In this document: one piece after another, positions 1 through 48,384 of the stretch
How the letters are laid out: every line of letters begins with the position of its first letter
How positions within the stretch are numbered: position 1 is the first letter of the stretch
Assembly: GCA_011048515.1 (NCBI GenBank)
Contig: DSDW01000135.1
Coordinates: forward strand, 1-48,384
Length of the DNA stretch: 48,384 nt
Direction of reading: 5' to 3'
DNA from: Campylobacterota bacterium
Lineage (GTDB): Bacteria > Campylobacterota > Campylobacteria > Campylobacterales > Sulfurovaceae
The notes under the pieces: model-generated
Database searches by the model: none
What the model saw: the letters and a program-made list of their open reading frames with translations, nothing else
Told to the model about the DNA's origin: nothing
Translations under genes and position numbers: made by a program

Positions 1-74
1 CCAAGGTCGGCAGCCTTGATCGCTTTATCGATTTCGAAGGCGATATGTTTGATCGCCTCAAATACTGTTTGCAT
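1..74 (-). CDS. fbp: Class I fructose-1,6-bisphosphatase, N-terminal fragment (runs off the window)
   Basis: Only the first 24 codons are inside the window, read leftward from an ATG at 74, with a GGAGAAAA ribosome binding site directly upstream. The start reads M-Q-T-V-F-E-A-I-K-H-I-A-F-E-I-D-K-A-I-K, which resembles the amphipathic N-terminal helix of bacterial class I FBPases. The call rests mainly on context: in Campylobacter the gene next to mobB is fbp. FBPase hydrolyses fructose-1,6-bisphosphate in gluconeogenesis. The fragment is too short to show catalytic residues. Confidence 0.5.
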   Translation of the reverse strand, partial: MQTVFEAIKHIAFEIDKAIKAADL

Positions 75-84
75 TTTTTCTCCT

Positions 85-582
85 TTAGACACTTTTTGCA
101 TGTGTTTTGATCCATTCTATGATCTGGTCTGTGTTATTGAGGTCCAGGATATCTATCTGTGCAGGTATCTCATACTGATCTATACGGATACTCTGATCTA
201 TCGCAATGGCTTCCGAACACTCAAGATAGCTTTTATCAATCTCATTGCGGAAGATAGCGATGCGTGGCAGCGGCAAAGTTTTGAGCCCCTCCACCAGAAG
301 TAGATCAAAGTCGTTGATCATGGCGATGATATCATCCAGACTCTTTTCGCGTTGCGAAAAGTAGGTGGTACGGGTAGGGGAGGTAACGACCACTTCTGCC
401 CCTGTCTTTGAGAACTTATCGCTGTCTTTCCCCTCTGTATCAAAGACGGCTTTGTCTTTGGGATCATTCTTGATGATAGCCACTCTCTCTTGAACGATCA
501 GTTTCTTTGCCACTTTTTCGATCAGTGTGGTTTTACCGCTGTTTGAGGGACCGGTAAATGCCACTGCAACTCGTTTCTTCAC
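85..582 (-). CDS. mobB: Molybdopterin-guanine dinucleotide biosynthesis protein MobB
   Basis: Small GTP-binding protein of 165 residues that assists MobA in attaching GMP to molybdopterin for Mo/W enzymes. The Walker A loop G-P-S-N-S-G-K-T lies at residues 11-18. An acidic strand followed by L-L-L-V-E-G-L-K, typical of MobB, follows in the middle. The GTG start at 582 has an AAAGGA site 5 nt upstream. It precedes fbp with a gap of about 10 nt, so the two are probably one operon. Length matches the family. A cytoplasmic enzyme; its presence implies molybdo- or tungstoenzymes such as formate dehydrogenase or nitrate reductase elsewhere in the genome. Confidence 0.88.
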   Translation of the reverse strand: MKKRVAVAFTGPSNSGKTTLIEKVAKKLIVQERVAIIKNDPKDKAVFDTEGKDSDKFSKTGAEVVVTSPTRTTYFSQREKSLDDIIAMINDFDLLLVEGLKTLPLPRIAIFRNEIDKSYLECSEAIAIDQSIRIDQYEIPAQIDILDLNNTDQIIEWIKTHAKSV

Positions 583-668
583 GTCTATCCTTTACTTTAT
601 CCATTAAATTATACTTAAATGTTTATTGAATCTATGTTAAAATGACAGCAATTGTCTAGGAGGATTGA

Positions 669-1187
669 GTGCGAATAATAATTGGGTCGATGACACTTCT
701 GCTCCTTTTGAGTGGCTGCTCTTCCAAAACAGATGACCCTCTCAAGGAGCGTTTTGAGAAAAACAAAACGGCCTACAGATATCTGCAAAAAACCGAAAAA
801 GCACAACTCTATGACCAGAATGTCACCAAAGCGTTTCTTACGGCAACCTATCTCTATCTTCCCGGCAAGAAGCTGAGTGAGGATAAAAATGACGAAGCGT
901 TCATTGTGGGGGTCTATCTTGAAGAGGATCCATTGAACCGGATAGGCAAAGCGTATCTTCTGACCCTGGATGGCGAAAAACCCAAAAGTATCCAGCCGAT
1001 TGCGAAAGATAGCCTTTCCCTTAAAGAGATACCTTTTGTGACAGAGTGGAACAGCTATTATCTGGTGACTTTCCCGCACACTTCATGCAAAAATTTTACC
1101 CTGGCATTTGAGAGCAGCAGGTATGGAAAGAGAGAGATGCCCTTTTCCAAGGCTGCAAAATACGTAGAGAGCCCAAAGGCCTTGTGA
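669..1187 (+). CDS. Predicted lipoprotein of unknown function
   Basis: A 172-residue protein starting at GTG 669 behind a strong TAGGAGG site. Residues 1-16 form a lipoprotein signal ending in L-L-S-G-C, so Cys17 should be lipidated. The mature part is charged, with a mixed alpha/beta look and one cysteine near the end (H-T-S-C-K). No family is recognised. It is divergent from mobB and its stop codon abuts the stop codon of slt without a spacer (TGA at 1185-1187, TCA at 1188-1190). Probably membrane anchored in the periplasm. Confidence 0.75.
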   Translation: MRIIIGSMTLLLLLSGCSSKTDDPLKERFEKNKTAYRYLQKTEKAQLYDQNVTKAFLTATYLYLPGKKLSEDKNDEAFIVGVYLEEDPLNRIGKAYLLTLDGEKPKSIQPIAKDSLSLKEIPFVTEWNSYYLVTFPHTSCKNFTLAFESSRYGKREMPFSKAAKYVESPKAL

Positions 1188-2729
1188 TCATCTGAACCGA
1201 TCGGTTTTATTCGGATCTGTGACCTCTTTGATCAAAGGCAGAAGGCGGGTAGGGACCCCCAGTGTGTTCAGATAGATGACGTAGTTGGTGAGGACGTGTT
1301 TCCCGTATTCTCTTGTTTCTACATTGGTCATGCTTTCCATGCTCATGTAGGGCTCATAGCGTCCCGGCCTGAAGTTTTGGTGGTTCGTGATCAGTTTTTT
1401 TGTAAATCCTATCCCTCCATTGTAGGCATAGGCAACAAAGAGCGGATGGTAGAGCCATTTGTCGAGATAGTCCAGATGGAAATCCGCATACTCGATCGCC
1501 TTATAGGGGTTGAAGAGGTCATCAAGATCGATATTGTCATTTTTCTTTTTGGCGATATCCTCTATCAGAAAAGGCATGATCTGCATCATCCCGAGTGCAA
1601 ATGAGCGTGAGACAGAAGCCGGAACAAAGCGGCTTTCCTGTCTGGCGATCGCATAGATCATTGCCTGGCGTTCTTTGCTCATATTTCTCATTGCATCACG
1701 GTAAGGCATAGGATAGTAGCTCTCTTTATAGTCAGATGCCTTGGCTTTGATAAACGTATAGTGTCCTACCGTTTCCTGGGATTTATAGGTATCGGCCAGG
1801 TCATTGAGATTGTACTTCCCTGAGAACATCTTTTGTTTGAGTTTTGCCCAGTCTATCGGATCAAGTACATCATAGTGAAAGACTTTGGAACGTGAAATTT
1901 TCGGGGTGATGATCTTTGGATAACGAAGATTCAGAAGGTCTCTGGCAATGAGCGTATAGATGTTGACATCGTGGCTGTTTACGAGGTTGGTCAGGTAGCC
2001 CCTCTCTTTGCTCACGAGATACATCCAGAAATTTGCCTGGTCTTTGTCCCTGCGTTTTACCGCTTTTTTACGGGCCTGTCCGAAGTAGATCATGGCGATA
2101 TCTTCTTTTTGCTGCTTGAGTGCGAACAAGCCGATTTGGAAATGTGTATCTGAGGAGATCTCATTGGCATGCGCAGGCGGCTGAAGGAGCGATGCACGCA
2201 ACTTCGGAAGGTCTTCATTGAGTATGATGCGGATGCTTTGGTTAAATTTCTTATCCATACTCAGGAGACGAAACTGCTTGGAGTTGAGCAGTTTGTCGTA
2301 CTTCTTTTTTCTGATCTCTGTGCCGCAGTTGTTGAAAAGGTAGCATTCGATCTGGGGATTCTCTTTTGCCCAGGCGGGGTAGTCTGCTTTTGAGTCTTTG
2401 AGCTCCTGAAGCTTCTGGTAGTTGGTTTTCCAGCGCGCTTTCTCCTCTTCTGTGGCCATGCGACGCGGCTGCTGCTTGATTTCCGGGGCCAAACCGGTTT
2501 TGTTGCGGTAAGCGGTGCTGAGCTTTTTGTTGAGGTGGCTCGCTTCCTCTATGATCTTTTTGGCTTCAGGCGGCGTTGTGCTCTTTTGCGATAAAAAACG
2601 CCAGATATAGTAGTCCTTCTCTATACTCTGGGGCATTTCATGTATCTCTTGAAAGCTAAAAGTCTTCACCGCATAAAGCGGCGCTGTACAGGAGAGTACT
2701 ATTGAGAAAAGAACACTTTTGACTTTCAT
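1188..2729 (-). CDS. slt: Soluble lytic murein transglycosylase
   Basis: A 513-residue periplasmic enzyme that cleaves the MurNAc-GlcNAc bond of peptidoglycan to give 1,6-anhydro ends. Residues 1-20 are a signal peptide ending A-P-L-Y-A. A long alpha-helical, solenoid-like region follows. The catalytic SLT domain starts near residue 350 and shows A-I-A-R-Q-E-S-R-F with Glu365 as the general acid, then A-L-G-M-M-Q-I-M-P and A-Y-N-G-G. Downstream of gltX and yggT on the same strand, the order known from Helicobacter and Campylobacter. The gap to yggT is 16 nt, so it is likely co-transcribed. Confidence 0.92.
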   Translation of the reverse strand: MKVKSVLFSIVLSCTAPLYAVKTFSFQEIHEMPQSIEKDYYIWRFLSQKSTTPPEAKKIIEEASHLNKKLSTAYRNKTGLAPEIKQQPRRMATEEEKARWKTNYQKLQELKDSKADYPAWAKENPQIECYLFNNCGTEIRKKKYDKLLNSKQFRLLSMDKKFNQSIRIILNEDLPKLRASLLQPPAHANEISSDTHFQIGLFALKQQKEDIAMIYFGQARKKAVKRRDKDQANFWMYLVSKERGYLTNLVNSHDVNIYTLIARDLLNLRYPKIITPKISRSKVFHYDVLDPIDWAKLKQKMFSGKYNLNDLADTYKSQETVGHYTFIKAKASDYKESYYPMPYRDAMRNMSKERQAMIYAIARQESRFVPASVSRSFALGMMQIMPFLIEDIAKKKNDNIDLDDLFNPYKAIEYADFHLDYLDKWLYHPLFVAYAYNGGIGFTKKLITNHQNFRPGRYEPYMSMESMTNVETREYGKHVLTNYVIYLNTLGVPTRLLPLIKEVTDPNKTDRFR

Positions 2730-2745
2730 GACACTATGATCCTCT

Positions 2746-3021
2746 CTACCCTAAAAGGGCTCTCATCATAAAGATATCCAGAAACTGCAGGCCAAGGATG
2801 ATCACCAGCGGTGAAAGGTCCACCCCAGAGAATACGACAAACGGCAGCTTGCGACGGATAAATGAAAATGCAGGTTCCGTCAGACGGCGCAGTATCTGCA
2901 CGATAGGGTTGCGCGGGTCTGGCTGCACGAAGCTGATCAGTGCAGCGATGATGACGATCCAGATATAGATCGTAAAAACAGTATGAAGTGTCTGTACAAT
3001 GGCATAGATGAGTGCGCTCAT
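2746..3021 (-). CDS. YggT family membrane protein
   Basis: A 91-residue integral membrane protein with two hydrophobic segments (about 8-30 and 60-85) separated by a loop containing D-P-R-N-P-I-V-Q-I-L-R-R-L-T-E-P, the YggT signature. Family members are implicated in osmotic tolerance or cell-envelope and division functions, but no reaction is known. Its ATG overlaps the gltX stop by 4 nt, suggesting translational coupling in gltX-yggT-slt. Confidence 0.88.
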   Translation of the reverse strand: MSALIYAIVQTLHTVFTIYIWIVIIAALISFVQPDPRNPIVQILRRLTEPAFSFIRRKLPFVVFSGVDLSPLVIILGLQFLDIFMMRALLG

Positions 3022-4268
3022 GAGGCTACCTCCAGGATATAAGATTTGATATACGGGTAGATGTCGGAAAGTTCGGGGCCGTTACCTGTACCCGTAAGCA
3101 GGTAACGGAGCGGTTTGGAGAAGTTCTCTCCAGAGAGTCCTGTCTTTTCCATGATGTAGGACTCAAATGCCTCATAGGTGTTGATCATCGGGGCATCAAA
3201 AATCACATCAGAGATCTGTCTCATCTGCTCTCCCCATTCAGCGCTGAAGTCTTTTGGTTTGAAGATCGGTCTGATCTTTGCTTCAAGTTCATTGATCGTA
3301 CCGGCTTCTTTTTCAAGATACACTTTTGCCAGTCTCCCGATATCTTCATCCGCAAAACCAAAGAGGCCCGAGAGACGTTTGTCGTCCATCATTTTAAGGT
3401 GTTCGCAGTTGATGAAACGGAGTCTGTCGATATCAAATCTCACCGGAGAGTTGGAGAGCTTTGTCAGATCGAACCACTCTAAAGCTTCTGGCATCGTGAA
3501 GATCTCTTTGGGTGTTTGATTGCCCAGCGCGATCAGGTAGTTGGCGATCGCATCGGGGATGAAGCCCTGCTCAAAGAGCCATTTTACTGTATGTGCTTCA
3601 TCTGTATTGAGTATGGAAGGCAGGTGTGCGTACGCTGTCTCCTGCTCATAGCCGAGCAGTCTCTTGATATGTTGCTCTCTCGGCGCGTTAGAGAGGTGCT
3701 CCTCCCCACGGATGATCAGGCTTATCCCGGAGATCATATCACCACAGGCAGAGGCGAAGCTGCGGGTCGGTGTACCGTCAGCCCGGAGGATCACAAAAGC
3801 GTCGACCTCGCTGGGCGCTGTTTCGATATCACTTTTGATCAGGTCATGGATGAGGATCGGCGCATCCGGCTTTTTGATACGGATGACAAAAGGGGTTTTC
3901 TCTTCTTTGAGTTTGGCTAGCTCGGCAGCGCCCATAGCGCTACAGTGTCCACTATACATTTCTGAAGATTCTGTATCTTTACAGGTACAGACAAACGCTT
4001 TCTTCTCTTCAAGAAGCCTGATCGCCAGGGTCTGGTGCAGATGCAGGTTTTCGCTTTGGTGCATGACACTGTCATGGGGAAGCGCAAACTTCTCGAGTAT
4101 CTCCATGATCTCCGTATCTTTTCCGGTGATGTTCCGTTCTTTGTCTGTATCTTCGATACGGACGACAAAGTTCACATCTCTCTGTTTGGCTACGATATAG
4201 TTGAAGATCGCCACACGCAGGTTTCCTATATGCATATCACCGGTAGGCGACGGGGCAAATCTAAGCAT
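3018..4268 (-). CDS. gltX: GluRS2-type glutamyl-tRNA synthetase with missing KMSKS loop
   Basis: A class I synthetase of 416 residues. The HIGH-type motif is H13-I-G-N16 and the catalytic-core segment I-I-R-G-E-E-H (185-191) is present. Between L-P-S-I-L-N221 and D223-E-A-H-T-V-K-W, homologues carry a segment ending G-K-K-M-S-K-R. Here only T222 remains, so the KMSKS loop appears removed by an in-frame loss of about 8-9 codons. The usual P-T-Y-N-F-A...D-D stretch reads P-T-R169-S170-F-A-S-A-C-G176-D, replacing the Tyr and Asn that contact the glutamyl moiety and one Asp. Position before yggT-slt matches H. pylori gltX2 (HP0643), which charges tRNA-Gln with Glu. A GlnRS gene is divergent next door, so this copy may be redundant, decaying or repurposed. 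The frame is intact and conserved elsewhere. Confidence 0.85.
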   Translation of the reverse strand: MLRFAPSPTGDMHIGNLRVAIFNYIVAKQRDVNFVVRIEDTDKERNITGKDTEIMEILEKFALPHDSVMHQSENLHLHQTLAIRLLEEKKAFVCTCKDTESSEMYSGHCSAMGAAELAKLKEEKTPFVIRIKKPDAPILIHDLIKSDIETAPSEVDAFVILRADGTPTRSFASACGDMISGISLIIRGEEHLSNAPREQHIKRLLGYEQETAYAHLPSILNTDEAHTVKWLFEQGFIPDAIANYLIALGNQTPKEIFTMPEALEWFDLTKLSNSPVRFDIDRLRFINCEHLKMMDDKRLSGLFGFADEDIGRLAKVYLEKEAGTINELEAKIRPIFKPKDFSAEWGEQMRQISDVIFDAPMINTYEAFESYIMEKTGLSGENFSKPLRYLLTGTGNGPELSDIYPYIKSYILEVAS

Positions 4269-4497
4269 CTGTATTACTCCAAAAGTCGTGGGTTTTTCAC
4301 CGTATCGGGTCTTTGTCCCGAGCGGTGATATAAGAGTGATATTATAGTGGTTTTATTTTATAAATCTTTTAAAGCGCAATCACAGCAGCGACAGCTCTAC
4401 AAAGCCCCTTTTCCCATCGGCTCGAAACGCTCTATCTAAGATGCGATAAGCTCTAATTGGATAAAATATCAATTTAAAATCAAAAGGTTAAATAAGA

Positions 4498-6759
4498 ATG
4501 AGTGAGCACAAAGATTTTTTACGTACAATAGTGGAAGAGGACCTGAAGTCAGGCAAATATAAAGAGATTCATACAAGATTTCCTCCGGAGCCCAATGGGT
4601 TCCCGCATATTGGACACGCTAAATCTATCGCTATCAATTTCGGTATTGCACGTGATTATCATGGCCGCTGCAACCTTAGGATGGATGATACCAATCCGAC
4701 GACAGAGGATACGAGATACGTCGAGGCGCTCAAAGATGCTGTGCAGTGGCTTGGGTTTGAATGGGATAACAGTGTGCGCTATACTTCCGACTACTTCCCC
4801 AAACTCTACGATTATGCTATCGAACTGATCAAAATGGGCAAAGCATACGTTGACAGCCTCACTGAAGAGGAGATCCGTGAATACCGCGGAACAGTGACAG
4901 AGCCGGGGAGACGCAGCAAATACGCCGAACGCAGTGTGGAAGAGAACCTGGACCTTTTCGAGAGAATGAAAAAGGGTGAGTTCAAAGACAGCGAACACGT
5001 CCTCAGAGCCAAGATCGATATGTCTGCGGCCAATATGAAAATGAGAGATCCTCTGCTCTATCGTATCAGACATGCCCACCACTATAGAGCGGGAGATGCG
5101 TGGCATGTCTACCCGATGTATGACTTTGCCCACTGCTTGTCTGACTATATTGAGGGCATTACCCACTCTATCTGTACGCTGGAGTTTGAAAATAACCGTG
5201 ATATCTATGACTGGGTACTGGACGAACTCAATCTCACACCGCCAAGACCCTATCAGCATGAGTTTGCAAGGCTTTCTATCAACTATACGGTAATGAGTAA
5301 AAGATTGCTTCTGGAACTGGTCAACAAAGGCAGAGTGAGTGGCTGGGATGATCCTCGCCTTCCGACCATCGCGGGATACAGAAGAAGAGGGTATACACCG
5401 GAGTCTATTCTCAACTTCTGTGACAGTATAGGTATCGCAAAAGCAAACTCAACGGTGGATGTCTCACAGCTGGAGTTCTGTATCAGGGATGATCTCAATA
5501 CCAAAGTGCCGCGTGTGATGTGTGTGCTTGACCCGCTCAAAGTGACCATCGAAAATTATGATGGAAACGAAGAGCTTGACGGTCCGTACTACCCCGATGA
5601 TGTGCCTAAAGAGGGTTCAAGAAAGATCCCTTTCTCAAGGGAAATCTATATAGAGCGTGATGACTTTACGGAGAACCCGCCAAAAGGCTACTACCGTCTT
5701 ACACCGGAGCAGCCGGTGAGACTGAGACATGCCTATATCATCACCTGCAAGGAGGTGATCAGAGATGCCGATGGCAAGATCACGGAGATCAAAGCAGAGT
5801 ACCATCCGGACTCCAAAAGCGGCTCAGATACCAGCGGTATTAAGGTGAAAAGTGCGATCCAGTGGGTAGATGCAGAGAGTGCCAAGCGCGTTGAAGTGAG
5901 ACTCTATGACAGACTCTTCAGAGACGAAGCCCCAGAAGGGTTGGAAGATATCAACCCGGACTCTTTGAAAGTGATCAAAAATGCGCTCATCGAACCTGCG
6001 GTCATCACTGACAAACCTGATGAGAGATTCCAGTTTGAGAGACAGGGGTATTTCTATGCCGACCCTGTTGACTACACCGATGAGGCACCCGTGTTCAATA
6101 AAATCGTCGGACTTAAAGACTCCTGGAGCAAAAAGACAAAAGCACCGGAAAAAGCACCCAGGGGTGAACGCAAACCTCAAGTCAAAAAAGTGCAGGTAGA
6201 GGGTGAAGTAGCACCTATGAGCGAAACCGAGCAGGCACGCTTTGACAGGTACACGGTTGAACTCAAGCTCAACAGTGAAGTAGCCAATACCCTGGCACGT
6301 GATGAGAAACTCTCCGGTTTTTATGAAGAGGCTCTGGCGGTATTGGAGAGTCCCGTAACTTTGGCGAACATCGTAGCCAATGAGGTTGCCAGAGAACTCA
6401 AGGAGAAGCAGCCTGATGCACTGAAATTCAGCGCAGAGAAGATCGCAGAATTGGTCAAAATGATCGATGATGAGACGATTTCAACGAAAATTGCCAAACA
6501 GGTATTTGAAGAGATGGCTCAAACAGGCGAAAATCCGGTACAGATCGTTGAGGCTAAGGGGCTTGTACAGATCAGTGACCCGGCACTCATTTTGCCTATC
6601 ATTGAGGAAGTCATTGCAAGCAACCCGGACAACGTCGCTAAGTTCAAAGCAGGCAACACCAAACTTCTGGGCTTCTTTGTCGGGCAGGTACTCAAAACCA
6701 CAGGGGGCAAAGCAAACCCACAGGTGGTGAATGAACTCGTGGCTGAGAAGCTAAAGTAA
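4498..6759 (+). CDS. glnS: Glutaminyl-tRNA synthetase fused to a C-terminal YqeY/GatB-type domain
   Basis: A 753-residue protein that charges tRNA-Gln directly with glutamine. HIGH is at residues 37-40 (P-H-I-G-H) after E-P-N-G-F. The KMSKS equivalent V-M-S-K-R is at 265-269. GlnRS-specific D-D-T-N-P and W-D-D-P-R-L-P-T-I are present, followed by the beta-barrel anticodon-binding part. After a Lys/Pro-rich linker near 545-570, residues about 575-753 form a YqeY/GatB C-terminal-like helical domain, the architecture known from Deinococcus and Bacteroidetes GlnRS. Many Campylobacterota lack GlnRS and use GluRS2 plus GatCAB, so a horizontal origin is plausible. The start is ATG 4498 with AAAAGG upstream; TAAAAT at 4462-4467 may be a -10 box. 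Confidence 0.93.
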   Translation: MSEHKDFLRTIVEEDLKSGKYKEIHTRFPPEPNGFPHIGHAKSIAINFGIARDYHGRCNLRMDDTNPTTEDTRYVEALKDAVQWLGFEWDNSVRYTSDYFPKLYDYAIELIKMGKAYVDSLTEEEIREYRGTVTEPGRRSKYAERSVEENLDLFERMKKGEFKDSEHVLRAKIDMSAANMKMRDPLLYRIRHAHHYRAGDAWHVYPMYDFAHCLSDYIEGITHSICTLEFENNRDIYDWVLDELNLTPPRPYQHEFARLSINYTVMSKRLLLELVNKGRVSGWDDPRLPTIAGYRRRGYTPESILNFCDSIGIAKANSTVDVSQLEFCIRDDLNTKVPRVMCVLDPLKVTIENYDGNEELDGPYYPDDVPKEGSRKIPFSREIYIERDDFTENPPKGYYRLTPEQPVRLRHAYIITCKEVIRDADGKITEIKAEYHPDSKSGSDTSGIKVKSAIQWVDAESAKRVEVRLYDRLFRDEAPEGLEDINPDSLKVIKNALIEPAVITDKPDERFQFERQGYFYADPVDYTDEAPVFNKIVGLKDSWSKKTKAPEKAPRGERKPQVKKVQVEGEVAPMSETEQARFDRYTVELKLNSEVANTLARDEKLSGFYEEALAVLESPVTLANIVANEVARELKEKQPDALKFSAEKIAELVKMIDDETISTKIAKQVFEEMAQTGENPVQIVEAKGLVQISDPALILPIIEEVIASNPDNVAKFKAGNTKLLGFFVGQVLKTTGGKANPQVVNELVAEKLK

Positions 6760-6763
6760 GAGA

Positions 6764-6791
6764 CTCCCCCGTAAGGGGAATATTTTATTTT
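6764..6791 (+). terminator. Probable Rho-independent terminator of glnS
   Basis: A short hairpin TCCCC-CGTAA-GGGGA (6765-6779) starts 5 nt after the glnS stop and is followed by a T-rich tail TATTTTATTTTAT. Confidence 0.6.
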
Positions 6792-6813
6792 ATGATCCCG
6801 CTCCTGATCTCCT

Positions 6814-6981
6814 GAGAGTGTGAAAGAACTTATATTGATTTAGAAGTGGAGGCTTTAGCCCCACCCAAAAGTAGGATATTTTGAAGTTTTTACTAAAAAA
6901 CTCTGAAAGCAATTAATTTTTCACGTTAAAAACACAGTTGTGGGACTAAAGCCTCCACTTCCGTGAGTTCTTTCACACTCT
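6814..6981. repeat. MITE/BIME-like inverted repeat element, copy 1
   Basis: The stretch 6760-7112 has no gene. It holds an element whose left arm reads GAGAGTGTGAAAGAACT, then GAAGTGGAGGCTTTAGCCCC. The right arm is the near-perfect inverse: GGGACTAAAGCCTCCACTTC, then GTGAGTTCTTTCACACTC. The arms are separated by about 75 bp of AT-rich sequence with no open frame. A second copy lies at 16024-16210 and a one-arm remnant at 46204-46235. The arms could also fold into a long RNA hairpin. Confidence 0.8.
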
Positions 6982-7075
6982 TTCCTGATCGGGAATGTAC
7001 ACTGACCACCATCAAGTTGGCAGATTTTGCGCAAATTCGTTCATTTTCATACTCATTTTTAAATATCTCCTGGTA

Positions 7076-7081
7076 TATAAT
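7076..7081 (+). promoter_or_regulatory. -10 promoter box of the L,D-transpeptidase gene
   Basis: A perfect TATAAT at 7076-7081 lies 32 nt before the chosen ATG at 7113. Transcription would start near 7088, which supports a start codon downstream of that point and not the far upstream in-frame codons. No clear -35 box was seen, which is common for sigma-70 promoters in this phylum. Confidence 0.55.
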
Positions 7082-7112
7082 TGCGCATTTTATTTTCAGG
7101 ATGAGACAGACT

Positions 7113-7820
7113 ATGATCCAGTCATTTTGGGGCTATCCCGCTAAAAAATTGTTGTTATTGATACCGTTCTATCTGTTTACTTCGCTGCAGGCCAATATCC
7201 AGGATGACAGGGCCGCGATGATGCATATCGAGAGGGAGCTCTTTATTGTGCATAAACAGAATATTCTCTTGAAAGAAAAGTATGCCGAAGAGAAAGAGAA
7301 GTATTTTAACCACTCCCGCATCAAAGCCTATGAAAAAACGATGGCCGAGTATGAGGAAAAAGAGAGAAAGATCCGGGCGGAAAGAGATCGGCTGGTCGCC
7401 GAACAGAAAAAGCGTGACCTTTGCATGGCAGAGTTGGAGCGTCAGATACCCGTGCTTGAAGGGGATATCCATGTGAAGGTCGATATCTCGGACCAGATCA
7501 TGAACGTCTATAAGGGCGATACGCTGGTCTATTCGTGGTTTGTCTCCACCGCAGCGGGTGCGTACTTCACTCCAACGGGAAAATTCAAACCGTACCATAC
7601 TGCAAAAATGCATTTTTCCAAACAGTATGACAACTCGCCGATGCCTTATGCGGTCTTCTTCAAAGAGGGGTTTGCGATACACGGTACGGAGTGGGTAAGA
7701 AGCCTGGGATACAAAGCTTCCCACGGATGTGTGAGACTGCACACAAACAACGCCCAGAAGCTCTATAACCTTGTGCAGCAATACGGCTATCACCGTGTTT
7801 CTATCTCTATTGCGTCGTAA
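7113..7820 (+). CDS. L,D-transpeptidase (YkuD family), exported
   Basis: About 235 residues from ATG 7113, chosen because AGGA (7098-7101) lies 11 nt upstream and a -10 box is at 7076. ATG 7101 is an alternative; the frame stays open back to 6963 but that part overlaps the repeat element. The N-terminus is a signal sequence with K-K-L-L-L-L-I-P-F. A charged coiled coil (about 30-110) follows, then a YkuD domain with H-G-T-E-W...S-H-G-C-V-R-L-H, in which Cys206 is the catalytic nucleophile. Such enzymes make 3-3 peptidoglycan cross-links or anchor lipoproteins. In Helicobacter and Campylobacter related proteins trim the cell wall to set cell shape. Confidence 0.85.
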   Translation: MIQSFWGYPAKKLLLLIPFYLFTSLQANIQDDRAAMMHIERELFIVHKQNILLKEKYAEEKEKYFNHSRIKAYEKTMAEYEEKERKIRAERDRLVAEQKKRDLCMAELERQIPVLEGDIHVKVDISDQIMNVYKGDTLVYSWFVSTAAGAYFTPTGKFKPYHTAKMHFSKQYDNSPMPYAVFFKEGFAIHGTEWVRSLGYKASHGCVRLHTNNAQKLYNLVQQYGYHRVSISIAS

Positions 7821-8001
7821 CGTACTGCTTCTTTCTTCCTCGTATGTATTCTCCTGAGTGGGAATACATATGAACAGCAGTAGAACAAACTGTCCCCTAT
7901 CATCCTTGCCATATCCAAATGAAGAGCGTTGAAATAAGCAAAACTCATTTTATATCGCTATACTACAATTATCTGATATACAAAATTAAAAGGAGTATCA
8001 A

Positions 8002-8529
8002 GTGAAGAAGATGATCAGTTTGATGAGTATGGCGGTTTTTTTGAGTGCCGGGAACTTTACGCTTACCAGCAGTGACATTCAGGGGCAGCTGACCCTGGAG
8101 CAGGAGTTCAACGGTTTTGGGTGCAGCGGGAAAAATATCTCTCCAGAGCTGGTTTGGAAAAATCCGCCGAAGGGGACAAAGAGTTTCGCACTCACCGTCT
8201 ATGACCCTGATGCTCCGACAGGAAGCGGATGGTGGCACTGGGTCGTCGTGAACATTCCAGCAAACACCGATCATATTGCTAAAAATGCCTCTAGCGCCAA
8301 TGCACTGCCCAAAGGTGCGGTAGAGACGATGACCGACTACGGAAAACCGGGTTTCGGAGGCGCCTGTCCGCCCCAAGGCGACAAGCCGCATGAGTACAGG
8401 TTCACCATCCATGCGCTGGATGTCGAAAAGCTGGATGTGGATGCCAAGAGTGACAGTGCGCTGGTCGGGTTTATGATCAATCACCATACGATAGAAAAGG
8501 CAACGATCGTCTCTTACTATAAACGGTAA
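8002..8529 (+). CDS. Phosphatidylethanolamine-binding protein (PEBP, YbhB/YbcL family), secreted
   Basis: A 175-residue protein with a short signal peptide (GTG start at 8002, AGGAG site upstream). PEBP signatures are clear: D-P-D-A-P-T-G-S-G-W-W-H-W-V-V near 70-85, the loop D-Y-G-K-P-G-F-G-G-A-C-P-P-Q-G, and H-E-Y-R-F-T-I-H-A-L. The family binds small anionic ligands such as phosphorylated headgroups; the bacterial role is uncertain. It stands alone, convergent with mscL. Confidence 0.9.
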   Translation: MKKMISLMSMAVFLSAGNFTLTSSDIQGQLTLEQEFNGFGCSGKNISPELVWKNPPKGTKSFALTVYDPDAPTGSGWWHWVVVNIPANTDHIAKNASSANALPKGAVETMTDYGKPGFGGACPPQGDKPHEYRFTIHALDVEKLDVDAKSDSALVGFMINHHTIEKATIVSYYKR

Positions 8530-8560
8530 AGATCATTGCTGCTTCGTCTGTACCACATGG

Positions 8561-8600
8561 CCGATCAGCCTCGATGTTTTGCGTCGGCTGAATCGGTTTT
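8561..8600. terminator. Shared terminator between the PEBP gene and mscL
   Basis: CCGATCAGCC (8561-8570) pairs with GGCTGAATCGG (8585-8595), one bulged base, followed by TTTT and further on by TTTCTTTTTTTT. It sits between two convergent genes. Confidence 0.6.
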
Positions 8601-8624
8601 GTGACAGGGTTTCTTTTTTTTAAC

Positions 8625-9029
8625 TTACTTTCTATCTCTCAGTAGATCACGTATTTCAGTAAGTAGTACTTCCTGAGCTGTGGGTTCCGGTGGAGCCGTT
8701 GGTGCTTCTTCCTCTTTTCGCTTAAGCGAGTTGATCGCTTTAACGGCGATAAAAACAGCGATGGCGATGATCGTAAAATCTATCACTGTCTGAATAAACT
8801 TGCCGTAGCCGATGACGACAGCCGGAATGTCTCCTGAAGCTGCTTTGACAGTGAAAGCCAAATTGGAGAAATCGACTCCGCCTAAAAGCACTCCGATCGG
8901 AGGCATGATCACATCGGCTACGAAGGATGAAACAATTTTACCAAACGCAGTACCGATGATAATACCGATGGCCATATCGATAACATTGCCTTTTACGGCA
9001 AACTCTTTAAATTCCTTGATAACACCCAT
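8625..9029 (-). CDS. mscL: Large-conductance mechanosensitive channel MscL
   Basis: A 134-residue inner-membrane channel that opens under hypo-osmotic stress. It has the canonical start [16 protein letters not shown] and pore helix [17 protein letters not shown] second membrane helix lies at about 75-100, followed by the C-terminal bundle ending E-I-R-D-L-L-R. Full length. The next gene on this strand, the GlsB-like gene, ends 46 nt upstream, so the two stress-related membrane genes may be co-transcribed. Confidence 0.96.
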
Positions 9030-9075
9030 GGTAAGTCCCTCTTTTTAAATTAGTAATCTTTTAACAGCTACTCGG

Positions 9076-9327
9076 CTAGGCCTTCTTGAGTATGCTGATG
9101 ATATAGATCAAAAACACAGCACCGATAACGGCCATAACGATAGCGCCCAATAATCCGCCTGTCGTTATGCCGAGCAAACCAAATAGATAGCCGCCCAGCA
9201 CTGCACCGACTATCCCTACGATCATATTGCCTATGAGACCAAATCCTCTTCCCTTTACTATGAGGCCGGCAAGCCAGCCTACCAGCGCACCGACTGCTAA
9301 AAATATGATTAAGCTAATGATATCCAT
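9076..9327 (-). CDS. GlsB/YeaQ/YmgE family (transglycosylase-associated) membrane protein
   Basis: An 83-residue, very hydrophobic, glycine-rich protein with three predicted membrane segments. It carries the family pattern L-V-G-W-L-A-G-L-I-V-K-G-R-G-F-G-L-I-G-N, then V-G-I-V-G-A-V-L-G-G. Family members are often stress induced; the molecular role is unknown. It lies upstream of mscL on the same strand. Confidence 0.9.
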   Translation of the reverse strand: MDIISLIIFLAVGALVGWLAGLIVKGRGFGLIGNMIVGIVGAVLGGYLFGLLGITTGGLLGAIVMAVIGAVFLIYIISILKKA

Positions 9328-9420
9328 GTTGACTCCTGTGTTGTTTTTTTATCTGTTATTACGTTTAAGTTATAACTTATGATTAAATATTATGATACCA
9401 TAAAATTTTACATCCCATGT

Positions 9421-9456
9421 ATCGGTGGAGTTTAACATCCTTGTAAACGTAATATA
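9421..9456 (+). repeat. Short intergenic repeat, copy 1
   Basis: TCGGTGGAGTTTAACATCCT then TGTAAACGTAATATA. A similar stretch lies at 9930-9966 (TCGGTGGGTTTAACCTCTTT then GCAAACTTAACATA), and a shorter match (CTGGAGTTTAACATCACTG) at 12282-12300. All are intergenic. The rest of 9328-9622 holds no gene. Confidence 0.5.
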
Positions 9457-9622
9457 TCATATGAATTCTCACGCAAAACAAGAGAACCTTAAAATGGTCA
9501 TACATTGAATACACGACTCGCTTATAACTTTTAAATTTTATTTGCAATTAATTTTTATTATGTAAAGATAGTTAGTGAGGTTGCGTTTTAAACGCCAGTG
9601 TTTTTGTGAAAAAGGACAATAG

Positions 9623-9871
9623 ATGAAGTTCAATACAAGAAGAGATTTTTTTAAATCCTTAACTGCTCTAGGCCTAATGAGCTTTGTGACAACCGCGGCT
9701 TATGCAAAAGGTTCAAAAGAGCTGTTTGAATATCAAGAGACCCCCAAAGACGGTAAAAGATGTAAAGAGTGTATGCACTTTCTTCCTGAAACAAATGAAT
9801 GTAAAGTGATTGAAGGTTCAATAACTCCGGAGGGGTGGTGCAGTTTGTATATCGAGGCTAAAACTGAGTAG
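9623..9871 (+). CDS. High-potential iron-sulfur protein (HiPIP) with Tat signal
   Basis: An 82-residue periplasmic electron carrier. The N-terminus T-R-R-D-F-F-K-S-L is a twin-arginine signal, cleaved near A-Y-A-K, so the protein is exported folded with its cofactor. Four cysteines at 47, 50, 60 and 73, in C-K-E-C...C...G-W-C, match the 4Fe-4S ligand pattern of HiPIPs. HiPIPs carry electrons to terminal oxidases or reaction centres in the periplasm. The start ATG 9623 has AAGGA 6 nt upstream. It stands alone between AT-rich spacers. Confidence 0.88.
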   Translation: MKFNTRRDFFKSLTALGLMSFVTTAAYAKGSKELFEYQETPKDGKRCKECMHFLPETNECKVIEGSITPEGWCSLYIEAKTE

Positions 9872-9929
9872 AAAAGAGCTCAGGAAGTCATCTTTGACAT
9901 TCCTGTCTCACTCCGTTCTATATCTTCTG

Positions 9930-9966
9930 ATTCGGTGGGTTTAACCTCTTTGCAAACTTAACATAC
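9930..9966 (+). repeat. Short intergenic repeat, copy 2
   Basis: Second copy of the repeat at 9421-9456, same orientation, about 75 percent identical by eye. It lies between the HiPIP and dodecin genes. Confidence 0.45.
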
Positions 9967-10093
9967 CAAAAAAACTTTATGCTGACGCTAATAAAATTAT
10001 ATTAATATTAAAACATTAATAAAAATTAAATTATTTGTAAATTAAAAGTAATAAGAGTATACTAAAAAACAAATTATTATAAAAGGAGTTATT

Positions 10094-10297
10094 ATGTCAA
10101 AAGTAGTTAAAGTAATCGAGATAATGGCAGAATCGAAAGAAAGCTGGGAGGACGCAGCGATGAATGCAATAAAAGAGGCATCCAGTACCGTTGATAATAT
10201 AAAATCTATTAACATATCCAATATGAGTGCCAAAGTTGATAAAAATAAGATCGTGAGATATCGCATCAATGCACAGATCTCTTTTGATGTCAATTAG
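10094..10297 (+). CDS. Dodecin family flavin-binding protein
   Basis: A 67-residue protein matching dodecins over its full length: V-V-K-V-I-E-I at the start, then S-K-E-S-W-E-D-A-A-M-N-A-I-K-E-A and a C-terminal R-Y-R-I-N-A-Q-I-S-F-D. Dodecins form hollow dodecamers that store flavin pairs stacked on a tryptophan (here in E-S-W-E-D). ATG 10094 with AAAGGAG upstream. The following coiled-coil gene starts 39 nt downstream and is probably co-transcribed. Confidence 0.92.
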   Translation: MSKVVKVIEIMAESKESWEDAAMNAIKEASSTVDNIKSINISNMSAKVDKNKIVRYRINAQISFDVN

Positions 10298-10336
10298 CAG
10301 TGTAATTATTCCAGATTATTAACGAGGAGAAGAATC

Positions 10337-10624
10337 ATGGGCATGAAGGAAGCATACGAACAGAAATTGCAGGCAAAATTAGATGAGTGGAGTGCGGATA
10401 TCGACAAACTCAAGGCAAAAGCTGACAGTGCAGAAGCCAATCTACAACTTGAATACTACAAGAAAATCGAGGAACTGCGTTCTATGCAGGAAACTGCTGC
10501 CGATAAACTTATCGAGCTAAAGGATGCTGGTGACGATACTTGGGAGGATATTAAGGCTGGTGTTGAGAGTACGTGGGACTCTCTTGGCAATGCATTGAAT
10601 TCATTTGCTTCGAGATTCAAGTAA
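10337..10624 (+). CDS. Small coiled-coil protein, probably stress related
   Basis: A 95-residue, highly charged, almost entirely helical protein: heptad-rich coiled coil over 5-75, then W-D-S-L-G-N-A-L-N-S-F-A-S-R-F-K. No signal or membrane segment. It resembles short bacterial coiled-coil stress proteins that stabilise other proteins or DNA, but no exact family is recognised. AGGAGA at the start and a 39-nt gap to dodecin suggest an operon. Confidence 0.8.
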   Translation: MGMKEAYEQKLQAKLDEWSADIDKLKAKADSAEANLQLEYYKKIEELRSMQETAADKLIELKDAGDDTWEDIKAGVESTWDSLGNALNSFASRFK

Positions 10625-10657
10625 ATATCATACTTGATTGATCGCAAGTTTTGTTTT

Positions 10658-10686
10658 CTCATTCTCATCGAGAAGATGAGAACGAG
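10658..10686 (+). terminator. Hairpin after the dodecin/coiled-coil unit
   Basis: CTCATTCTCATC (10658-10669) pairs with GATGAGAACGAG (10675-10686) around a 5-nt loop, with one G-U pair. No strong T tract follows, so termination is inferred from position. Confidence 0.45.
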
Positions 10687-10794
10687 TCATGGTTACGCTT
10701 ACACTTACTTCCTGGGAATCAGCTGTCAAATTCATCCATGCTTACTGCCGGTAGAGTTTTGAAAGTGATACCCAGGTGTCTACTTAATAAGGGT

Positions 10795-11469
10795 TCAATT
10801 GCTTGTATTGCCAAAGAAGCCATAAAAATAATAATAGAGTTGTCTCTCTTCGGTGCTATTGTTTTCCGGACCTTCGATCTGTAAAATAAAACGTTTAAAA
10901 TGATCATCACAGTGTGTTCCATCCCCCTGAATGATCAGTCTGTAACTCACCCCTGCGACCATATCGGGAGCAAAAATACCTGTGCCGTTGAGATCGTTCT
11001 CTATTTGTAGTTCTTTGTAGAGTGTGACACAGGATTCTTTTTTTTGTTCCAGATTGGTATCCATGCTTACTGAGGTTCCTTTTTCGGGAATTGACAAAAT
11101 CAATGAACCGACTCTCTTGTTGTTTTCCCGAAAATCGAATCTCCAATGTTGGTCGGATAGGGAGATCGAAATCTTATACTGGTCGGAGAATAGATTGTTC
11201 TCTTCCTGTGTATCGGGTCTATTGACACAAAATCCGGCCGTTTCTGCGCCTGGGCAGTTTGCATAGACTCTCTCCGGAAATTTGAGAGAGTGTATGAGGG
11301 TTTTTAAATTTTCTTTCGGTACGGTGACAGGTTTATTCCACGTCCCCGGTTCTACGCAGCAGGCACTGCTGTGTGCTTGTGTTGGGGATATGATCATCAA
11401 TAAAACAACAACTGCAATCGACATCACGCAGCTGTAGAGATAGCTGGTTTTCTTTTCTAAAATACCCAT
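10795..11469 (-). CDS. Secreted protein of unknown function
   Basis: A 224-residue protein with a signal peptide (hydrophobic V-M-S-I-A-V-V-V-L-L-M-I-I-S, cleavage near S-P-T-Q-A-H). The mature part starts with two adjacent cysteines (S-A-C-C-V-E-P-G-T-W) and has four more (N-C-P, F-C-V, S-C-V, H-C-D), suggesting a disulfide-stabilised beta-rich periplasmic domain. It ends in an odd tyrosine-rich stretch (Y-Y-Y-F-Y-G-F-F). Start ATG 11469 with AGGAGG 8 nt upstream. No family is recognised, and no operon partner is visible. 11470-11674 holds nothing I can support. Confidence 0.7.
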   Translation of the reverse strand: MGILEKKTSYLYSCVMSIAVVVLLMIISPTQAHSSACCVEPGTWNKPVTVPKENLKTLIHSLKFPERVYANCPGAETAGFCVNRPDTQEENNLFSDQYKISISLSDQHWRFDFRENNKRVGSLILSIPEKGTSVSMDTNLEQKKESCVTLYKELQIENDLNGTGIFAPDMVAGVSYRLIIQGDGTHCDDHFKRFILQIEGPENNSTEERQLYYYFYGFFGNTSN

Positions 11470-11674
11470 GTGACTTTCCTCCTCGTATAATGTGGATCTT
11501 TGGGTTCGTATCTTGGATATCAGCTTCTTCCTATCAGATATTGTAGCTTTTTTGGATTGAATGTTTCACTCTGTTTTAGAGTTCTTCTCTTTATTCCGGG
11601 GAATGGTGGAACGAGCAGGGAGATCCTTTGGATCTGGATGCAGATCGATACAAACGAATTTTCTATACAGAGAT

Positions 11675-12217
11675 CTACAGACTATCCGGGAGCTTTGAGC
11701 GCATCATTTCCCTTCTATCCAGCTTTCGCCCATCCACGATGAAGGTACCGTCACCGACGGCGTGAAGGGTGCGTTTCTCTTTGCGTGTGCTGTTGTAGTA
11801 AGCGGCGACGCCTTCAAGCACAACGATATTGTGCTTTTTGATGATGTCGGTCACTTTGCATTCTATGTTTGCCAGGCATTCTTTGATGAGGGGCGCTTTG
11901 ACATATTTTCCCTTCACCGGGGTCAGAGTGAACGTTTCAAATTTGTCCGTCTCTTTGCCTGAACAGGTCCCGATCCCAATGACTTTATCAAGCATGTCAA
12001 CCGTGGGGATCGCGATGACGCACTCTCTCTTTTTCTCAAGAGCGGCGAATGAATGGTTCCACGGGCCTGTGGTGATGGCGAAGATCGGAGTAAAGTCCAT
12101 CACCATAGTCCAAGAGATGGTCATGATGTTGTGCTTTTTCCCGTCGTCGGTGGTGACGAGCACGACCGGACCAGGTTCCATCAGAGTGAACGCTTTGTTC
12201 ATCTGCATTTCTTCCAT
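11675..12217 (-). CDS. Flavin reductase-like FMN-binding protein
   Basis: A 180-residue protein of the split-barrel flavoprotein family: P-G-P-V-V-L-V-T-T-D-D-G near the start, then N-I-M-T-I-S-W-T-M-V and F-A-I-T-T-G-P-W-N-H-S as the FMN-binding core. Such proteins reduce flavins with NAD(P)H or act as flavin-dependent oxidoreductases. The start ATG 12217 has AGGAGG 6 nt upstream. It stands alone next to the distal end of the integron array. Confidence 0.85.
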   Translation of the reverse strand: MEEMQMNKAFTLMEPGPVVLVTTDDGKKHNIMTISWTMVMDFTPIFAITTGPWNHSFAALEKKRECVIAIPTVDMLDKVIGIGTCSGKETDKFETFTLTPVKGKYVKAPLIKECLANIECKVTDIIKKHNIVVLEGVAAYYNSTRKEKRTLHAVGDGTFIVDGRKLDRREMMRSKLPDSL

Positions 12218-12351
12218 GGCAACCCTCCTGCTTTAGCGGATGCTACATTATAACGTAATGGTATAGAGATAGCAGCTGTCGCTGGAGTTTAACATCACTG
12301 ATAATTAGCAGTCGGTATACACTTTGTATGAGGAGATAGGGAGCGAGGGGG

Positions 12352-12397
12352 AAAAGCCGCCTGCGGGTTTTTGATTGGTCTGCTCTGATTTATTATA
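12352..12397 (-). repeat. Truncated terminal attC site (end of the cassette array)
   Basis: Reading leftward, the R double-prime side and loop (GACCAATCAAAAACCCGCAG) match attC at 14254-14325. The other half, with R-prime (GTTATGT), is missing. The core AAC has decayed to AAT. It follows directly after the zinc-ribbon cassette gene and marks the array end. 12218-12351 holds no gene. Confidence 0.7.
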
Positions 12398-12399
12398 GC

Positions 12400-12843
12400 C
12401 TATGGAAACGGTGGTTCTCCCAAGACCAAGGGCTTATATAGGAGCGCATATGCTGTATAAATTATGATCGTCGGAATAGCGATCAAGGCAAGTACGGCAC
12501 CGACTTTCGTCATATCCCCGCGACAATAGCTTTCATCGGCTTCTCGTAAAGGTGAAAGGAATGCAACCGACATAAAAAAGGCGATCATCAATACAACGGC
12601 TCCAAGTAAGGAAAAAACGAAATTTTGAAAAACTTGGAATAGTGCTATGGTAAAAAGAAAAAAGAGGCCGATAAGTACTAGATCGCTGTGTAACAGCAAA
12701 TCAATAAAAAGCCATCGGCTTTTCTTGATATTTTTTCCGCAATTGGTGCACTGGAAGCAGCGGCCATTTTTGTATTTCGATTTGCCAAAGAATATCCATT
12801 GATATGGAATTGTCTTTTCTTTACATCCTGGGCATTCTTTCAC
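12400..12843 (-). CDS. Integron cassette: zinc-ribbon membrane protein of unknown function
   Basis: A 147-residue protein from GTG 12843. The open frame extends to 12969, but that part is the upstream attC and the previous gene's end, so the GTG after AAGGA is the better start. The N-terminus holds a zinc ribbon of two C-x2-C pairs (C-P-G-C, then C-F-Q-C-T-N-C-G-K). Three or four membrane segments follow, with E-A-D-E-S-Y-C-R-G-D in a loop. Small zinc-ribbon membrane proteins are frequent orphan cassette products. Function unknown. Confidence 0.72.
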   Translation of the reverse strand: MKECPGCKEKTIPYQWIFFGKSKYKNGRCFQCTNCGKNIKKSRWLFIDLLLHSDLVLIGLFFLFTIALFQVFQNFVFSLLGAVVLMIAFFMSVAFLSPLREADESYCRGDMTKVGAVLALIAIPTIIIYTAYALLYKPLVLGEPPFP

Positions 12844-12857
12844 TTTTGTCCTTGTCG

Positions 12858-12926
12858 CTATAACGGTTGAGTTGAGAAATATTTGAGCCGCAGGGTCGAA
12901 TATTTCTCTCCAAGGTTTTGTTATAC
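12858..12926 (-). repeat. attC recombination site between the DUF3995 and zinc-ribbon cassettes
   Basis: Reading leftward: GTATAAC (core), then TTGGAGAGAAATATT, loop CGACCCTGCGGCTCA, AATATTTCTCAACTC and GTTATAG (core). The arms pair as in other attC sites here. The stop codon TAA of the DUF3995 gene (12921-12923) lies inside the core, and the next gene starts 15 nt beyond the other core. Confidence 0.8.
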
Positions 12927-13343
12927 CCTGTATGCCAAAATGGCAAATATAACACCTAATATCAAACACAATGGTGAAAAATATTTTGTACCATAAATTG
13001 CAAACTCTGTATCTTTTATTTTTTTGAAAAACCCAACAGCATTGAACTCACCTATTGCCCTTAATATAAAAATAGTAGATAAAAATATTCCACTATATAA
13101 ATAAAGATTACGATTTCCATTGACCGTAAAATCATAAAACTGTAAAGCATATGCAACATATGCAAAACTCATCAAAACAATACCAACTAAGAATGTTAAT
13201 GTTTTACTTGGATTTAATAATAATTTTCCATCTTTAGTCGGCAGGGCTTTATCTAAACCAATTTTTCCGCCGAAAGCCCAATAAATATGAAATAACCCTA
13301 TAAGGATTAATGTGAAAATTGTAATGATTGCTATAAAATCCAT
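12921..13343 (-). CDS. Integron cassette: DUF3995 family membrane protein
   Basis: A 140-residue protein with four predicted membrane helices (about 3-22, 48-72, 80-100, 118-138). The start I-G-L-F-H-I-Y-W-A-F-G-G is typical of DUF3995, a family common in cassettes and other accessory DNA. Function unknown. The start ATG 13343 uses an AAAGGAAC site that borders a half attC remnant (13350-13378). The stop codon lies in the next attC. Confidence 0.85.
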   Translation of the reverse strand: MDFIAIITIFTLILIGLFHIYWAFGGKIGLDKALPTKDGKLLLNPSKTLTFLVGIVLMSFAYVAYALQFYDFTVNGNRNLYLYSGIFLSTIFILRAIGEFNAVGFFKKIKDTEFAIYGTKYFSPLCLILGVIFAILAYRV

Positions 13344-13349
13344 TTTGTT

Positions 13350-13378
13350 CCTTTATTGGCTCCTCTGATTTGTTAGGA
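13350..13378 (-). repeat. Half attC remnant
   Basis: Leftward CCTAACAAATCAGAGGAGCC then AATAAAGG matches one arm of the local attC sites. The other arm is absent, and the DUF3995 start follows at once. This points to a deletion or an empty cassette upstream of that gene. Confidence 0.65.
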
Positions 13379-13395
13379 ATTGGGTTGTCTATAAC

Positions 13396-13461
13396 TTATA
13401 ACGTTTAAAATGATCTAATTGCTCGCAGGGTAACTTATTTCTCTCCAATGATTTCTTAGAT
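13396..13461 (-). repeat. attC site with a decayed core, after the 252-residue cassette gene
   Basis: Leftward: AAGAAATCATTGGAGAGAAA, TAAGTTACCCTGCGAGCAAT, TAGATCATTTTAAACGTTAT. The R-prime core GTTATAA is intact, but the invariant AAC of R double-prime reads AAG. Confidence 0.7.
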
Positions 13462-13475
13462 TCAATCTTTATTTC

Positions 13476-14234
13476 CTACCTTTGATTTTGCAAGTTTTTT
13501 TTCTCGTCCCACCTCTCCGGAGACTGTGAAAGCAGTTGCGATATTCGCTCGCCAAATCGTTGGATCGACGCATTTCTAACCAAGCCATATCGATTCACCA
13601 TAAATGGGATTATAGCAACTACTGAACCCTGGCTGTTCACACCCCAAAATAGATCCTGATCATCGATGACTTCGTGAGTTAAATCGGCCCCCTCATCATA
13701 AAAGGCAGACTGAAACTCTTTGATGTAGGTTTTTCCCAAGCACAATACCAGCTTCGGCGCAGCCTGCGCTGTCCACTTCCGTATTTGAGGGAATCGGAAC
13801 GCCGAACACCATTCAAGGTAATCAGCTTTGCTCTGGAAGCCTGTGATAGTTGAAAAGTTATCGTGCCACTGCGCATGACTGGTATCTTTGAACCCGATCG
13901 GGTAGAGATTCATTTTAAAGTAACCACGTCTACCATCAACAAACGGCTGAACATGCTCTGCGAACCTTTTGTACTCTGATGTGGAACCGCCGTCGATCAC
14001 GGAAAGTATCTTCATAACTTGCCAGTTAAAGATGTAGGCAAGGTTTTCCTTCCAGTCGGTATACCCTCTTGGCGGGTGATTCACATCCTCTTCCATATGG
14101 GTCGTCAGTGACTCTGGAGTATGTCCGCCACCCCATTCTATGCCGCAAACCCAAATTGCCGGACTCCCAATATTTCCACCGTCACAGCCAGAGTATCGCA
14201 GTCCCCACTTTTCAAAGTCTCTCGATACTTCCAT
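13476..14234 (-). CDS. Integron cassette: unknown soluble protein, possibly UDG-fold
   Basis: A 252-residue soluble protein. It has I-W-V-C-G-I-E-W-G-G-G near 27-37, K-M-N-L-Y-P-I-G-F near 107-115, P-K-L-V-L-C-L-G-K near 160 and V-V-A-I-I-P-F-M-V-N-R-Y-G near 206. This order (strand-GIxWGG, NLxP, P-LVLCLG, strand) loosely resembles the uracil-DNA glycosylase superfamily fold, but the His-Pro-Ser motif is absent; treat this as a guess. ATG 14234 with GGAGACAG upstream. It is the largest gene of the array, and its stop is 15 nt before a decayed attC. Confidence 0.72.
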   Translation of the reverse strand: MEVSRDFEKWGLRYSGCDGGNIGSPAIWVCGIEWGGGHTPESLTTHMEEDVNHPPRGYTDWKENLAYIFNWQVMKILSVIDGGSTSEYKRFAEHVQPFVDGRRGYFKMNLYPIGFKDTSHAQWHDNFSTITGFQSKADYLEWCSAFRFPQIRKWTAQAAPKLVLCLGKTYIKEFQSAFYDEGADLTHEVIDDQDLFWGVNSQGSVVAIIPFMVNRYGLVRNASIQRFGERISQLLSQSPERWDEKKNLQNQR

Positions 14235-14253
14235 TCTGTCTCCATTGTGGTAC

Positions 14254-14325
14254 TACTAACGTTTAAAATGAGCAATCAAAAAGCCGCACGCGGGTTTTTG
14301 ATTGGTCTCCTCTGATTTGTTATGT
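14254..14325 (-). repeat. attC recombination site after the 67-residue cassette gene
   Basis: Leftward: ACATAACAAATCAGAGGAGA, CCAATCAAAAACCCGCGTGC, GGCTTTTTGATTGCTCATTT, TAAACGTTAGTA. Both cores (ATAAC, GTTAG) and the arms (CAATCAAAAA / TTTTTGATTG) are intact. Confidence 0.85.
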
Positions 14326-14328
14326 GTA

Positions 14329-14532
14329 CTACTGAGAAAGTTTCAGATACGCAATTACTAAGCCGCATACGGTAAATACTGAAGTCCAGATCCACTTCCA
14401 ATGAACTACATAAAAATCAGCAAATGTATGTGCTGTTTTCGATGTCCAATGACGTTTGTAGCGAATACCAGGCAAAACACCTTCAAGGTAATACTCTTCA
14501 CCGATCCACCATTTTTTAATTTTCTCTAGCAC
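14329..14532 (-). CDS. Integron cassette: small single-pass membrane protein
   Basis: A 67-residue protein from GTG 14532: Trp-rich N-terminus (K-K-W-W-I-G-E-E-Y-Y) and one C-terminal membrane helix (I-W-T-S-V-F-T-V-C-G-L-V-I-A-Y-L). The cassette is about 312 bp, flanked by two good attC sites, which supports it as a real gene despite its size. Function unknown. Confidence 0.6.
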   Translation of the reverse strand: MLEKIKKWWIGEEYYLEGVLPGIRYKRHWTSKTAHTFADFYVVHWKWIWTSVFTVCGLVIAYLKLSQ

Positions 14533-14565
14533 TCTTACCCTTTATACAACTTGGAAATACTTGGC

Positions 14566-14634
14566 ACATAACGTTTAAAATGAGCCAATAAATTGCCAGC
14601 AGGGTAATTTATTGGCTCCACTGATTTGTTATGT
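14566..14634 (-). repeat. attC recombination site after the 62-residue cassette gene
   Basis: Leftward: ACATAACAAATCAGTGGAGC, CAATAAATTACCCTGCTGGC, AATTTATTGGCTCATTTTAA, ACGTTATGT. The arms GAGCCAATAAATT / AATTTATTGGCTC are perfectly inverted (13 bp). Nearly identical to the site at 14892-14960. Confidence 0.9.
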
Positions 14635-14677
14635 ACTTCTCAGTATTATTCAAAGCAAAATAATTTTATGAGCATTA

Positions 14678-14866
14678 TTAATTATTTTTATTGCTGTTTC
14701 TGTTATATTCCATATAAAGTAAAATCAAAGCCCAAGGAATTCCACCCAACAATACACCAGTAGGAGGGAATATAGCATAAGGTAAACTCAAAGCCCAAAT
14801 AATTACTCTTTGTTTTGTATTTAGCCCCACATACCAATTATTTAATTTTTGAAACTTTTCTTTCAT
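14678..14866 (-). CDS. Integron cassette: small two-pass membrane protein
   Basis: A 62-residue protein with two hydrophobic segments (V-I-I-W-A-L-S-L-P-Y-A-I-F and V-L-L-G-G-I-P-W-A-L-I-L-L-Y) and a polar tail. ATG 14866 with AGGAG 7 nt upstream. It sits alone in a cassette of about 326 bp. Function unknown. Confidence 0.68.
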   Translation of the reverse strand: MKEKFQKLNNWYVGLNTKQRVIIWALSLPYAIFPPTGVLLGGIPWALILLYMEYNRNSNKNN

Positions 14867-14891
14867 TTTTAACTCCTATTTAATTTTTTAT

Positions 14892-14960
14892 ACATAACGG
14901 TTAAAATGAGCCAATAAATTGCCAGCAGGGTAATTTATTGGCTCCACTGATTTGTTAGCC
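14892..14960 (-). repeat. attC recombination site after the first cassette gene
   Basis: Leftward: GGCTAACAAATCAGTGGAGC, CAATAAATTACCCTGCTGGC, AATTTATTGGCTCATTTTAA, CCGTTATGT. The same perfect 13-bp arms as the site at 14566-14634. The TAG stop of the first cassette gene touches the core. Confidence 0.9.
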
Positions 14961-15661
14961 TAGATGACTAACATCCTTGACTTTTTTGTTCTTACTGTTG
15001 CCATTCCTTCACAAGCTGGAATTGTAAGCACGCCAAATTTATACGACAATGTTCCTTGATACCTGTCACCCAATGGTATTGTTCCTATTAGTTTAATAAC
15101 AAAGCGACCAATTTTTTCTCCAACACTCGTATTTTGCTCAAATATTGTATCCATGCTTAATGTCACCATGACTATATTGCAAAATACACCTGAACCACCA
15201 CCATTACTCCAAGTCTGCAATAAGTGCATACCACTGAATGATGTACCTAAGTACTGATATGTAAAAGTACCTTCTTCGTATGATGATGTAATCAATGGGT
15301 AGCTATCTTTAGAATCCTTAACTGCAACTTCTCCGAAATAACGATTGCTCTTATTTGAGTCAGTGATATTCACGGCTACAACTTGATTTCCACTATCACT
15401 CAACCAGCCAATGAGGTCTTCAATAATTCTAGGGTTAATAAATTCATTGTTTATAAATGAATATTTAGAAGAATCAAAGTCCCGTATTAGTTTAGCCTTT
15501 GGAGTTAAGGTAAATATTTTTTTGCCAATGAGACCATGAACGTCATCTCGGAAAAACCCCGCAACTGTCATTATAAGAACAACTACTGGTTCTGGGCTTT
15601 GATCAATTAGAAGCCAAACGATGCAGCCTAAGAAGGCTAGAATGTTTAATGTTTTATACAA
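14960..15661 (-). CDS. First integron cassette: membrane-anchored protein of unknown function
   Basis: A 233-residue protein from TTG 15661, preceded by AAGGAG at a 7-nt distance with an in-frame stop just upstream, so TTG is the probable start. N-terminal hydrophobic segments (L-N-I-L-A-F-L-G-C-I-V-W-L-L-I and V-V-V-L-I-M-T-V-A-G-F-F) precede a soluble, serine- and glycine-rich domain (W-S-N-G-G-G-S-G-V-F). No family is recognised. As the cassette nearest attI it should be the most recently captured and the best transcribed from Pc. Confidence 0.72.
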   Translation of the reverse strand: MYKTLNILAFLGCIVWLLIDQSPEPVVVLIMTVAGFFRDDVHGLIGKKIFTLTPKAKLIRDFDSSKYSFINNEFINPRIIEDLIGWLSDSGNQVVAVNITDSNKSNRYFGEVAVKDSKDSYPLITSSYEEGTFTYQYLGTSFSGMHLLQTWSNGGGSGVFCNIVMVTLSMDTIFEQNTSVGEKIGRFVIKLIGTIPLGDRYQGTLSYKFGVLTIPACEGMATVRTKKSRMLVI

Positions 15662-15679
15662 ATTCTATTCTCCTTGAGA

Positions 15680-15700
15680 GGCTAACTATTTATTAGAGGA
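15680..15700 (-). other. attI-like core site at the integrase-proximal end of the array
   Basis: Leftward, AATAAATA then GTTAGCC: a GTT core at 15680-15686 just before the first cassette gene, where integron cassettes insert. Beyond it, CAATGTCCTCTAT (15707-15719) is matched in inverse by ATAGAGGACAGTG (15901-15913), possible integrase contact sites. The exact attI limits cannot be set by eye. Confidence 0.55.
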
Positions 15701-15737
15701 ACACAATGTCCTCTATCCCCTTTATTGAAGTAGAAGT

Positions 15738-15766
15738 AGTATACAAAAAATGTCTGGCTATTTCAA
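15738..15766 (-). promoter_or_regulatory. Pc cassette promoter
   Basis: On the minus strand, TTGAAA (15761-15766), a 17-nt spacer, and TATACT (15738-15743) form a near-consensus sigma-70 promoter directed into the first cassette, with a start near 15731. Location between intI and attI is that expected of Pc. Confidence 0.7.
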
Positions 15767-15942
15767 TAAATATTACAAAATGCCATATTTTTCCTATTTT
15801 TTGTAAATATCCATAGAATGATAAAAACTGCTTATGTCCTTTTAGTCGGATATGAGCCAATATCCGGACAAAATGTTCCCCTATCTGTCAGATAGAGGCA
15901 ATAGAGGACAGTGTATCCTGCTATTTTTTAAGGGGAAATAGT

Positions 15943-16041
15943 ATGGAAGTCAAGAAAAAACTATTGGATATCATTCGTGACAAAATTCGCTTTAAACACT
16001 ATAGTATCAAGACAGAAAAATCCAAGCTCCAGAGAATGTGA
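15943..16041 (+). pseudogene. intI: Integron integrase IntI, N-terminal fragment
   Basis: From ATG 15943 (AAGGGG 7 nt upstream) the frame reads 27 codons of an IntI N-terminus, including L-L-D-I-I-R-D-K-I-R-F and K-H-Y-S-I-K-T-E-K-S, equivalent to L-D-x-L-R-x-x-I-R-x-x-H-Y-S-x-R-T-E-Q in known IntI proteins. At 16024 a repeat element begins, and the frame ends five codons later at TGA (16039-16041). The gene is divergent from the cassettes, as in true integrons. A matching C-terminal remnant lies 4.2 kb downstream on the same strand. The middle of the integrase, with the Arg and His catalytic residues, is not found. Confidence 0.85.
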
Positions 16042-16210
16042 AAGAACCTGTAATAATTTGGAAGTGGAGGCTTTAGCCCCACTGAAATTGATAAATATGG
16101 CAATTTTTCAAGCCTCAGATAGCATAAATGGGTAATTTATGAGGGAAAAATACATTAATCCGGGGCTAAAGCCTCCGGTTCCGTGAGTTTTTTCACAGTC
16201 TCTGGAGCTT
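16024..16210. repeat. MITE/BIME-like inverted repeat element, copy 2, inserted in intI
   Basis: A 187-bp element bounded by perfect 12-bp inverted ends AAGCTCCAGAGA / TCTCTGGAGCTT. Inner arms are TGTGAAAGAAC, GGAAGTGGAGGCTTTAGCCC and, at the right, GGGGCTAAAGCCTCCGGTTC, GTGAGTTTTTTCACA. The central part is AT rich without a gene. It is related to copy 1 at 6814-6981, and it truncates the integrase reading frame. Confidence 0.85.
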
Positions 16211-16258
16211 GGGGACGAGGGGAAGCTCCAGTTTGTATACGATGGAAATGTGCTGCCG

Positions 16259-16828
16259 TCAGAGAGTGGCGCTAACGGTATACCGCCATTGATGTTTGTT
16301 GATCTGCACCGTAAAACCGTATCCCTCAAGCAGCTCTTTTAATGTGCTCGGCTCGTAAAAATTGGCAGGTTCGCCAAAGAGTTTTTCCATCCGACAGATG
16401 CTCTTACCCAAAAACGTGCTTTTGTCAAAATCATAGATAAAAAGCTTCCCGCCTTTTTTGAGCACCCGCACGACCTCATTAAACGCGGCAACGGGGTCGT
16501 TGAAATGGTGCAGCGACTCCCCCATGAAAACCGCATCGAAACTCTCTTTCTCAAACGGCAGGGCTTCCGCGATCCCTACATATACTTCCAGATACGGCGG
16601 GGCGTATTTGAGCATCCCCTCGGCAGGGTCCAGAGCCGTATACTTCAGCGTGTCGTTGCACCTGTGGGCGAACTCGCTCATCACTCCCGTACCCGCGCCG
16701 ATGTCCAAAACACCCTCTTGGTGGGTAAATCCCCTCAAAAACAGACAGAGGTCATCCAATATGGGTTTGGAGTATACGAGCGAGCCGAAATGTTTAAAGA
16801 TAAACCCGAGATTGTTAAAAGGCATCAT
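16259..16828 (-). CDS. Class I SAM-dependent methyltransferase
   Basis: A 189-residue enzyme with motif I V-L-D-I-G-A-G-T-G (40-48), an acidic residue ending the second strand (A-L-D-P-A), F-D-A-V-F-M-G-E-S-L-H-H-F and G-G-K-L-F-I-Y-D-F-D. This is the Methyltransf_11/UbiE-like type; the substrate cannot be told. The start is ATG 16828, with GGGAG 8 nt upstream. The open frame continues to 16870, but those codons fall in a palindromic repeat. It lies between the two halves of intI, so it arrived with or after the integrase break. Confidence 0.82.
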   Translation of the reverse strand: MMPFNNLGFIFKHFGSLVYSKPILDDLCLFLRGFTHQEGVLDIGAGTGVMSEFAHRCNDTLKYTALDPAEGMLKYAPPYLEVYVGIAEALPFEKESFDAVFMGESLHHFNDPVAAFNEVVRVLKKGGKLFIYDFDKSTFLGKSICRMEKLFGEPANFYEPSTLKELLEGYGFTVQINKHQWRYTVSATL

Positions 16829-16843
16829 AGCTATTTCTCCCAT

Positions 16844-16863
16844 CCCCAAGCTCGAGCTTGGGG
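16844..16863. repeat. 20-bp perfect palindrome next to the transposase remnant
   Basis: CCCCAAGCTCGAGCTTGGGG is fully self-complementary. A related half-palindrome (GCAAGTTCGAGCTTGGGGGA) lies on the other side of the transposase remnant at 17169-17188, and AGCTTGGGGACGAGGGGAAG also occurs at 16206-16225 (one G shorter than at 17178-17198). These are REP-like flanks. Confidence 0.65.
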
Positions 16864-16885
16864 GATGCATACTTCATGCATGATC

Positions 16886-17104
16886 TCACCAGAACCAATC
16901 GATTTCCAGTAAACCATCCATACCCTCATAGTTCCTTGCAGAACTGTATCTCCAGTCGCAGATACCATCGAGATATCCCGCTTCACCGGGTTGGCATGAA
17001 TATATTGTATCTTATTTATCATCATAGCATCGGTTTGTATCAGTTGCGGATGGTGTCCTTCTTCCCATGTAAGGAGTGTAGCATACCTTGCGATCATAGA
17101 TAAC
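16886..17104 (-). pseudogene. REP-associated tyrosine transposase (RAYT, Y1 family) remnant, frameshifted
   Basis: The C-terminal part of a Y1/RAYT transposase. The upstream frame gives W-E-E-G-H-H-P-Q-L-I-Q-T-D, then I-Q-Y-I-H-A-N-P-V-K-R. At the GGG run near 16977-16979 one base is missing. The frame then shifts to G-Y-L-D-G-I-C-D-W-R-Y-S-S-A-R-N-Y-E-G, ending L-E-I-D-W-F-W-stop at 16886. The N-terminal region with the HxH metal motif is gone. RAYTs mobilise flanking palindromic REP sequences, and palindromes indeed flank this remnant. 16829-17230 holds nothing else coding. Confidence 0.78.
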
Positions 17105-17168
17105 TGAGGTCTACCATTCACGTATGCACCCCAAGGGCACTTCTTCCCTTACGGTCAGGGCGCATCCC

Positions 17169-17198
17169 GCAAGTTCGAGCTTGGGGGACGAGGGGAAG
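17169..17198. repeat. Degenerate palindrome and shared tail flanking the transposase remnant
   Basis: GCAAGTTCGAGCTTGGGGGA followed by CGAGGGGAAG. The last 18-19 bases recur at 16206-16223 beside the MITE copy, tying the two repeat types together. Confidence 0.55.
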
Positions 17199-17202
17199 AG
17201 AG

Positions 17203-17226
17203 CCGGAGAAAAGATTCTCCGGTTTG
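17203..17226 (-). terminator. Hairpin downstream of the phytase-like gene
   Basis: CCGGAGAA / TTCTCCGG pair around a 4-nt loop, just after the stop codon of the gene at 17231-20095. It is followed by CTCTCTTCCCC instead of a T tract, so the terminator call is moderate. Confidence 0.45.
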
Positions 17227-17230
17227 TAGA

Positions 17231-20095
17231 TTATTTTATTTCGTAGATAGCAGTTGAACCGCTGATTTCGTTTGCTACTAGTAAAAGGTTTTTACCGTTT
17301 GGTGAATCACTTTCAGGGATGAACTTCATACCCTCTGGAGATATTTCACCTTCAGATTCTGTTTCGATATAGTCAACAAATTTTACTTTTGCAGGATTTG
17401 TAATATCGTACATTACGATCCCGTTTTGTCTCTCTAAACCAACAAAAACATACGTTTTACCATCAATCTCACCAACAGCTAAAGCTTCGGGTTCCGCACC
17501 TTTGTTACCACTTCTTCCGTCCATTTCCCCTTTATCTTGGTTGAAGAGGGCAGGTTGTGCATTGGCAACTATTTTAGAGATGCTATTACCACTGTCAAAT
17601 ACTAAGTTACCTTCTGTATTCCAGATCGAAAAGCTTCTAGCACCATATGTGTAGAGTTTGTCGTAGTCACCGTCGTTGTCTGTATCGCCCATATCTATGA
17701 CAACTTTAAGATCGTTGTCATCAGTGTAAGCATCTGCAATGGATGGATCAAGTTTTAACTTAGAGATTTTTTTATCATCTGTTAAAACATCCCCTGTTTC
17801 TAATGTCGCATTGAAGTCATTGATCGGGTATTCGCGACCATCACCCTCATTTGCAGTTACAAGATATGTCGTATTGTTTGTTGTGTATGACGCGATCGTA
17901 TCAGGCATATAAAGACCAAACAATCCAGGATAAGATTGCATTCTAATTTCACCATCCTCTTCAATGTCAATAGTGTTACCAGAATCTGATTCATAGCTTT
18001 TAGCACCAAAAGATTTCACATACTCTAAGGTCCCATTGTTGATATTTACTTTAGCTATAGCGTTGTTCTCTTGCAGTGTTACATATGCATACTCACCGCT
18101 AATTGCAATATATTCAGGTTCAATATCTTTTGCTTGGTCATCACTTGGAGTTCCCCCAAGTCTTACCGGTGTACCATCGGTTGCATCGCTGAGTGTAGCA
18201 GATGAAAATTTGACATCTACGTAAGAGCCATCAGCTACCGTGATAATACCAACTGAACCGATCGGATCAACGCTGTAGTCACCGTTTGGTTCACCCTCAT
18301 TGGCTACGACTACTTTTGTATTGTCTTCATTAAACGTAAGCATATCCGGTAAATAACCAACTTCTACAGTTCTGATATGACTTCCGTCAACATTGAAAAA
18401 TACGACTTTCCCTTTAGAATTTGTGTAAAGTCCGTCAGTCGATTTTACCTCTACAGCTGCTGCTACTACACCGTTGTGTGCCGCAACAGAGTTTACACCA
18501 GTACCGTAAGCTGAAAGATCGATGCTAGAAAGCTTTGTCGGTGCAGTTGGAGTAGAGATATCGATGATATCAATTTTGTTGTTTGCACCGTTTGTAACAA
18601 ACATCTTTTTAGATGCTTTGTCATAAGCAACTATCTCAGAACCTTGCGCTTCATTTGTGTTAAATGATCCAAGTTTAACAAGTTTGTCACCTAGAACAGG
18701 GTTTTTAATAACATAGAGCGTATTTTGATCGATTTTCTCTTGTGTATCATCAAGATATTTTTGCTCTAATACTCCACCTGTTACCCAAGTTGCGAAATCG
18801 TCATCGTTGAGTACACCAAGGTTTCCATCTTTAAATAGGATCAAACCTTCCATTTTGTCGTGTGGATAAGCAAAATCGGCAACCATATCTACTACAAGCT
18901 CTTTTGAAACAGGATAAATCCCTTTTTTTGCCAAATTTTCCCACCCTTTAGCTAAGTTAGTACCATCACCATATACAACTTCCTCTAATGTTTCACCGCC
19001 TATCGTTAAACCAAGATCAGCATCTTGCGTAAAGTCTGCATCGTCAGAAGAACTCAGTGCCTCTAACTCTGTACCGGTTGAAAGTTTTATTCTATAAATA
19101 TATTTTTGTGCACTCGGAGTAGCGCCGGAAAATGCACCGTCTCTTTCAATCACTAAAAATTCATCACTACTGATTGCTACGATCTCGGAGTTTGAGTTTG
19201 CAGGTTTATCTTGTTTGTAAAGGTATTGTTTAATCGCTTTTGTCTCAAGATTGATCGTTACGATCCTTGTTATTGTAGAAGTGTGTGCCGCTTTTGGATT
19301 ATCCATAGTTGATTGCATAATCCCCACAAGAGTTTTTTGATCTGGAGTGATAGCTAAACCTTCCATACCTCTGTTTGCACGACGGTGAGCAAATTCTGCA
19401 GGTAGGTTCATAGATGTTCTGTTATCATCTACAAATGGGTTGATTCTATCGATCTCTTTACCATCTTTATCAAAATGTACTATATGTGGTCCATACTCAT
19501 CACTTACCCAAAATGTTCCATCATTCATTGCCGCTAAAGCTTCAGAGTCTAAACCGTAAGCATCTAGTTTAGTGTCATTGTTTTCATCTACGATAAGATT
19601 GCCGTTTTTGTCATAAGGTTTTTCATTTGTAGCACCCAAACCGGCAGGATTTGGAAGACCAGTAATTAAAGTACCATCAGGTCTTTTAAATAAAATCTCT
19701 TTGATCTTTTTTACAGAGCCATCTTTTTGGATCTCAAACAAACCGATTCTCGGTGTATAATCAGGTGTCGGGAACATTTTACCATCACTGTATGTTGCAT
19801 TTGGTCCTCTGTCTGTGAGTGCATAAAATTGATTATTATTGGTTGGGTGTGCTGCAGCGGCTGAACCGTAACCGCCGTTTCTGATCTCCATTTTTGAATC
19901 TGGTTTTGCGCCATCGTCGATCGTATTGTCTAAAACCGAATAAGGAAGAGTAGAACCACTTGTCGGTATAACGCTCGTGTAACTTGTGTTAGTGGTTGAG
20001 TCATTGGTAGTTGAGCCATTTGAACTGTCGCTTCCGCAACCTGTAAATGAAACTATCAATAATGATGCAGTTGCAAAACTTAGACATTTTGACAT
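17231..20095 (-). CDS. Lipoprotein: esterase-like phytase domain fused to a choice-of-anchor I beta-propeller
   Basis: A 954-residue surface or periplasmic protein. The lipobox F-T-G-C20 is followed by a Ser/Thr/Asn-rich linker (residues 21-50). Residues about 50-450 fit the esterase-like phytase family: F-Y-A-L-T-D-R-G-P-N, D-S-E-A-L-A, F-W-V-S-D-E-Y-G-P-H and R-G-M-E-G-L-A-I. Residues about 460-954 fit the choice-of-anchor I propeller: I-V-A-Y-D-K-A-S-K-K, V-V-A-N-E-G-E-P-N, V-T-A-N-E-G-D-G-R-E-Y and a D-x-D-N-D-G-D-Y-D calcium-like loop. The two parts may bind or cleave phosphate esters outside the cell. It lies between the two intI fragments, and its codon use looks more AT rich than the neighbours. 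Start ATG 20095. Confidence 0.82.
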   Translation of the reverse strand: MSKCLSFATASLLIVSFTGCGSDSSNGSTTNDSTTNTSYTSVIPTSGSTLPYSVLDNTIDDGAKPDSKMEIRNGGYGSAAAAHPTNNNQFYALTDRGPNATYSDGKMFPTPDYTPRIGLFEIQKDGSVKKIKEILFKRPDGTLITGLPNPAGLGATNEKPYDKNGNLIVDENNDTKLDAYGLDSEALAAMNDGTFWVSDEYGPHIVHFDKDGKEIDRINPFVDDNRTSMNLPAEFAHRRANRGMEGLAITPDQKTLVGIMQSTMDNPKAAHTSTITRIVTINLETKAIKQYLYKQDKPANSNSEIVAISSDEFLVIERDGAFSGATPSAQKYIYRIKLSTGTELEALSSSDDADFTQDADLGLTIGGETLEEVVYGDGTNLAKGWENLAKKGIYPVSKELVVDMVADFAYPHDKMEGLILFKDGNLGVLNDDDFATWVTGGVLEQKYLDDTQEKIDQNTLYVIKNPVLGDKLVKLGSFNTNEAQGSEIVAYDKASKKMFVTNGANNKIDIIDISTPTAPTKLSSIDLSAYGTGVNSVAAHNGVVAAAVEVKSTDGLYTNSKGKVVFFNVDGSHIRTVEVGYLPDMLTFNEDNTKVVVANEGEPNGDYSVDPIGSVGIITVADGSYVDVKFSSATLSDATDGTPVRLGGTPSDDQAKDIEPEYIAISGEYAYVTLQENNAIAKVNINNGTLEYVKSFGAKSYESDSGNTIDIEEDGEIRMQSYPGLFGLYMPDTIASYTTNNTTYLVTANEGDGREYPINDFNATLETGDVLTDDKKISKLKLDPSIADAYTDDNDLKVVIDMGDTDNDGDYDKLYTYGARSFSIWNTEGNLVFDSGNSISKIVANAQPALFNQDKGEMDGRSGNKGAEPEALAVGEIDGKTYVFVGLERQNGIVMYDITNPAKVKFVDYIETESEGEISPEGMKFIPESDSPNGKNLLLVANEISGSTAIYEIK

Positions 20096-20223
20096 CGAAA
20101 TCCCCTTTGTAAATTAAGTTTTGCCAGCTTAACCATTTTCTATTACATATTAATAACACTTACTCTATGACAATAAAGAAACATAAATGACTTATACTTT
20201 GATACAAGTGAGTGACGATGAAA

Positions 20224-20336
20224 CATTTGGAGCAGATGTGCGAAAGGGGCAAAAATCTGTAGAGACAACCATGATCTATACACATATCGTAGCAGAGATG
20301 AACAAGAGTAGGGTCATCAGACCTCTGGATATGTAA
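20224..20336 (+). pseudogene. intI: Integron integrase IntI, C-terminal remnant
   Basis: The + strand reads K-S-V-E-T-T-M-I-Y-T-H-I-V-A-E-M-N-K-S-R then V-I-R-P-L-D-M-stop (20253-20336). This is the conserved end of integron integrases, including the catalytic Tyr of T-T-M-I-Y-T-H (codon 20277-20279) and the V-x-S/R-P-L-D tail. Just upstream, G-A-D-V-R and G-Q-K can be read but the usual residues between them are missing, and no open frame extends further. So it is the decayed 3-prime part of the gene whose start is at 15943. The spacer 20096-20223 holds no gene. Confidence 0.78.
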
Positions 20337-20345
20337 CTGCTGATC

Positions 20346-21026
20346 CTACTTCGTCACCACCTCGATATACCCCACCGGGCGAATATGCAGAATGTTCTCC
20401 TCGATCGTGACGACATCGCCGTCGAGTTCTATGAGATTGTGGTGGTTTTGCAGGTCAATGGTCATCTCCCGGACCTCTCCGTAGAAGCTTCCAAACCTTT
20501 TGATGAAACGGAAGGGAGTGAAGATAAAGAACTTTCGCGGGCTCATCAGCATGAAAGGGGTCAGGAGCAGGTGTGCCGGCAGGAGGAGGAGTACGGCAAG
20601 CAGGTACTTCAGTGGTCCGTGTTCGATCCATCCGAAACGCAATGTCTCTGAGAGGATGATATGCTGCAGGTCGCCCATATTGCCGGCAGAGAACAAAAAG
20701 AGCTCATCGTTGAGTTTGAAGAGATGGTGTTTCTCTTTGCCGGGGATCTCTCCTCTGGCAAGCAGATCGAGTACCTCTTCTATCTTCGGGGTTTGGTGTA
20801 TCTTGGCGACGAGGTTGAACGAACCGGTGGGGTTGAGGATGAAAACAGGGGTGTTATCCAGATCGTGTATCTGCTGGAGTGTACGGCGGATGCGCCCATC
20901 CCCGCCGGTGATGATCACATAGTCATACCGCTCGATATCGTGCTGTTGGGTGATCTCCGAGATATCGATAGAGGTGATATCCAGTCCCGTATGTCTGATC
21001 TCTTTGCCGATAGAGAGTATTTGCAT
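20346..21026 (-). CDS. Diacylglycerol kinase-like (YegS/lipid kinase family) protein
   Basis: About 226 residues from ATG 21026 (AAAGG 7 nt upstream). The nucleotide-binding motif of lipid kinases is G-G-D-G-R at 41-45, where G-G-D-G-T is usual. It is followed by N-P-T-G-S-F-N in place of P-x-G-T-x-N-D, and a beta-rich C-terminal half with one hydrophobic stretch (L-L-A-V-L-L-L-L-P-A-H-L-L-L). It is shorter than typical family members, because the N-terminal N-P-x-S/A-G strand is absent. Likely a divergent or non-canonical lipid or sphingosine-kinase-fold enzyme. Divergent from the pqi operon, so a membrane-lipid role is plausible. Confidence 0.75.
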   Translation of the reverse strand: MQILSIGKEIRHTGLDITSIDISEITQQHDIERYDYVIITGGDGRIRRTLQQIHDLDNTPVFILNPTGSFNLVAKIHQTPKIEEVLDLLARGEIPGKEKHHLFKLNDELFLFSAGNMGDLQHIILSETLRFGWIEHGPLKYLLAVLLLLPAHLLLTPFMLMSPRKFFIFTPFRFIKRFGSFYGEVREMTIDLQNHHNLIELDGDVVTIEENILHIRPVGYIEVVTK

Positions 21027-21070
21027 CAATAGCCTTTAGATATTTGATCTATTTGGTTACAATTATAGCT

Positions 21071-21709
21071 ATGAAACTTGAAAATGAAGATGCGCTTGAT
21101 CGACTTATCATCTGCCCCCACTGTCACACCCTCCATGAGGAGATCCATATCGCAGATGGTACGAAGGCATGCTGCGTAAAATGCGGGAGTGTGCTCTACC
21201 GGTATGACTCCAGACTGATCGATCAGGGGCTGGCGCTTTCCCTCACTGCACTGATATTTTTTGCAGTGGCGAACATTTTTCCGGTGGTACAGATCGAGAT
21301 GCTGGGAAACGAACAGTTCATTACGATACCCAGAACCTTTCTCTCTCTGATCGAGAACGGCTTTTATTTTGTGGGGCTGTTTTGCGGTGTTGTGCTGTTC
21401 CTGTTCCCTCTGGCGATCTTCGCACTCTATGTGCTGCTTTTTCTGCTTTTAAAGTTGAAAAAAGGAGAGGAGCTGAGCCGGAGGCTTCTGGTCTGGCTCT
21501 CCTATATGAAGCCGTGGAGCATGAACGATATCTTTCTGATCAGTATCCTGGTGGCACTGGTCAAACTGATCGGCTATGCCCAGATACATATGGGGGTGGC
21601 ATTTTGGGCTTTGGTGGTGTTTGTACTTTTGGATATCTATATGACAAGGTATGTCAAACTCAATGAGATATGGATGCTGCGAAAACAGATCTTTATGGAG
21701 AAACAATGA
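21071..21709 (+). CDS. pqiA: Paraquat-inducible protein A-like (PqiA half), first copy
   Basis: A 212-residue inner-membrane protein from ATG 21071. Residues near 15-45 form a zinc ribbon C-P-H-C...C-V-K-C-G-S-V-L-Y-R, followed by four membrane helices and the family signature K-P-W-S-M-N-D-I-F-L-I-S-I-L-V-A-L-V. E. coli PqiA carries two such repeats in one chain; here each repeat is a separate gene. It starts the operon pqiA-pqiA-pqiB-pqiC, which forms an inter-membrane lipid-transport system. The divergent spacer to the lipid-kinase gene is only 44 nt. Confidence 0.88.
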   Translation: MKLENEDALDRLIICPHCHTLHEEIHIADGTKACCVKCGSVLYRYDSRLIDQGLALSLTALIFFAVANIFPVVQIEMLGNEQFITIPRTFLSLIENGFYFVGLFCGVVLFLFPLAIFALYVLLFLLLKLKKGEELSRRLLVWLSYMKPWSMNDIFLISILVALVKLIGYAQIHMGVAFWALVVFVLLDIYMTRYVKLNEIWMLRKQIFMEKQ

Positions 21710-22305
21710 TAGAGGTCGATGAAAAAGATCTGATACGCTGTCCGGTGTGCGAAGCGGTCAATATCGATAAAGGCAAGGAGAACAGGTGCCGCCGCTGCGG
21801 ATCCCCCATCTATCGGTACACCCATTTCAAGACAGAAAAAAGCTGGGCATACCTGATCACAGCGATCATCGCCTATATCCCCGCGAACCTTTATCCCATA
21901 CTTGTGACCACCCAGTTCGGAAAAACCGAAGAGAGTACGATCGTAGGGGGGATCATACTGATGTGGGAATCAGGCTCCTATCCTATCGCGGCAGTGATCT
22001 TTTTTGCCTCGATCCTGGTGCCTATCATGAAGTTTTTGATTTTGATTTATCTGCTTATTAATGTAAAATACTCAATAGGAAAAGATAAAAAGATCAATAA
22101 GCACAAACTCTACTATATGACTGAAGTGGTCGGCCCCTGGTCGATGATCGATGTGTTTGTCGTGGCGATACTCGCGGCATTGATACATATGCACAATGTC
22201 CAGATCATTGCAGGAACGGCAGCGACGGCATTTGCACTTTCCGTCTTTTTTACCCTTTTGGCAGCACAGGCTTTCGATGAAAGCCTTATCAAGGAGAACC
22301 ATTAA
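21706..22305 (+). CDS. pqiA: Paraquat-inducible protein A-like (PqiA half), second copy
   Basis: 199 residues from ATG 21706, which overlaps the previous stop by 4 nt (ATGA) with GGAG upstream; the longer frame to 21670 lacks this. Zinc ribbon C-P-V-C...C-R-R-C-G-S-P-I-Y-R-Y, then four helices and G-P-W-S-M-I-D-V-F-V-V-A-I-L-A-A-L-I. It corresponds to the second repeat of E. coli PqiA. Stop and the pqiB start overlap by 1 nt. Confidence 0.9.
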   Translation: MIEVDEKDLIRCPVCEAVNIDKGKENRCRRCGSPIYRYTHFKTEKSWAYLITAIIAYIPANLYPILVTTQFGKTEESTIVGGIILMWESGSYPIAAVIFFASILVPIMKFLILIYLLINVKYSIGKDKKINKHKLYYMTEVVGPWSMIDVFVVAILAALIHMHNVQIIAGTAATAFALSVFFTLLAAQAFDESLIKENH

Positions 22306-23921
22306 TGTCTAACAATATCCCCGAGGTAGAAGCATCTACGAAGTTCAACTTTGTCACTTCTATATGGATCGTACCTTTTGCGGCGCTTTTGATCGCTCTT
22401 TGGCTGGCATATCAGTACTACTCGGAACTGGGGCCGGAGATCAAGATCGTATTTCCCAACAACGAAGGACTGCAGGCGGGACAGAGCGTCATCAAGTACA
22501 GAGATGTCACGATAGGGAAAGTCACGAGGATCCATCTGGAAAATGATGGTTCCCAGGTGGCGGTCTATGCACGTATGGAGAAGACGGCTGAACCTTTTTT
22601 GAATGAACATACGAAGTTTTGGATCGTCAAACCCGAAGTGGGAATGGGAGGCATAAGCGGGCTTGACACGCTGATCTCCGGAACCTATATCAATGTCTAT
22701 GCGCAAAAAGGAGAAGAGTCCAGAACGGTGTTTACCGGGCTTCCCTACATCTACAGGTCGGATAAAGACGGCGAGTATTTTCACCTCAATGCACCCGAAG
22801 GCTACAATGTCGCTCAGGGTACCCCGATCTTTTTTAAACATATCAAAGTGGGTGAAGTCGAGTACGTCACCGTCTCGCTGGATGGCCGCGGTATCGATTT
22901 TTATGTCTATATAGAGAAAGAGTATGTTCCCTATGTCCATACGGATTCAAAATTTTGGGTCAGGAGTGCTTTTGATGTAGATATCTCCAATGGCAGGCTC
23001 AATGTCAATATCGCGCCGCTGTCCCATCTGATACAGGGGGGTATCTCATTCTCCTCTTCGGGGCAGGATGCAAGCAGGCCGGTACCCAGCGGGCATCTCT
23101 TTACCCTCTATAAAAACAACAATGTTGCCGAAGAGAAAAAGATCGGAAAGGGGGGCAGGGCGATCAAAAGATATGAACTTCATGTGCTTGATTCGGTTGC
23201 CAAACTCAAGCAGGAAGCTGCTGTGCGCTACGAGGGGTATGAGGTAGGGCAGGTGACAAAGGTAATGACCGCCTATAATCCGCTCACCCATAAAATGACG
23301 GGAAAGGTCTATCTGCAGATAGATACCTCGTTTTTTGAAAGTGAGAAGAATCAAAATATCACAGGGGAGATGAATTTCGAAAAAGCGGTCGAGGAAGGGC
23401 TGCGTGCAAAGATCACCCCAACCGACCCGATCACGGGCATACTCTATGTGGATCTGGTTTTCAAAGAAAACCTGGCTTATACGGCGATCCTTCAGGGTGA
23501 AAAATATCCGATTCTGCCTTCTGTCAGTGATCAGAGCAGCGATCTGATGGGTCAGTTCAATGTTTTGGTGGCTCGCCTCAATACGCTGCTTGAGTCTACC
23601 AATCAGATGGTGGATGAAAATGCAAAACCGCTGCATGAGATCGTGGCCAACCTCAATGATACGATGAAAAATATCAATACCCTGGTAGCACAGAAAGAGA
23701 CACAGGATCTGCCAAAATCACTGGATCAAAGCGTAAAAAAACTTACGCAGACACTTGAAAGTGCCAACGATGTGCTTAAGGGATATGGAGAAGATTCGTT
23801 AATGAACCGGCAGCTTGCACAGACCCTGAAAGTGGTCACTGAGACCTCGGAAGAGATGACCAAAGTACTGAGAATGATCAAGCGAAAACCAAACGCACTG
23901 ATATTTGGAGAAGAAGAGTAA
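22305..23921 (+). CDS. pqiB: PqiB-type MCE-domain lipid transport protein
   Basis: 538 residues: one N-terminal membrane anchor (I-W-I-V-P-F-A-A-L-L-I-A-L-W-L), then three MCE domains (about 45-145, 160-240 and 285-395) marked by G-L-Q-A-G-Q-S-V-I-K-Y-R-D-V-T-I-G-K-V, G-T-P-I-F-F-K-H-I-K-V-G-E-V and V-R-Y-E-G-Y-E-V-G-Q-V. A long C-terminal helix (about 400-530) follows. In E. coli, PqiB hexamers form a tube across the periplasm for phospholipid movement. Overlaps pqiC by 1 nt. Confidence 0.92.
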   Translation: MSNNIPEVEASTKFNFVTSIWIVPFAALLIALWLAYQYYSELGPEIKIVFPNNEGLQAGQSVIKYRDVTIGKVTRIHLENDGSQVAVYARMEKTAEPFLNEHTKFWIVKPEVGMGGISGLDTLISGTYINVYAQKGEESRTVFTGLPYIYRSDKDGEYFHLNAPEGYNVAQGTPIFFKHIKVGEVEYVTVSLDGRGIDFYVYIEKEYVPYVHTDSKFWVRSAFDVDISNGRLNVNIAPLSHLIQGGISFSSSGQDASRPVPSGHLFTLYKNNNVAEEKKIGKGGRAIKRYELHVLDSVAKLKQEAAVRYEGYEVGQVTKVMTAYNPLTHKMTGKVYLQIDTSFFESEKNQNITGEMNFEKAVEEGLRAKITPTDPITGILYVDLVFKENLAYTAILQGEKYPILPSVSDQSSDLMGQFNVLVARLNTLLESTNQMVDENAKPLHEIVANLNDTMKNINTLVAQKETQDLPKSLDQSVKKLTQTLESANDVLKGYGEDSLMNRQLAQTLKVVTETSEEMTKVLRMIKRKPNALIFGEEE

Positions 23922-24472
23922 TGAAGAGAAATATTGTATTGGCTATGTTGGTTCTTATGATGACAGGATGTGCGACAAAGAGTCACTACTATGTGCTCTC
24001 TACCGCAACACAGCCGTCCGATGTCTACCGATCCGCCAAAAGTATCGGCGTTTCGCAGGTGATCCTGCCAAGTTATATGGACAAGCGCAAATTGACCATA
24101 GCCCATTCAGGCAATCAGGTCGCTCAGCTTGATTCGGTGCTGTGGGCAGAAGATCTCGATATCGGCCTGACCCAGCGGCTGATCAGTTTTTTGCAAAAGA
24201 AATTCGACCAGCCCAATGTGTTTGCTTACCCCTGGGGTGTAGAGAGACAGCCCGACATTACGGTAAAGCTACAGCTCAATCGTTTCCTGGCACAGGGAAA
24301 TACGGTCTATCTGGATGCAAGCTATTCGATCATGAATATGAGAAATAAAAAGAGTCACGCGTATCTTTTCAATACCGCACTTAAAACCGGTTCCGAACCT
24401 GCTGCTATAGTCGATACAATGGATAGTGCATTCGGTCAGCTGGAAGAGGATATCGCAGAGAAGATCAAATGA
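23921..24472 (+). CDS. pqiC: PqiC-like outer membrane lipoprotein
   Basis: 183 residues with lipobox M-M-T-G-C17. The mature part matches the ABC-transport auxiliary/PqiC family: Y-Y-V-L-S near the start, I-G-V-S-Q-V-I-L-P-S-Y-M-D-K then Q-L-D-S-V-L-W-A-E-D-L-D, and alternating strands. PqiC docks the PqiB tube at the outer membrane. Last gene of the pqi operon. Confidence 0.88.
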   Translation: MKRNIVLAMLVLMMTGCATKSHYYVLSTATQPSDVYRSAKSIGVSQVILPSYMDKRKLTIAHSGNQVAQLDSVLWAEDLDIGLTQRLISFLQKKFDQPNVFAYPWGVERQPDITVKLQLNRFLAQGNTVYLDASYSIMNMRNKKSHAYLFNTALKTGSEPAAIVDTMDSAFGQLEEDIAEKIK

Positions 24473-24606
24473 TTTTATGTCAAAATGGGGCCGTCAGCTC
24501 CCGGGAGAGATGCCTCCGTGATGTATCACTTTAAACGTTGTTTAATATTATATGATATTATTATGCTACTGTTTTAACAGATTTGAAAGCAAAAAGGTAT
24601 TCCTAA

Positions 24607-25629
24607 ATGTCAGTAAAGTATTTTATTATTTTGATGCTAACAACGGTAACACTGGTGGCGCAGGCCACTGAGACGGAAAAAATATACGGTATTCAGTCAG
24701 GATTGGTTGAATATGAGATCTATGGCGGAGGCGTTGTGACGCCGGAGTGCAACTTGTCGATAGAGGGAAATGAAAAACTCTCTTTTAAAGAGTGGGGCGA
24801 TGTACGTATAGAAGAGATGGAGCGCAAGGAGACGCTTATTGGTACGCTCTACAGTATAGAGAAAGAAAAGACGCTGAAAAAAAGCGAAAAAAATACTCTC
24901 TACACGGTAGATTTTCAGAATGAACGCGTCATTACAACAAACCTTCTGGAAGGCGATATCGGTCAGGTTGATCTGAGCCGTATGGAGAAGGCCGGTACGA
25001 TGAATGTGGCATCACTGGATTGCGAACTCTGGGAAGATAGCAGCAGAAAAGTGTGCCTTTATCAGGGGACCGTGCTGTTGGATGAGAAGCGTTATCTGGG
25101 ATTGGTCTACGGCAAACGGGCAAACTATGTCAATTTTGATCTCAATCTCTCGGAGGAGGATTTTATGCTTCCCGAATATCCCCTCAAAGAAGATCTTCTG
25201 GTGAGAAATACGATCACAACGACCCAAACCTATAAATCAGAAACGATCTCGGACAAGATCATCAGTGCCAAGGAGTCCGATATCAACGCTACCGACAAAA
25301 ACTACGCAAAGACGTTCAACGGGGTTTTTAATGAGCTGTTCGAAAAAGAGAAAAAGTATCTCCCTCTTTTTTTGAAAGCGATGCGCAATACAAGGGCTTG
25401 CCTGCATACTGCACAGTCCCCAGCCGAAGCGAATGAGTGTCTGATGGGGATCAGAGAGCTTAAATCGGAGTATAACGGCAACGATGACCATACGGATATG
25501 CTGCTGATGGAGGAGAGCAAAGAGAAGATGCTGGATGACCTGGACATAAAGATCAGGGAGATGAAGATCAGAATTCCATGCATCAACAGAGCAGCAAATA
25601 TGACAGATCTTTCTGCCTGTATGAAGTAG
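24607..25629 (+). CDS. Exported protein of unknown function
   Basis: 340 residues with a signal peptide (I-I-L-M-L-T-T-V-T-L-V-A-Q-A). The mature protein starts I-Y-G-I-Q-S-G-L-V-E-Y-E-I-Y-G-G-G, a pattern seen in periplasmic proteins whose first strands form a beta-sandwich. The second half (about 225-340) is a charged helical domain with four cysteines (A-C-L, E-C-L, P-C-I, A-C-M) that could pair. No known family. The next gene, a radical SAM enzyme, begins 4 nt after its stop, so the two are likely co-transcribed, though nothing shows that one acts on the other. Confidence 0.72.
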   Translation: MSVKYFIILMLTTVTLVAQATETEKIYGIQSGLVEYEIYGGGVVTPECNLSIEGNEKLSFKEWGDVRIEEMERKETLIGTLYSIEKEKTLKKSEKNTLYTVDFQNERVITTNLLEGDIGQVDLSRMEKAGTMNVASLDCELWEDSSRKVCLYQGTVLLDEKRYLGLVYGKRANYVNFDLNLSEEDFMLPEYPLKEDLLVRNTITTTQTYKSETISDKIISAKESDINATDKNYAKTFNGVFNELFEKEKKYLPLFLKAMRNTRACLHTAQSPAEANECLMGIRELKSEYNGNDDHTDMLLMEESKEKMLDDLDIKIREMKIRIPCINRAANMTDLSACMK

Positions 25630-25633
25630 ACGT

Positions 25634-26500
25634 GTGAAGTTTTATCGTATTTATATCGAACTTACCAATGTCTGCGGGCTCTCATGCAGCTTTTGTCCTA
25701 CAAAAAACCTCCCTTCCAAACAGATGGACCTGGAGTTTTTCGAGTCGGTGATCTCGCAGGCAAAAGCCTATACCAAAGAGATCGCATGTCATGTGGTAGG
25801 TGACCCTATGACACTATCCAACCTCTCGGATTATCTTGATATCATACACAGACATGGGCTTAGAGCGATGCTTACCACCAGTGGGTATTTTCTCAAAAAG
25901 CAGAGCTATATGACACTTTTTCATCCTTCCGTAAAGCAGATCAATATCTCGCTCAATGCGTTCAACAAGAATGATACCAGGCTTACGTTTGAACAGTATA
26001 TCACTCCCGTTCTGGCGCTTTGCGAGGAGAAGCAGAAGCAGGGCAAAGAGCTCTTTATCAATCTTCGGGTGTGGAACCTTGATGAGATGATGAGCGAACG
26101 CAGTTTCAATGAAACACTCTTTGAGAGACTCTCCAAAGCATTTAAGGTATCACTCTCTCTTGACGATATCTACCTGGAACGTCCAAAATCGATCAGGCTG
26201 GCATCAAAAGTACTGCTGCATTTTGATGAGTATTTTGAGTGGCCCTCTCTGAAGAATCAGGTTTATGGTGACGGTACCTGCCAGGGGCTTCAGTCGCATA
26301 TCGCAGTACTGGCTTCAGGGAAAGTGGTTCCGTGCTGTCTTGATTGCGATGGCGTGATAGTGCTGGGAGACCTGCATGAAAACACTCTTGAATCGATCCT
26401 CAAGGGTAGACGCGCGCAGGAGATGCTCACCGGTTTCAAATCGGGGAAAGCGGTTGAAGAGCTGTGCCAGAAGTGCAGCTACAAAGAGAGGTTTAACTGA
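25634..26500 (+). CDS. Radical SAM protein with SPASM-like C-terminus
   Basis: 288 residues from GTG 25634. The 4Fe-4S/SAM motif is C14-x3-C18-x2-C21 in N-V-C-G-L-S-C-S-F-C-P-T. The C-terminal part has extra cysteines (G-T-C-Q-G-L, V-V-P-C-C-L-D-C-D-G, E-L-C-Q-K-C-S-Y) that fit a SPASM or twitch auxiliary cluster domain. Proteins of this kind modify peptides or mature enzymes by radical chemistry. Substrate unknown; the exported protein immediately upstream is a candidate partner by position only. Confidence 0.85.
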   Translation: MKFYRIYIELTNVCGLSCSFCPTKNLPSKQMDLEFFESVISQAKAYTKEIACHVVGDPMTLSNLSDYLDIIHRHGLRAMLTTSGYFLKKQSYMTLFHPSVKQINISLNAFNKNDTRLTFEQYITPVLALCEEKQKQGKELFINLRVWNLDEMMSERSFNETLFERLSKAFKVSLSLDDIYLERPKSIRLASKVLLHFDEYFEWPSLKNQVYGDGTCQGLQSHIAVLASGKVVPCCLDCDGVIVLGDLHENTLESILKGRRAQEMLTGFKSGKAVEELCQKCSYKERFN

Positions 26501-26555
26501 GTGAAGAATGAAGAGTTTTTGGAAGGATAGTTTTATCGCTTATAAAGTGTGAAAC

Positions 26556-26585
26556 GAGAGAGGTTTGGGCACCTCTCTTGTTGGT
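26556..26585. terminator. Terminator between the convergent radical SAM and SYLF genes
   Basis: AGAGAGGT-TTGGGC-ACCTCTCT (26557-26578) followed by TGTTGG; a perfect 8-bp stem in a convergent gap, so it may serve both genes. Confidence 0.65.
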
Positions 26586-27124
26586 TACGGGACGATACGC
26601 TGAAACTTGTTCCCTTCCAGGCTGATCCCGCCCATCAATCCTTTTTCTCCATAGATAAATGCAACAATAGGCTTTTCAAAGCTGATTGAAGAGAGATCTT
26701 TGCTTCTCCCCCAGTCAGCGATCGCAATCGTACCGTCAACTCCTGCTTCCCAGCCGTTGCTTGCAATAAAGTTTCTGAGTGAAGTGTCACTTAGAAAGGC
26801 AATGATCATAGCGTGCTGCTGCGCCCCCCACTGGAACCCTAAAGAGGCACTTGTCACACTGTAATAGTGTTGAGTCTGTCCATTGACACGCAGTACGCCT
26901 TCCCCATAACTTCCTCCTACTATAAGTCCTGCTTTAGTGATCTTTGGAAAGACAAGATAACCTTTTGAATTGTTAATGAACTGTTCTGCACCTTTAAACT
27001 GTTTGATAAATTTTTCTACGGCATCATTACTGCTTTGTTCAAGTTTCTGGGCTGCAGTATCAGCAAAGAGGGGTGCGCTGAAGGCAAAAACAAGCACCAT
27101 TGCCAAGAGTTTTGAGAGTTTCAT
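26585..27124 (-). CDS. SYLF-domain (Ysc84-like) lipid-binding exported protein
   Basis: 179 residues from ATG 27124 (AAGGA 7 nt upstream; an ATG at 27145 lacks a site). Signal peptide ends S-A-P-L-F-A-D. The SYLF domain shows G-Y-L-V-F-P-K-I-T-K-A-G-L-I-V-G-G-S-Y-G-E-G-V-L, then S-A-S-L-G-F-Q-W-G-A-Q and I-A-F-I-Y-G-E-K-G-L-M-G-G-I-S-L-E-G. The eukaryotic homologues bind phosphoinositides; the bacterial role in the periplasm is unclear. Confidence 0.9.
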   Translation of the reverse strand: MKLSKLLAMVLVFAFSAPLFADTAAQKLEQSSNDAVEKFIKQFKGAEQFINNSKGYLVFPKITKAGLIVGGSYGEGVLRVNGQTQHYYSVTSASLGFQWGAQQHAMIIAFLSDTSLRNFIASNGWEAGVDGTIAIADWGRSKDLSSISFEKPIVAFIYGEKGLMGGISLEGNKFQRIVP

Positions 27125-27216
27125 CGATACATCCTTTATGTTCATGATTCAAATATGAATAATTATAACAAATTAATGTAAATGTAAATGCAAATAATAA
27201 TGTATATAATTGCACC

Positions 27217-27501
27217 ATGGAAAAGTTAACGATCAAAGCCTATGCAAAAAGACACAAAATCAGTATCTTCAATGTCATGAAGATGGTAAGAGAGGGATCG
27301 GTCAAGAGTGAAACCGTGCTTGAGGATGGCAAAGAGGTTATCTATATTTTGGAAGACCAAGCGCAGAAAGAGAGCACAAAAAGCCAAATCACTCAGTGCG
27401 ATCAAACACCGCTAAGCCTGGAAAATGAGATAGAGGCATTGAAAAAAGAGGTGGCTACATTGCGAAAAGAGCTGGAGGCGCTCAAAAGAAGTTATAAATA
27501 A
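27217..27501 (+). CDS. Small putative DNA-binding protein (HTH plus coiled coil)
   Basis: 94 residues: an excisionase/MerR-like N-terminal helix-turn-helix look (I-K-A-Y-A-K-R-H-K-I-S-I-F-N-V-M-K-M-V) with a short wing (K-E-V-I-Y-I-L), then a polar linker and a C-terminal leucine-heptad helix (E-I-E-A-L-K-K-E-V-A-T-L-R-K-E-L-E-A-L). This suggests a dimeric regulator, but no target is visible. Divergent from the SYLF gene. No family is recognised beyond this. Confidence 0.68.
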   Translation: MEKLTIKAYAKRHKISIFNVMKMVREGSVKSETVLEDGKEVIYILEDQAQKESTKSQITQCDQTPLSLENEIEALKKEVATLRKELEALKRSYK

Positions 27502-27688
27502 TCTGATGAGAAAAACTGCACTTACTAATGAGTTTTTTTTCACAGAAAACCCATTTTTTTCAAATATTTATCAAATCTGCTCTATTTATCAACAATTTTT
27601 CTATAAAAAAAATATTTTAAATCAGTATTATTTATAATTTAAATGAAGGGGGAAGAGACCCCTCGCATTTCAATCAAAAGGAAAGAGA

Positions 27689-28483
27689 GTGAATAAGAGG
27701 TTTTTGTATGCCGGGATGCTTATCGCATCGGTATGGTTTGTCGGCTGTAACAATGAGAGCGTGGTACATGAAGCAGAACATGAGGAACATGAGGTACATT
27801 TCAGTTATGACGGAGAGACGGGGCCGGATTACTGGGGGTCGATCAAAGAGGAGTGGCGCACTTGTGATCATGGGCTGGATTTTACGCAGGTTGTAGAGGG
27901 AGAACTTCATCAGTCACCGATTGACTTTGAACATGCTATGGCAGCAGCACCTGCCTATACGCTGGACTACGATAAAGAGGTTCAGTTCAAAATGGCAAAC
28001 AACGGTCATACGATCATTTTCAATGTCGAGGAAAATAGCAGCAGGGCACATGTCACGATCGGGGGGAAAGTCTATGAACTCAAACAGTTCCATTTCCACT
28101 CCGCGAGTGAACATACACAGCATGAAGTACACGCAGCCATGGAAGGCCACTTTGTGAATGTTGCCGAGGACGGATCTATCGCAGTGATCGGTATGTTTAT
28201 CGATAATGTGGCAGGTTCTGGGAATGAAGCGCTTGGAGATGCATTTGGCGTTGAGATTCCCGAAGAGGGCGAAGAAAATCCAACCGTGATCACACTCAAT
28301 CCTTCGGAGATGCTGCCTGGCGGCAATGTCTACAGCTATTCAGGTTCTTTGACAACACCGCCATGTACCGAGGAGGTAGCCTGGAATGTCTATGAAGCAC
28401 ATATAGGACTTCATGAAGATAAAGTAAAAGCATTTCAGGAACACTATGATCACAACTTTAGACCGTTAACCGGGTTATATTAA
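27689..28483 (+). CDS. Alpha-type carbonic anhydrase, lipoprotein
   Basis: 264 residues that interconvert CO2 and bicarbonate in the periplasm. Lipobox W-F-V-G-C20. Residues 27-37 are a His/Glu cluster (H-E-A-E-H-E-E-H-E-V-H). The alpha-CA domain has Q-S-P-I-D-F (75-80), zinc ligands H135 and H137 in F-H-F-H-S-A-S-E-H and H154 in E-G-H-F-V, and the substrate loop S-L-T-T-P-P-C-T-E. C59 and C-T-E may form the usual disulfide. In autotrophic Campylobacterota such enzymes help supply inorganic carbon or buffer pH. Single-gene unit, terminated at 28489-28522. Confidence 0.93.
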   Translation: MNKRFLYAGMLIASVWFVGCNNESVVHEAEHEEHEVHFSYDGETGPDYWGSIKEEWRTCDHGLDFTQVVEGELHQSPIDFEHAMAAAPAYTLDYDKEVQFKMANNGHTIIFNVEENSSRAHVTIGGKVYELKQFHFHSASEHTQHEVHAAMEGHFVNVAEDGSIAVIGMFIDNVAGSGNEALGDAFGVEIPEEGEENPTVITLNPSEMLPGGNVYSYSGSLTTPPCTEEVAWNVYEAHIGLHEDKVKAFQEHYDHNFRPLTGLY

Positions 28484-28488
28484 TCATT

Positions 28489-28530
28489 TTCTCCGTTAGA
28501 CTGCTTCTTGTGTAACGGAGAATGCTCTTC
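28489..28530 (+). terminator. Terminator of the carbonic anhydrase gene
   Basis: TTCTCCGTTA (28489-28498) and TAACGGAGAA (28513-28522) form a perfect 10-bp stem with a 14-nt loop, 5 nt after the stop; the T-rich stretch TGTTTTTC follows at about 28531. Confidence 0.72.
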
Positions 28531-28630
28531 TGTTTTTCTAAAATGTCCAGATGGCTTTTTGAGCAAAAATCATAAACTAGGCACCATTTCGCTATACTAT
28601 ACACAAAATATTGATAGGGAATGACATACT

Positions 28631-28939
28631 ATGGAAGAAAACAAAGAACCACGTTTTAAAAAGGTCATAGATGCCGCTGACGGGCTTAGTCTTGGTATCT
28701 CTATGGTCGTTGCGGTACTTTTCGGTGTCGGTATCGGCTGGCTGATGAGAGAGTGGACGGGTATCGGCTGGCTCTTTTGGCTGGGGGTATTCTGGGGTAT
28801 CGCGGCTGCGCTTCTCAATATATACAAAGCCTACAAAAAGCAGAAAAAAGAGCTGGACAAGCTCGCCAACGATCCAAGATACAACTATAAAGCTACCCGT
28901 GACAGGTATGATGATGAGGATGAAGATGAGAAGTATTAG
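28631..28939 (+). CDS. AtpZ/AtpI family protein
   Basis: 102 residues: N-terminal soluble part, G-L-S-L-G-I-S-M-V-V-A-V-L-F-G-V-G-I-G-W and a second helix (W-L-G-V-F-W-G-I-A-A-A-L-L-N-I-Y), then a highly acidic tail (Y-D-D-E-D-E-D-E). This glycine-rich two-helix hairpin is typical of AtpZ/AtpI, which assist ATP-synthase rotor assembly or Mg uptake. It lies outside an atp operon, as is common in Campylobacterota. The next gene overlaps its end by 14 nt. Confidence 0.85.
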   Translation: MEENKEPRFKKVIDAADGLSLGISMVVAVLFGVGIGWLMREWTGIGWLFWLGVFWGIAAALLNIYKAYKKQKKELDKLANDPRYNYKATRDRYDDEDEDEKY

Positions 28940-29477
28940 TTTGAGTATCTTCAAACTGCTGCTTGCCATTGACCTTTTGCTGATCGCCGGAAGTATCCTC
29001 TTCTTTGATACAAAAGTGCTCTACAACACGCAGATAGGCTTCTTCTCCTCGACCCTGGTGATGCTGGGATCGATGTTCAGCTACCGCCGAATGGTCAACA
29101 AAAGGGTAGAGCATGAGATCATCACGGTAGATGACAGCAAGGATGTGATCGACAAGCTCGAAGATCCGCACGATCTCTATAGCGAGGATATCGTAGAGAA
29201 CCCCGATGTGGATATCGTGGAAGCGGTCAAAGAGGAGAAAAAACGCATGAAAGAAAATAAGCGTTCGCTCTTTCAGGCACTCAAAGACACCAGAGGTGCG
29301 CTCTCCCTCTACCGCATCAGTGCCTATATGCTGCTGATAATGGGGTTCCTCTATCTCAACAGGCAGGAGCTGCTGCATATCCCGAGCTATCTGGTCTCGC
29401 TGACGCTTCCGATCATCGGGATCGTCTGGGTACTCATCTCCGACAAAGAAAACCAAACCCAAGATAGGGTAGAATAG
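28926..29477 (+). CDS. Membrane protein of unknown function, coupled to the AtpZ gene
   Basis: 183 residues from ATG 28926 (GAGGATGAAG upstream); the longer frame to 28899 is less likely. Two helices at the N-terminus (L-L-A-I-D-L-L-L-I-A-G-S-I-L-F-F; I-G-F-F-S-S-T-L-V-M-L-G-S), a charged cytoplasmic middle (about 65-125), and two more helices at the end. Similar proteins follow AtpZ in other Campylobacterota, but no function is known. Confidence 0.78.
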   Translation: MRSISLSIFKLLLAIDLLLIAGSILFFDTKVLYNTQIGFFSSTLVMLGSMFSYRRMVNKRVEHEIITVDDSKDVIDKLEDPHDLYSEDIVENPDVDIVEAVKEEKKRMKENKRSLFQALKDTRGALSLYRISAYMLLIMGFLYLNRQELLHIPSYLVSLTLPIIGIVWVLISDKENQTQDRVE

Positions 29478-29497
29478 TCCCAACCAAATAACACACT

Positions 29498-29576
29498 GTC
29501 ATTTCCGACCCCGATCGGGAATCCACCCAATATACGTTCTTTCGCGTGTGGATCCCCGGGCAGGCCGGAGGATGAC
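29498..29576. repeat. Palindromic intergenic repeat upstream of the amidase gene
   Basis: Left end GTCATTTCCG, right end CGGAGGATGAC; inner GATCGGGAATCCACC and GTGGATCCCCGGGCAGGCC. Such GTCATTCC...GGATGAC palindromes are scattered repeats in many Proteobacteria. It ends 14 nt before the amidase start codon, so it lies in the 5-prime leader. Confidence 0.6.
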
Positions 29577-29590
29577 GAAAAGGGCTGCTG

Positions 29591-30298
29591 ATGTACAAAA
29601 TTCTCTTATCACTGACTGCATTTTTCACCCTCTCTCTTTATGCAGAGAGCGGTATCAAGTGTACCACCGAACCGATCCAACCCTTGCAGATCATCGACAA
29701 GCCCATAGATTTCGGTAAAGCGCGTATCGAGATGACGAAGGAGTATATCGCGTCGCACTACGGCAAGAAGGTCGAGAGTATCGAGATCACCCCGAAGATC
29801 ATCGTGCTTCACTGGACGGCGGAGATGAGTCTGGACAAATCCTTTGATCGTCTGAAACCCGAAAAGCTTCTCTCTGACAGAAAAGATATCGTCGAAGCCT
29901 CTGCGCTCAATGTATCAGCACATTTTCTTGTCGCACGTGACGGAACGATCTATCGGCTGATGCCCGAAAACTGGATGGCAAGGCATGTCATCGGGCTGAA
30001 CTACTCCAGTATCGGGATAGAGAATGTCGGAGGGAAAGGGAACAAAAGTGAGGATCTGACGCCTGAACAGCTTAGAGCGAACATCGCTTTGGTCGGATAT
30101 CTCAAAGGAAAGTTTCCCGCGATCGAGTACCTGATCGGGCACCATGAGTATACACAGATGGAGGCGACACCGCTGTGGCTGGAACGGGATAAAGGCTACA
30201 GGACGGTCAAAAATGATCCGGGCGAAAAGTTTATGCGTGAGGTACGCAAAGCCGTAGAATTCATGGAGCTCAAAACACCGCCGAAAGGCAGCAGGTGA
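29591..30298 (+). CDS. N-acetylmuramoyl-L-alanine amidase (Amidase_2/PGRP fold)
   Basis: 235 residues with a signal peptide (L-T-A-F-F-T-L-S-L-Y-A). The zinc amidase domain shows I-I-V-L-H-W-T-A (first His), S-A-H-F-L-V-A-R-D-G-T-I-Y-R-L, then I-G-I-E-N-V-G-G, G-H-H-E-Y and K-N-D-P-G-E-K-F (last ligand replaced by Asp in this set, as in some members). It cuts the bond between MurNAc and the stem peptide. The symporter gene starts inside its stop (GTGA overlap). Confidence 0.88.
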   Translation: MYKILLSLTAFFTLSLYAESGIKCTTEPIQPLQIIDKPIDFGKARIEMTKEYIASHYGKKVESIEITPKIIVLHWTAEMSLDKSFDRLKPEKLLSDRKDIVEASALNVSAHFLVARDGTIYRLMPENWMARHVIGLNYSSIGIENVGGKGNKSEDLTPEQLRANIALVGYLKGKFPAIEYLIGHHEYTQMEATPLWLERDKGYRTVKNDPGEKFMREVRKAVEFMELKTPPKGSR

Positions 30299-31821
30299 AC
30301 TCCGCTTTCGCTGCGCTGGATTGGGCGGTTTTTGCCGCCTATTTTGTGGTTTTGACCGTGACATCGGTGCTCTTGAGCCGCATGAAGGTCAAGTCTACCC
30401 GTGACTACTTTGTCGGAGGTAACACTGTCCCGATGTTTGCAGTGGCGGTCTCTGTACTCGCCACGTCCCAGTCGGCAGCAACCTTCCTTGGAGGCCCCGA
30501 GTACTCCTATACCAAAGACCTGACCTTTATAGGCTTCTATCTTTCCGCTTTTATCGCGGTATGGTTTGTGGCAAAAGTCCTGATCCCACGTTTTTACGCG
30601 ATACAGGCGGTCACCGTCTATGAACTGCTCGAAAAACGCTACGGTACTGCTGCGAAGAAACAGGCGGGGGTGATGTTCCTGATCGGCAGGCTTTTTGCCA
30701 GCGGGGCAAGACTCTATATCGGAGCGCTGGCGATCTCGATGATCCTCTTTCTTGACATTGCACCGCTGCATGTGCTGGTCTCCACCGTCATATTGATGTT
30801 GGGGGCTTTGGCCTATGTCTATTTCGGCGGGGTAAAGTCTGTGATCTTTTCGGATATGATCCAGGCAGCGACCTATATCGGTGCGGGTATTGCGGTACTT
30901 GTCTATCTCTATATGGCGTTGGATACGGACCTGGGTACGATCATCCATACATTGGAAGCGGATGAAAAGCTGAGGCTCCTTGACTGGAGTATGAGCGGAG
31001 GATTTGGCGTATGGGCCTTGATGGGCGGATGGCTGCTTCTCAATATCGCAGCGTATGGGCTGGACCAGGATATGACTCAGAGGGCGCTCAGCTGTAAAAA
31101 TACCAAAGAAGCACAGCGTTCTTTGATGATGAGCATCTACCTGACGATCCCCGTGGCGCTGCTCTTTTTGGCTATCGGGCTGCTGCTCTACCTCTTCTAT
31201 CTTCACCCTGAGCTTTCCGGGGTCTCAACCGAGGTGGTGCAGAAGTTCAACGGAGAGAATATCACCATCTTCATGTACTACATCCTGCACGAGATGCCGG
31301 AAGGGATGCGCGGGCTGGTCACTGTCGGAGCGGTTGCCGCGGCACTTTCGAGCTCCAACTCCGTTCTTGGTGCGATGGCATCCGTAGCGATAGAGGACCT
31401 CTATAAACCCTGGAAAAAGACCAAAGGGGAGAGCGATGAGATGCACTATGTGCGGGCAGGGCGGGTGGCGGTACTCCTCTTTGCCGCTGCACTCTCAGCG
31501 ATGGCGATGCTCAGCTACTACTGGCAGCAGAGTACGGAGCTGCCGCTGCTTAACTTCGCTCTGGGCGTGATGGCATTTGCCTACAGCGGCCTTCTGGGAG
31601 TTTACGGCGCGGCGATCTTCACGAAGCGGGGAAGTGCCGTGACCGTACTGTTTGCATTTATCCTCGGATTTATGACAGTATTGCTTCTGCAACCTTATAT
31701 TCTGGGAGATACATTAAGTGAAATGATTGGCTGGAAAGTAGGGTTTGCCTGGCAGTTGCTACTCGGAACGCTGGTTGCGTTTGGGGTGATGATGAGTACC
31801 GAAGAGAAGAAAACCGCATGA
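30295..31821 (+). CDS. Sodium:solute symporter (SSS family)
   Basis: 508 residues with about 13 membrane helices. The SSS features are T-R-D-Y-F-V-G-G-N-T-V-P (near 34), A-T-S-Q-S-A-A-T-F-L-G-G-P-E-Y, the long G-A-R-L-Y-I-G-A-L-A-I-S helix and A-A-A-L-S-S-S-N-S-V-L-G-A-M-A-S (near 350), a sodium-site motif. The substrate cannot be told; co-expression with a peptidoglycan amidase makes a wall-derived solute conceivable, but this is only positional. GTG start at 30295, AAAGG upstream. Confidence 0.9.
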   Translation: MNSAFAALDWAVFAAYFVVLTVTSVLLSRMKVKSTRDYFVGGNTVPMFAVAVSVLATSQSAATFLGGPEYSYTKDLTFIGFYLSAFIAVWFVAKVLIPRFYAIQAVTVYELLEKRYGTAAKKQAGVMFLIGRLFASGARLYIGALAISMILFLDIAPLHVLVSTVILMLGALAYVYFGGVKSVIFSDMIQAATYIGAGIAVLVYLYMALDTDLGTIIHTLEADEKLRLLDWSMSGGFGVWALMGGWLLLNIAAYGLDQDMTQRALSCKNTKEAQRSLMMSIYLTIPVALLFLAIGLLLYLFYLHPELSGVSTEVVQKFNGENITIFMYYILHEMPEGMRGLVTVGAVAAALSSSNSVLGAMASVAIEDLYKPWKKTKGESDEMHYVRAGRVAVLLFAAALSAMAMLSYYWQQSTELPLLNFALGVMAFAYSGLLGVYGAAIFTKRGSAVTVLFAFILGFMTVLLLQPYILGDTLSEMIGWKVGFAWQLLLGTLVAFGVMMSTEEKKTA

Positions 31822-31958
31822 GAAGAGTATCTCCTCATCCCGACACGCATATTCTGATGCAAAGTCTATAACGACTCATACCATTAGGTTATTCGGAATT
31901 TCTTAAATGTGGAACACATAGCGAGGCAATGAGTATGGCGGGAATGGTTTCAAGCGAT

Positions 31959-32333
31959 TTAAATGATATCCGGTAGATATTTTTTTGCAGTATTATAGCT
32001 GATACCGGCAGTCTGTGCTACGTTGTAAGGAGTGATCTCCCGGCACTCCAGTCTAAGGAGATTGATCGCATTGTTGATCTTCTTTTTGCTCTCTATGATC
32101 TTGGACCTGTTTGCCTGACGCGTCGCTGTCTGTTTCTTACCGTGCTCGATCTGTTTGATATTTTGTACTTTCTTGAAGAACTTATGTGCCACAGGTTTTC
32201 TGTCTTCAAATCTTCCATCAGATTCGAAGTCACATTTTTGCAACTTTAGTTGGTTTAACATATTGAGCATAAGATCATACTCATGATAGTCAAGATCCAG
32301 CCTGTAATGTTTGATCTTATTATCATTTTCCAT
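31959..32333 (-). CDS. Small protein with C-terminal helix-turn-helix, unknown function
   Basis: About 124 residues from ATG 32333 (ATG 32351 is an alternative; neither has a strong site). Polar and basic, with K-K-K-I-N-N-A-I-N-L-L-R and a C-terminal I-T-P-Y-N-V-A-Q-T-A-G-I-S-Y-N-T-A-K-K-Y-L, a classical HTH of the kind found in transposases, replication and resolvase-like proteins. It could be a stand-alone regulator or a fragment of a mobile-element protein. No repeats flank it. The spacer 32361-32540 holds nothing else. Confidence 0.6.
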   Translation of the reverse strand: MENDNKIKHYRLDLDYHEYDLMLNMLNQLKLQKCDFESDGRFEDRKPVAHKFFKKVQNIKQIEHGKKQTATRQANRSKIIESKKKINNAINLLRLECREITPYNVAQTAGISYNTAKKYLPDII

Positions 32334-32540
32334 TTTCTCAAAATAAATCATTTGTGGCAAACCCGTTCATTCTAAATTATTGGGCGCATTTTACTATAAT
32401 GAAATTAAAGATGTCCGTGAAATGGGCATATATCTACCGTTGTAGGTGAAACTCATAGTGAAATACTCATTCCTATGCAGAGAGTATCGGTATGAGTTCA
32501 AATTGATCTTTAACGACTAGCTGTACTCATATTGCTTTTA

Positions 32541-33059
32541 TCATTTCGTCATATTAGCCTCTTTTGGGGATGGAGGAGATGGGAAAAGTGCATAAGGTGT
32601 TGTAGGCTCTTTATCCGGCGGCAGATATTGCGGTGCAGGTTCTCCCTCCGGCCCCATAGATCGAATAAAATGATAGATGGCGCGTAGATCCGCATCTTTC
32701 ATACTATTGAGTGTAAACCATGGCATAGGAGGACGAGTCTTCAAGGTTTTTGCCATTTCTATCCATTCCTTTTCTGTCAAACCCTGTACAAGGATACGTA
32801 AGTTTGTAGGGTAGGTGGTTCCCCAAGGTCCTTTCCATCCAAAGGATGTTCCGGTCAACCACAGTTTTTGGGGTGTTTTTCCACCGAAGAGTAAATATCC
32901 TGGTGTATGACAGTCATTGCAGCCACCGATCTTTACCAAATACTTTCCCTGGTCTACAAGTTGAGTATCAATAGGTTGGGCGATTGTACTATTCAATCCT
33001 ATCTGTGTACAAATAAGTACTATCAAGAGATCAATTTTTCTATTACGTTTACACTTCAT
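32541..33059 (-). CDS. Monoheme c-type cytochrome, exported
   Basis: 172 residues with a signal peptide (I-D-L-L-I-V-L-I-C-T-Q-I-G-L-N-S-T-I-A-Q). One heme site C47-N-D-C-H51 with K-Y-L-V-K-I-G-G before it, and P-P-M-P-W as the likely Met ligand. A proline-rich tail (P-S-P-P-S-P) follows. It may donate electrons to the bd-like oxidase genes 1 kb away on the same strand. 33060-33355 holds no gene. Confidence 0.86.
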   Translation of the reverse strand: MKCKRNRKIDLLIVLICTQIGLNSTIAQPIDTQLVDQGKYLVKIGGCNDCHTPGYLLFGGKTPQKLWLTGTSFGWKGPWGTTYPTNLRILVQGLTEKEWIEMAKTLKTRPPMPWFTLNSMKDADLRAIYHFIRSMGPEGEPAPQYLPPDKEPTTPYALFPSPPSPKEANMTK

Positions 33060-33355
33060 TTCTGACTCCTTTATTGTTAAAGGTCGAAATTTTTAAGTAG
33101 ATGATATCTACGATCTAATACTCTTAGCATATGCAAAAATATTCAACGATACTATTTTATAGCTATAGTCTGCAATTCTTGTGTACGATTAAAAAATATA
33201 GAGTGAAACTGAAATGAAGTAAGTTACTTTGATGACTGTTCTTTTCTTGTCCAAAGTCAACTGTATCTCAAGAAACTATCTTGAGTATATCAATGGGATT
33301 GGCAATGGAATGAAAGACTCAATGGTTATGTGCAATAAATCAAACTTGACTACAC

Positions 33356-34021
33356 TTATGAAGCGTTCAATCGGTAACCGAATTTTTTCTTCGATTCAAT
33401 GATCTCCTTGCCCAATATGCTTCTTAGGTTCCAGATATAATATCTTATGATGCTGGAGTTGCCTTTGCTGTTGCAGGGATAGATACTGTTCTCCAGTTCA
33501 ACGCTTGATACGAATTTTTCTCTGTTTTTTATCAAATAGTCCAGGATCAATAAAGAGCGGATATCGAGTTCTATTCTTTTTTGATTGATGTAAAGCTTTT
33601 TATGCAGGAGGTCGTAGCTGACATTGTCAGAGATCTGTATAGATTCCTGATAGGTATGATAGGCTCTCTTCAAAAGTCTTTTGATCCGTAGCAACAGTTC
33701 GTCGATGTCGGAGGTTTTATTGAGAAAATCATCACATCCGTTTTTAAAAGATTGAATGAGACTCTCAGGAAACGAAGATAAGACAAGTTTCATTGTGCCA
33801 TCGTTATAGTCACTGAGTATCTTCATGAGTTCAAAACCGTTGATCTGAGGTACGTTGATATCTATCAGATAGAGATCGTAGATATCATCAAAAATTTTAT
33901 TTAAAAACTCTTGCCCGTTATTGCAGGTCTCAACGATAAAATCCTCCTTTTCCAAAAAATCTTTGATGCTTTCCTGATAGAGTTTATTGTCTTCCAGAAA
34001 AAGTATTTTTGTACCAGTCAC
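33356..34021 (-). CDS. OmpR-type response regulator, orphan
   Basis: 221 residues. Receiver domain 1-118: acidic pocket E10-D11, phosphoacceptor D54 in L-I-D-I-N-V-P, conserved Lys in F-L-N-K. Winged-helix C-terminal domain (about 125-221) with Y-D-L-L-H-K-K-L-Y-I, L-L-I-L-D-Y-L-I-K-N and R-Y-Y-I-W-N-L-R-S-I-L-G-K. GTG start with AAGGA upstream. No histidine kinase is next to it; it follows the bd-like oxidase genes on the same strand (80-nt gap) and may control them, but this is inferred. Confidence 0.88.
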   Translation of the reverse strand: MTGTKILFLEDNKLYQESIKDFLEKEDFIVETCNNGQEFLNKIFDDIYDLYLIDINVPQINGFELMKILSDYNDGTMKLVLSSFPESLIQSFKNGCDDFLNKTSDIDELLLRIKRLLKRAYHTYQESIQISDNVSYDLLHKKLYINQKRIELDIRSLLILDYLIKNREKFVSSVELENSIYPCNSKGNSSIIRYYIWNLRSILGKEIIESKKKFGYRLNAS

Positions 34022-34101
34022 TTTAATTTTCCTTCCCCAAAAAAATATAGATCGATCATGAGACGAGCATCAGGGGAACATGTTCCCCTGATGCGCATCG
34101 A

Positions 34102-35295
34102 CTAAAGTATGTTGCTAAACAGTATCGTCATTCCCCAGCCGAAAAAGACAACCATCCAAAGACTCATAATTCCCAGAGTATAGTTGCCGAGTGTGTTTAC
34201 TGCCTTATCTTTCGAACCGTCAAAAATACCTTGGCTTTTTCCGACTTTCCAAGCCATGGTCAGAAGATAGGCAACACCTACACCGCCCATGATCAGGAAT
34301 GTCAGCAGGAACATTGTGATTGACGGTATCTCAAAATTGACCGGATAGTCATAGATATTGTATCCCAGGCCCATCATCAGATCATATCTTATCAGTTCGC
34401 GTACACCCGAGATCAGCAGTGCTACGACGACCAATACACCGGTTGTAATATAACTGTTTTTGTTTGTCATCACCATAAAAAGCAGCACGAGTACACCTGC
34501 GATCGTAGCGATGATCACGGGATGCATCAGGTATCCTATCGTATACATCCAGAGAACAAATAAAACAGCGCTGATGAGCAGTCCTATGCTTGCGATCCTA
34601 GTTCCAAACGATGCTGTGTAATCGATAAGATCTTTGCTGAAATCCTCTCTGGTACTGACAAATCTGCTGTAGTTTTGCAAAAAGATGCCAACAACGGGAA
34701 GGGACAGGCTGACCATAAACGCCAGTCTTATGATATCGATGTTGAAGGTCCATCCGCTGTTGTCGACCACGCCATTGGGCGCATACATATTCATCCACTC
34801 GTTAGGCATGATGGAGGTCACGGCAAAGTTGTGCATCAAAATCCCGGCAAAAACCAGAATGGCAAAAGAGATCATACCGATCATTTTTCCTCCGCCATCT
34901 TTCGCCTTGTTGGCATAGTAGAACCAATAGAACATCATGTACCCTACGACCAGTGCATAGATAAAGATAAATATCCACATACCTGAGAGGGCATTGGTAG
35001 TGTACCAGTTGGGATCATAGATCACCTGCGTGAAAAGAAGCGGAGCAACCCCCAGCACGATCAGCAAAGAAACACTGATCTTCCCTGTCTGAATAAGATG
35101 CGGCGTCAGTATTTTCCAACGCTGGTCATCTTTTTGTTTAAACGTCCCATACAAAGAGAGTCCCATGGAACCCAAAGCGAGCAGAACAAAGGCAGCATGA
35201 AGTGCCCATGTCAAGATATAGAGTGCCTGAAACACCACGGGATAAAAAGGTATCCCTGCGGGGTCTCGTAAAGCCAATAATACAGATGCGTCCAT
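34102..35295 (-). CDS. Second membrane subunit of a cytochrome bd-like complex
   Basis: 397 residues with about nine to ten membrane helices and no signal peptide; AAGGAGGAATT before ATG 35295. The N-terminal half matches the topology of the large subunit next to it (first helix pair, charged loop with K-Q-K-D-D-Q, helix, W-Y-T loop, I-M-P-N-E-W), which suggests an old duplication. The His and Met positions that ligate heme in CydA-like proteins are largely absent, so it is more likely structural than catalytic. The 9-nt gap after the large-subunit gene shows a bicistronic unit. Confidence 0.7.
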   Translation of the reverse strand: MDASVLLALRDPAGIPFYPVVFQALYILTWALHAAFVLLALGSMGLSLYGTFKQKDDQRWKILTPHLIQTGKISVSLLIVLGVAPLLFTQVIYDPNWYTTNALSGMWIFIFIYALVVGYMMFYWFYYANKAKDGGGKMIGMISFAILVFAGILMHNFAVTSIMPNEWMNMYAPNGVVDNSGWTFNIDIIRLAFMVSLSLPVVGIFLQNYSRFVSTREDFSKDLIDYTASFGTRIASIGLLISAVLFVLWMYTIGYLMHPVIIATIAGVLVLLFMVMTNKNSYITTGVLVVVALLISGVRELIRYDLMMGLGYNIYDYPVNFEIPSITMFLLTFLIMGGVGVAYLLTMAWKVGKSQGIFDGSKDKAVNTLGNYTLGIMSLWMVVFFGWGMTILFSNIL

Positions 35296-35304
35296 AATTC
35301 CTCC

Positions 35305-36642
35305 TTAATATTTTTGTGATGCAAGATACTCTGCGAGTGCATCATATTCGTGTTCAGGCAACTTTAAACTAGGCATGTATGACATACCGCCGGCTCCAAT
35401 TGCATAGAGTATAGATTTGATAGCCTCTTTATCCATACCTGTCAATCTCTCTTTCAGAGGTCTGAACTTGCCTGTTGTCTCTAAAGAGTGGCAGTTGGAA
35501 CATGACATTCTTGCCAGAAGTTTTCCTGCTTCAAGTTTATTGTCCGCTGTAATGACTTTCAGATTTTCAGGTACAAAAGGATTGACCTGAAGCAAGCCTT
35601 TTTCTGCGATGATCGGAAGTTCGCTTTTGATCCCTTTACCCGGTACATCACGACTGATGATCTGGTTGGAATAGATATATTGCCCCGCCACATACGGTTT
35701 TCTCATCGATTCGCGAAGTTTTTCTCCCGGCCATAGCCCCGCGATAAGTATCACGGCGATCATTGCCGATGCAATCGGTACATTGATCACCTTTGGTTTG
35801 ATAATGGCGATAAGGAAGTAAAGAGAGAAGAGGATTGCCAAAATAATTCTGTTCTGTATAATGGACTCTTTGGTGATATTGAATACAGCATGTGCATTAT
35901 CCGGCAGTGTTCCCATGTACCACATGAAGAAGAACATCGTGACAAATCCGCCGAGCAAACTCACAAAGCCCATTTTTCTGCTGAGTTCATTGGAGAGCGC
36001 TTCATTCTCTTTTCTCATGGCACTGGATATCACAAGGCCGATGACCCCTGACATCATGATCATAAATCCGATACGAAGGAACATATGAGGGAAAGTATTG
36101 GTACCGAAAAAGGCATCACTTGCGCTCCCCGTCGTATAATAGGCTTCTGTTCCCGGCCACATCATAAAGCTGATAATTCCGATGATAAGTGCGAGGGTAC
36201 CCACCGAAGCCAGTGCAAAGGTAAAGGTGAGTTTCAGGTGCGTTTTTTTGTCGATCTTGTTCATGAAGTATACAAGTGCAAAGACACCGATCACCTCATA
36301 GACAAAGAATACCCACTCCGTAGCCCATACCCAGACAAAGTTGTGTATCAGTGCACTGATCCCCCTTGGGCTTGCAGCAGTTGCCGTGTACCAGATACCC
36401 GGACCTGTGATAGATCCTATGACATAGGAAAAGATCAGTAGGAACATACCGTACTTTTTCATATACGGGTAGAGGTCCGTTCTATCCTCCTTGTATGCTT
36501 TGTAAGCCAAAAATGCAAAAAGCATTGCAGCACCAACGGAGGTGTGAGATGCCAGGATATGTATGGTGCCTGTCACACCCATCATCCAGGCACTTCCGTA
36601 CTCCGGAAAATAAAACAACGGAAATTGTCCTATTATGTCCAT
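35305..36642 (-). CDS. CydA-superfamily oxidase large subunit with C-terminal cytochrome c domain
   Basis: 445 residues from ATG 36642 (AAAGGAGA 5 nt upstream). About nine membrane helices with CydA-like landmarks: His28 and His33 in I-H-I-L-A-S-H-T-S-V, W-A-T-E-W-V-F-F-V-Y-E-V with two Glu one helical turn pair apart, and F-P-H-M-F-L-R-I-G. After a final membrane helix (about 290-305), a periplasmic domain carries C381-S-N-C-H385 and Met423, a c-type heme. There is no long quinol-binding loop, so the donor is more likely a cytochrome c or HiPIP than quinol. It probably reduces O2 in a microaerobic chain; another electron acceptor is possible. Confidence 0.78.
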   Translation of the reverse strand: MDIIGQFPLFYFPEYGSAWMMGVTGTIHILASHTSVGAAMLFAFLAYKAYKEDRTDLYPYMKKYGMFLLIFSYVIGSITGPGIWYTATAASPRGISALIHNFVWVWATEWVFFVYEVIGVFALVYFMNKIDKKTHLKLTFTFALASVGTLALIIGIISFMMWPGTEAYYTTGSASDAFFGTNTFPHMFLRIGFMIMMSGVIGLVISSAMRKENEALSNELSRKMGFVSLLGGFVTMFFFMWYMGTLPDNAHAVFNITKESIIQNRIILAILFSLYFLIAIIKPKVINVPIASAMIAVILIAGLWPGEKLRESMRKPYVAGQYIYSNQIISRDVPGKGIKSELPIIAEKGLLQVNPFVPENLKVITADNKLEAGKLLARMSCSNCHSLETTGKFRPLKERLTGMDKEAIKSILYAIGAGGMSYMPSLKLPEHEYDALAEYLASQKY

Positions 36643-36875
36643 GTTGTCTCCTTTTATTAAAATGACCACTCATTATAAAACCACTTTGTTAATTATTTGT
36701 TAGTTTTTCATCTTTGATCAAAAAATAGTTATATTTATTATTTTTTATCATTATATGTCCCTCTGATCCTGATTGATAGTAAGAAATAGTTAGACTTCAA
36801 ATAGCATCTGATACAATATCTGTATATAACGCTTTTAGTGTGAAAGAAAAGAAAATAGAAGAGGTTAGGTCAACG

Positions 36876-37484
36876 ATGAACAAAATAACGTTTAATGACA
36901 CGCAAGTCATCCCGTCAAAAGTCATCTGCATAGGACGAAACTATGTAGAACATATCGAGGAGCTGGGCAATGAAACCCCCGAGAGTATGGTTGTCTTCAA
37001 CAAGCCCAACTCTGCGATCACCGATACGCTTGACTTTATCAGCGAAGATACGCGCTTTGAGGGAGAGATCTGTTTCCTGATCCAAAACAGTGAGATCGCC
37101 GGTATCGGGTTTGGGCTTGACCTGACCAAGGCGGGGATACAGAACAAGATGAAAGAAAAGGGCTTGCCCTGGGAGCGGGCAAAAGCGTTTGACGGCTCGG
37201 CGGTATTGGGAGAGTTTGTCCCTTTCAGCGGAAATCTTAGAGAGCTTCGTATGGAGCTTTGGATCAATGGCCGGCTTGCGCAGTTCGCCGATTATGCACT
37301 GATGATCTATAAACCTTTGGAGATGCTCACGGAGATAGAGAGTTTTATGTCCTTTGAGGATGGAGACATTGTCATGTCCGGTACACCAAAAGGGGTTGGA
37401 AACTACAGCATAGGGGATGAGTTTGTAGGAAGAGTTTATGAAGGAGAAAAACGTCTTGTGGAGTCTAGCTGGAGAGTTCAGTAG
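36876..37484 (+). CDS. Fumarylacetoacetate hydrolase (FAH) family protein
   Basis: 202 residues from ATG 36876 (AGG upstream); the longer frame from 36840 is less likely. FAH motifs: C-I-G-R-N-Y-V-E-H, the metal ligands D-T-R-F-E-G-E-I and F-D-G-S-A-V-L-G, and G-D-I-V-M-S-G-T-P-K-G-V-G. Members cleave or isomerise C-C bonds in small keto acids, for example acylpyruvate or oxaloacetate. Divergent from the bd-like operon. Its 3-prime end overlaps the convergent LysR-like gene by 20 nt. Confidence 0.88.
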   Translation: MNKITFNDTQVIPSKVICIGRNYVEHIEELGNETPESMVVFNKPNSAITDTLDFISEDTRFEGEICFLIQNSEIAGIGFGLDLTKAGIQNKMKEKGLPWERAKAFDGSAVLGEFVPFSGNLRELRMELWINGRLAQFADYALMIYKPLEMLTEIESFMSFEDGDIVMSGTPKGVGNYSIGDEFVGRVYEGEKRLVESSWRVQ

Positions 37485-38136
37485 TGCGATGCCACATTTG
37501 AAGATACTCGATGATCTCTTTGATCTTGCCGGTATCCTTTCTCTTTTTGTCATAGATGATATAGTATTTTCTTGAAAGGAGAGCTCCATTGATGCGGGAG
37601 AGGTAGAGCTCTTTTCTTTCAAGTTCATCAATGATCGCGAGTTTGGAAACGATCGTTATCGTAGGATGTTCCCTGTTTGGTTTTGACCATTTGATACTCT
37701 GTATGGCGGAGGTTGTATTGTCAACCTCCATCAATGAGTCAAAATGGTGATAAGAGAGCCCATGTCTGCTGAAAAAATCCGAGATCAGCTGACGGGTAGG
37801 AGACTCTTCCTGCCTGCAAAGAAGCTGGCAGTTGCCGATCTTCTCCCTGTCGATGGATTCTCCGAGTGAAGTTTTGGAGCAGACCACCAGTTCATCCTCC
37901 ATCCACTCCTCATAGCAAAGTGCATCATCAAATATAGCCGATTCGATCACTCCCAGGTCAAAGATACCGTTTTTGGTCCCCTCGATGATCTTTTCGCAGT
38001 TTAATGCCGTCAATTTGATCTGACTATCGATCTTCTGACTTAATGTGATCGGCGGTTCCCCGGGAAGAATGTATGTACCGATCGTCGGAGAGGCACCCAA
38101 ATTCACAATATCACTCACAACAAACCCCTTTTCCAT
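37465..38136 (-). CDS. LysR-type effector-binding domain without the DNA-binding domain
   Basis: 223 residues that begin at the linker of a LysR regulator and run through a complete substrate-binding domain: V-N-L-G-A-S-P-T-I-G-T-Y-I-L-P, then D-L-G-V-I-E-S, L-V-V-C-S-K-T-S and R-Q-E-E-S-P-T-R. The 80-100 residue N-terminal winged helix of LysR proteins is absent, and no in-frame remnant of it is seen upstream (38137-38270). Either a truncated regulator or a solo ligand sensor. It overlaps the FAH gene tail to tail. Confidence 0.8.
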   Translation of the reverse strand: MEKGFVVSDIVNLGASPTIGTYILPGEPPITLSQKIDSQIKLTALNCEKIIEGTKNGIFDLGVIESAIFDDALCYEEWMEDELVVCSKTSLGESIDREKIGNCQLLCRQEESPTRQLISDFFSRHGLSYHHFDSLMEVDNTTSAIQSIKWSKPNREHPTITIVSKLAIIDELERKELYLSRINGALLSRKYYIIYDKKRKDTGKIKEIIEYLQMWHRTTELSS

Positions 38137-38270
38137 TTTTTCTATCTTATAATAATTATAAGAAATAATTACTTAAATTACAATATTTCATTAAGCAAAT
38201 AGATTAAAAACATGTCAGGCAGGAAGAGGACTTTGCGTTATGCAAGATTGAGCCGAAACAGATCCAAAGC

Positions 38271-39149
38271 TCAATTGATCCTATAGTGCACATAGAACAT
38301 GATCTTCGTTTTTTTCTCTGGTTTGGGGTAATCCTTATAGGCGGTTTTGATGACCTCTATCGTATTTTCATCCAGCGCCCTGTAGCCTATGGAGGATCTC
38401 AGGTGAAGATCGGATATGTCCCCGTTGGGATGGAGATAGAACGAGACGATATTGGTACCCTGCATCTGCATGCGTACCGCGATATCGGGGTAGCCTCTGC
38501 GCCAGAGGGTATTTTGTGTGATACGGTATATCTCGCCCAGATGTTGTTTGATGAATTTTTGCTGTTCTTTGCTGTAGGCATGAAACTCTTTACCGTAGAT
38601 GCGGGAGACCATCTGATCTACAAAGGCATCTTTTTTCGGCCGGGGCGTCATGGAGCTTCCCGAACTCATCAATGCGTTGGCAAGCGGATCCTTTGATGGT
38701 TGTAGCGGCTTGCGTTGCGCCACTTTTGGGACGTGTTGCGCTTTGCGTACCTGGGTCTCTTTTTTGGGAACGGTCTCTTTGGCTTTTGCAACGACTTCAG
38801 GTTTGACCTTGGCGATCTTAGTGGCATTATTCTCTTCGGTATCTTTTGCCGTGATAAAACTCTTTTGGGTACTTTTTTTCTCTTTTCTGACAGGCTCAGC
38901 CTCTTTCTTCGGTTCTACCATCGAGGGTGGGGTGATCTCAGATACCGGTGTGACAGGTTTGGTTACCGGCTCAGGCTTTGGGGCTGGCGGTACAAAGGTT
39001 TTAAGATCAAGTGATATCTTCTGGGACTGGCTTTGGGGTTCAGGGAGTTTGAATGCTTTTACATTTACAATAAAGAACAGGAACAGGAAGATCAATAGAT
39101 ACAGCAACAGTGACAGTAGAAATGCTTTGAGTGTTCTGCTACGGATAAT
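38271..39149 (-). CDS. TonB/TolA-like energy transducer, start codon uncertain
   Basis: One membrane helix (L-L-Y-L-L-I-F-L-F-L-F-F-I-V), a Pro/Lys-rich periplasmic linker (P-P-A-P-K-P-E-P-V-T-K-P) and a C-terminal TonB-like domain (about the last 85 residues) with N-I-V-S-F-Y-L-H-P-N-G-D-I and A-L-D-E-N-T-I. It would couple the inner-membrane proton gradient to outer-membrane uptake. The first ordinary start is TTG 39107, which would begin inside the helix. The frame stays open upstream and gives a basic I-I-R-S-R-T-L-K-A-F lead typical of TonB; the only codons near an AAGGGG site are ATT 39149 and ATC 39146, so a rare start is possible. Confidence 0.75.
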   Translation of the reverse strand: MIRSRTLKAFLLSLLLYLLIFLFLFFIVNVKAFKLPEPQSQSQKISLDLKTFVPPAPKPEPVTKPVTPVSEITPPSMVEPKKEAEPVRKEKKSTQKSFITAKDTEENNATKIAKVKPEVVAKAKETVPKKETQVRKAQHVPKVAQRKPLQPSKDPLANALMSSGSSMTPRPKKDAFVDQMVSRIYGKEFHAYSKEQQKFIKQHLGEIYRITQNTLWRRGYPDIAVRMQMQGTNIVSFYLHPNGDISDLHLRSSIGYRALDENTIEVIKTAYKDYPKPEKKTKIMFYVHYRIN

Positions 39150-39262
39150 CGACCCCTTAGTGCCATTGTAGTATAATTCACGCTAATTATCTGACGATTG
39201 TTCAACTCCATTGCGGAGCACTTTCTTAAATATCAGAATTATACACAACAAGGATTAATCAT

Positions 39263-40555
39263 ATGGCATACGATAAAAGCATTGCAGCATTTGAAAAAGC
39301 ATACAAGGTAATCCCGGGAGGTGTTGACTCACCTGTCCGTGCGTTTAAAGGAGTAGAAGGAACACCTCCGTTCATCGAAAGAGGCGAGGGTGGATACCTC
39401 TATGATATCGATGGAAACAGATATATCGACTTTGTGCAAAGCTGGGGGCCGCTTATCTTCGGTCATGCGGATGCTGATATCCAAAATGCCGTGATGGAAG
39501 CAGTCAAAAACGGACTGAGTTTCGGTGCGCCGACACTTGTGGAGACAGAACTTGCAACAGAGATCACGACACTCTTTGATACGATCGATAAGGTACGTTT
39601 CGTCAGTTCTGGTACTGAGGCGGTCATGTCTGCGATCCGTCTGGCACGCGGGTTTACAGGCAGGGACAATATTCTGAAATTTACCGGATGTTACCATGGA
39701 CATTCTGATTCGCTGCTGGTACAGGCCGGTTCAGGCCTGGCAACATTCGGTTCGCCTTCCAGCCCGGGAGTTCCGGCGGATCTTACCAAGCATACACTGC
39801 TTGCGACATACAATGATATCGAAGAGGTAAAACAGTGTTTTGCCGATGCCAAGGGTGAGATCGCGTGTGTGATCATCGAACCTATCGCGGGGAACATGGG
39901 GCTTGTGCCTGCCACAGAAGAGTTCCTACAGGGGCTGAGAGAGATATGTGATGCACACGGCACACTGCTGATCTTTGATGAAGTGATGAGCGGATTCAGG
40001 GCTTCGCTGAGAGGAGCACAGGGGATCACAACCGTCAAGCCTGACATGGTGACACTGGGCAAAGTGATCGGCGCAGGGATGCCTGTAGGCGCATTTGGTG
40101 CCAGAGCTGAGATTATGGCATACCTTTCACCTGAAGGCCCTGTCTATCAGGCGGGTACCCTCAGCGGCAACCCTGTAGCGATGGCAGCGGGCCTTGCGAG
40201 CCTTAAAAAGCTCAAGGCAAATCCGGGTATCTATGTAGAGTTGGGCAATAAAGCAAAAAAACTGATGGACGGATTCCAAAAAGCTGCGATAGCGGTGGAT
40301 GTACCGATGGTAACGGATGTGAGGGGAAGCATGTTCGGTTTCTTTTTCTCCGAGATCCCGGTGAGAAATTTCGATGAGGCGCAGCAGAATGATACGGCAA
40401 TGTTCGCCAAGTTCCATAAGGGGATGCTTGATCGCGGAGTTTATCTGGCATGTTCGTCATTTGAAGCAGGATTTATCTCTACGGTTACGACCGATGAGAT
40501 GATCAACGAAGCGATCAAAGCAGCCTACGAGACACTTAGAGAGCTGACTGCCTAA
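39263..40555 (+). CDS. hemL: Glutamate-1-semialdehyde 2,1-aminomutase
   Basis: 430 residues that turn glutamate-1-semialdehyde into 5-aminolevulinate, the heme precursor, in the C5 pathway. PLP Lys is K267 in [17 protein letters not shown] (115-120), Y-H-G-H-S-D and [12 protein letters not shown] are all present. Length equals that of other HemL. ATG 39263 with AAGGA upstream. Divergent from the TonB-like gene; downstream is the convergent sensor-like gene. Confidence 0.97.
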
Positions 40556-40582
40556 GGGTTTGGGTTCTGGTTTTTTCTGTTT

Positions 40583-40603
40583 GTCCTGCGTGATCAGCAG
40601 GAC
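40583..40603. terminator. Hairpin between hemL and the convergent sensor-like gene
   Basis: GTCCTGC-GTGATCA-GCAGGAC, a perfect 7-bp stem followed on the + strand by TTCCTTT. It overlaps the last codons of the minus-strand gene. Confidence 0.45.
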
Positions 40604-41454
40604 TTCCTTTGTGTCAGGTAGATGAACACGGCTAGCGAAAGTATGATCAGCGCGATACCGCCCATCAGGTAGAGTGCATTGATCATCTCCCCATCCTCTT
40701 TCATCGCGATCTTAAAGACCACCATCAGAGTCTCAATCGCCAGGGCGATCAGGATCGTAAAGAGGAACTTGGTCAGCAGTTTGACTTCATCTTTGGAGTT
40801 TTTGACATAGCTTTTATAAAATACCTCCTGTTCCAGAACGGTTTTCGACAGATCAAAGATCGCAAGCCCCAGTGTCGCGGCAATGATCGGTTTGAAGATC
40901 GTATGGATATCGAGATTCAAAGCCATTACGTTGCCTGCAAAGTCAAAGAGCGAGTAGAGGACAGCCGCCAGAGCGATAATACCCATAAATGCCCCGGTAA
41001 AGAGGTAAAAAGAGAGTTGAACACTGTCAAAAGTGGCATGTCTCTCGATAAGTTTCAGTCTCTCCAGCAATCTTTTGAGATCAAAATCCATAAAGATGAT
41101 TTTCCCATCCTCTTTTTTGGAGACGGTGATACAGAGTGTCTGTGTCGCTCCACTTTTGTAGGGTGCAGTGAAAGCAAAGCCGTTCTCCTTGATCTCAAGA
41201 CGGTCAAGCAGATAACTTCTGCTGATATCTTTTGCAGTATCATCGATACGGTTGGGATAGATGTTGGGCGAGCTTTGTATCGAGGTATCCGCATCGACGA
41301 CATAGACCAGCTCCAGAGACTTGAAGATCTGAAAGAGACTTGCAAAATTCTCTTTTTCCAGTGCACTCAATGCACCGAAATTCAATACACTGTCTTCGAT
41401 GAAGCCGTTGACTTGTTCTCTCCCCTGGAAATAGGCTCCGATATACTCTTTCAT
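40594..41454 (-). CDS. Membrane protein with PDC/Cache-like sensor domain
   Basis: 286 residues. The N-terminal half (about 1-140) looks like a PDC/Cache-like sensing domain (L-E-L-V-Y-V-V-D-A-D-T, G-F-A-F-T-A-P-Y, L-C-I-T-V-S-K), but with no leading membrane helix, so its side of the membrane is unclear. The C-terminal half has four helices, with D-L-S-K-T-V-L-E-Q-E-V in a loop, and no kinase, HAMP or methyl-accepting domain. Members in Campylobacterota have no known role. No operon partner. Confidence 0.72.
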   Translation of the reverse strand: MKEYIGAYFQGREQVNGFIEDSVLNFGALSALEKENFASLFQIFKSLELVYVVDADTSIQSSPNIYPNRIDDTAKDISRSYLLDRLEIKENGFAFTAPYKSGATQTLCITVSKKEDGKIIFMDFDLKRLLERLKLIERHATFDSVQLSFYLFTGAFMGIIALAAVLYSLFDFAGNVMALNLDIHTIFKPIIAATLGLAIFDLSKTVLEQEVFYKSYVKNSKDEVKLLTKFLFTILIALAIETLMVVFKIAMKEDGEMINALYLMGGIALIILSLAVFIYLTQRKSC

Positions 41455-41563
41455 GATGATATCCTTGTTTGGTTCTTTGTTTTATTATAAAGCATATCAG
41501 GTGGAAAAAAGAGATAAAGTGTGCTTATTATTTGATCAATGTAAGCGATTGGATGTAAGGGCG

Positions 41564-42040
41564 TTACATCTTGTGTATCGTCCATCCCGCTTTTTCAAAC
41601 TGTTCAGCCGCCTCTTTCTCACATACGCTAATGACCACTTTCGGAGGCATTGCAAATGCAGGTTCATACCGTGACAGCCCTTTATCCTGGAGGATGTCCC
41701 AGCGGGAGTATCCTCCCATATGGGGAGTGCGGAGGGCAAAGACCACCTCTTTGATCTTTTGCTCGCGGATCATAAAGGAGCACATGGGGCAGGGTTCGCA
41801 GTTGGAGTAGAGGGTGCACCCGGAGAGATCGGGAGTGCCGAGTACTTTTTTCGCCTTTCTCATCGCATTGATCTCCGCATGGTCTGTTATGTCATGAAGT
41901 ACGGCGCTGTTTGTTGCTTCGGCAATGATCTTATCCTCTTTGACGACAAGCGCACCGAAAGGATTGTCTCCGGCATCCATCGACTCCTGTGCCAGTTCCA
42001 TACAGCGTTTGATAAATTTCTCATGGTGTTCCATTTCCAT
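41564..42040 (-). CDS. Nucleoside/cytidine-type deaminase
   Basis: 158 residues from ATG 42040, chosen over 42076 because AGGGAGAG lies 7 nt upstream. Zinc site H54-A-E56 and P-C84-P-M-C87. Members deaminate guanine, cytidine, dCMP or tRNA adenosine; the substrate cannot be set from sequence, though the short form with N-P-F-G-A-L-V resembles guanine deaminase and TadA. Downstream end of the leftward rSAM-Memo-AMMECR1-pcm cluster (56 nt after pcm). Confidence 0.88.
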   Translation of the reverse strand: MEMEHHEKFIKRCMELAQESMDAGDNPFGALVVKEDKIIAEATNSAVLHDITDHAEINAMRKAKKVLGTPDLSGCTLYSNCEPCPMCSFMIREQKIKEVVFALRTPHMGGYSRWDILQDKGLSRYEPAFAMPPKVVISVCEKEAAEQFEKAGWTIHKM

Positions 42041-42095
42041 CTGAGCACTCTCCCTTTGATTCTCCATCATTCTCATTCAGAGATCTTAAAAACTA

Positions 42096-42713
42096 TTAAT
42101 AGACCAGCGGTACAAACCTGAACCCATAGATGCTCTCTCTTTGATACTCCTCTTCAGAGGTTTTTGTGACCACTTCGATGGAGTCTCTTACAGGGATGAC
42201 TAGTTTGCCCCCGACATTGAGCTGGTCTATCAGCTCTTCAGGGAGTTCATCTGCCGCTGCGGAGACGAGTATCTTGTCAAACTTTTTCCCGGGAACTCCG
42301 AGTCTTTCTCCGGCTTTTTCGATCCGGCATCTTGTTTCGTCCGGGCAGTATCTTGCAAGATTGAACTTGCCGAGCTCTACGAGGGAGTCTATCCTCTCGA
42401 GTCCCAGGACACTTCCCTCGTCCCCGACGATATGGCAGAGCATGGCAGTCGTCCAGCCTGAACCCGCACCGATATCAAGGATCTTGTCTCCTTTTTGCGG
42501 AGAAAGTTGCTCAAGCATGAAGGCGACGGTGGTAGGCTGGGATATTGTCTGGTTCTCCCCGATACCCAGAGGTGCATCGACATAAGCAGCCTCTTTGAAC
42601 ATATCAGGGACGAAATCCGCCCTGTCGACCTTTTCAAAGGCTTCGATGATATGCCGGCTTTTGAGTACCCTGTCGATAATGATCGCATCAATGAGTGAGT
42701 CTAGATCTTTCAC
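42096..42713 (-). CDS. pcm: Protein-L-isoaspartate O-methyltransferase
   Basis: 205 residues. Repairs isoaspartyl residues in aged proteins by SAM methylation. F-V-P-D-M-F near 33, G-Q-T-I-S-Q-P-type motif N-Q-T-I-S-Q-P-T-T-V (54-63), SAM motif I-L-D-I-G-A-G-S-G-W, then I-L-V-S-A-A-A-D-E and G-G-K-L-V-I-P-V. GTG start at 42713 behind AAGGAAAAAA. About 120 nt downstream of AMMECR1 on the same strand, separated by the heptanucleotide repeat. Confidence 0.93.
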   Translation of the reverse strand: MKDLDSLIDAIIIDRVLKSRHIIEAFEKVDRADFVPDMFKEAAYVDAPLGIGENQTISQPTTVAFMLEQLSPQKGDKILDIGAGSGWTTAMLCHIVGDEGSVLGLERIDSLVELGKFNLARYCPDETRCRIEKAGERLGVPGKKFDKILVSAAADELPEELIDQLNVGGKLVIPVRDSIEVVTKTSEEEYQRESIYGFRFVPLVY

Positions 42714-42793
42714 TTTTTTCCTTTTTGATCTGTGCTTTTTTATTTATTTCTTGCAAGTACAACCATTTCCGACTACTATTAACTGCTCCTGAC

Positions 42794-42835
42794 TTTTTAC
42801 TTTTTACTTTTTACTTTTTACTTTTTACTTTTTAC
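42794..42835. repeat. Heptanucleotide tandem repeat, six exact copies
   Basis: TTTTTAC repeated six times (GTAAAAA on the coding strand). The unit at 42829-42835 contains the stop codon (42832-42834) of the AMMECR1 gene, and the array forms the spacer before pcm. A unit of 7 is a slippage-prone VNTR. Confidence 0.9.
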
Positions 42836-43398
42836 CGCTTCTCTTCTTTATACTCCTCTACCCGGTAGGTAAAAATCTGCGGGTGGAAGGCAAGGCACTC
42901 CATCCCCATGCCGGCTTTCATACATAGATGCATAAAAAAACTTTCGAAATCAGGCAGCTGTTCCCATACCTGCGGCAGGTAGGTTGCCTGATGCACTGCA
43001 TCGTGTTTGAGGATCACACCGTCTCTGCCTACGCTGATCTTTGCTTTCAGGTCATCGACAGAGCTGTAGTCGATTTCCTGCGGCGGTGTAAGGATAGAGA
43101 CCTCGATCACGATCTTTTCGAACTCCTCCTTGGTCAATGAAGGAAACCTCGGATCATCCAGAGCGGCAGCTTTGGCATTATGTATCAGATCTTCATAGAG
43201 GGGACGGTGTGCGACGATCGAGCCGATACAGCCTCTGAGCATTGCATACTCTCCGACGGTAAGTGTGACAAAACATGCACCTTGATCTTTGAGCCACGGG
43301 TGTGCCTGAAGGATCTCATCAAGATCCAGGGGGTAGGGGACACCTACTGCTTCGGCGATAGCTGCACGTGCCAGTTTCAGTAACACTTCTTTTTTCAT
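42832..43398 (-). CDS. amrA: AmmeMemoRadiSam system protein A (AMMECR1)
   Basis: 188 residues of the AMMECR1 family: F-V-T-L-T-V-G-E-Y-A-M-L-R-G-C-I-G-S-I near 43-61, A-A-A-L-D-D-P-R-F-P-S-L, I-E-V-S-I-L-T-P-P and G-R-D-G-V-I-L. AMMECR1 occurs in all domains of life with unknown chemistry; in prokaryotes it travels with Memo and a radical SAM enzyme. The start overlaps the Memo gene stop by 4 nt. Confidence 0.92.
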   Translation of the reverse strand: MKKEVLLKLARAAIAEAVGVPYPLDLDEILQAHPWLKDQGACFVTLTVGEYAMLRGCIGSIVAHRPLYEDLIHNAKAAALDDPRFPSLTKEEFEKIVIEVSILTPPQEIDYSSVDDLKAKISVGRDGVILKHDAVHQATYLPQVWEQLPDFESFFMHLCMKAGMGMECLAFHPQIFTYRVEEYKEEKR

Positions 43399-44204
43399 TT
43401 TGGCTCCACGAAAGCGGCGCTCATATATCCTACTACCTGCGACTCATCACCGCTGGCATCCGCACTTGTCCGATAATCCAGCAGTACAGGTTCCAGTCCC
43501 AGCTCTTTTGCTGCGATCATCAAGGCCTCTATTCCGATCTTCCCGCATGCTTCGCATCCTTCGTGCAGCTTCGTCCGATCAAGGGTTTTTACTGCTTCCA
43601 GGCAGATACCGTCAAGATGGTTTGCCTTCCGTATATTGTAGTAGTGGCTGAGATCCGTGCTGATCACTACGGCTGTTTTGGGATCTTGTAGCAGTTTTTT
43701 TATCAGTGGTGCCAGCCTCTCAGGCTTTTCATCCGAGTAGACGATCTCTTCCACTTCTACCTCCGGCTTATAGGCTTTGATAAATGGAAACTGTACCTCC
43801 GTACTATGCTCATGGTGTGCATCGGGAAAATACTCAAGTCCAAACTCCTCTTTCAGCCTGCAGGCAAGTTTTCTGTCTATGGGTAGATCCCCCAGGGGCG
43901 TGTGATAATTGTCACATTCGGCAATACTGGTTCCTTTGAAATAGACCCGATGGCTTGGCCCGATAATGACGATATGCTCGATCTCCTGATCTGCAAGCAG
44001 TTTGAATGCGATATTTGCCGTGAAACCACTGTAGATATATCCTGCATGCGGAACGATTACGGCTCTGGGGTGCAGCTGCCAGATCGGATCTTCTTTTGCA
44101 AAATGCTGTTCGAGTATCTGGTTATAGTGGTCAAATACTTTTTTGATCTCCTGGGGGTTGGAAGGGTAGAACTGGCCCTCTACCGCTGTCTCTCTTGTGC
44201 TCAT
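43395..44204 (-). CDS. amrB: AmmeMemoRadiSam system protein B (Memo family)
   Basis: 269 residues. A-V-E-G-Q-F-Y-P near 8-15, V-I-V-P-H-A-G-Y-I-Y-S-G, S-H-R-V-Y-F-K-G-T-S, H-E-H-S-T-E-V-Q-F-P-F and S-T-D-L-S-H-Y show the Memo/DODA-related fold with its metal-site histidines. Human Memo1 shares these. Role in bacteria unknown. 93 nt downstream of the radical SAM gene. Confidence 0.93.
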   Translation of the reverse strand: MSTRETAVEGQFYPSNPQEIKKVFDHYNQILEQHFAKEDPIWQLHPRAVIVPHAGYIYSGFTANIAFKLLADQEIEHIVIIGPSHRVYFKGTSIAECDNYHTPLGDLPIDRKLACRLKEEFGLEYFPDAHHEHSTEVQFPFIKAYKPEVEVEEIVYSDEKPERLAPLIKKLLQDPKTAVVISTDLSHYYNIRKANHLDGICLEAVKTLDRTKLHEGCEACGKIGIEALMIAAKELGLEPVLLDYRTSADASGDESQVVGYMSAAFVEPK

Positions 44205-44297
44205 CTACAGACTCCTTTTTATTCTTTCTCCTTGGAAAGAAGCAAAGCTCCTTCCCAATTCCTCTCACTGAAGCTTTGCCTTTGGCAAGAGAAGGAG

Positions 44298-45290
44298 TCA
44301 TTTCCAGACTCCTTCTATCTCTCTTTGGCATTTGGGGCAATGCCCGTCTTTTAGTTTATTAACGGTAATACTATATCCTGTTCTGTCGATCAGCAGCTCG
44401 TTGCATTCGGGACAGTGCGTATCACCATGCACAGGGACATTCCCCAGATAGATATAGTGCAGTCCCGCCTCTTTCCCTATCTTTTTGGCGCGCTGCAGTG
44501 TCTCCAATCCAGTCCTTTCATGATCAAGCATTTTGTAGTCAGGATGGAATGCGCTCAGGTGCCAGGGGACATGGGCACCAAGGTCATTTCTGATGAATTC
44601 CGCCATCTCTCTGAGATCGTTGTCACTGTCATTTTCACCCTCGATCAGCAGGGTTGTCACCTCTACCCATATTCCCGCATCTACCATTCTTCGAAGGGTA
44701 TCCTTGACCTCTTCAAGGCCTCCTTTGAGTACCTTTCTGTAGTACTCGTCATTCCAGCTTTTCAGGTCGATGTTGGCCGCATCGAGCCAGCTTGCCATAT
44801 CTTCGATCACTTCGGGAGTTTCAAACCCGTTGCTTACATAGATATTTTTCAGTCCCTTTTCTTTTGCAAGCAGTCCGATATCTTTGGCATAGGGGTAAAA
44901 AATCGTAGGTTCATTATAGGTGTAGGCGATCGAACTGCATCCGTTTTCAAGTGCCATCGCTACCATCTCTTCAGGAGAGACATAGATATTTTCATTGATC
45001 TCATGCTCCTGGGAGATATCCCAGTTCTGGCAGAAGGGACACCGGAAATTGCACCCTACCGTACCGAAGGAGAGTGCGGTAGTTCCGGGAAGAAGATGAT
45101 AAAGCGGCTTTTTCTCTACCGGATCGACATGGAGTGCAACAGGGTGGCCGTATACAAGATTTTTCAGCTTACCCTCAACATTCTGGTTGACGCCGCACAT
45201 TCCTATCCTGCCCTCTTTGAGTTTGCAGTAGTGGCGACAGAGCAGGCAGATGATCCTCTCTTTTTCTTTCTCTTCTTTATAGTATTGCAT
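44298..45290 (-). CDS. amrS: AmmeMemoRadiSam system radical SAM enzyme
   Basis: 330 residues. Radical SAM motif in T-V-G-C-N-F-R-C-P-F-C-Q-N-W (C-x3-C-x2-C). An N-terminal Cys set (C-L-L-C-R-H-Y-C ... G-M-C-G-V) and a C-terminal zinc-ribbon-like set (H-C-P-E-C...H-C-P-K-C) bracket the barrel. Resembles pyruvate-formate-lyase activating enzymes, but no glycyl-radical enzyme is nearby. First gene of the triad; a leader GAG-type site is weak. Confidence 0.93.
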   Translation of the reverse strand: MQYYKEEKEKERIICLLCRHYCKLKEGRIGMCGVNQNVEGKLKNLVYGHPVALHVDPVEKKPLYHLLPGTTALSFGTVGCNFRCPFCQNWDISQEHEINENIYVSPEEMVAMALENGCSSIAYTYNEPTIFYPYAKDIGLLAKEKGLKNIYVSNGFETPEVIEDMASWLDAANIDLKSWNDEYYRKVLKGGLEEVKDTLRRMVDAGIWVEVTTLLIEGENDSDNDLREMAEFIRNDLGAHVPWHLSAFHPDYKMLDHERTGLETLQRAKKIGKEAGLHYIYLGNVPVHGDTHCPECNELLIDRTGYSITVNKLKDGHCPKCQREIEGVWK

Positions 45291-45415
45291 CAGAGACCCC
45301 TTTATGAGTCATTAAGACTCAGGTATTTCTGATGATACCACATAAATAATCAGTTTGTCAAATCACATTTTGGGGAGGGTATCGGATGAAGGCAAAGCTT
45401 CTGCTTCGCATTCCT

Positions 45416-46075
45416 TTACATCAGGCTTTTGACCTTCTTCAGGTCTTCAAATACCTCTTTTTTCGCACTGGGGTTTCTGAGCAGGTAGCTGGGGTGGAAT
45501 GTAGGGATGATGATATAGTCCGGCTGCTGGTTGATCACGCCTCTGATCTGGCTGATAGGCGTGGTGTCATCGGTCAGGTAATGATAGGCTGTGGAACCCA
45601 GCGTTACAACCAGTTTTGGCTTGATCAGTTCGATCTGTTTGAAGAGGTAGGGTCTGCAGGTATGTGCCTCTGTCGCAGTAGGGGCACGGTTACCCGGAGG
45701 ACGGCACTTGACGATATTGGCGATATAGACCTCTGACCTTGGGATGTTCAGCACATTTTCGATCATCTTGGTGAGAAGTTCGCCGGATTTTCCGACAAAC
45801 GGTTTGCCCTGTGCATCCTCGCTCGCCCCCGGTCCTTCCCCGACAAAGAGGATATCGGCATTCTCATTGCCTTCACCAAAGACTACTTTCGTCCGGCTTT
45901 TGCTGAGTTCGCACAGGTGACAGTTGAGTGCCTGCTTTTTGAGTGCTTCCATGGTGTTTGGCAATGCAAGGTCGGAAGGATCTTCCTTGAAAACAGTCAG
46001 ATCAGTATAGCGGTGACCGAGATCTTTCAACTGATAAAGGTGTTTGAGCAGTAGTGCATTTTTGAGGTTTTTCAT
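45416..46075 (-). CDS. Uracil-DNA glycosylase, family 4
   Basis: 219 residues that remove uracil from DNA as the first step of base excision repair. 4Fe-4S ligands C52, C55, C124 and C140 (C-H-L-C; K-C-R-P-P; H-T-C-R-P). Active-site motif F-V-G-E-G-P-G-A-S-E-D and F-H-P-S-Y-L-L-R are intact. ATG 46075. Stands alone after a 125-nt gap. Confidence 0.93.
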   Translation of the reverse strand: MKNLKNALLLKHLYQLKDLGHRYTDLTVFKEDPSDLALPNTMEALKKQALNCHLCELSKSRTKVVFGEGNENADILFVGEGPGASEDAQGKPFVGKSGELLTKMIENVLNIPRSEVYIANIVKCRPPGNRAPTATEAHTCRPYLFKQIELIKPKLVVTLGSTAYHYLTDDTTPISQIRGVINQQPDYIIIPTFHPSYLLRNPSAKKEVFEDLKKVKSLM

Positions 46076-46203
46076 GGAGGTATTATACTCTCAATGGCTT
46101 AATGGGTCAATGAAATGGCACCTCATTTTAAAGGACTTTTGCATTGAGGTTATGTTCAAACTTACGGGTGTTTTCCTCGTCTGCCACTCTCCCGGTGGAA
46201 TAA

Positions 46204-46235
46204 AGAAAAGAACTTATATTGATTTGGAAGTGGAG
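46204..46235 (+). repeat. One-arm remnant of the MITE-like element, copy 3
   Basis: GAAAAGAACTTATATTGATT then TGGAAGTGGAG matches the left arm of copy 1 at 6824-6851 almost base for base; the rest is gone. The stretch 46076-46327 holds no gene. Confidence 0.7.
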
Positions 46236-46327
46236 AGCAAAAAGACAAACCTCATAAAGTTTTATATTTTATAAGGTTTTCTCTAGATTCCATTTTCTAG
46301 CAATACTTTTTAAGATTGCATCTAAAA

Positions 46328-48061
46328 TCACGACGAACAGCTGACATGGGATATGCCGGCAATGTCAAAGAACTCTGAGGGCTTTTCTCTATAGTATTTC
46401 TCCTCTATCGCTTTAGATTGCTCTTTATAGGGGTTTGTCATCACTTCCTGCAACTCTTTGATGCGTGTATAGTCTCCATTGGCGGCCTGTTGATAGGCAG
46501 GGACAAGAAACCACTCTCGCAAAGTGTATTTTGGGTTCGACGCTTTCATCTGTTTAGAGAGCTTTTCACGGGATTCCGGCGAAGTGGCATTGATATCAAC
46601 CGGGTTGGAGTGCTGAATGAGCGATCTCCATTGTTCCAGCCACTCCGACCATCTTTTTAAAATCTTTTCATTGAATCTGGAGTCACCGTAAAAGCTTTTA
46701 GTGAGCACAGAGATATCCTCGGGTACCGTAGAGAGTTCGCGAAAGAAGATCGTATAGTCAACAGAGGTCTCTATCATCAGCGTTACAAGTGCATTGAAGA
46801 GCGATGCATTAAAAGTTTCTAGTCCAAGCTTGGAAGCCCACATCTTTATCATCTGCCCCTGCATGACCTGAGGAAATCCCTCTCTTATCTCATCCAACTG
46901 ATCCAGAGCATCCTCATTCGACTCCAGCAGCGGTTTTAAAGCCAGGCAGAACATATGAAAGTTACGTTCGGCAGCCTGCGGTTGATTGAGAAATGAGAAG
47001 TGCACTCCGCCACCCGTCCACGGCTGATATCTCGGGTCGAACATATCTATAAATCCGAATGGTCCGTAATCGAGGGTAAAGCCGCCTGCGGCACAGTTGT
47101 CGCTGTTGAAATTTCCCTGACAGTAGCCAACACGGATCCAGTTCGCCACCAGAGAGGTGAGGCGTTTTCGAAACTCACGTGCCAGCAAGAGCACTTTTTC
47201 CTCTGTAGGCAACTGCGCATCGATGACGTCACTGTACTCACGATCGATCAAGTGCAGCACGATTTTTTCAAGCTCCTCCATCGCTTGTGGATGCTCATTT
47301 TTACGCGCACGGCGGCCGAAAAGTTCCAGTTGCCCCACACGGATGAATGAAGGGGCAACCCGTGTGGTGATAGCAACCGCCTCATCGATCATGACTTCGG
47401 GGTCTCTTGAGTACGATCCTTTGGTAAACCATGGCCGCCTGACCGTCTCTGTTCTTGAGGTATAGAGCGTCAAAGAGCGGGATGTCGGTACGCCCAGAGC
47501 ATGCATATGCTCTTGTGCCAAAAACTCACGAATACTTGAACGCAGGACGGCACGACCGTCAGCACCCCGGCAGTAGGGCGTTCTACCGGCTCCTTTAAGC
47601 TGCATCTCCCAACGTTTTCCGTTGATCACGGCTTCAAGGATGGAAACGGCACGGCCATCACCATACCCGTTGCCCGTCCGAAAAGGACACTGCTCGTAGT
47701 ACTCCGTTCCGTAGATGGAAAGTGCATACCCTGTTGCCCAACCGACCTTTCGCATCGGCTCAGGCAAGTGCGAGGTATCGCCGGAGAACATTCTCATAAA
47801 ATCCTCTGATTGTGCCAAGCTGTCGGCAAAACCCAGTTCACTAAAAAAGTTCTTACTGTGCACGATGTACTTGGGATTTTCAATTGCGGTAGGATTTACG
47901 GGGACATAATGCCCGCTGAAGACTTCTCTCGGCGCGTGGTCGACACCGTCTGCTGTTGCTTCAGGATCAGGGTTTAATGTATCCATGAGAGAATAATCCG
48001 CCAATGTTGCGAGATCGCAGAGCGTCTCTACTTCTGCAGAGGTTTTATTTGTTGAGTTCAT
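46328..48061 (-). CDS. selO: Protein adenylyltransferase SelO (YdiU family)
   Basis: 577 residues with a pseudokinase fold that transfers AMP from ATP to Ser, Thr or Tyr of other proteins. Y-V-P-V-N-P and F-F-S-E-L-G-F near the start; [20 protein letters not shown] (flipped nucleotide site); then G-N-F-N-S-D-N and [11 protein letters not shown] as catalytic and metal segments. The protein ends S-C-S-S, so Cys575 is third from the end, the place taken by selenocysteine in animal SelO. Start ATG 48061. 48062-48384 holds nothing I can support. Confidence 0.95.
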
Positions 48062-48384
48062 AGATCTTCCTTATTTTAAAAACGTACACGTATTTGAAGA
48101 TTGCAACAAGCATGTCCCTATATCATTGAGTTGCACGTATCAATCTTCATCTTTCTTCGGCACTATATCAGATGAAACATAAAACAAGTGCACCAATGGT
48201 AGAGCTATTCAGCCTATTCAGACACCTATTTCACTTGTACCATATCAAAAAGCTTCTTATTCTGACTGCGGAGAGGAAGCATAATCTCCCATTACCTAAA
48301 TAATACTTTAGTGCTTTCAAAAGTTAGAGATATTTCAGATATACTCTTTATACTAAAATTTCAAAGGTCATTATGTTCTTGTGA

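Follow-up and report, generated by a model that had tools for sequence, protein, structure and literature searches.

What becomes of an aminoacyl-tRNA synthetase when another enzyme takes over its task? The question is raised by a gene on the minus strand of the window, the 48,384-nucleotide stretch of DNA analyzed here. The gene (gltX2) is of the GluRS2 type, and the GluRS2 of Helicobacter pylori misacylates tRNA(Gln) (PMC9976931). A paper of 2014 reported that six of ten epsilonproteobacteria have GluRS2 as well as GlnRS and proposed that this GlnRS is non-functional; its text does not mention KMSKS (PMC3927822). The two enzymes also occur together in Mesorhizobium (PMC3927822). The original prediction for the present locus placed the lesion in GluRS2: it was said to have lost its catalytic loop, its old task of making Glu-tRNA(Gln) was thought to be gone with GlnRS adjoining, and the protein was supposed to be either drifting or taking a new role. 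Several questions follow. Is GluRS2 really disarmed? Does the disarming go with GlnRS? Does the protein still bind tRNA? Why is it retained?

The gltX2 gene and its neighborhood

The pseudo-GluRS2 gene (3018–4268, minus strand) is a single frame of 416 codons, stop excluded, and its 416-residue product, predicted to be catalytically dead, scores 303 bits against the bacterial GluRS family TIGR00464, above the curated cut-off of 289.95. In class I GluRS, the lysines of the KMSKS loop are needed for ATP. Reading of the frame and alignment with relatives bear out the predicted passage from ILNT to DEAHTVKW without this loop: AHLPSILNT is followed directly by DEAHTVKWLFEQ, where GlnRS-less relatives read AHLPIILNxxGKKMSKRDxASSVKWLFEQ. 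The deletion covers nine alignment columns and lies at the junction (3600–3605, minus strand) of T222 (3603–3605) and D223 (3600–3602). The Tyr-Asn of the glutamate site (PTYN when intact; 3759–3764) is Arg-Ser, through Tyr to Arg at 3762–3764 and Asn to Ser at 3759–3761, and the first Asp of a conserved DDM is Gly (3741–3743), both as foreseen; the intact stretch PTYNFACACDDM reads PTRSFASACGDM here. Tyr and Asn, and likewise this Asp, are found in 63 of 63 GlnRS-less sequences. A putative zinc-binding region, Cys-x-Cys...Cys (C94, C96 and C109; 3942–3989, minus strand), is kept, and its three cysteines occur in about 90% of dead copies.

The gene is followed on the same strand by yggT (2746–3021), whose ATG shares bases with the gltX2 stop codon (ATGA), and by slt (1188–2729), a lytic transglycosylase gene named from its third place in the conserved gltX2-yggT-slt order and from the earlier annotation. 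This order, which was anticipated and is common to dead and intact copies, together with vertical orthology makes the protein a Campylobacterota GluRS2 orthologue; the trait of these orthologues, charging of tRNA(Gln) only, is predicted to be lost in it. The expected GlnRS gene adjoins on the other side as a divergent neighbor (4498–6759, plus strand), with intact HIGH and VMSKR motifs and a C-terminal GatB/YqeY domain. The position of glnS varies among relatives: it is often divergent from gltX2 in the window's genus and in family f16, and only in family f20 does it share an operon with gltX2, lying 2 nt ahead of it on the same strand (glnS-gltX2-yggT-slt).

The source genome is a 90% complete draft of 2.08 Mb in 171 contigs, and its named close relatives are Sulfurovum. 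A second, intact gltX was looked for together with gatCAB: the one other GluRS-like gene is an intact GluRS1 (G000:C7:14457-15518) with HIGG and KLSKR, and GatB is present in the same genome. No AsnRS scored above the family cut-off in the 60 genomes searched, which would explain the retention of GatCAB; it is probably kept for Asn-tRNA. Duplication with subfunctionalization is ruled out as the origin of the gene by the single GluRS2 per genome and the separate GluRS1.

Loss of the catalytic site accompanies GlnRS

The survey took in 78 genomes of the genus and, at a completeness of 90% or more, 259 of the order; 187 GluRS2 sequences were aligned and scored at 12 positions (R3, S7, H13, G15, E39, Y181, N182, R199, E201, K238, S240 and K241 in the numbering of an intact sequence, L012). 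Among fairly complete genomes lacking GlnRS, 62 of 63 sequences retain all 12; the remaining one (G042) retains 10, with the conservative change of Glu to Asp at two sites and an intact KMSKR. The picture is quite different in the 124 GluRS2 sequences from GlnRS-bearing genomes, of which 13 score 11 or 12 and the median is about five; one of the 13 comes from G293, which is not truly GlnRS-bearing (see Additional observations). KMSKR is deleted outright in 61 of them, and many dead copies also lack the His and Gly of HIGH and the Tyr, Asn and Arg of the glutamate site.

The association was then placed on a GluRS2 tree, from which the motif columns had been removed and genomes of doubtful completeness excluded. 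Its rows comprise 103 dead copies with GlnRS, 63 intact copies without it, 12 intact copies with it and one copy counted as dead without it, the 10/12 sequence mentioned above. The site is thus lost in 103 of 115 GlnRS-bearing rows, in several families, and the loss accompanies adjoining and unlinked GlnRS genes alike. The dead state changes about 26 times on the tree, and of 12 supported independent pairs about 10 are concordant (dead with GlnRS) and none discordant (p about 0.002). Even within one genus of family f4, a genome without GlnRS (G058) has an intact GluRS2 and a genome with GlnRS (G039) a dead one. About 11 exceptions combine GlnRS with an intact site (G032, G019, G029, G094, G018, G027, G087 and G268, and at 11/12 G077, G072 and G318). 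One exception of the opposite kind, G078, is a 92% complete genome with a dead GluRS2 in which GlnRS was not found; the pair test excludes it as well as less complete genomes. Since site loss tracks GlnRS across several families, the idea that the old Glu-tRNA(Gln) task is gone where GlnRS adjoins is strongly supported, and the sequences show that catalytic residues have been lost repeatedly in association with GlnRS.

Charge reversal in the anticodon-binding domain

Of the residues conserved in intact GluRS2, dead copies retain a fraction of 0.81 of the acidic and 0.76 of the hydrophobic ones, whereas only 0.52 of the Lys and Arg residues are kept. Each of 19 path-disjoint pairs of a dead and an intact copy shows the dead one to be more acidic, with a mean difference of 11.3 charges. 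Neither slt nor yggT at the same loci shows a matching acidic shift, which rules out a genome-wide acidification. By parsimony, K401E has arisen about 22 times, K389E about 17 times and K399E about 14 times (plus seven changes to Asp), and K336, K359 and K428 of the same C-terminal domain are kept. Replacements at K389, K399 and K401 are acidic in 64 of 95 cases vs. 312 of 996 elsewhere, with a p-value of 9e-12 that is only indicative because the counts are parsimony counts. On the minus strand of the window, E369 (3162–3164) aligns with K389, invariant in intact GluRS2, and E381 (3126–3128) with the conserved K401, both being charge reversals; S379 (3132–3134) aligns with the conserved K399. 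Judging from their domain and charge, these three lysines would contact tRNA.

A basic residue stands at all three lysine sites in 62 of 64 GlnRS-less sequences, five of 12 intact sequences from GlnRS-bearing genomes and three of 94 sequences scoring eight or less. We interpret this as a series of steps, with tRNA contacts lost first and catalysis next. The convergent loss of basic residues is evident from the sequences themselves. Beyond the charge changes, no newly conserved residues were found in the dead copies, so nothing points positively to a particular new binding site.

Selection on the disarmed copies

Omega was estimated with a purpose-written pairwise maximum-likelihood codon model. 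For GluRS2 of the window clade, to which the loop deletion is common and in which it is thus old, it is 0.20–0.23, with omega = 1 rejected (2dlnL 52–86); the neighbors yggT and glnS give 0–0.09. In a neutral simulation of the window gltX2 (0.26 substitutions per site, without indels), the frame stayed open in five of 2000 runs, and neither a stop codon nor a frameshift occurs in any retained GluRS2 frame. The median over sister pairs is 0.148 for dead copies (16 pairs) and 0.041 for intact ones (nine pairs), and pooling of 13 dead pairs gives 0.152 (0.140–0.165). The catalytic motifs have turned from the most into the least constrained part of the protein (0.004 in intact vs. 0.275 in dead pairs), and residues 1–100 outside the motifs are the tightest region in dead pairs (0.083).

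AlphaFold2 models the window protein with a pLDDT of 91 and a pTM of 0.87, and the best Foldseek matches of the model in the PDB are all GluRS (TMq up to 0.87), in keeping with a GluRS fold including the anticodon-binding domain; as the input alignment includes intact relatives, the model speaks for the compatibility of the sequence with the fold, not for folding in the cell. The dN/dS comparison proposed at the outset has returned purifying selection in the window clade. Dead copies are not ordinary pseudogenes, the rest of the protein being under purifying selection. Drift alone, one half of the initial alternative, does not stand; a new role, the other half, is favored, not proven.

A possible path from enzyme to pseudoenzyme

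An outline that could accommodate these results is as follows. The ancestral GluRS2 would have been a tRNA(Gln)-specific enzyme, the first of the indirect route, in which Glu-tRNA(Gln) is passed to GatCAB. A horizontally acquired GlnRS would take over the synthesis of Gln-tRNA(Gln), with GatCAB staying for Asn-tRNA(Asn). If GluRS2 went on binding and glutamylating tRNA(Gln), this would then be useless or harmful, and for this reason lysines of its anticodon-binding domain would be replaced by acidic residues, starting before the catalytic site collapses. Erosion of the HIGH, glutamate-site and KMSKS positions would follow, and the loop would be deleted. The product would most likely still fold and carry the zinc site, but would bind tRNA weakly or not at all and would not form an adenylate; it may be retained for a secondary, probably protein-protein, role as a scaffold or regulatory partner, possibly one already present in active GluRS2.

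We infer that the window protein is inactive and binds tRNA weakly, that GlnRS has taken over and that a non-catalytic role remains. As a whole, the account of a GluRS2 turned into a pseudo-synthetase after GlnRS and kept for a non-catalytic role seems to us somewhat likelier to be right than wrong, and a role involving neither catalysis nor tRNA is favored over slow decay. Slightly less than an even chance may be given to the broader claim that gain of GlnRS repeatedly yields a selected, non-catalytic, tRNA-free GluRS2 by the same ordered path, from lysine-to-acid changes through motif erosion to loop deletion, with a conserved second function inherited from the active enzyme.

The alternative that survives best, though we consider it rather unlikely, is that the protein has been functionless since GlnRS arrived and persists as a benign remnant, as the first gene of an operon that overlaps yggT, with selection acting only against misfolding and sequestration of tRNA(Gln). 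It would fit the start of yggT within 0–9 nt of gltX2, overlapping its stop, in nearly all copies, as well as the roughly fourfold relaxation of constraint and the lack of new conserved residues. Reversal of the presumed tRNA-binding lysines is perhaps needed even by a useless protein, and an omega of 0.15–0.2 could come in part from selection against misfolding. Moreover, gltX2 is gone altogether in about 13 of 90 fairly complete GlnRS-bearing genomes, so any role must be dispensable. However, charged positions in dead pairs are nearly as constrained as hydrophobic ones (0.149 vs. 0.125, and 0.098 at conserved charged non-catalytic sites), which is unexpected if the core alone matters, the sites being classed by residue type and not by burial. 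A further argument against it is G238 (L267, G238:C8:434000-439000), where glnS lies directly before yggT-slt and gltX2 is cleanly missing; the gltX2 frame is thus not required for that operon. It further counts against this alternative that a useless gene of 1.25 kb would have been kept in most lineages for so long that synonymous distances are saturating. Sequence alone does not wholly tell a new role from a harmless remnant.

A pseudo-synthetase that has given up catalysis and kept the binding of tRNA(Gln) or tRNA(Glu), as a chaperone, a hand-off factor or an mRNA- or tRNA-binding regulator in the manner of SLIMP, is improbable. Retained tRNA binding was favored at first for the conserved C-terminal domain, and the anticodon-binding domain is indeed mostly retained and constrained (omega 0.154 in dead pairs); it was then disfavored by the charge loss described above, namely the preferential loss of conserved basic residues, the acidic shift in every pair and the reversal of the three lysines. 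Furthermore, a loop of the acceptor domain (103–114) is often deleted in dead copies, and in three genomes (G215, G307 and G114; L278, L279 and L280) the pseudo-GluRS2 is shortened to 278–313 residues and has lost most of the anticodon-binding domain, those of G215 and G307 lying directly downstream of glnS. The shortened copies also count against the favored account.

It is very unlikely that the protein still works, without the canonical KMSKS loop, as a synthetase or as a ligase for some other acceptor: the window copy retains HIGN (4221–4232, minus strand) in place of HIGH, R3, S7, E39 and the Arg and Glu of IRGE (here IIRGEE), but the HIGH motif and glutamate-site residues are gone in many other dead copies, constraint is lowest in the catalytic motifs, and the loop relied upon for ATP is missing, with no charging activity known for the short-loop relatives that exist. 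A sequencing or assembly artifact, conceivable in a draft of so many contigs, can be set aside, as the same codons are missing in frame from three independent genomes (G036, G093 and G065, with GluRS2 90, 89 and 85% identical to that of the window), which excludes chance or error, and comparable losses occur in several families.

Relation to known systems

To which known proteins can the pseudo-GluRS2 be compared? It resembles active GluRS2 in orthology by sequence, HIGN, length and the gltX2-yggT-slt order found in GlnRS-less relatives, but it lacks the KMSKS loop, the glutamate-site Tyr and Asn and the anticodon-domain lysines, and an intact GlnRS is present. With an aminoacyl-tRNA synthetase fold, missing catalytic residues and purifying selection, it falls among the non-catalytic synthetase-like proteins, of which SLIMP (SerRS-like insect mitochondrial protein) and HisZ (HisRS-like regulatory subunit of HisG) have been reviewed as non-charging paralogues (PMC9437257). 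Like SLIMP, it would be retained without aminoacylation (PMC9437257); unlike SLIMP, which binds tRNA(Ser) and has known partners, it has lost probable tRNA-binding basic residues, and it would have arisen by replacement by another enzyme, not by duplication. HisZ, a paralogue without adenylation, acts through a protein partner (PMC9437257), but it mediates histidine feedback, and a comparable sensing of glutamate by the pseudo-GluRS2 is unlikely because the glutamate-site residues are mostly lost. GluQ-RS (YadB) is likewise a paralogue in the GluRS family with a non-standard role; however, it has no anticodon domain and activates Glu, whereas the window protein is full-length, lacks KMSKS and scores 153.9 bits against a cut-off of 276.7.

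The gene pair and the organism group are those of the 2014 paper, but of the two it is GluRS2 that is broken here, with GlnRS intact. It thus seems that GluRS2 was disarmed by GlnRS, whereas the paper had predicted a non-functional GlnRS (PMC3927822), and the published guess about the GlnRS of these bacteria is contradicted. Among the papers searched, we found nothing on GlnRS in Campylobacterota after 2014 and no report of a GlnRS-linked disarming of GluRS2. The data suggest that in this sulfur-oxidizing host and many relatives GluRS2, disarmed after uptake of GlnRS, now does something else. They offer many natural replicates of the direct route to Gln-tRNA meeting the indirect one, and a testable, ordered series of steps by which an enzyme becomes a pseudoenzyme, convergent charge reversal among them. 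Should the retained protein have a role, an unrecognized second function may also exist in active GluRS2, as in Helicobacter and Campylobacter. Annotation pipelines label the dead GluRS2 proteins glutamate--tRNA ligase.

Additional observations

The GlnRS tree was too poorly resolved for counting transfers, and one of its rows (G102) was in the wrong frame. In G293, a GlnRS-like frame (L263, G293:C171:7700-9900) is 45% identical to the window GlnRS and has 15 in-frame TAA or TAG codons along its main segment, of which six, the largest share, fall on Glu positions. The contig looks like ciliate contamination of a bacterial assembly, from a species that reads TAA and TAG as Glu (peritrich-type code), and G293 was treated as GlnRS-less in the tree-pair and lysine counts. 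In G097, whose GluRS2 is intact (12/12), glnS carries a frameshift around codons 415–424 (L264, G097:C77:18700-20700), which could be real or an assembly error. In the source genome, tRNA(Gln) is not among the 38 tRNA hits of the draft, where tRNA-Glu occurs several times; its gene probably lies in the missing part. Finally, positions 85–582 of the window (minus strand) hold a frame starting MKKRVAVAFTGPSNSGKTTLIEKV that by eye resembles MobB, the molybdopterin-guanine dinucleotide biosynthesis adapter.

Follow-up and report, generated by a model that had tools for sequence, protein, structure and literature searches.

An integron array that has probably lost its integrase gene in a Sulfurovum-like bacterium

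The window (the whole 48,384-nucleotide stretch of DNA analyzed here) very probably contains the cassette array of a sedentary chromosomal integron, carried by a Sulfurovum-like bacterium, from which the integrase has been lost. We put the probability of this reading at roughly 93%. Under this reading, the integrase IntI would formerly have taken up circular cassettes through recombination between attI at 15684-15686 and the folded bottom strand of their attC sites (the + strand here), and the array would have grown leftward from attI. The intI gene would later have been cut after codon 27, where a REP-type repeat now stands, and its remainder is absent. The leftovers would be attI, a Pc-like promoter directed at the array, six cassettes, and attC sites that have decayed to different degrees. 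Now the array is most likely static in cis: its first, promoter-proximal cassettes are probably expressed from the putative Pc, and its attC sites would be usable only by IntI supplied in trans. We infer the past recombination from the attC and attI sites and from cassette turnover. Since the array is bordered by the attI region and by an intI stub, we interpret the locus as a decayed integron rather than as cassettes stranded at random.

The attI region, the putative promoter and a broken integrase gene

A 5' stub of intI with 27 homologous codons, MEVKKKLLDIIRDKIRFKHYSIKTEKS, lies to the right of the array and diverges from it (15943-16023, + strand). In tblastn, 26 of its 27 residues are identical to IntI of L034 and L043, and its DNA is 90% identical to L034 over 81 nt. 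The L034 IntI scores 422.6 bits with TIGR02249, the NCBI integron integrase model, and the matched Sulfurovum IntI proteins all score >410 bits. About the first tenth of intI is left in the window. The stub's frame continues into foreign sequence and reaches a stop at 16041, and this 27-codon stub is all that stands in the place of a functional tyrosine recombinase with the IntI additional domain. A REP/MITE-type repeat with inverted ends is found where intI breaks off (16027-16203; inverted arms 16022-16047/16187-16212); C29 has a 91% copy of this repeat, and other parts of the genome have partial ones. A fragment of a REP-associated tyrosine transposase (16831-17121; NF047646, 5.7e-06) is also present beside the broken intI.

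The attI/intI intergenic region (15684-15942, minus strand) was recognized by its identity to L034/L050 and by the junction it shares with them. From junction to intI start it is 89% identical to both, and positions 15683-16023 are 89% identical to L050 (JACXUO010000050.1), a Campylobacterales genome with an intact IntI. When IntI loci are aligned, conservation runs from the intI start to AACTATTTATT at 15684, while the cassette side is different in every genome. On this alignment evidence, the point where conservation ends is the attI crossover. The recombination junction falls at AAC 15684-15686, where the minus strand reads ...AATAAATAGTT, and this attI beside intI is conserved with the IntI-bearing relatives. 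The original prediction had described the cassettes as orphans, which is incomplete: it missed the attI region, the Pc-like promoter and the intI stub to the right of the array.

A Pc-like cassette promoter, TTGAAA-N17-TATACT, was detected by a consensus match in a promoter scan (15766-15738, minus strand, pointing into the array). The scan matches the consensus only, and about 1.7 such sites are expected by chance in the region. Six related loci have the same -10 box, TATACT, and a near-identical -35 box. Together, the features follow the order of an integron: a divergent intI, then attI and the Pc-like promoter, then the array.

The palindrome GGACA-N3-TGTTC occurs upstream of intI (15866-15878, + strand), with a second copy (15699-15711) beside attI. 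Many Sulfurovum integrons carry GGACA-N3-TGTYC about 73 and about 33 bp upstream of intI (40 bp apart), for instance at 294-306 and 334-346 in L054; upstream of the intI genes of relatives it stands at about -73 and/or -33, and some Sulfurovum integrons have a further copy beside the attI junction. We considered LexA/SOS control of intI through this palindrome and rejected it: the genome-wide count is 12 vs 10 for the reversed-pattern control, and no regulon is visible. As the palindrome is at chance level elsewhere in the genome, it looks integron-specific and is perhaps a site for IntI or for a dedicated regulator.

The tenth of the genome that is unassembled could also contain the gene for an intact IntI acting in trans on attI and the array, in which case the integron would still be active. 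The assembly is 90.1% complete and fragmented into 171 contigs, some of which (C14, C115) have attC arrays at their ends, and it could therefore lack an intact intI that the genome does have. Two of the attC sites are nearly identical and well folded, and the relative L050 carries IntI beside rpiB, possibly a second locus. We nevertheless consider an active integron rather unlikely. A TIGR02249 search of this 90.1% complete assembly returned no IntI over the cut-off; the best matches to the IntI model are weak and Xer-like, and like ones occur in 14 out of 14 control genomes. In addition, one attC site has no stem and two are halved, which fits little selection for mobility.

The same locus in related genomes

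The integrase-less integron that we favor occupies a position shared with other genomes. Contig C106 of G127 aligns with 9071-12349 of the window to the left of the array and with 20347-28820 to the right, and between these flanks it has an attI of its own (95% identity over 116 bp), a single attC and genes that differ from those of the window. Contig C11 of G069 carries a flavin reductase gene, a different insert, attI and a methyltransferase gene, in the same order as the window. Neither genome has kept intI at this locus, and only about 95-115 bp with the putative Pc and attI are kept in both. The first gene after attI differs in all three genomes, and the cassettes are entirely different. 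Because the flanks and attI are the same and the genes are different, we conclude from these sequences that the three genomes share one chromosomal integron, with complete turnover of its cassettes. A location common to related species and a homogeneous, lineage-specific attC family are the marks of a sedentary chromosomal integron, and both are found here. The window retains intI sequence that G127 and G069 have lost, which means that the gene disappeared in two or more steps. In both relatives, too, the broken side of attI is next to REP-type sequence, and a second integron of G127 (C86) has an intI broken after about 85 residues.

Clusters of attC sites without an integron integrase are known as CALINs (Cury et al., described in PMC8618304), and they have been listed for Sulfurovum sp. 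NBC37-1 (PMC10295459, Table 1). With at least two attC sites and no intI nearby, the array belongs to this class. A CALIN might form in place, through off-target insertion of cassettes by an IntI encoded elsewhere, where there never was an integron. Such formation has been proposed (PMC8618304), and other attC clusters of this genome (C14, C115 and C30) show no attI. For the present array we regard it as highly improbable, given that attI and the intI stub stand beside the array in the canonical divergent arrangement and that G127 and G069 still have attI at the orthologous locus. Like a CALIN, the window has several attC sites with cassettes and no functional intI; unlike one, it keeps attI, a Pc-like promoter and 27 intI codons. 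With these in place, the route, namely the loss of intI, is directly readable.

Two other known systems are comparable with this decayed integron. The chromosomal integron at ilvD in Xanthomonas, with an inactivated intI (PMC12444791), likewise has a fixed chromosomal locus common to several species, cassettes that differ between species, and an intI lost or truncated in different lineages. It belongs to another phylum; here the insertion locus lies between flavin reductase and methyltransferase genes, attI and the putative Pc stay after near-total loss of intI, and REP elements adjoin the breaks. Pseudo-integrons, defined by intI pseudogenes (Nemergut et al. 2008, PMC2426708), likewise have an integrase gene that is broken. 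Most of the pseudogenes counted there carried frameshifts or stops, whereas here only about the first tenth of intI is left. CALINs, pseudo-integrons and the Xanthomonas ilvD integron are direct precedents, and the window is an unusually legible and well-preserved case of a known system. Integrons of Campylobacterota are barely described: the papers found offer a single line of a review and a few rows of tables. In this locus, traceable through three species, flanks and attI are constant, cassettes are wholly different and the integrase is gone in each, which makes it a natural record of a sedentary integron losing its integrase and keeping its genes.

The least expected feature is that the putative Pc and attI were spared while intI was deleted. 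Homology ends at 15802 (C69), 15795 (G127:C106), 15778 (G069:C11) and 15776 (C147) in four shortened, intI-less attI copies. All four lose homology 10-36 bp upstream of the -35 box (15766) and still have the putative Pc; the junction is retained in three of them, and the fourth runs out at the end of its contig. This clustering of deletion ends upstream of Pc is a lead and not a result, because copies without Pc would easily go undetected and the four may not be independent of one another. It raises the tentative idea, which we hold to be doubtful, that selection retains the locus in the Sulfurovum lineage as an integrase-less promoter and docking site: repeated intI deletions would end a short way upstream of Pc and leave Pc and attI intact, which would keep captured cassettes expressed and might still let an integrase from another locus or cell dock new ones. 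The locus makes selection on Pc and attI after intI loss testable. The copy on C147 (L007, 673-2364) is a second attI-like remnant that lacks intI; after it come a probable HNH-type gene (no Pfam match), an Mrr-type restriction endonuclease gene and two degraded attC sites.

The attC sites

The minus strand carries five complete and two half attC sites at 12350-14959, between genes that all run leftward. We trained a covariance model on four of the window's own sites and ran it genome-wide. These four are site 1 (14893-14959, E 2.2e-16), site 2 (14567-14633, 4.2e-17), site 3 (14255-14324, 8.3e-17) and site 5 (12859-12925, 4.0e-13). They are the strongest of the five complete sites, with genome-wide E values of about 1e-13 to 1e-17, and the decayed site 4 (13397-13460), which has lost its stem, reaches 1.3e-6. 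One half site, with R''/L'' only, lies directly before the DUF3995 cassette gene (13352-13377), and the terminal site (~12350-12397), which is without its R' half, abuts a dispersed repeat. The model matched 15 places in the genome at E<=1, seven of them in the window (the four training sites, the decayed site and the two halves) and the others on contigs C14, C30, C55, C115 and C147.

The intact sites read TAAC-AAA-TCAGTGGAGCC...GGCTCATTTTAAAC-GTTA, which we take to be the classical attC plan plus one extra base in the left L box. They are arranged as R''-L''-(variable)-L'-R', are bounded by TAAC/GTTA, and have both an unpaired spacer and an extrahelical base in L''. The original prediction had proposed 13-bp inverted arms; arms are indeed present, but the best ones measure 16 bp. 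It had also proposed that the sites share AACAAATCAG, which is exact in four of the seven and occurs as variants in the remaining ones. These four exact copies in the window compare with 0.25 expected, and four or more were obtained in 0 out of 100 shuffles. A 22-nt left-arm pattern has 9 matches genome-wide and the reversed pattern has none.

Folding was compared with shuffled sequences. The bottom (+) strand gave z-scores of -4.3 (site 1), -6.7, -5.4 and -5.2 in four of the five complete sites, and in each of these four it folds better than the other strand; for site 4 the MFE is 0. In 31 of 34 related sites taken from Sulfurovum-like genomes, the bottom strand folds more stably than the top one. 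The arms of one site pair better together than with the arms of other sites (mean score 11.5 vs 7.6), paired positions co-vary more than in shuffles, and compensatory changes maintain the pairing in related sites. The repeats thus combine an imperfect inverted repeat, complementary R''/R' and L''/L', extrahelical bases and a better-folding bottom strand, and by these sequence features they are genuine integron recombination sites. The covariance model, the folds and the count of AACAAATCAG all bear out the five complete and two partial sites of the original prediction. The pair at 14566-14634 and 14892-14960, described there as almost identical, differs at a few positions only.

The attC family of the window was found in 92 of the 175 genomes of the bacterial family, and the homogeneity proposed for it in the original prediction is supported. 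An IntI over the curated TIGR02249 cut-off was found in 36 of the 175, so arrays without integrase are common. In other Sulfurovum genomes, the same attC family adjoins IntI genes; together with the attC geometry and the shared direction of the genes, this supports the proposed integron-cassette layout. The named records are mostly Sulfurovum and other Campylobacterales, and the assignment to Campylobacterota also holds. Neither attC nor attI patterns were found in the viral contigs searched.

There is hardly any chance that the repeats are REP or transposon ends or belong to a transcribed RNA: a fragment of a REP transposase and repeats of the REP type do lie close by, but the REP repeat is a different sequence, the Rfam scan of the window matched no family, the geometry is that of attC, the sites recur in arrays in many genomes of the family (beside IntI in several), and repeats mainly outside cassette contexts were not seen.

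Cassette genes and the 3' boundary

The six cassette genes are all on the minus strand. Gene 1 (14960-15661, 233 aa) has GGAG upstream of its start and no confident family, and genes 2 (14678-14866, 62 aa) and 3 (14329-14532, 67 aa) have no family. Gene 4 (13476-14234, 252 aa) was found only in its own genome among the 175 genomes of the family. Its remote homologues, at 22-31% identity, are on alpha- and betaproteobacterial plasmids, and we found no PDB relatives of its protein. Gene 5 (12921-13343, 140 aa) encodes a DUF3995 membrane protein (Pfam PF13160, 3.3e-28) with relatives in six other genomes; two copies, in G134, are within attC arrays. Gene 6 (12400-12858), whose start is uncertain, encodes zinc-ribbon-like cysteines and membrane segments. 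Genes 4 and 5, the two tested, are patchy in distribution. A PADLOC search for defense genes among the cassettes gave one very weak match only (13.4 bits). The sites separate the genes one by one, as first described, except that the half site at 13352 comes immediately after the decayed site at 13397, with no gene separating them.

At its 3' boundary the array ends at a dispersed repeat of about 110 bp (12236-12349, minus strand), which stands upstream of the flavin reductase gene and is present five times in the genome. This repeat lies exactly at the 3' end of two attC arrays, on C2 and C14 (L009 7887-7997). We rejected it as a general integron part, as copies on C71, C29 and C59 have no adjoining attC.

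On C30 (L047, 444-2138), an attC follows an SGNH/GDSL hydrolase gene, beside acetyltransferase and rpiB genes. rpiB also adjoins intI in L050 and in G127:C86, and because of these neighbors it may mark a second integron locus.
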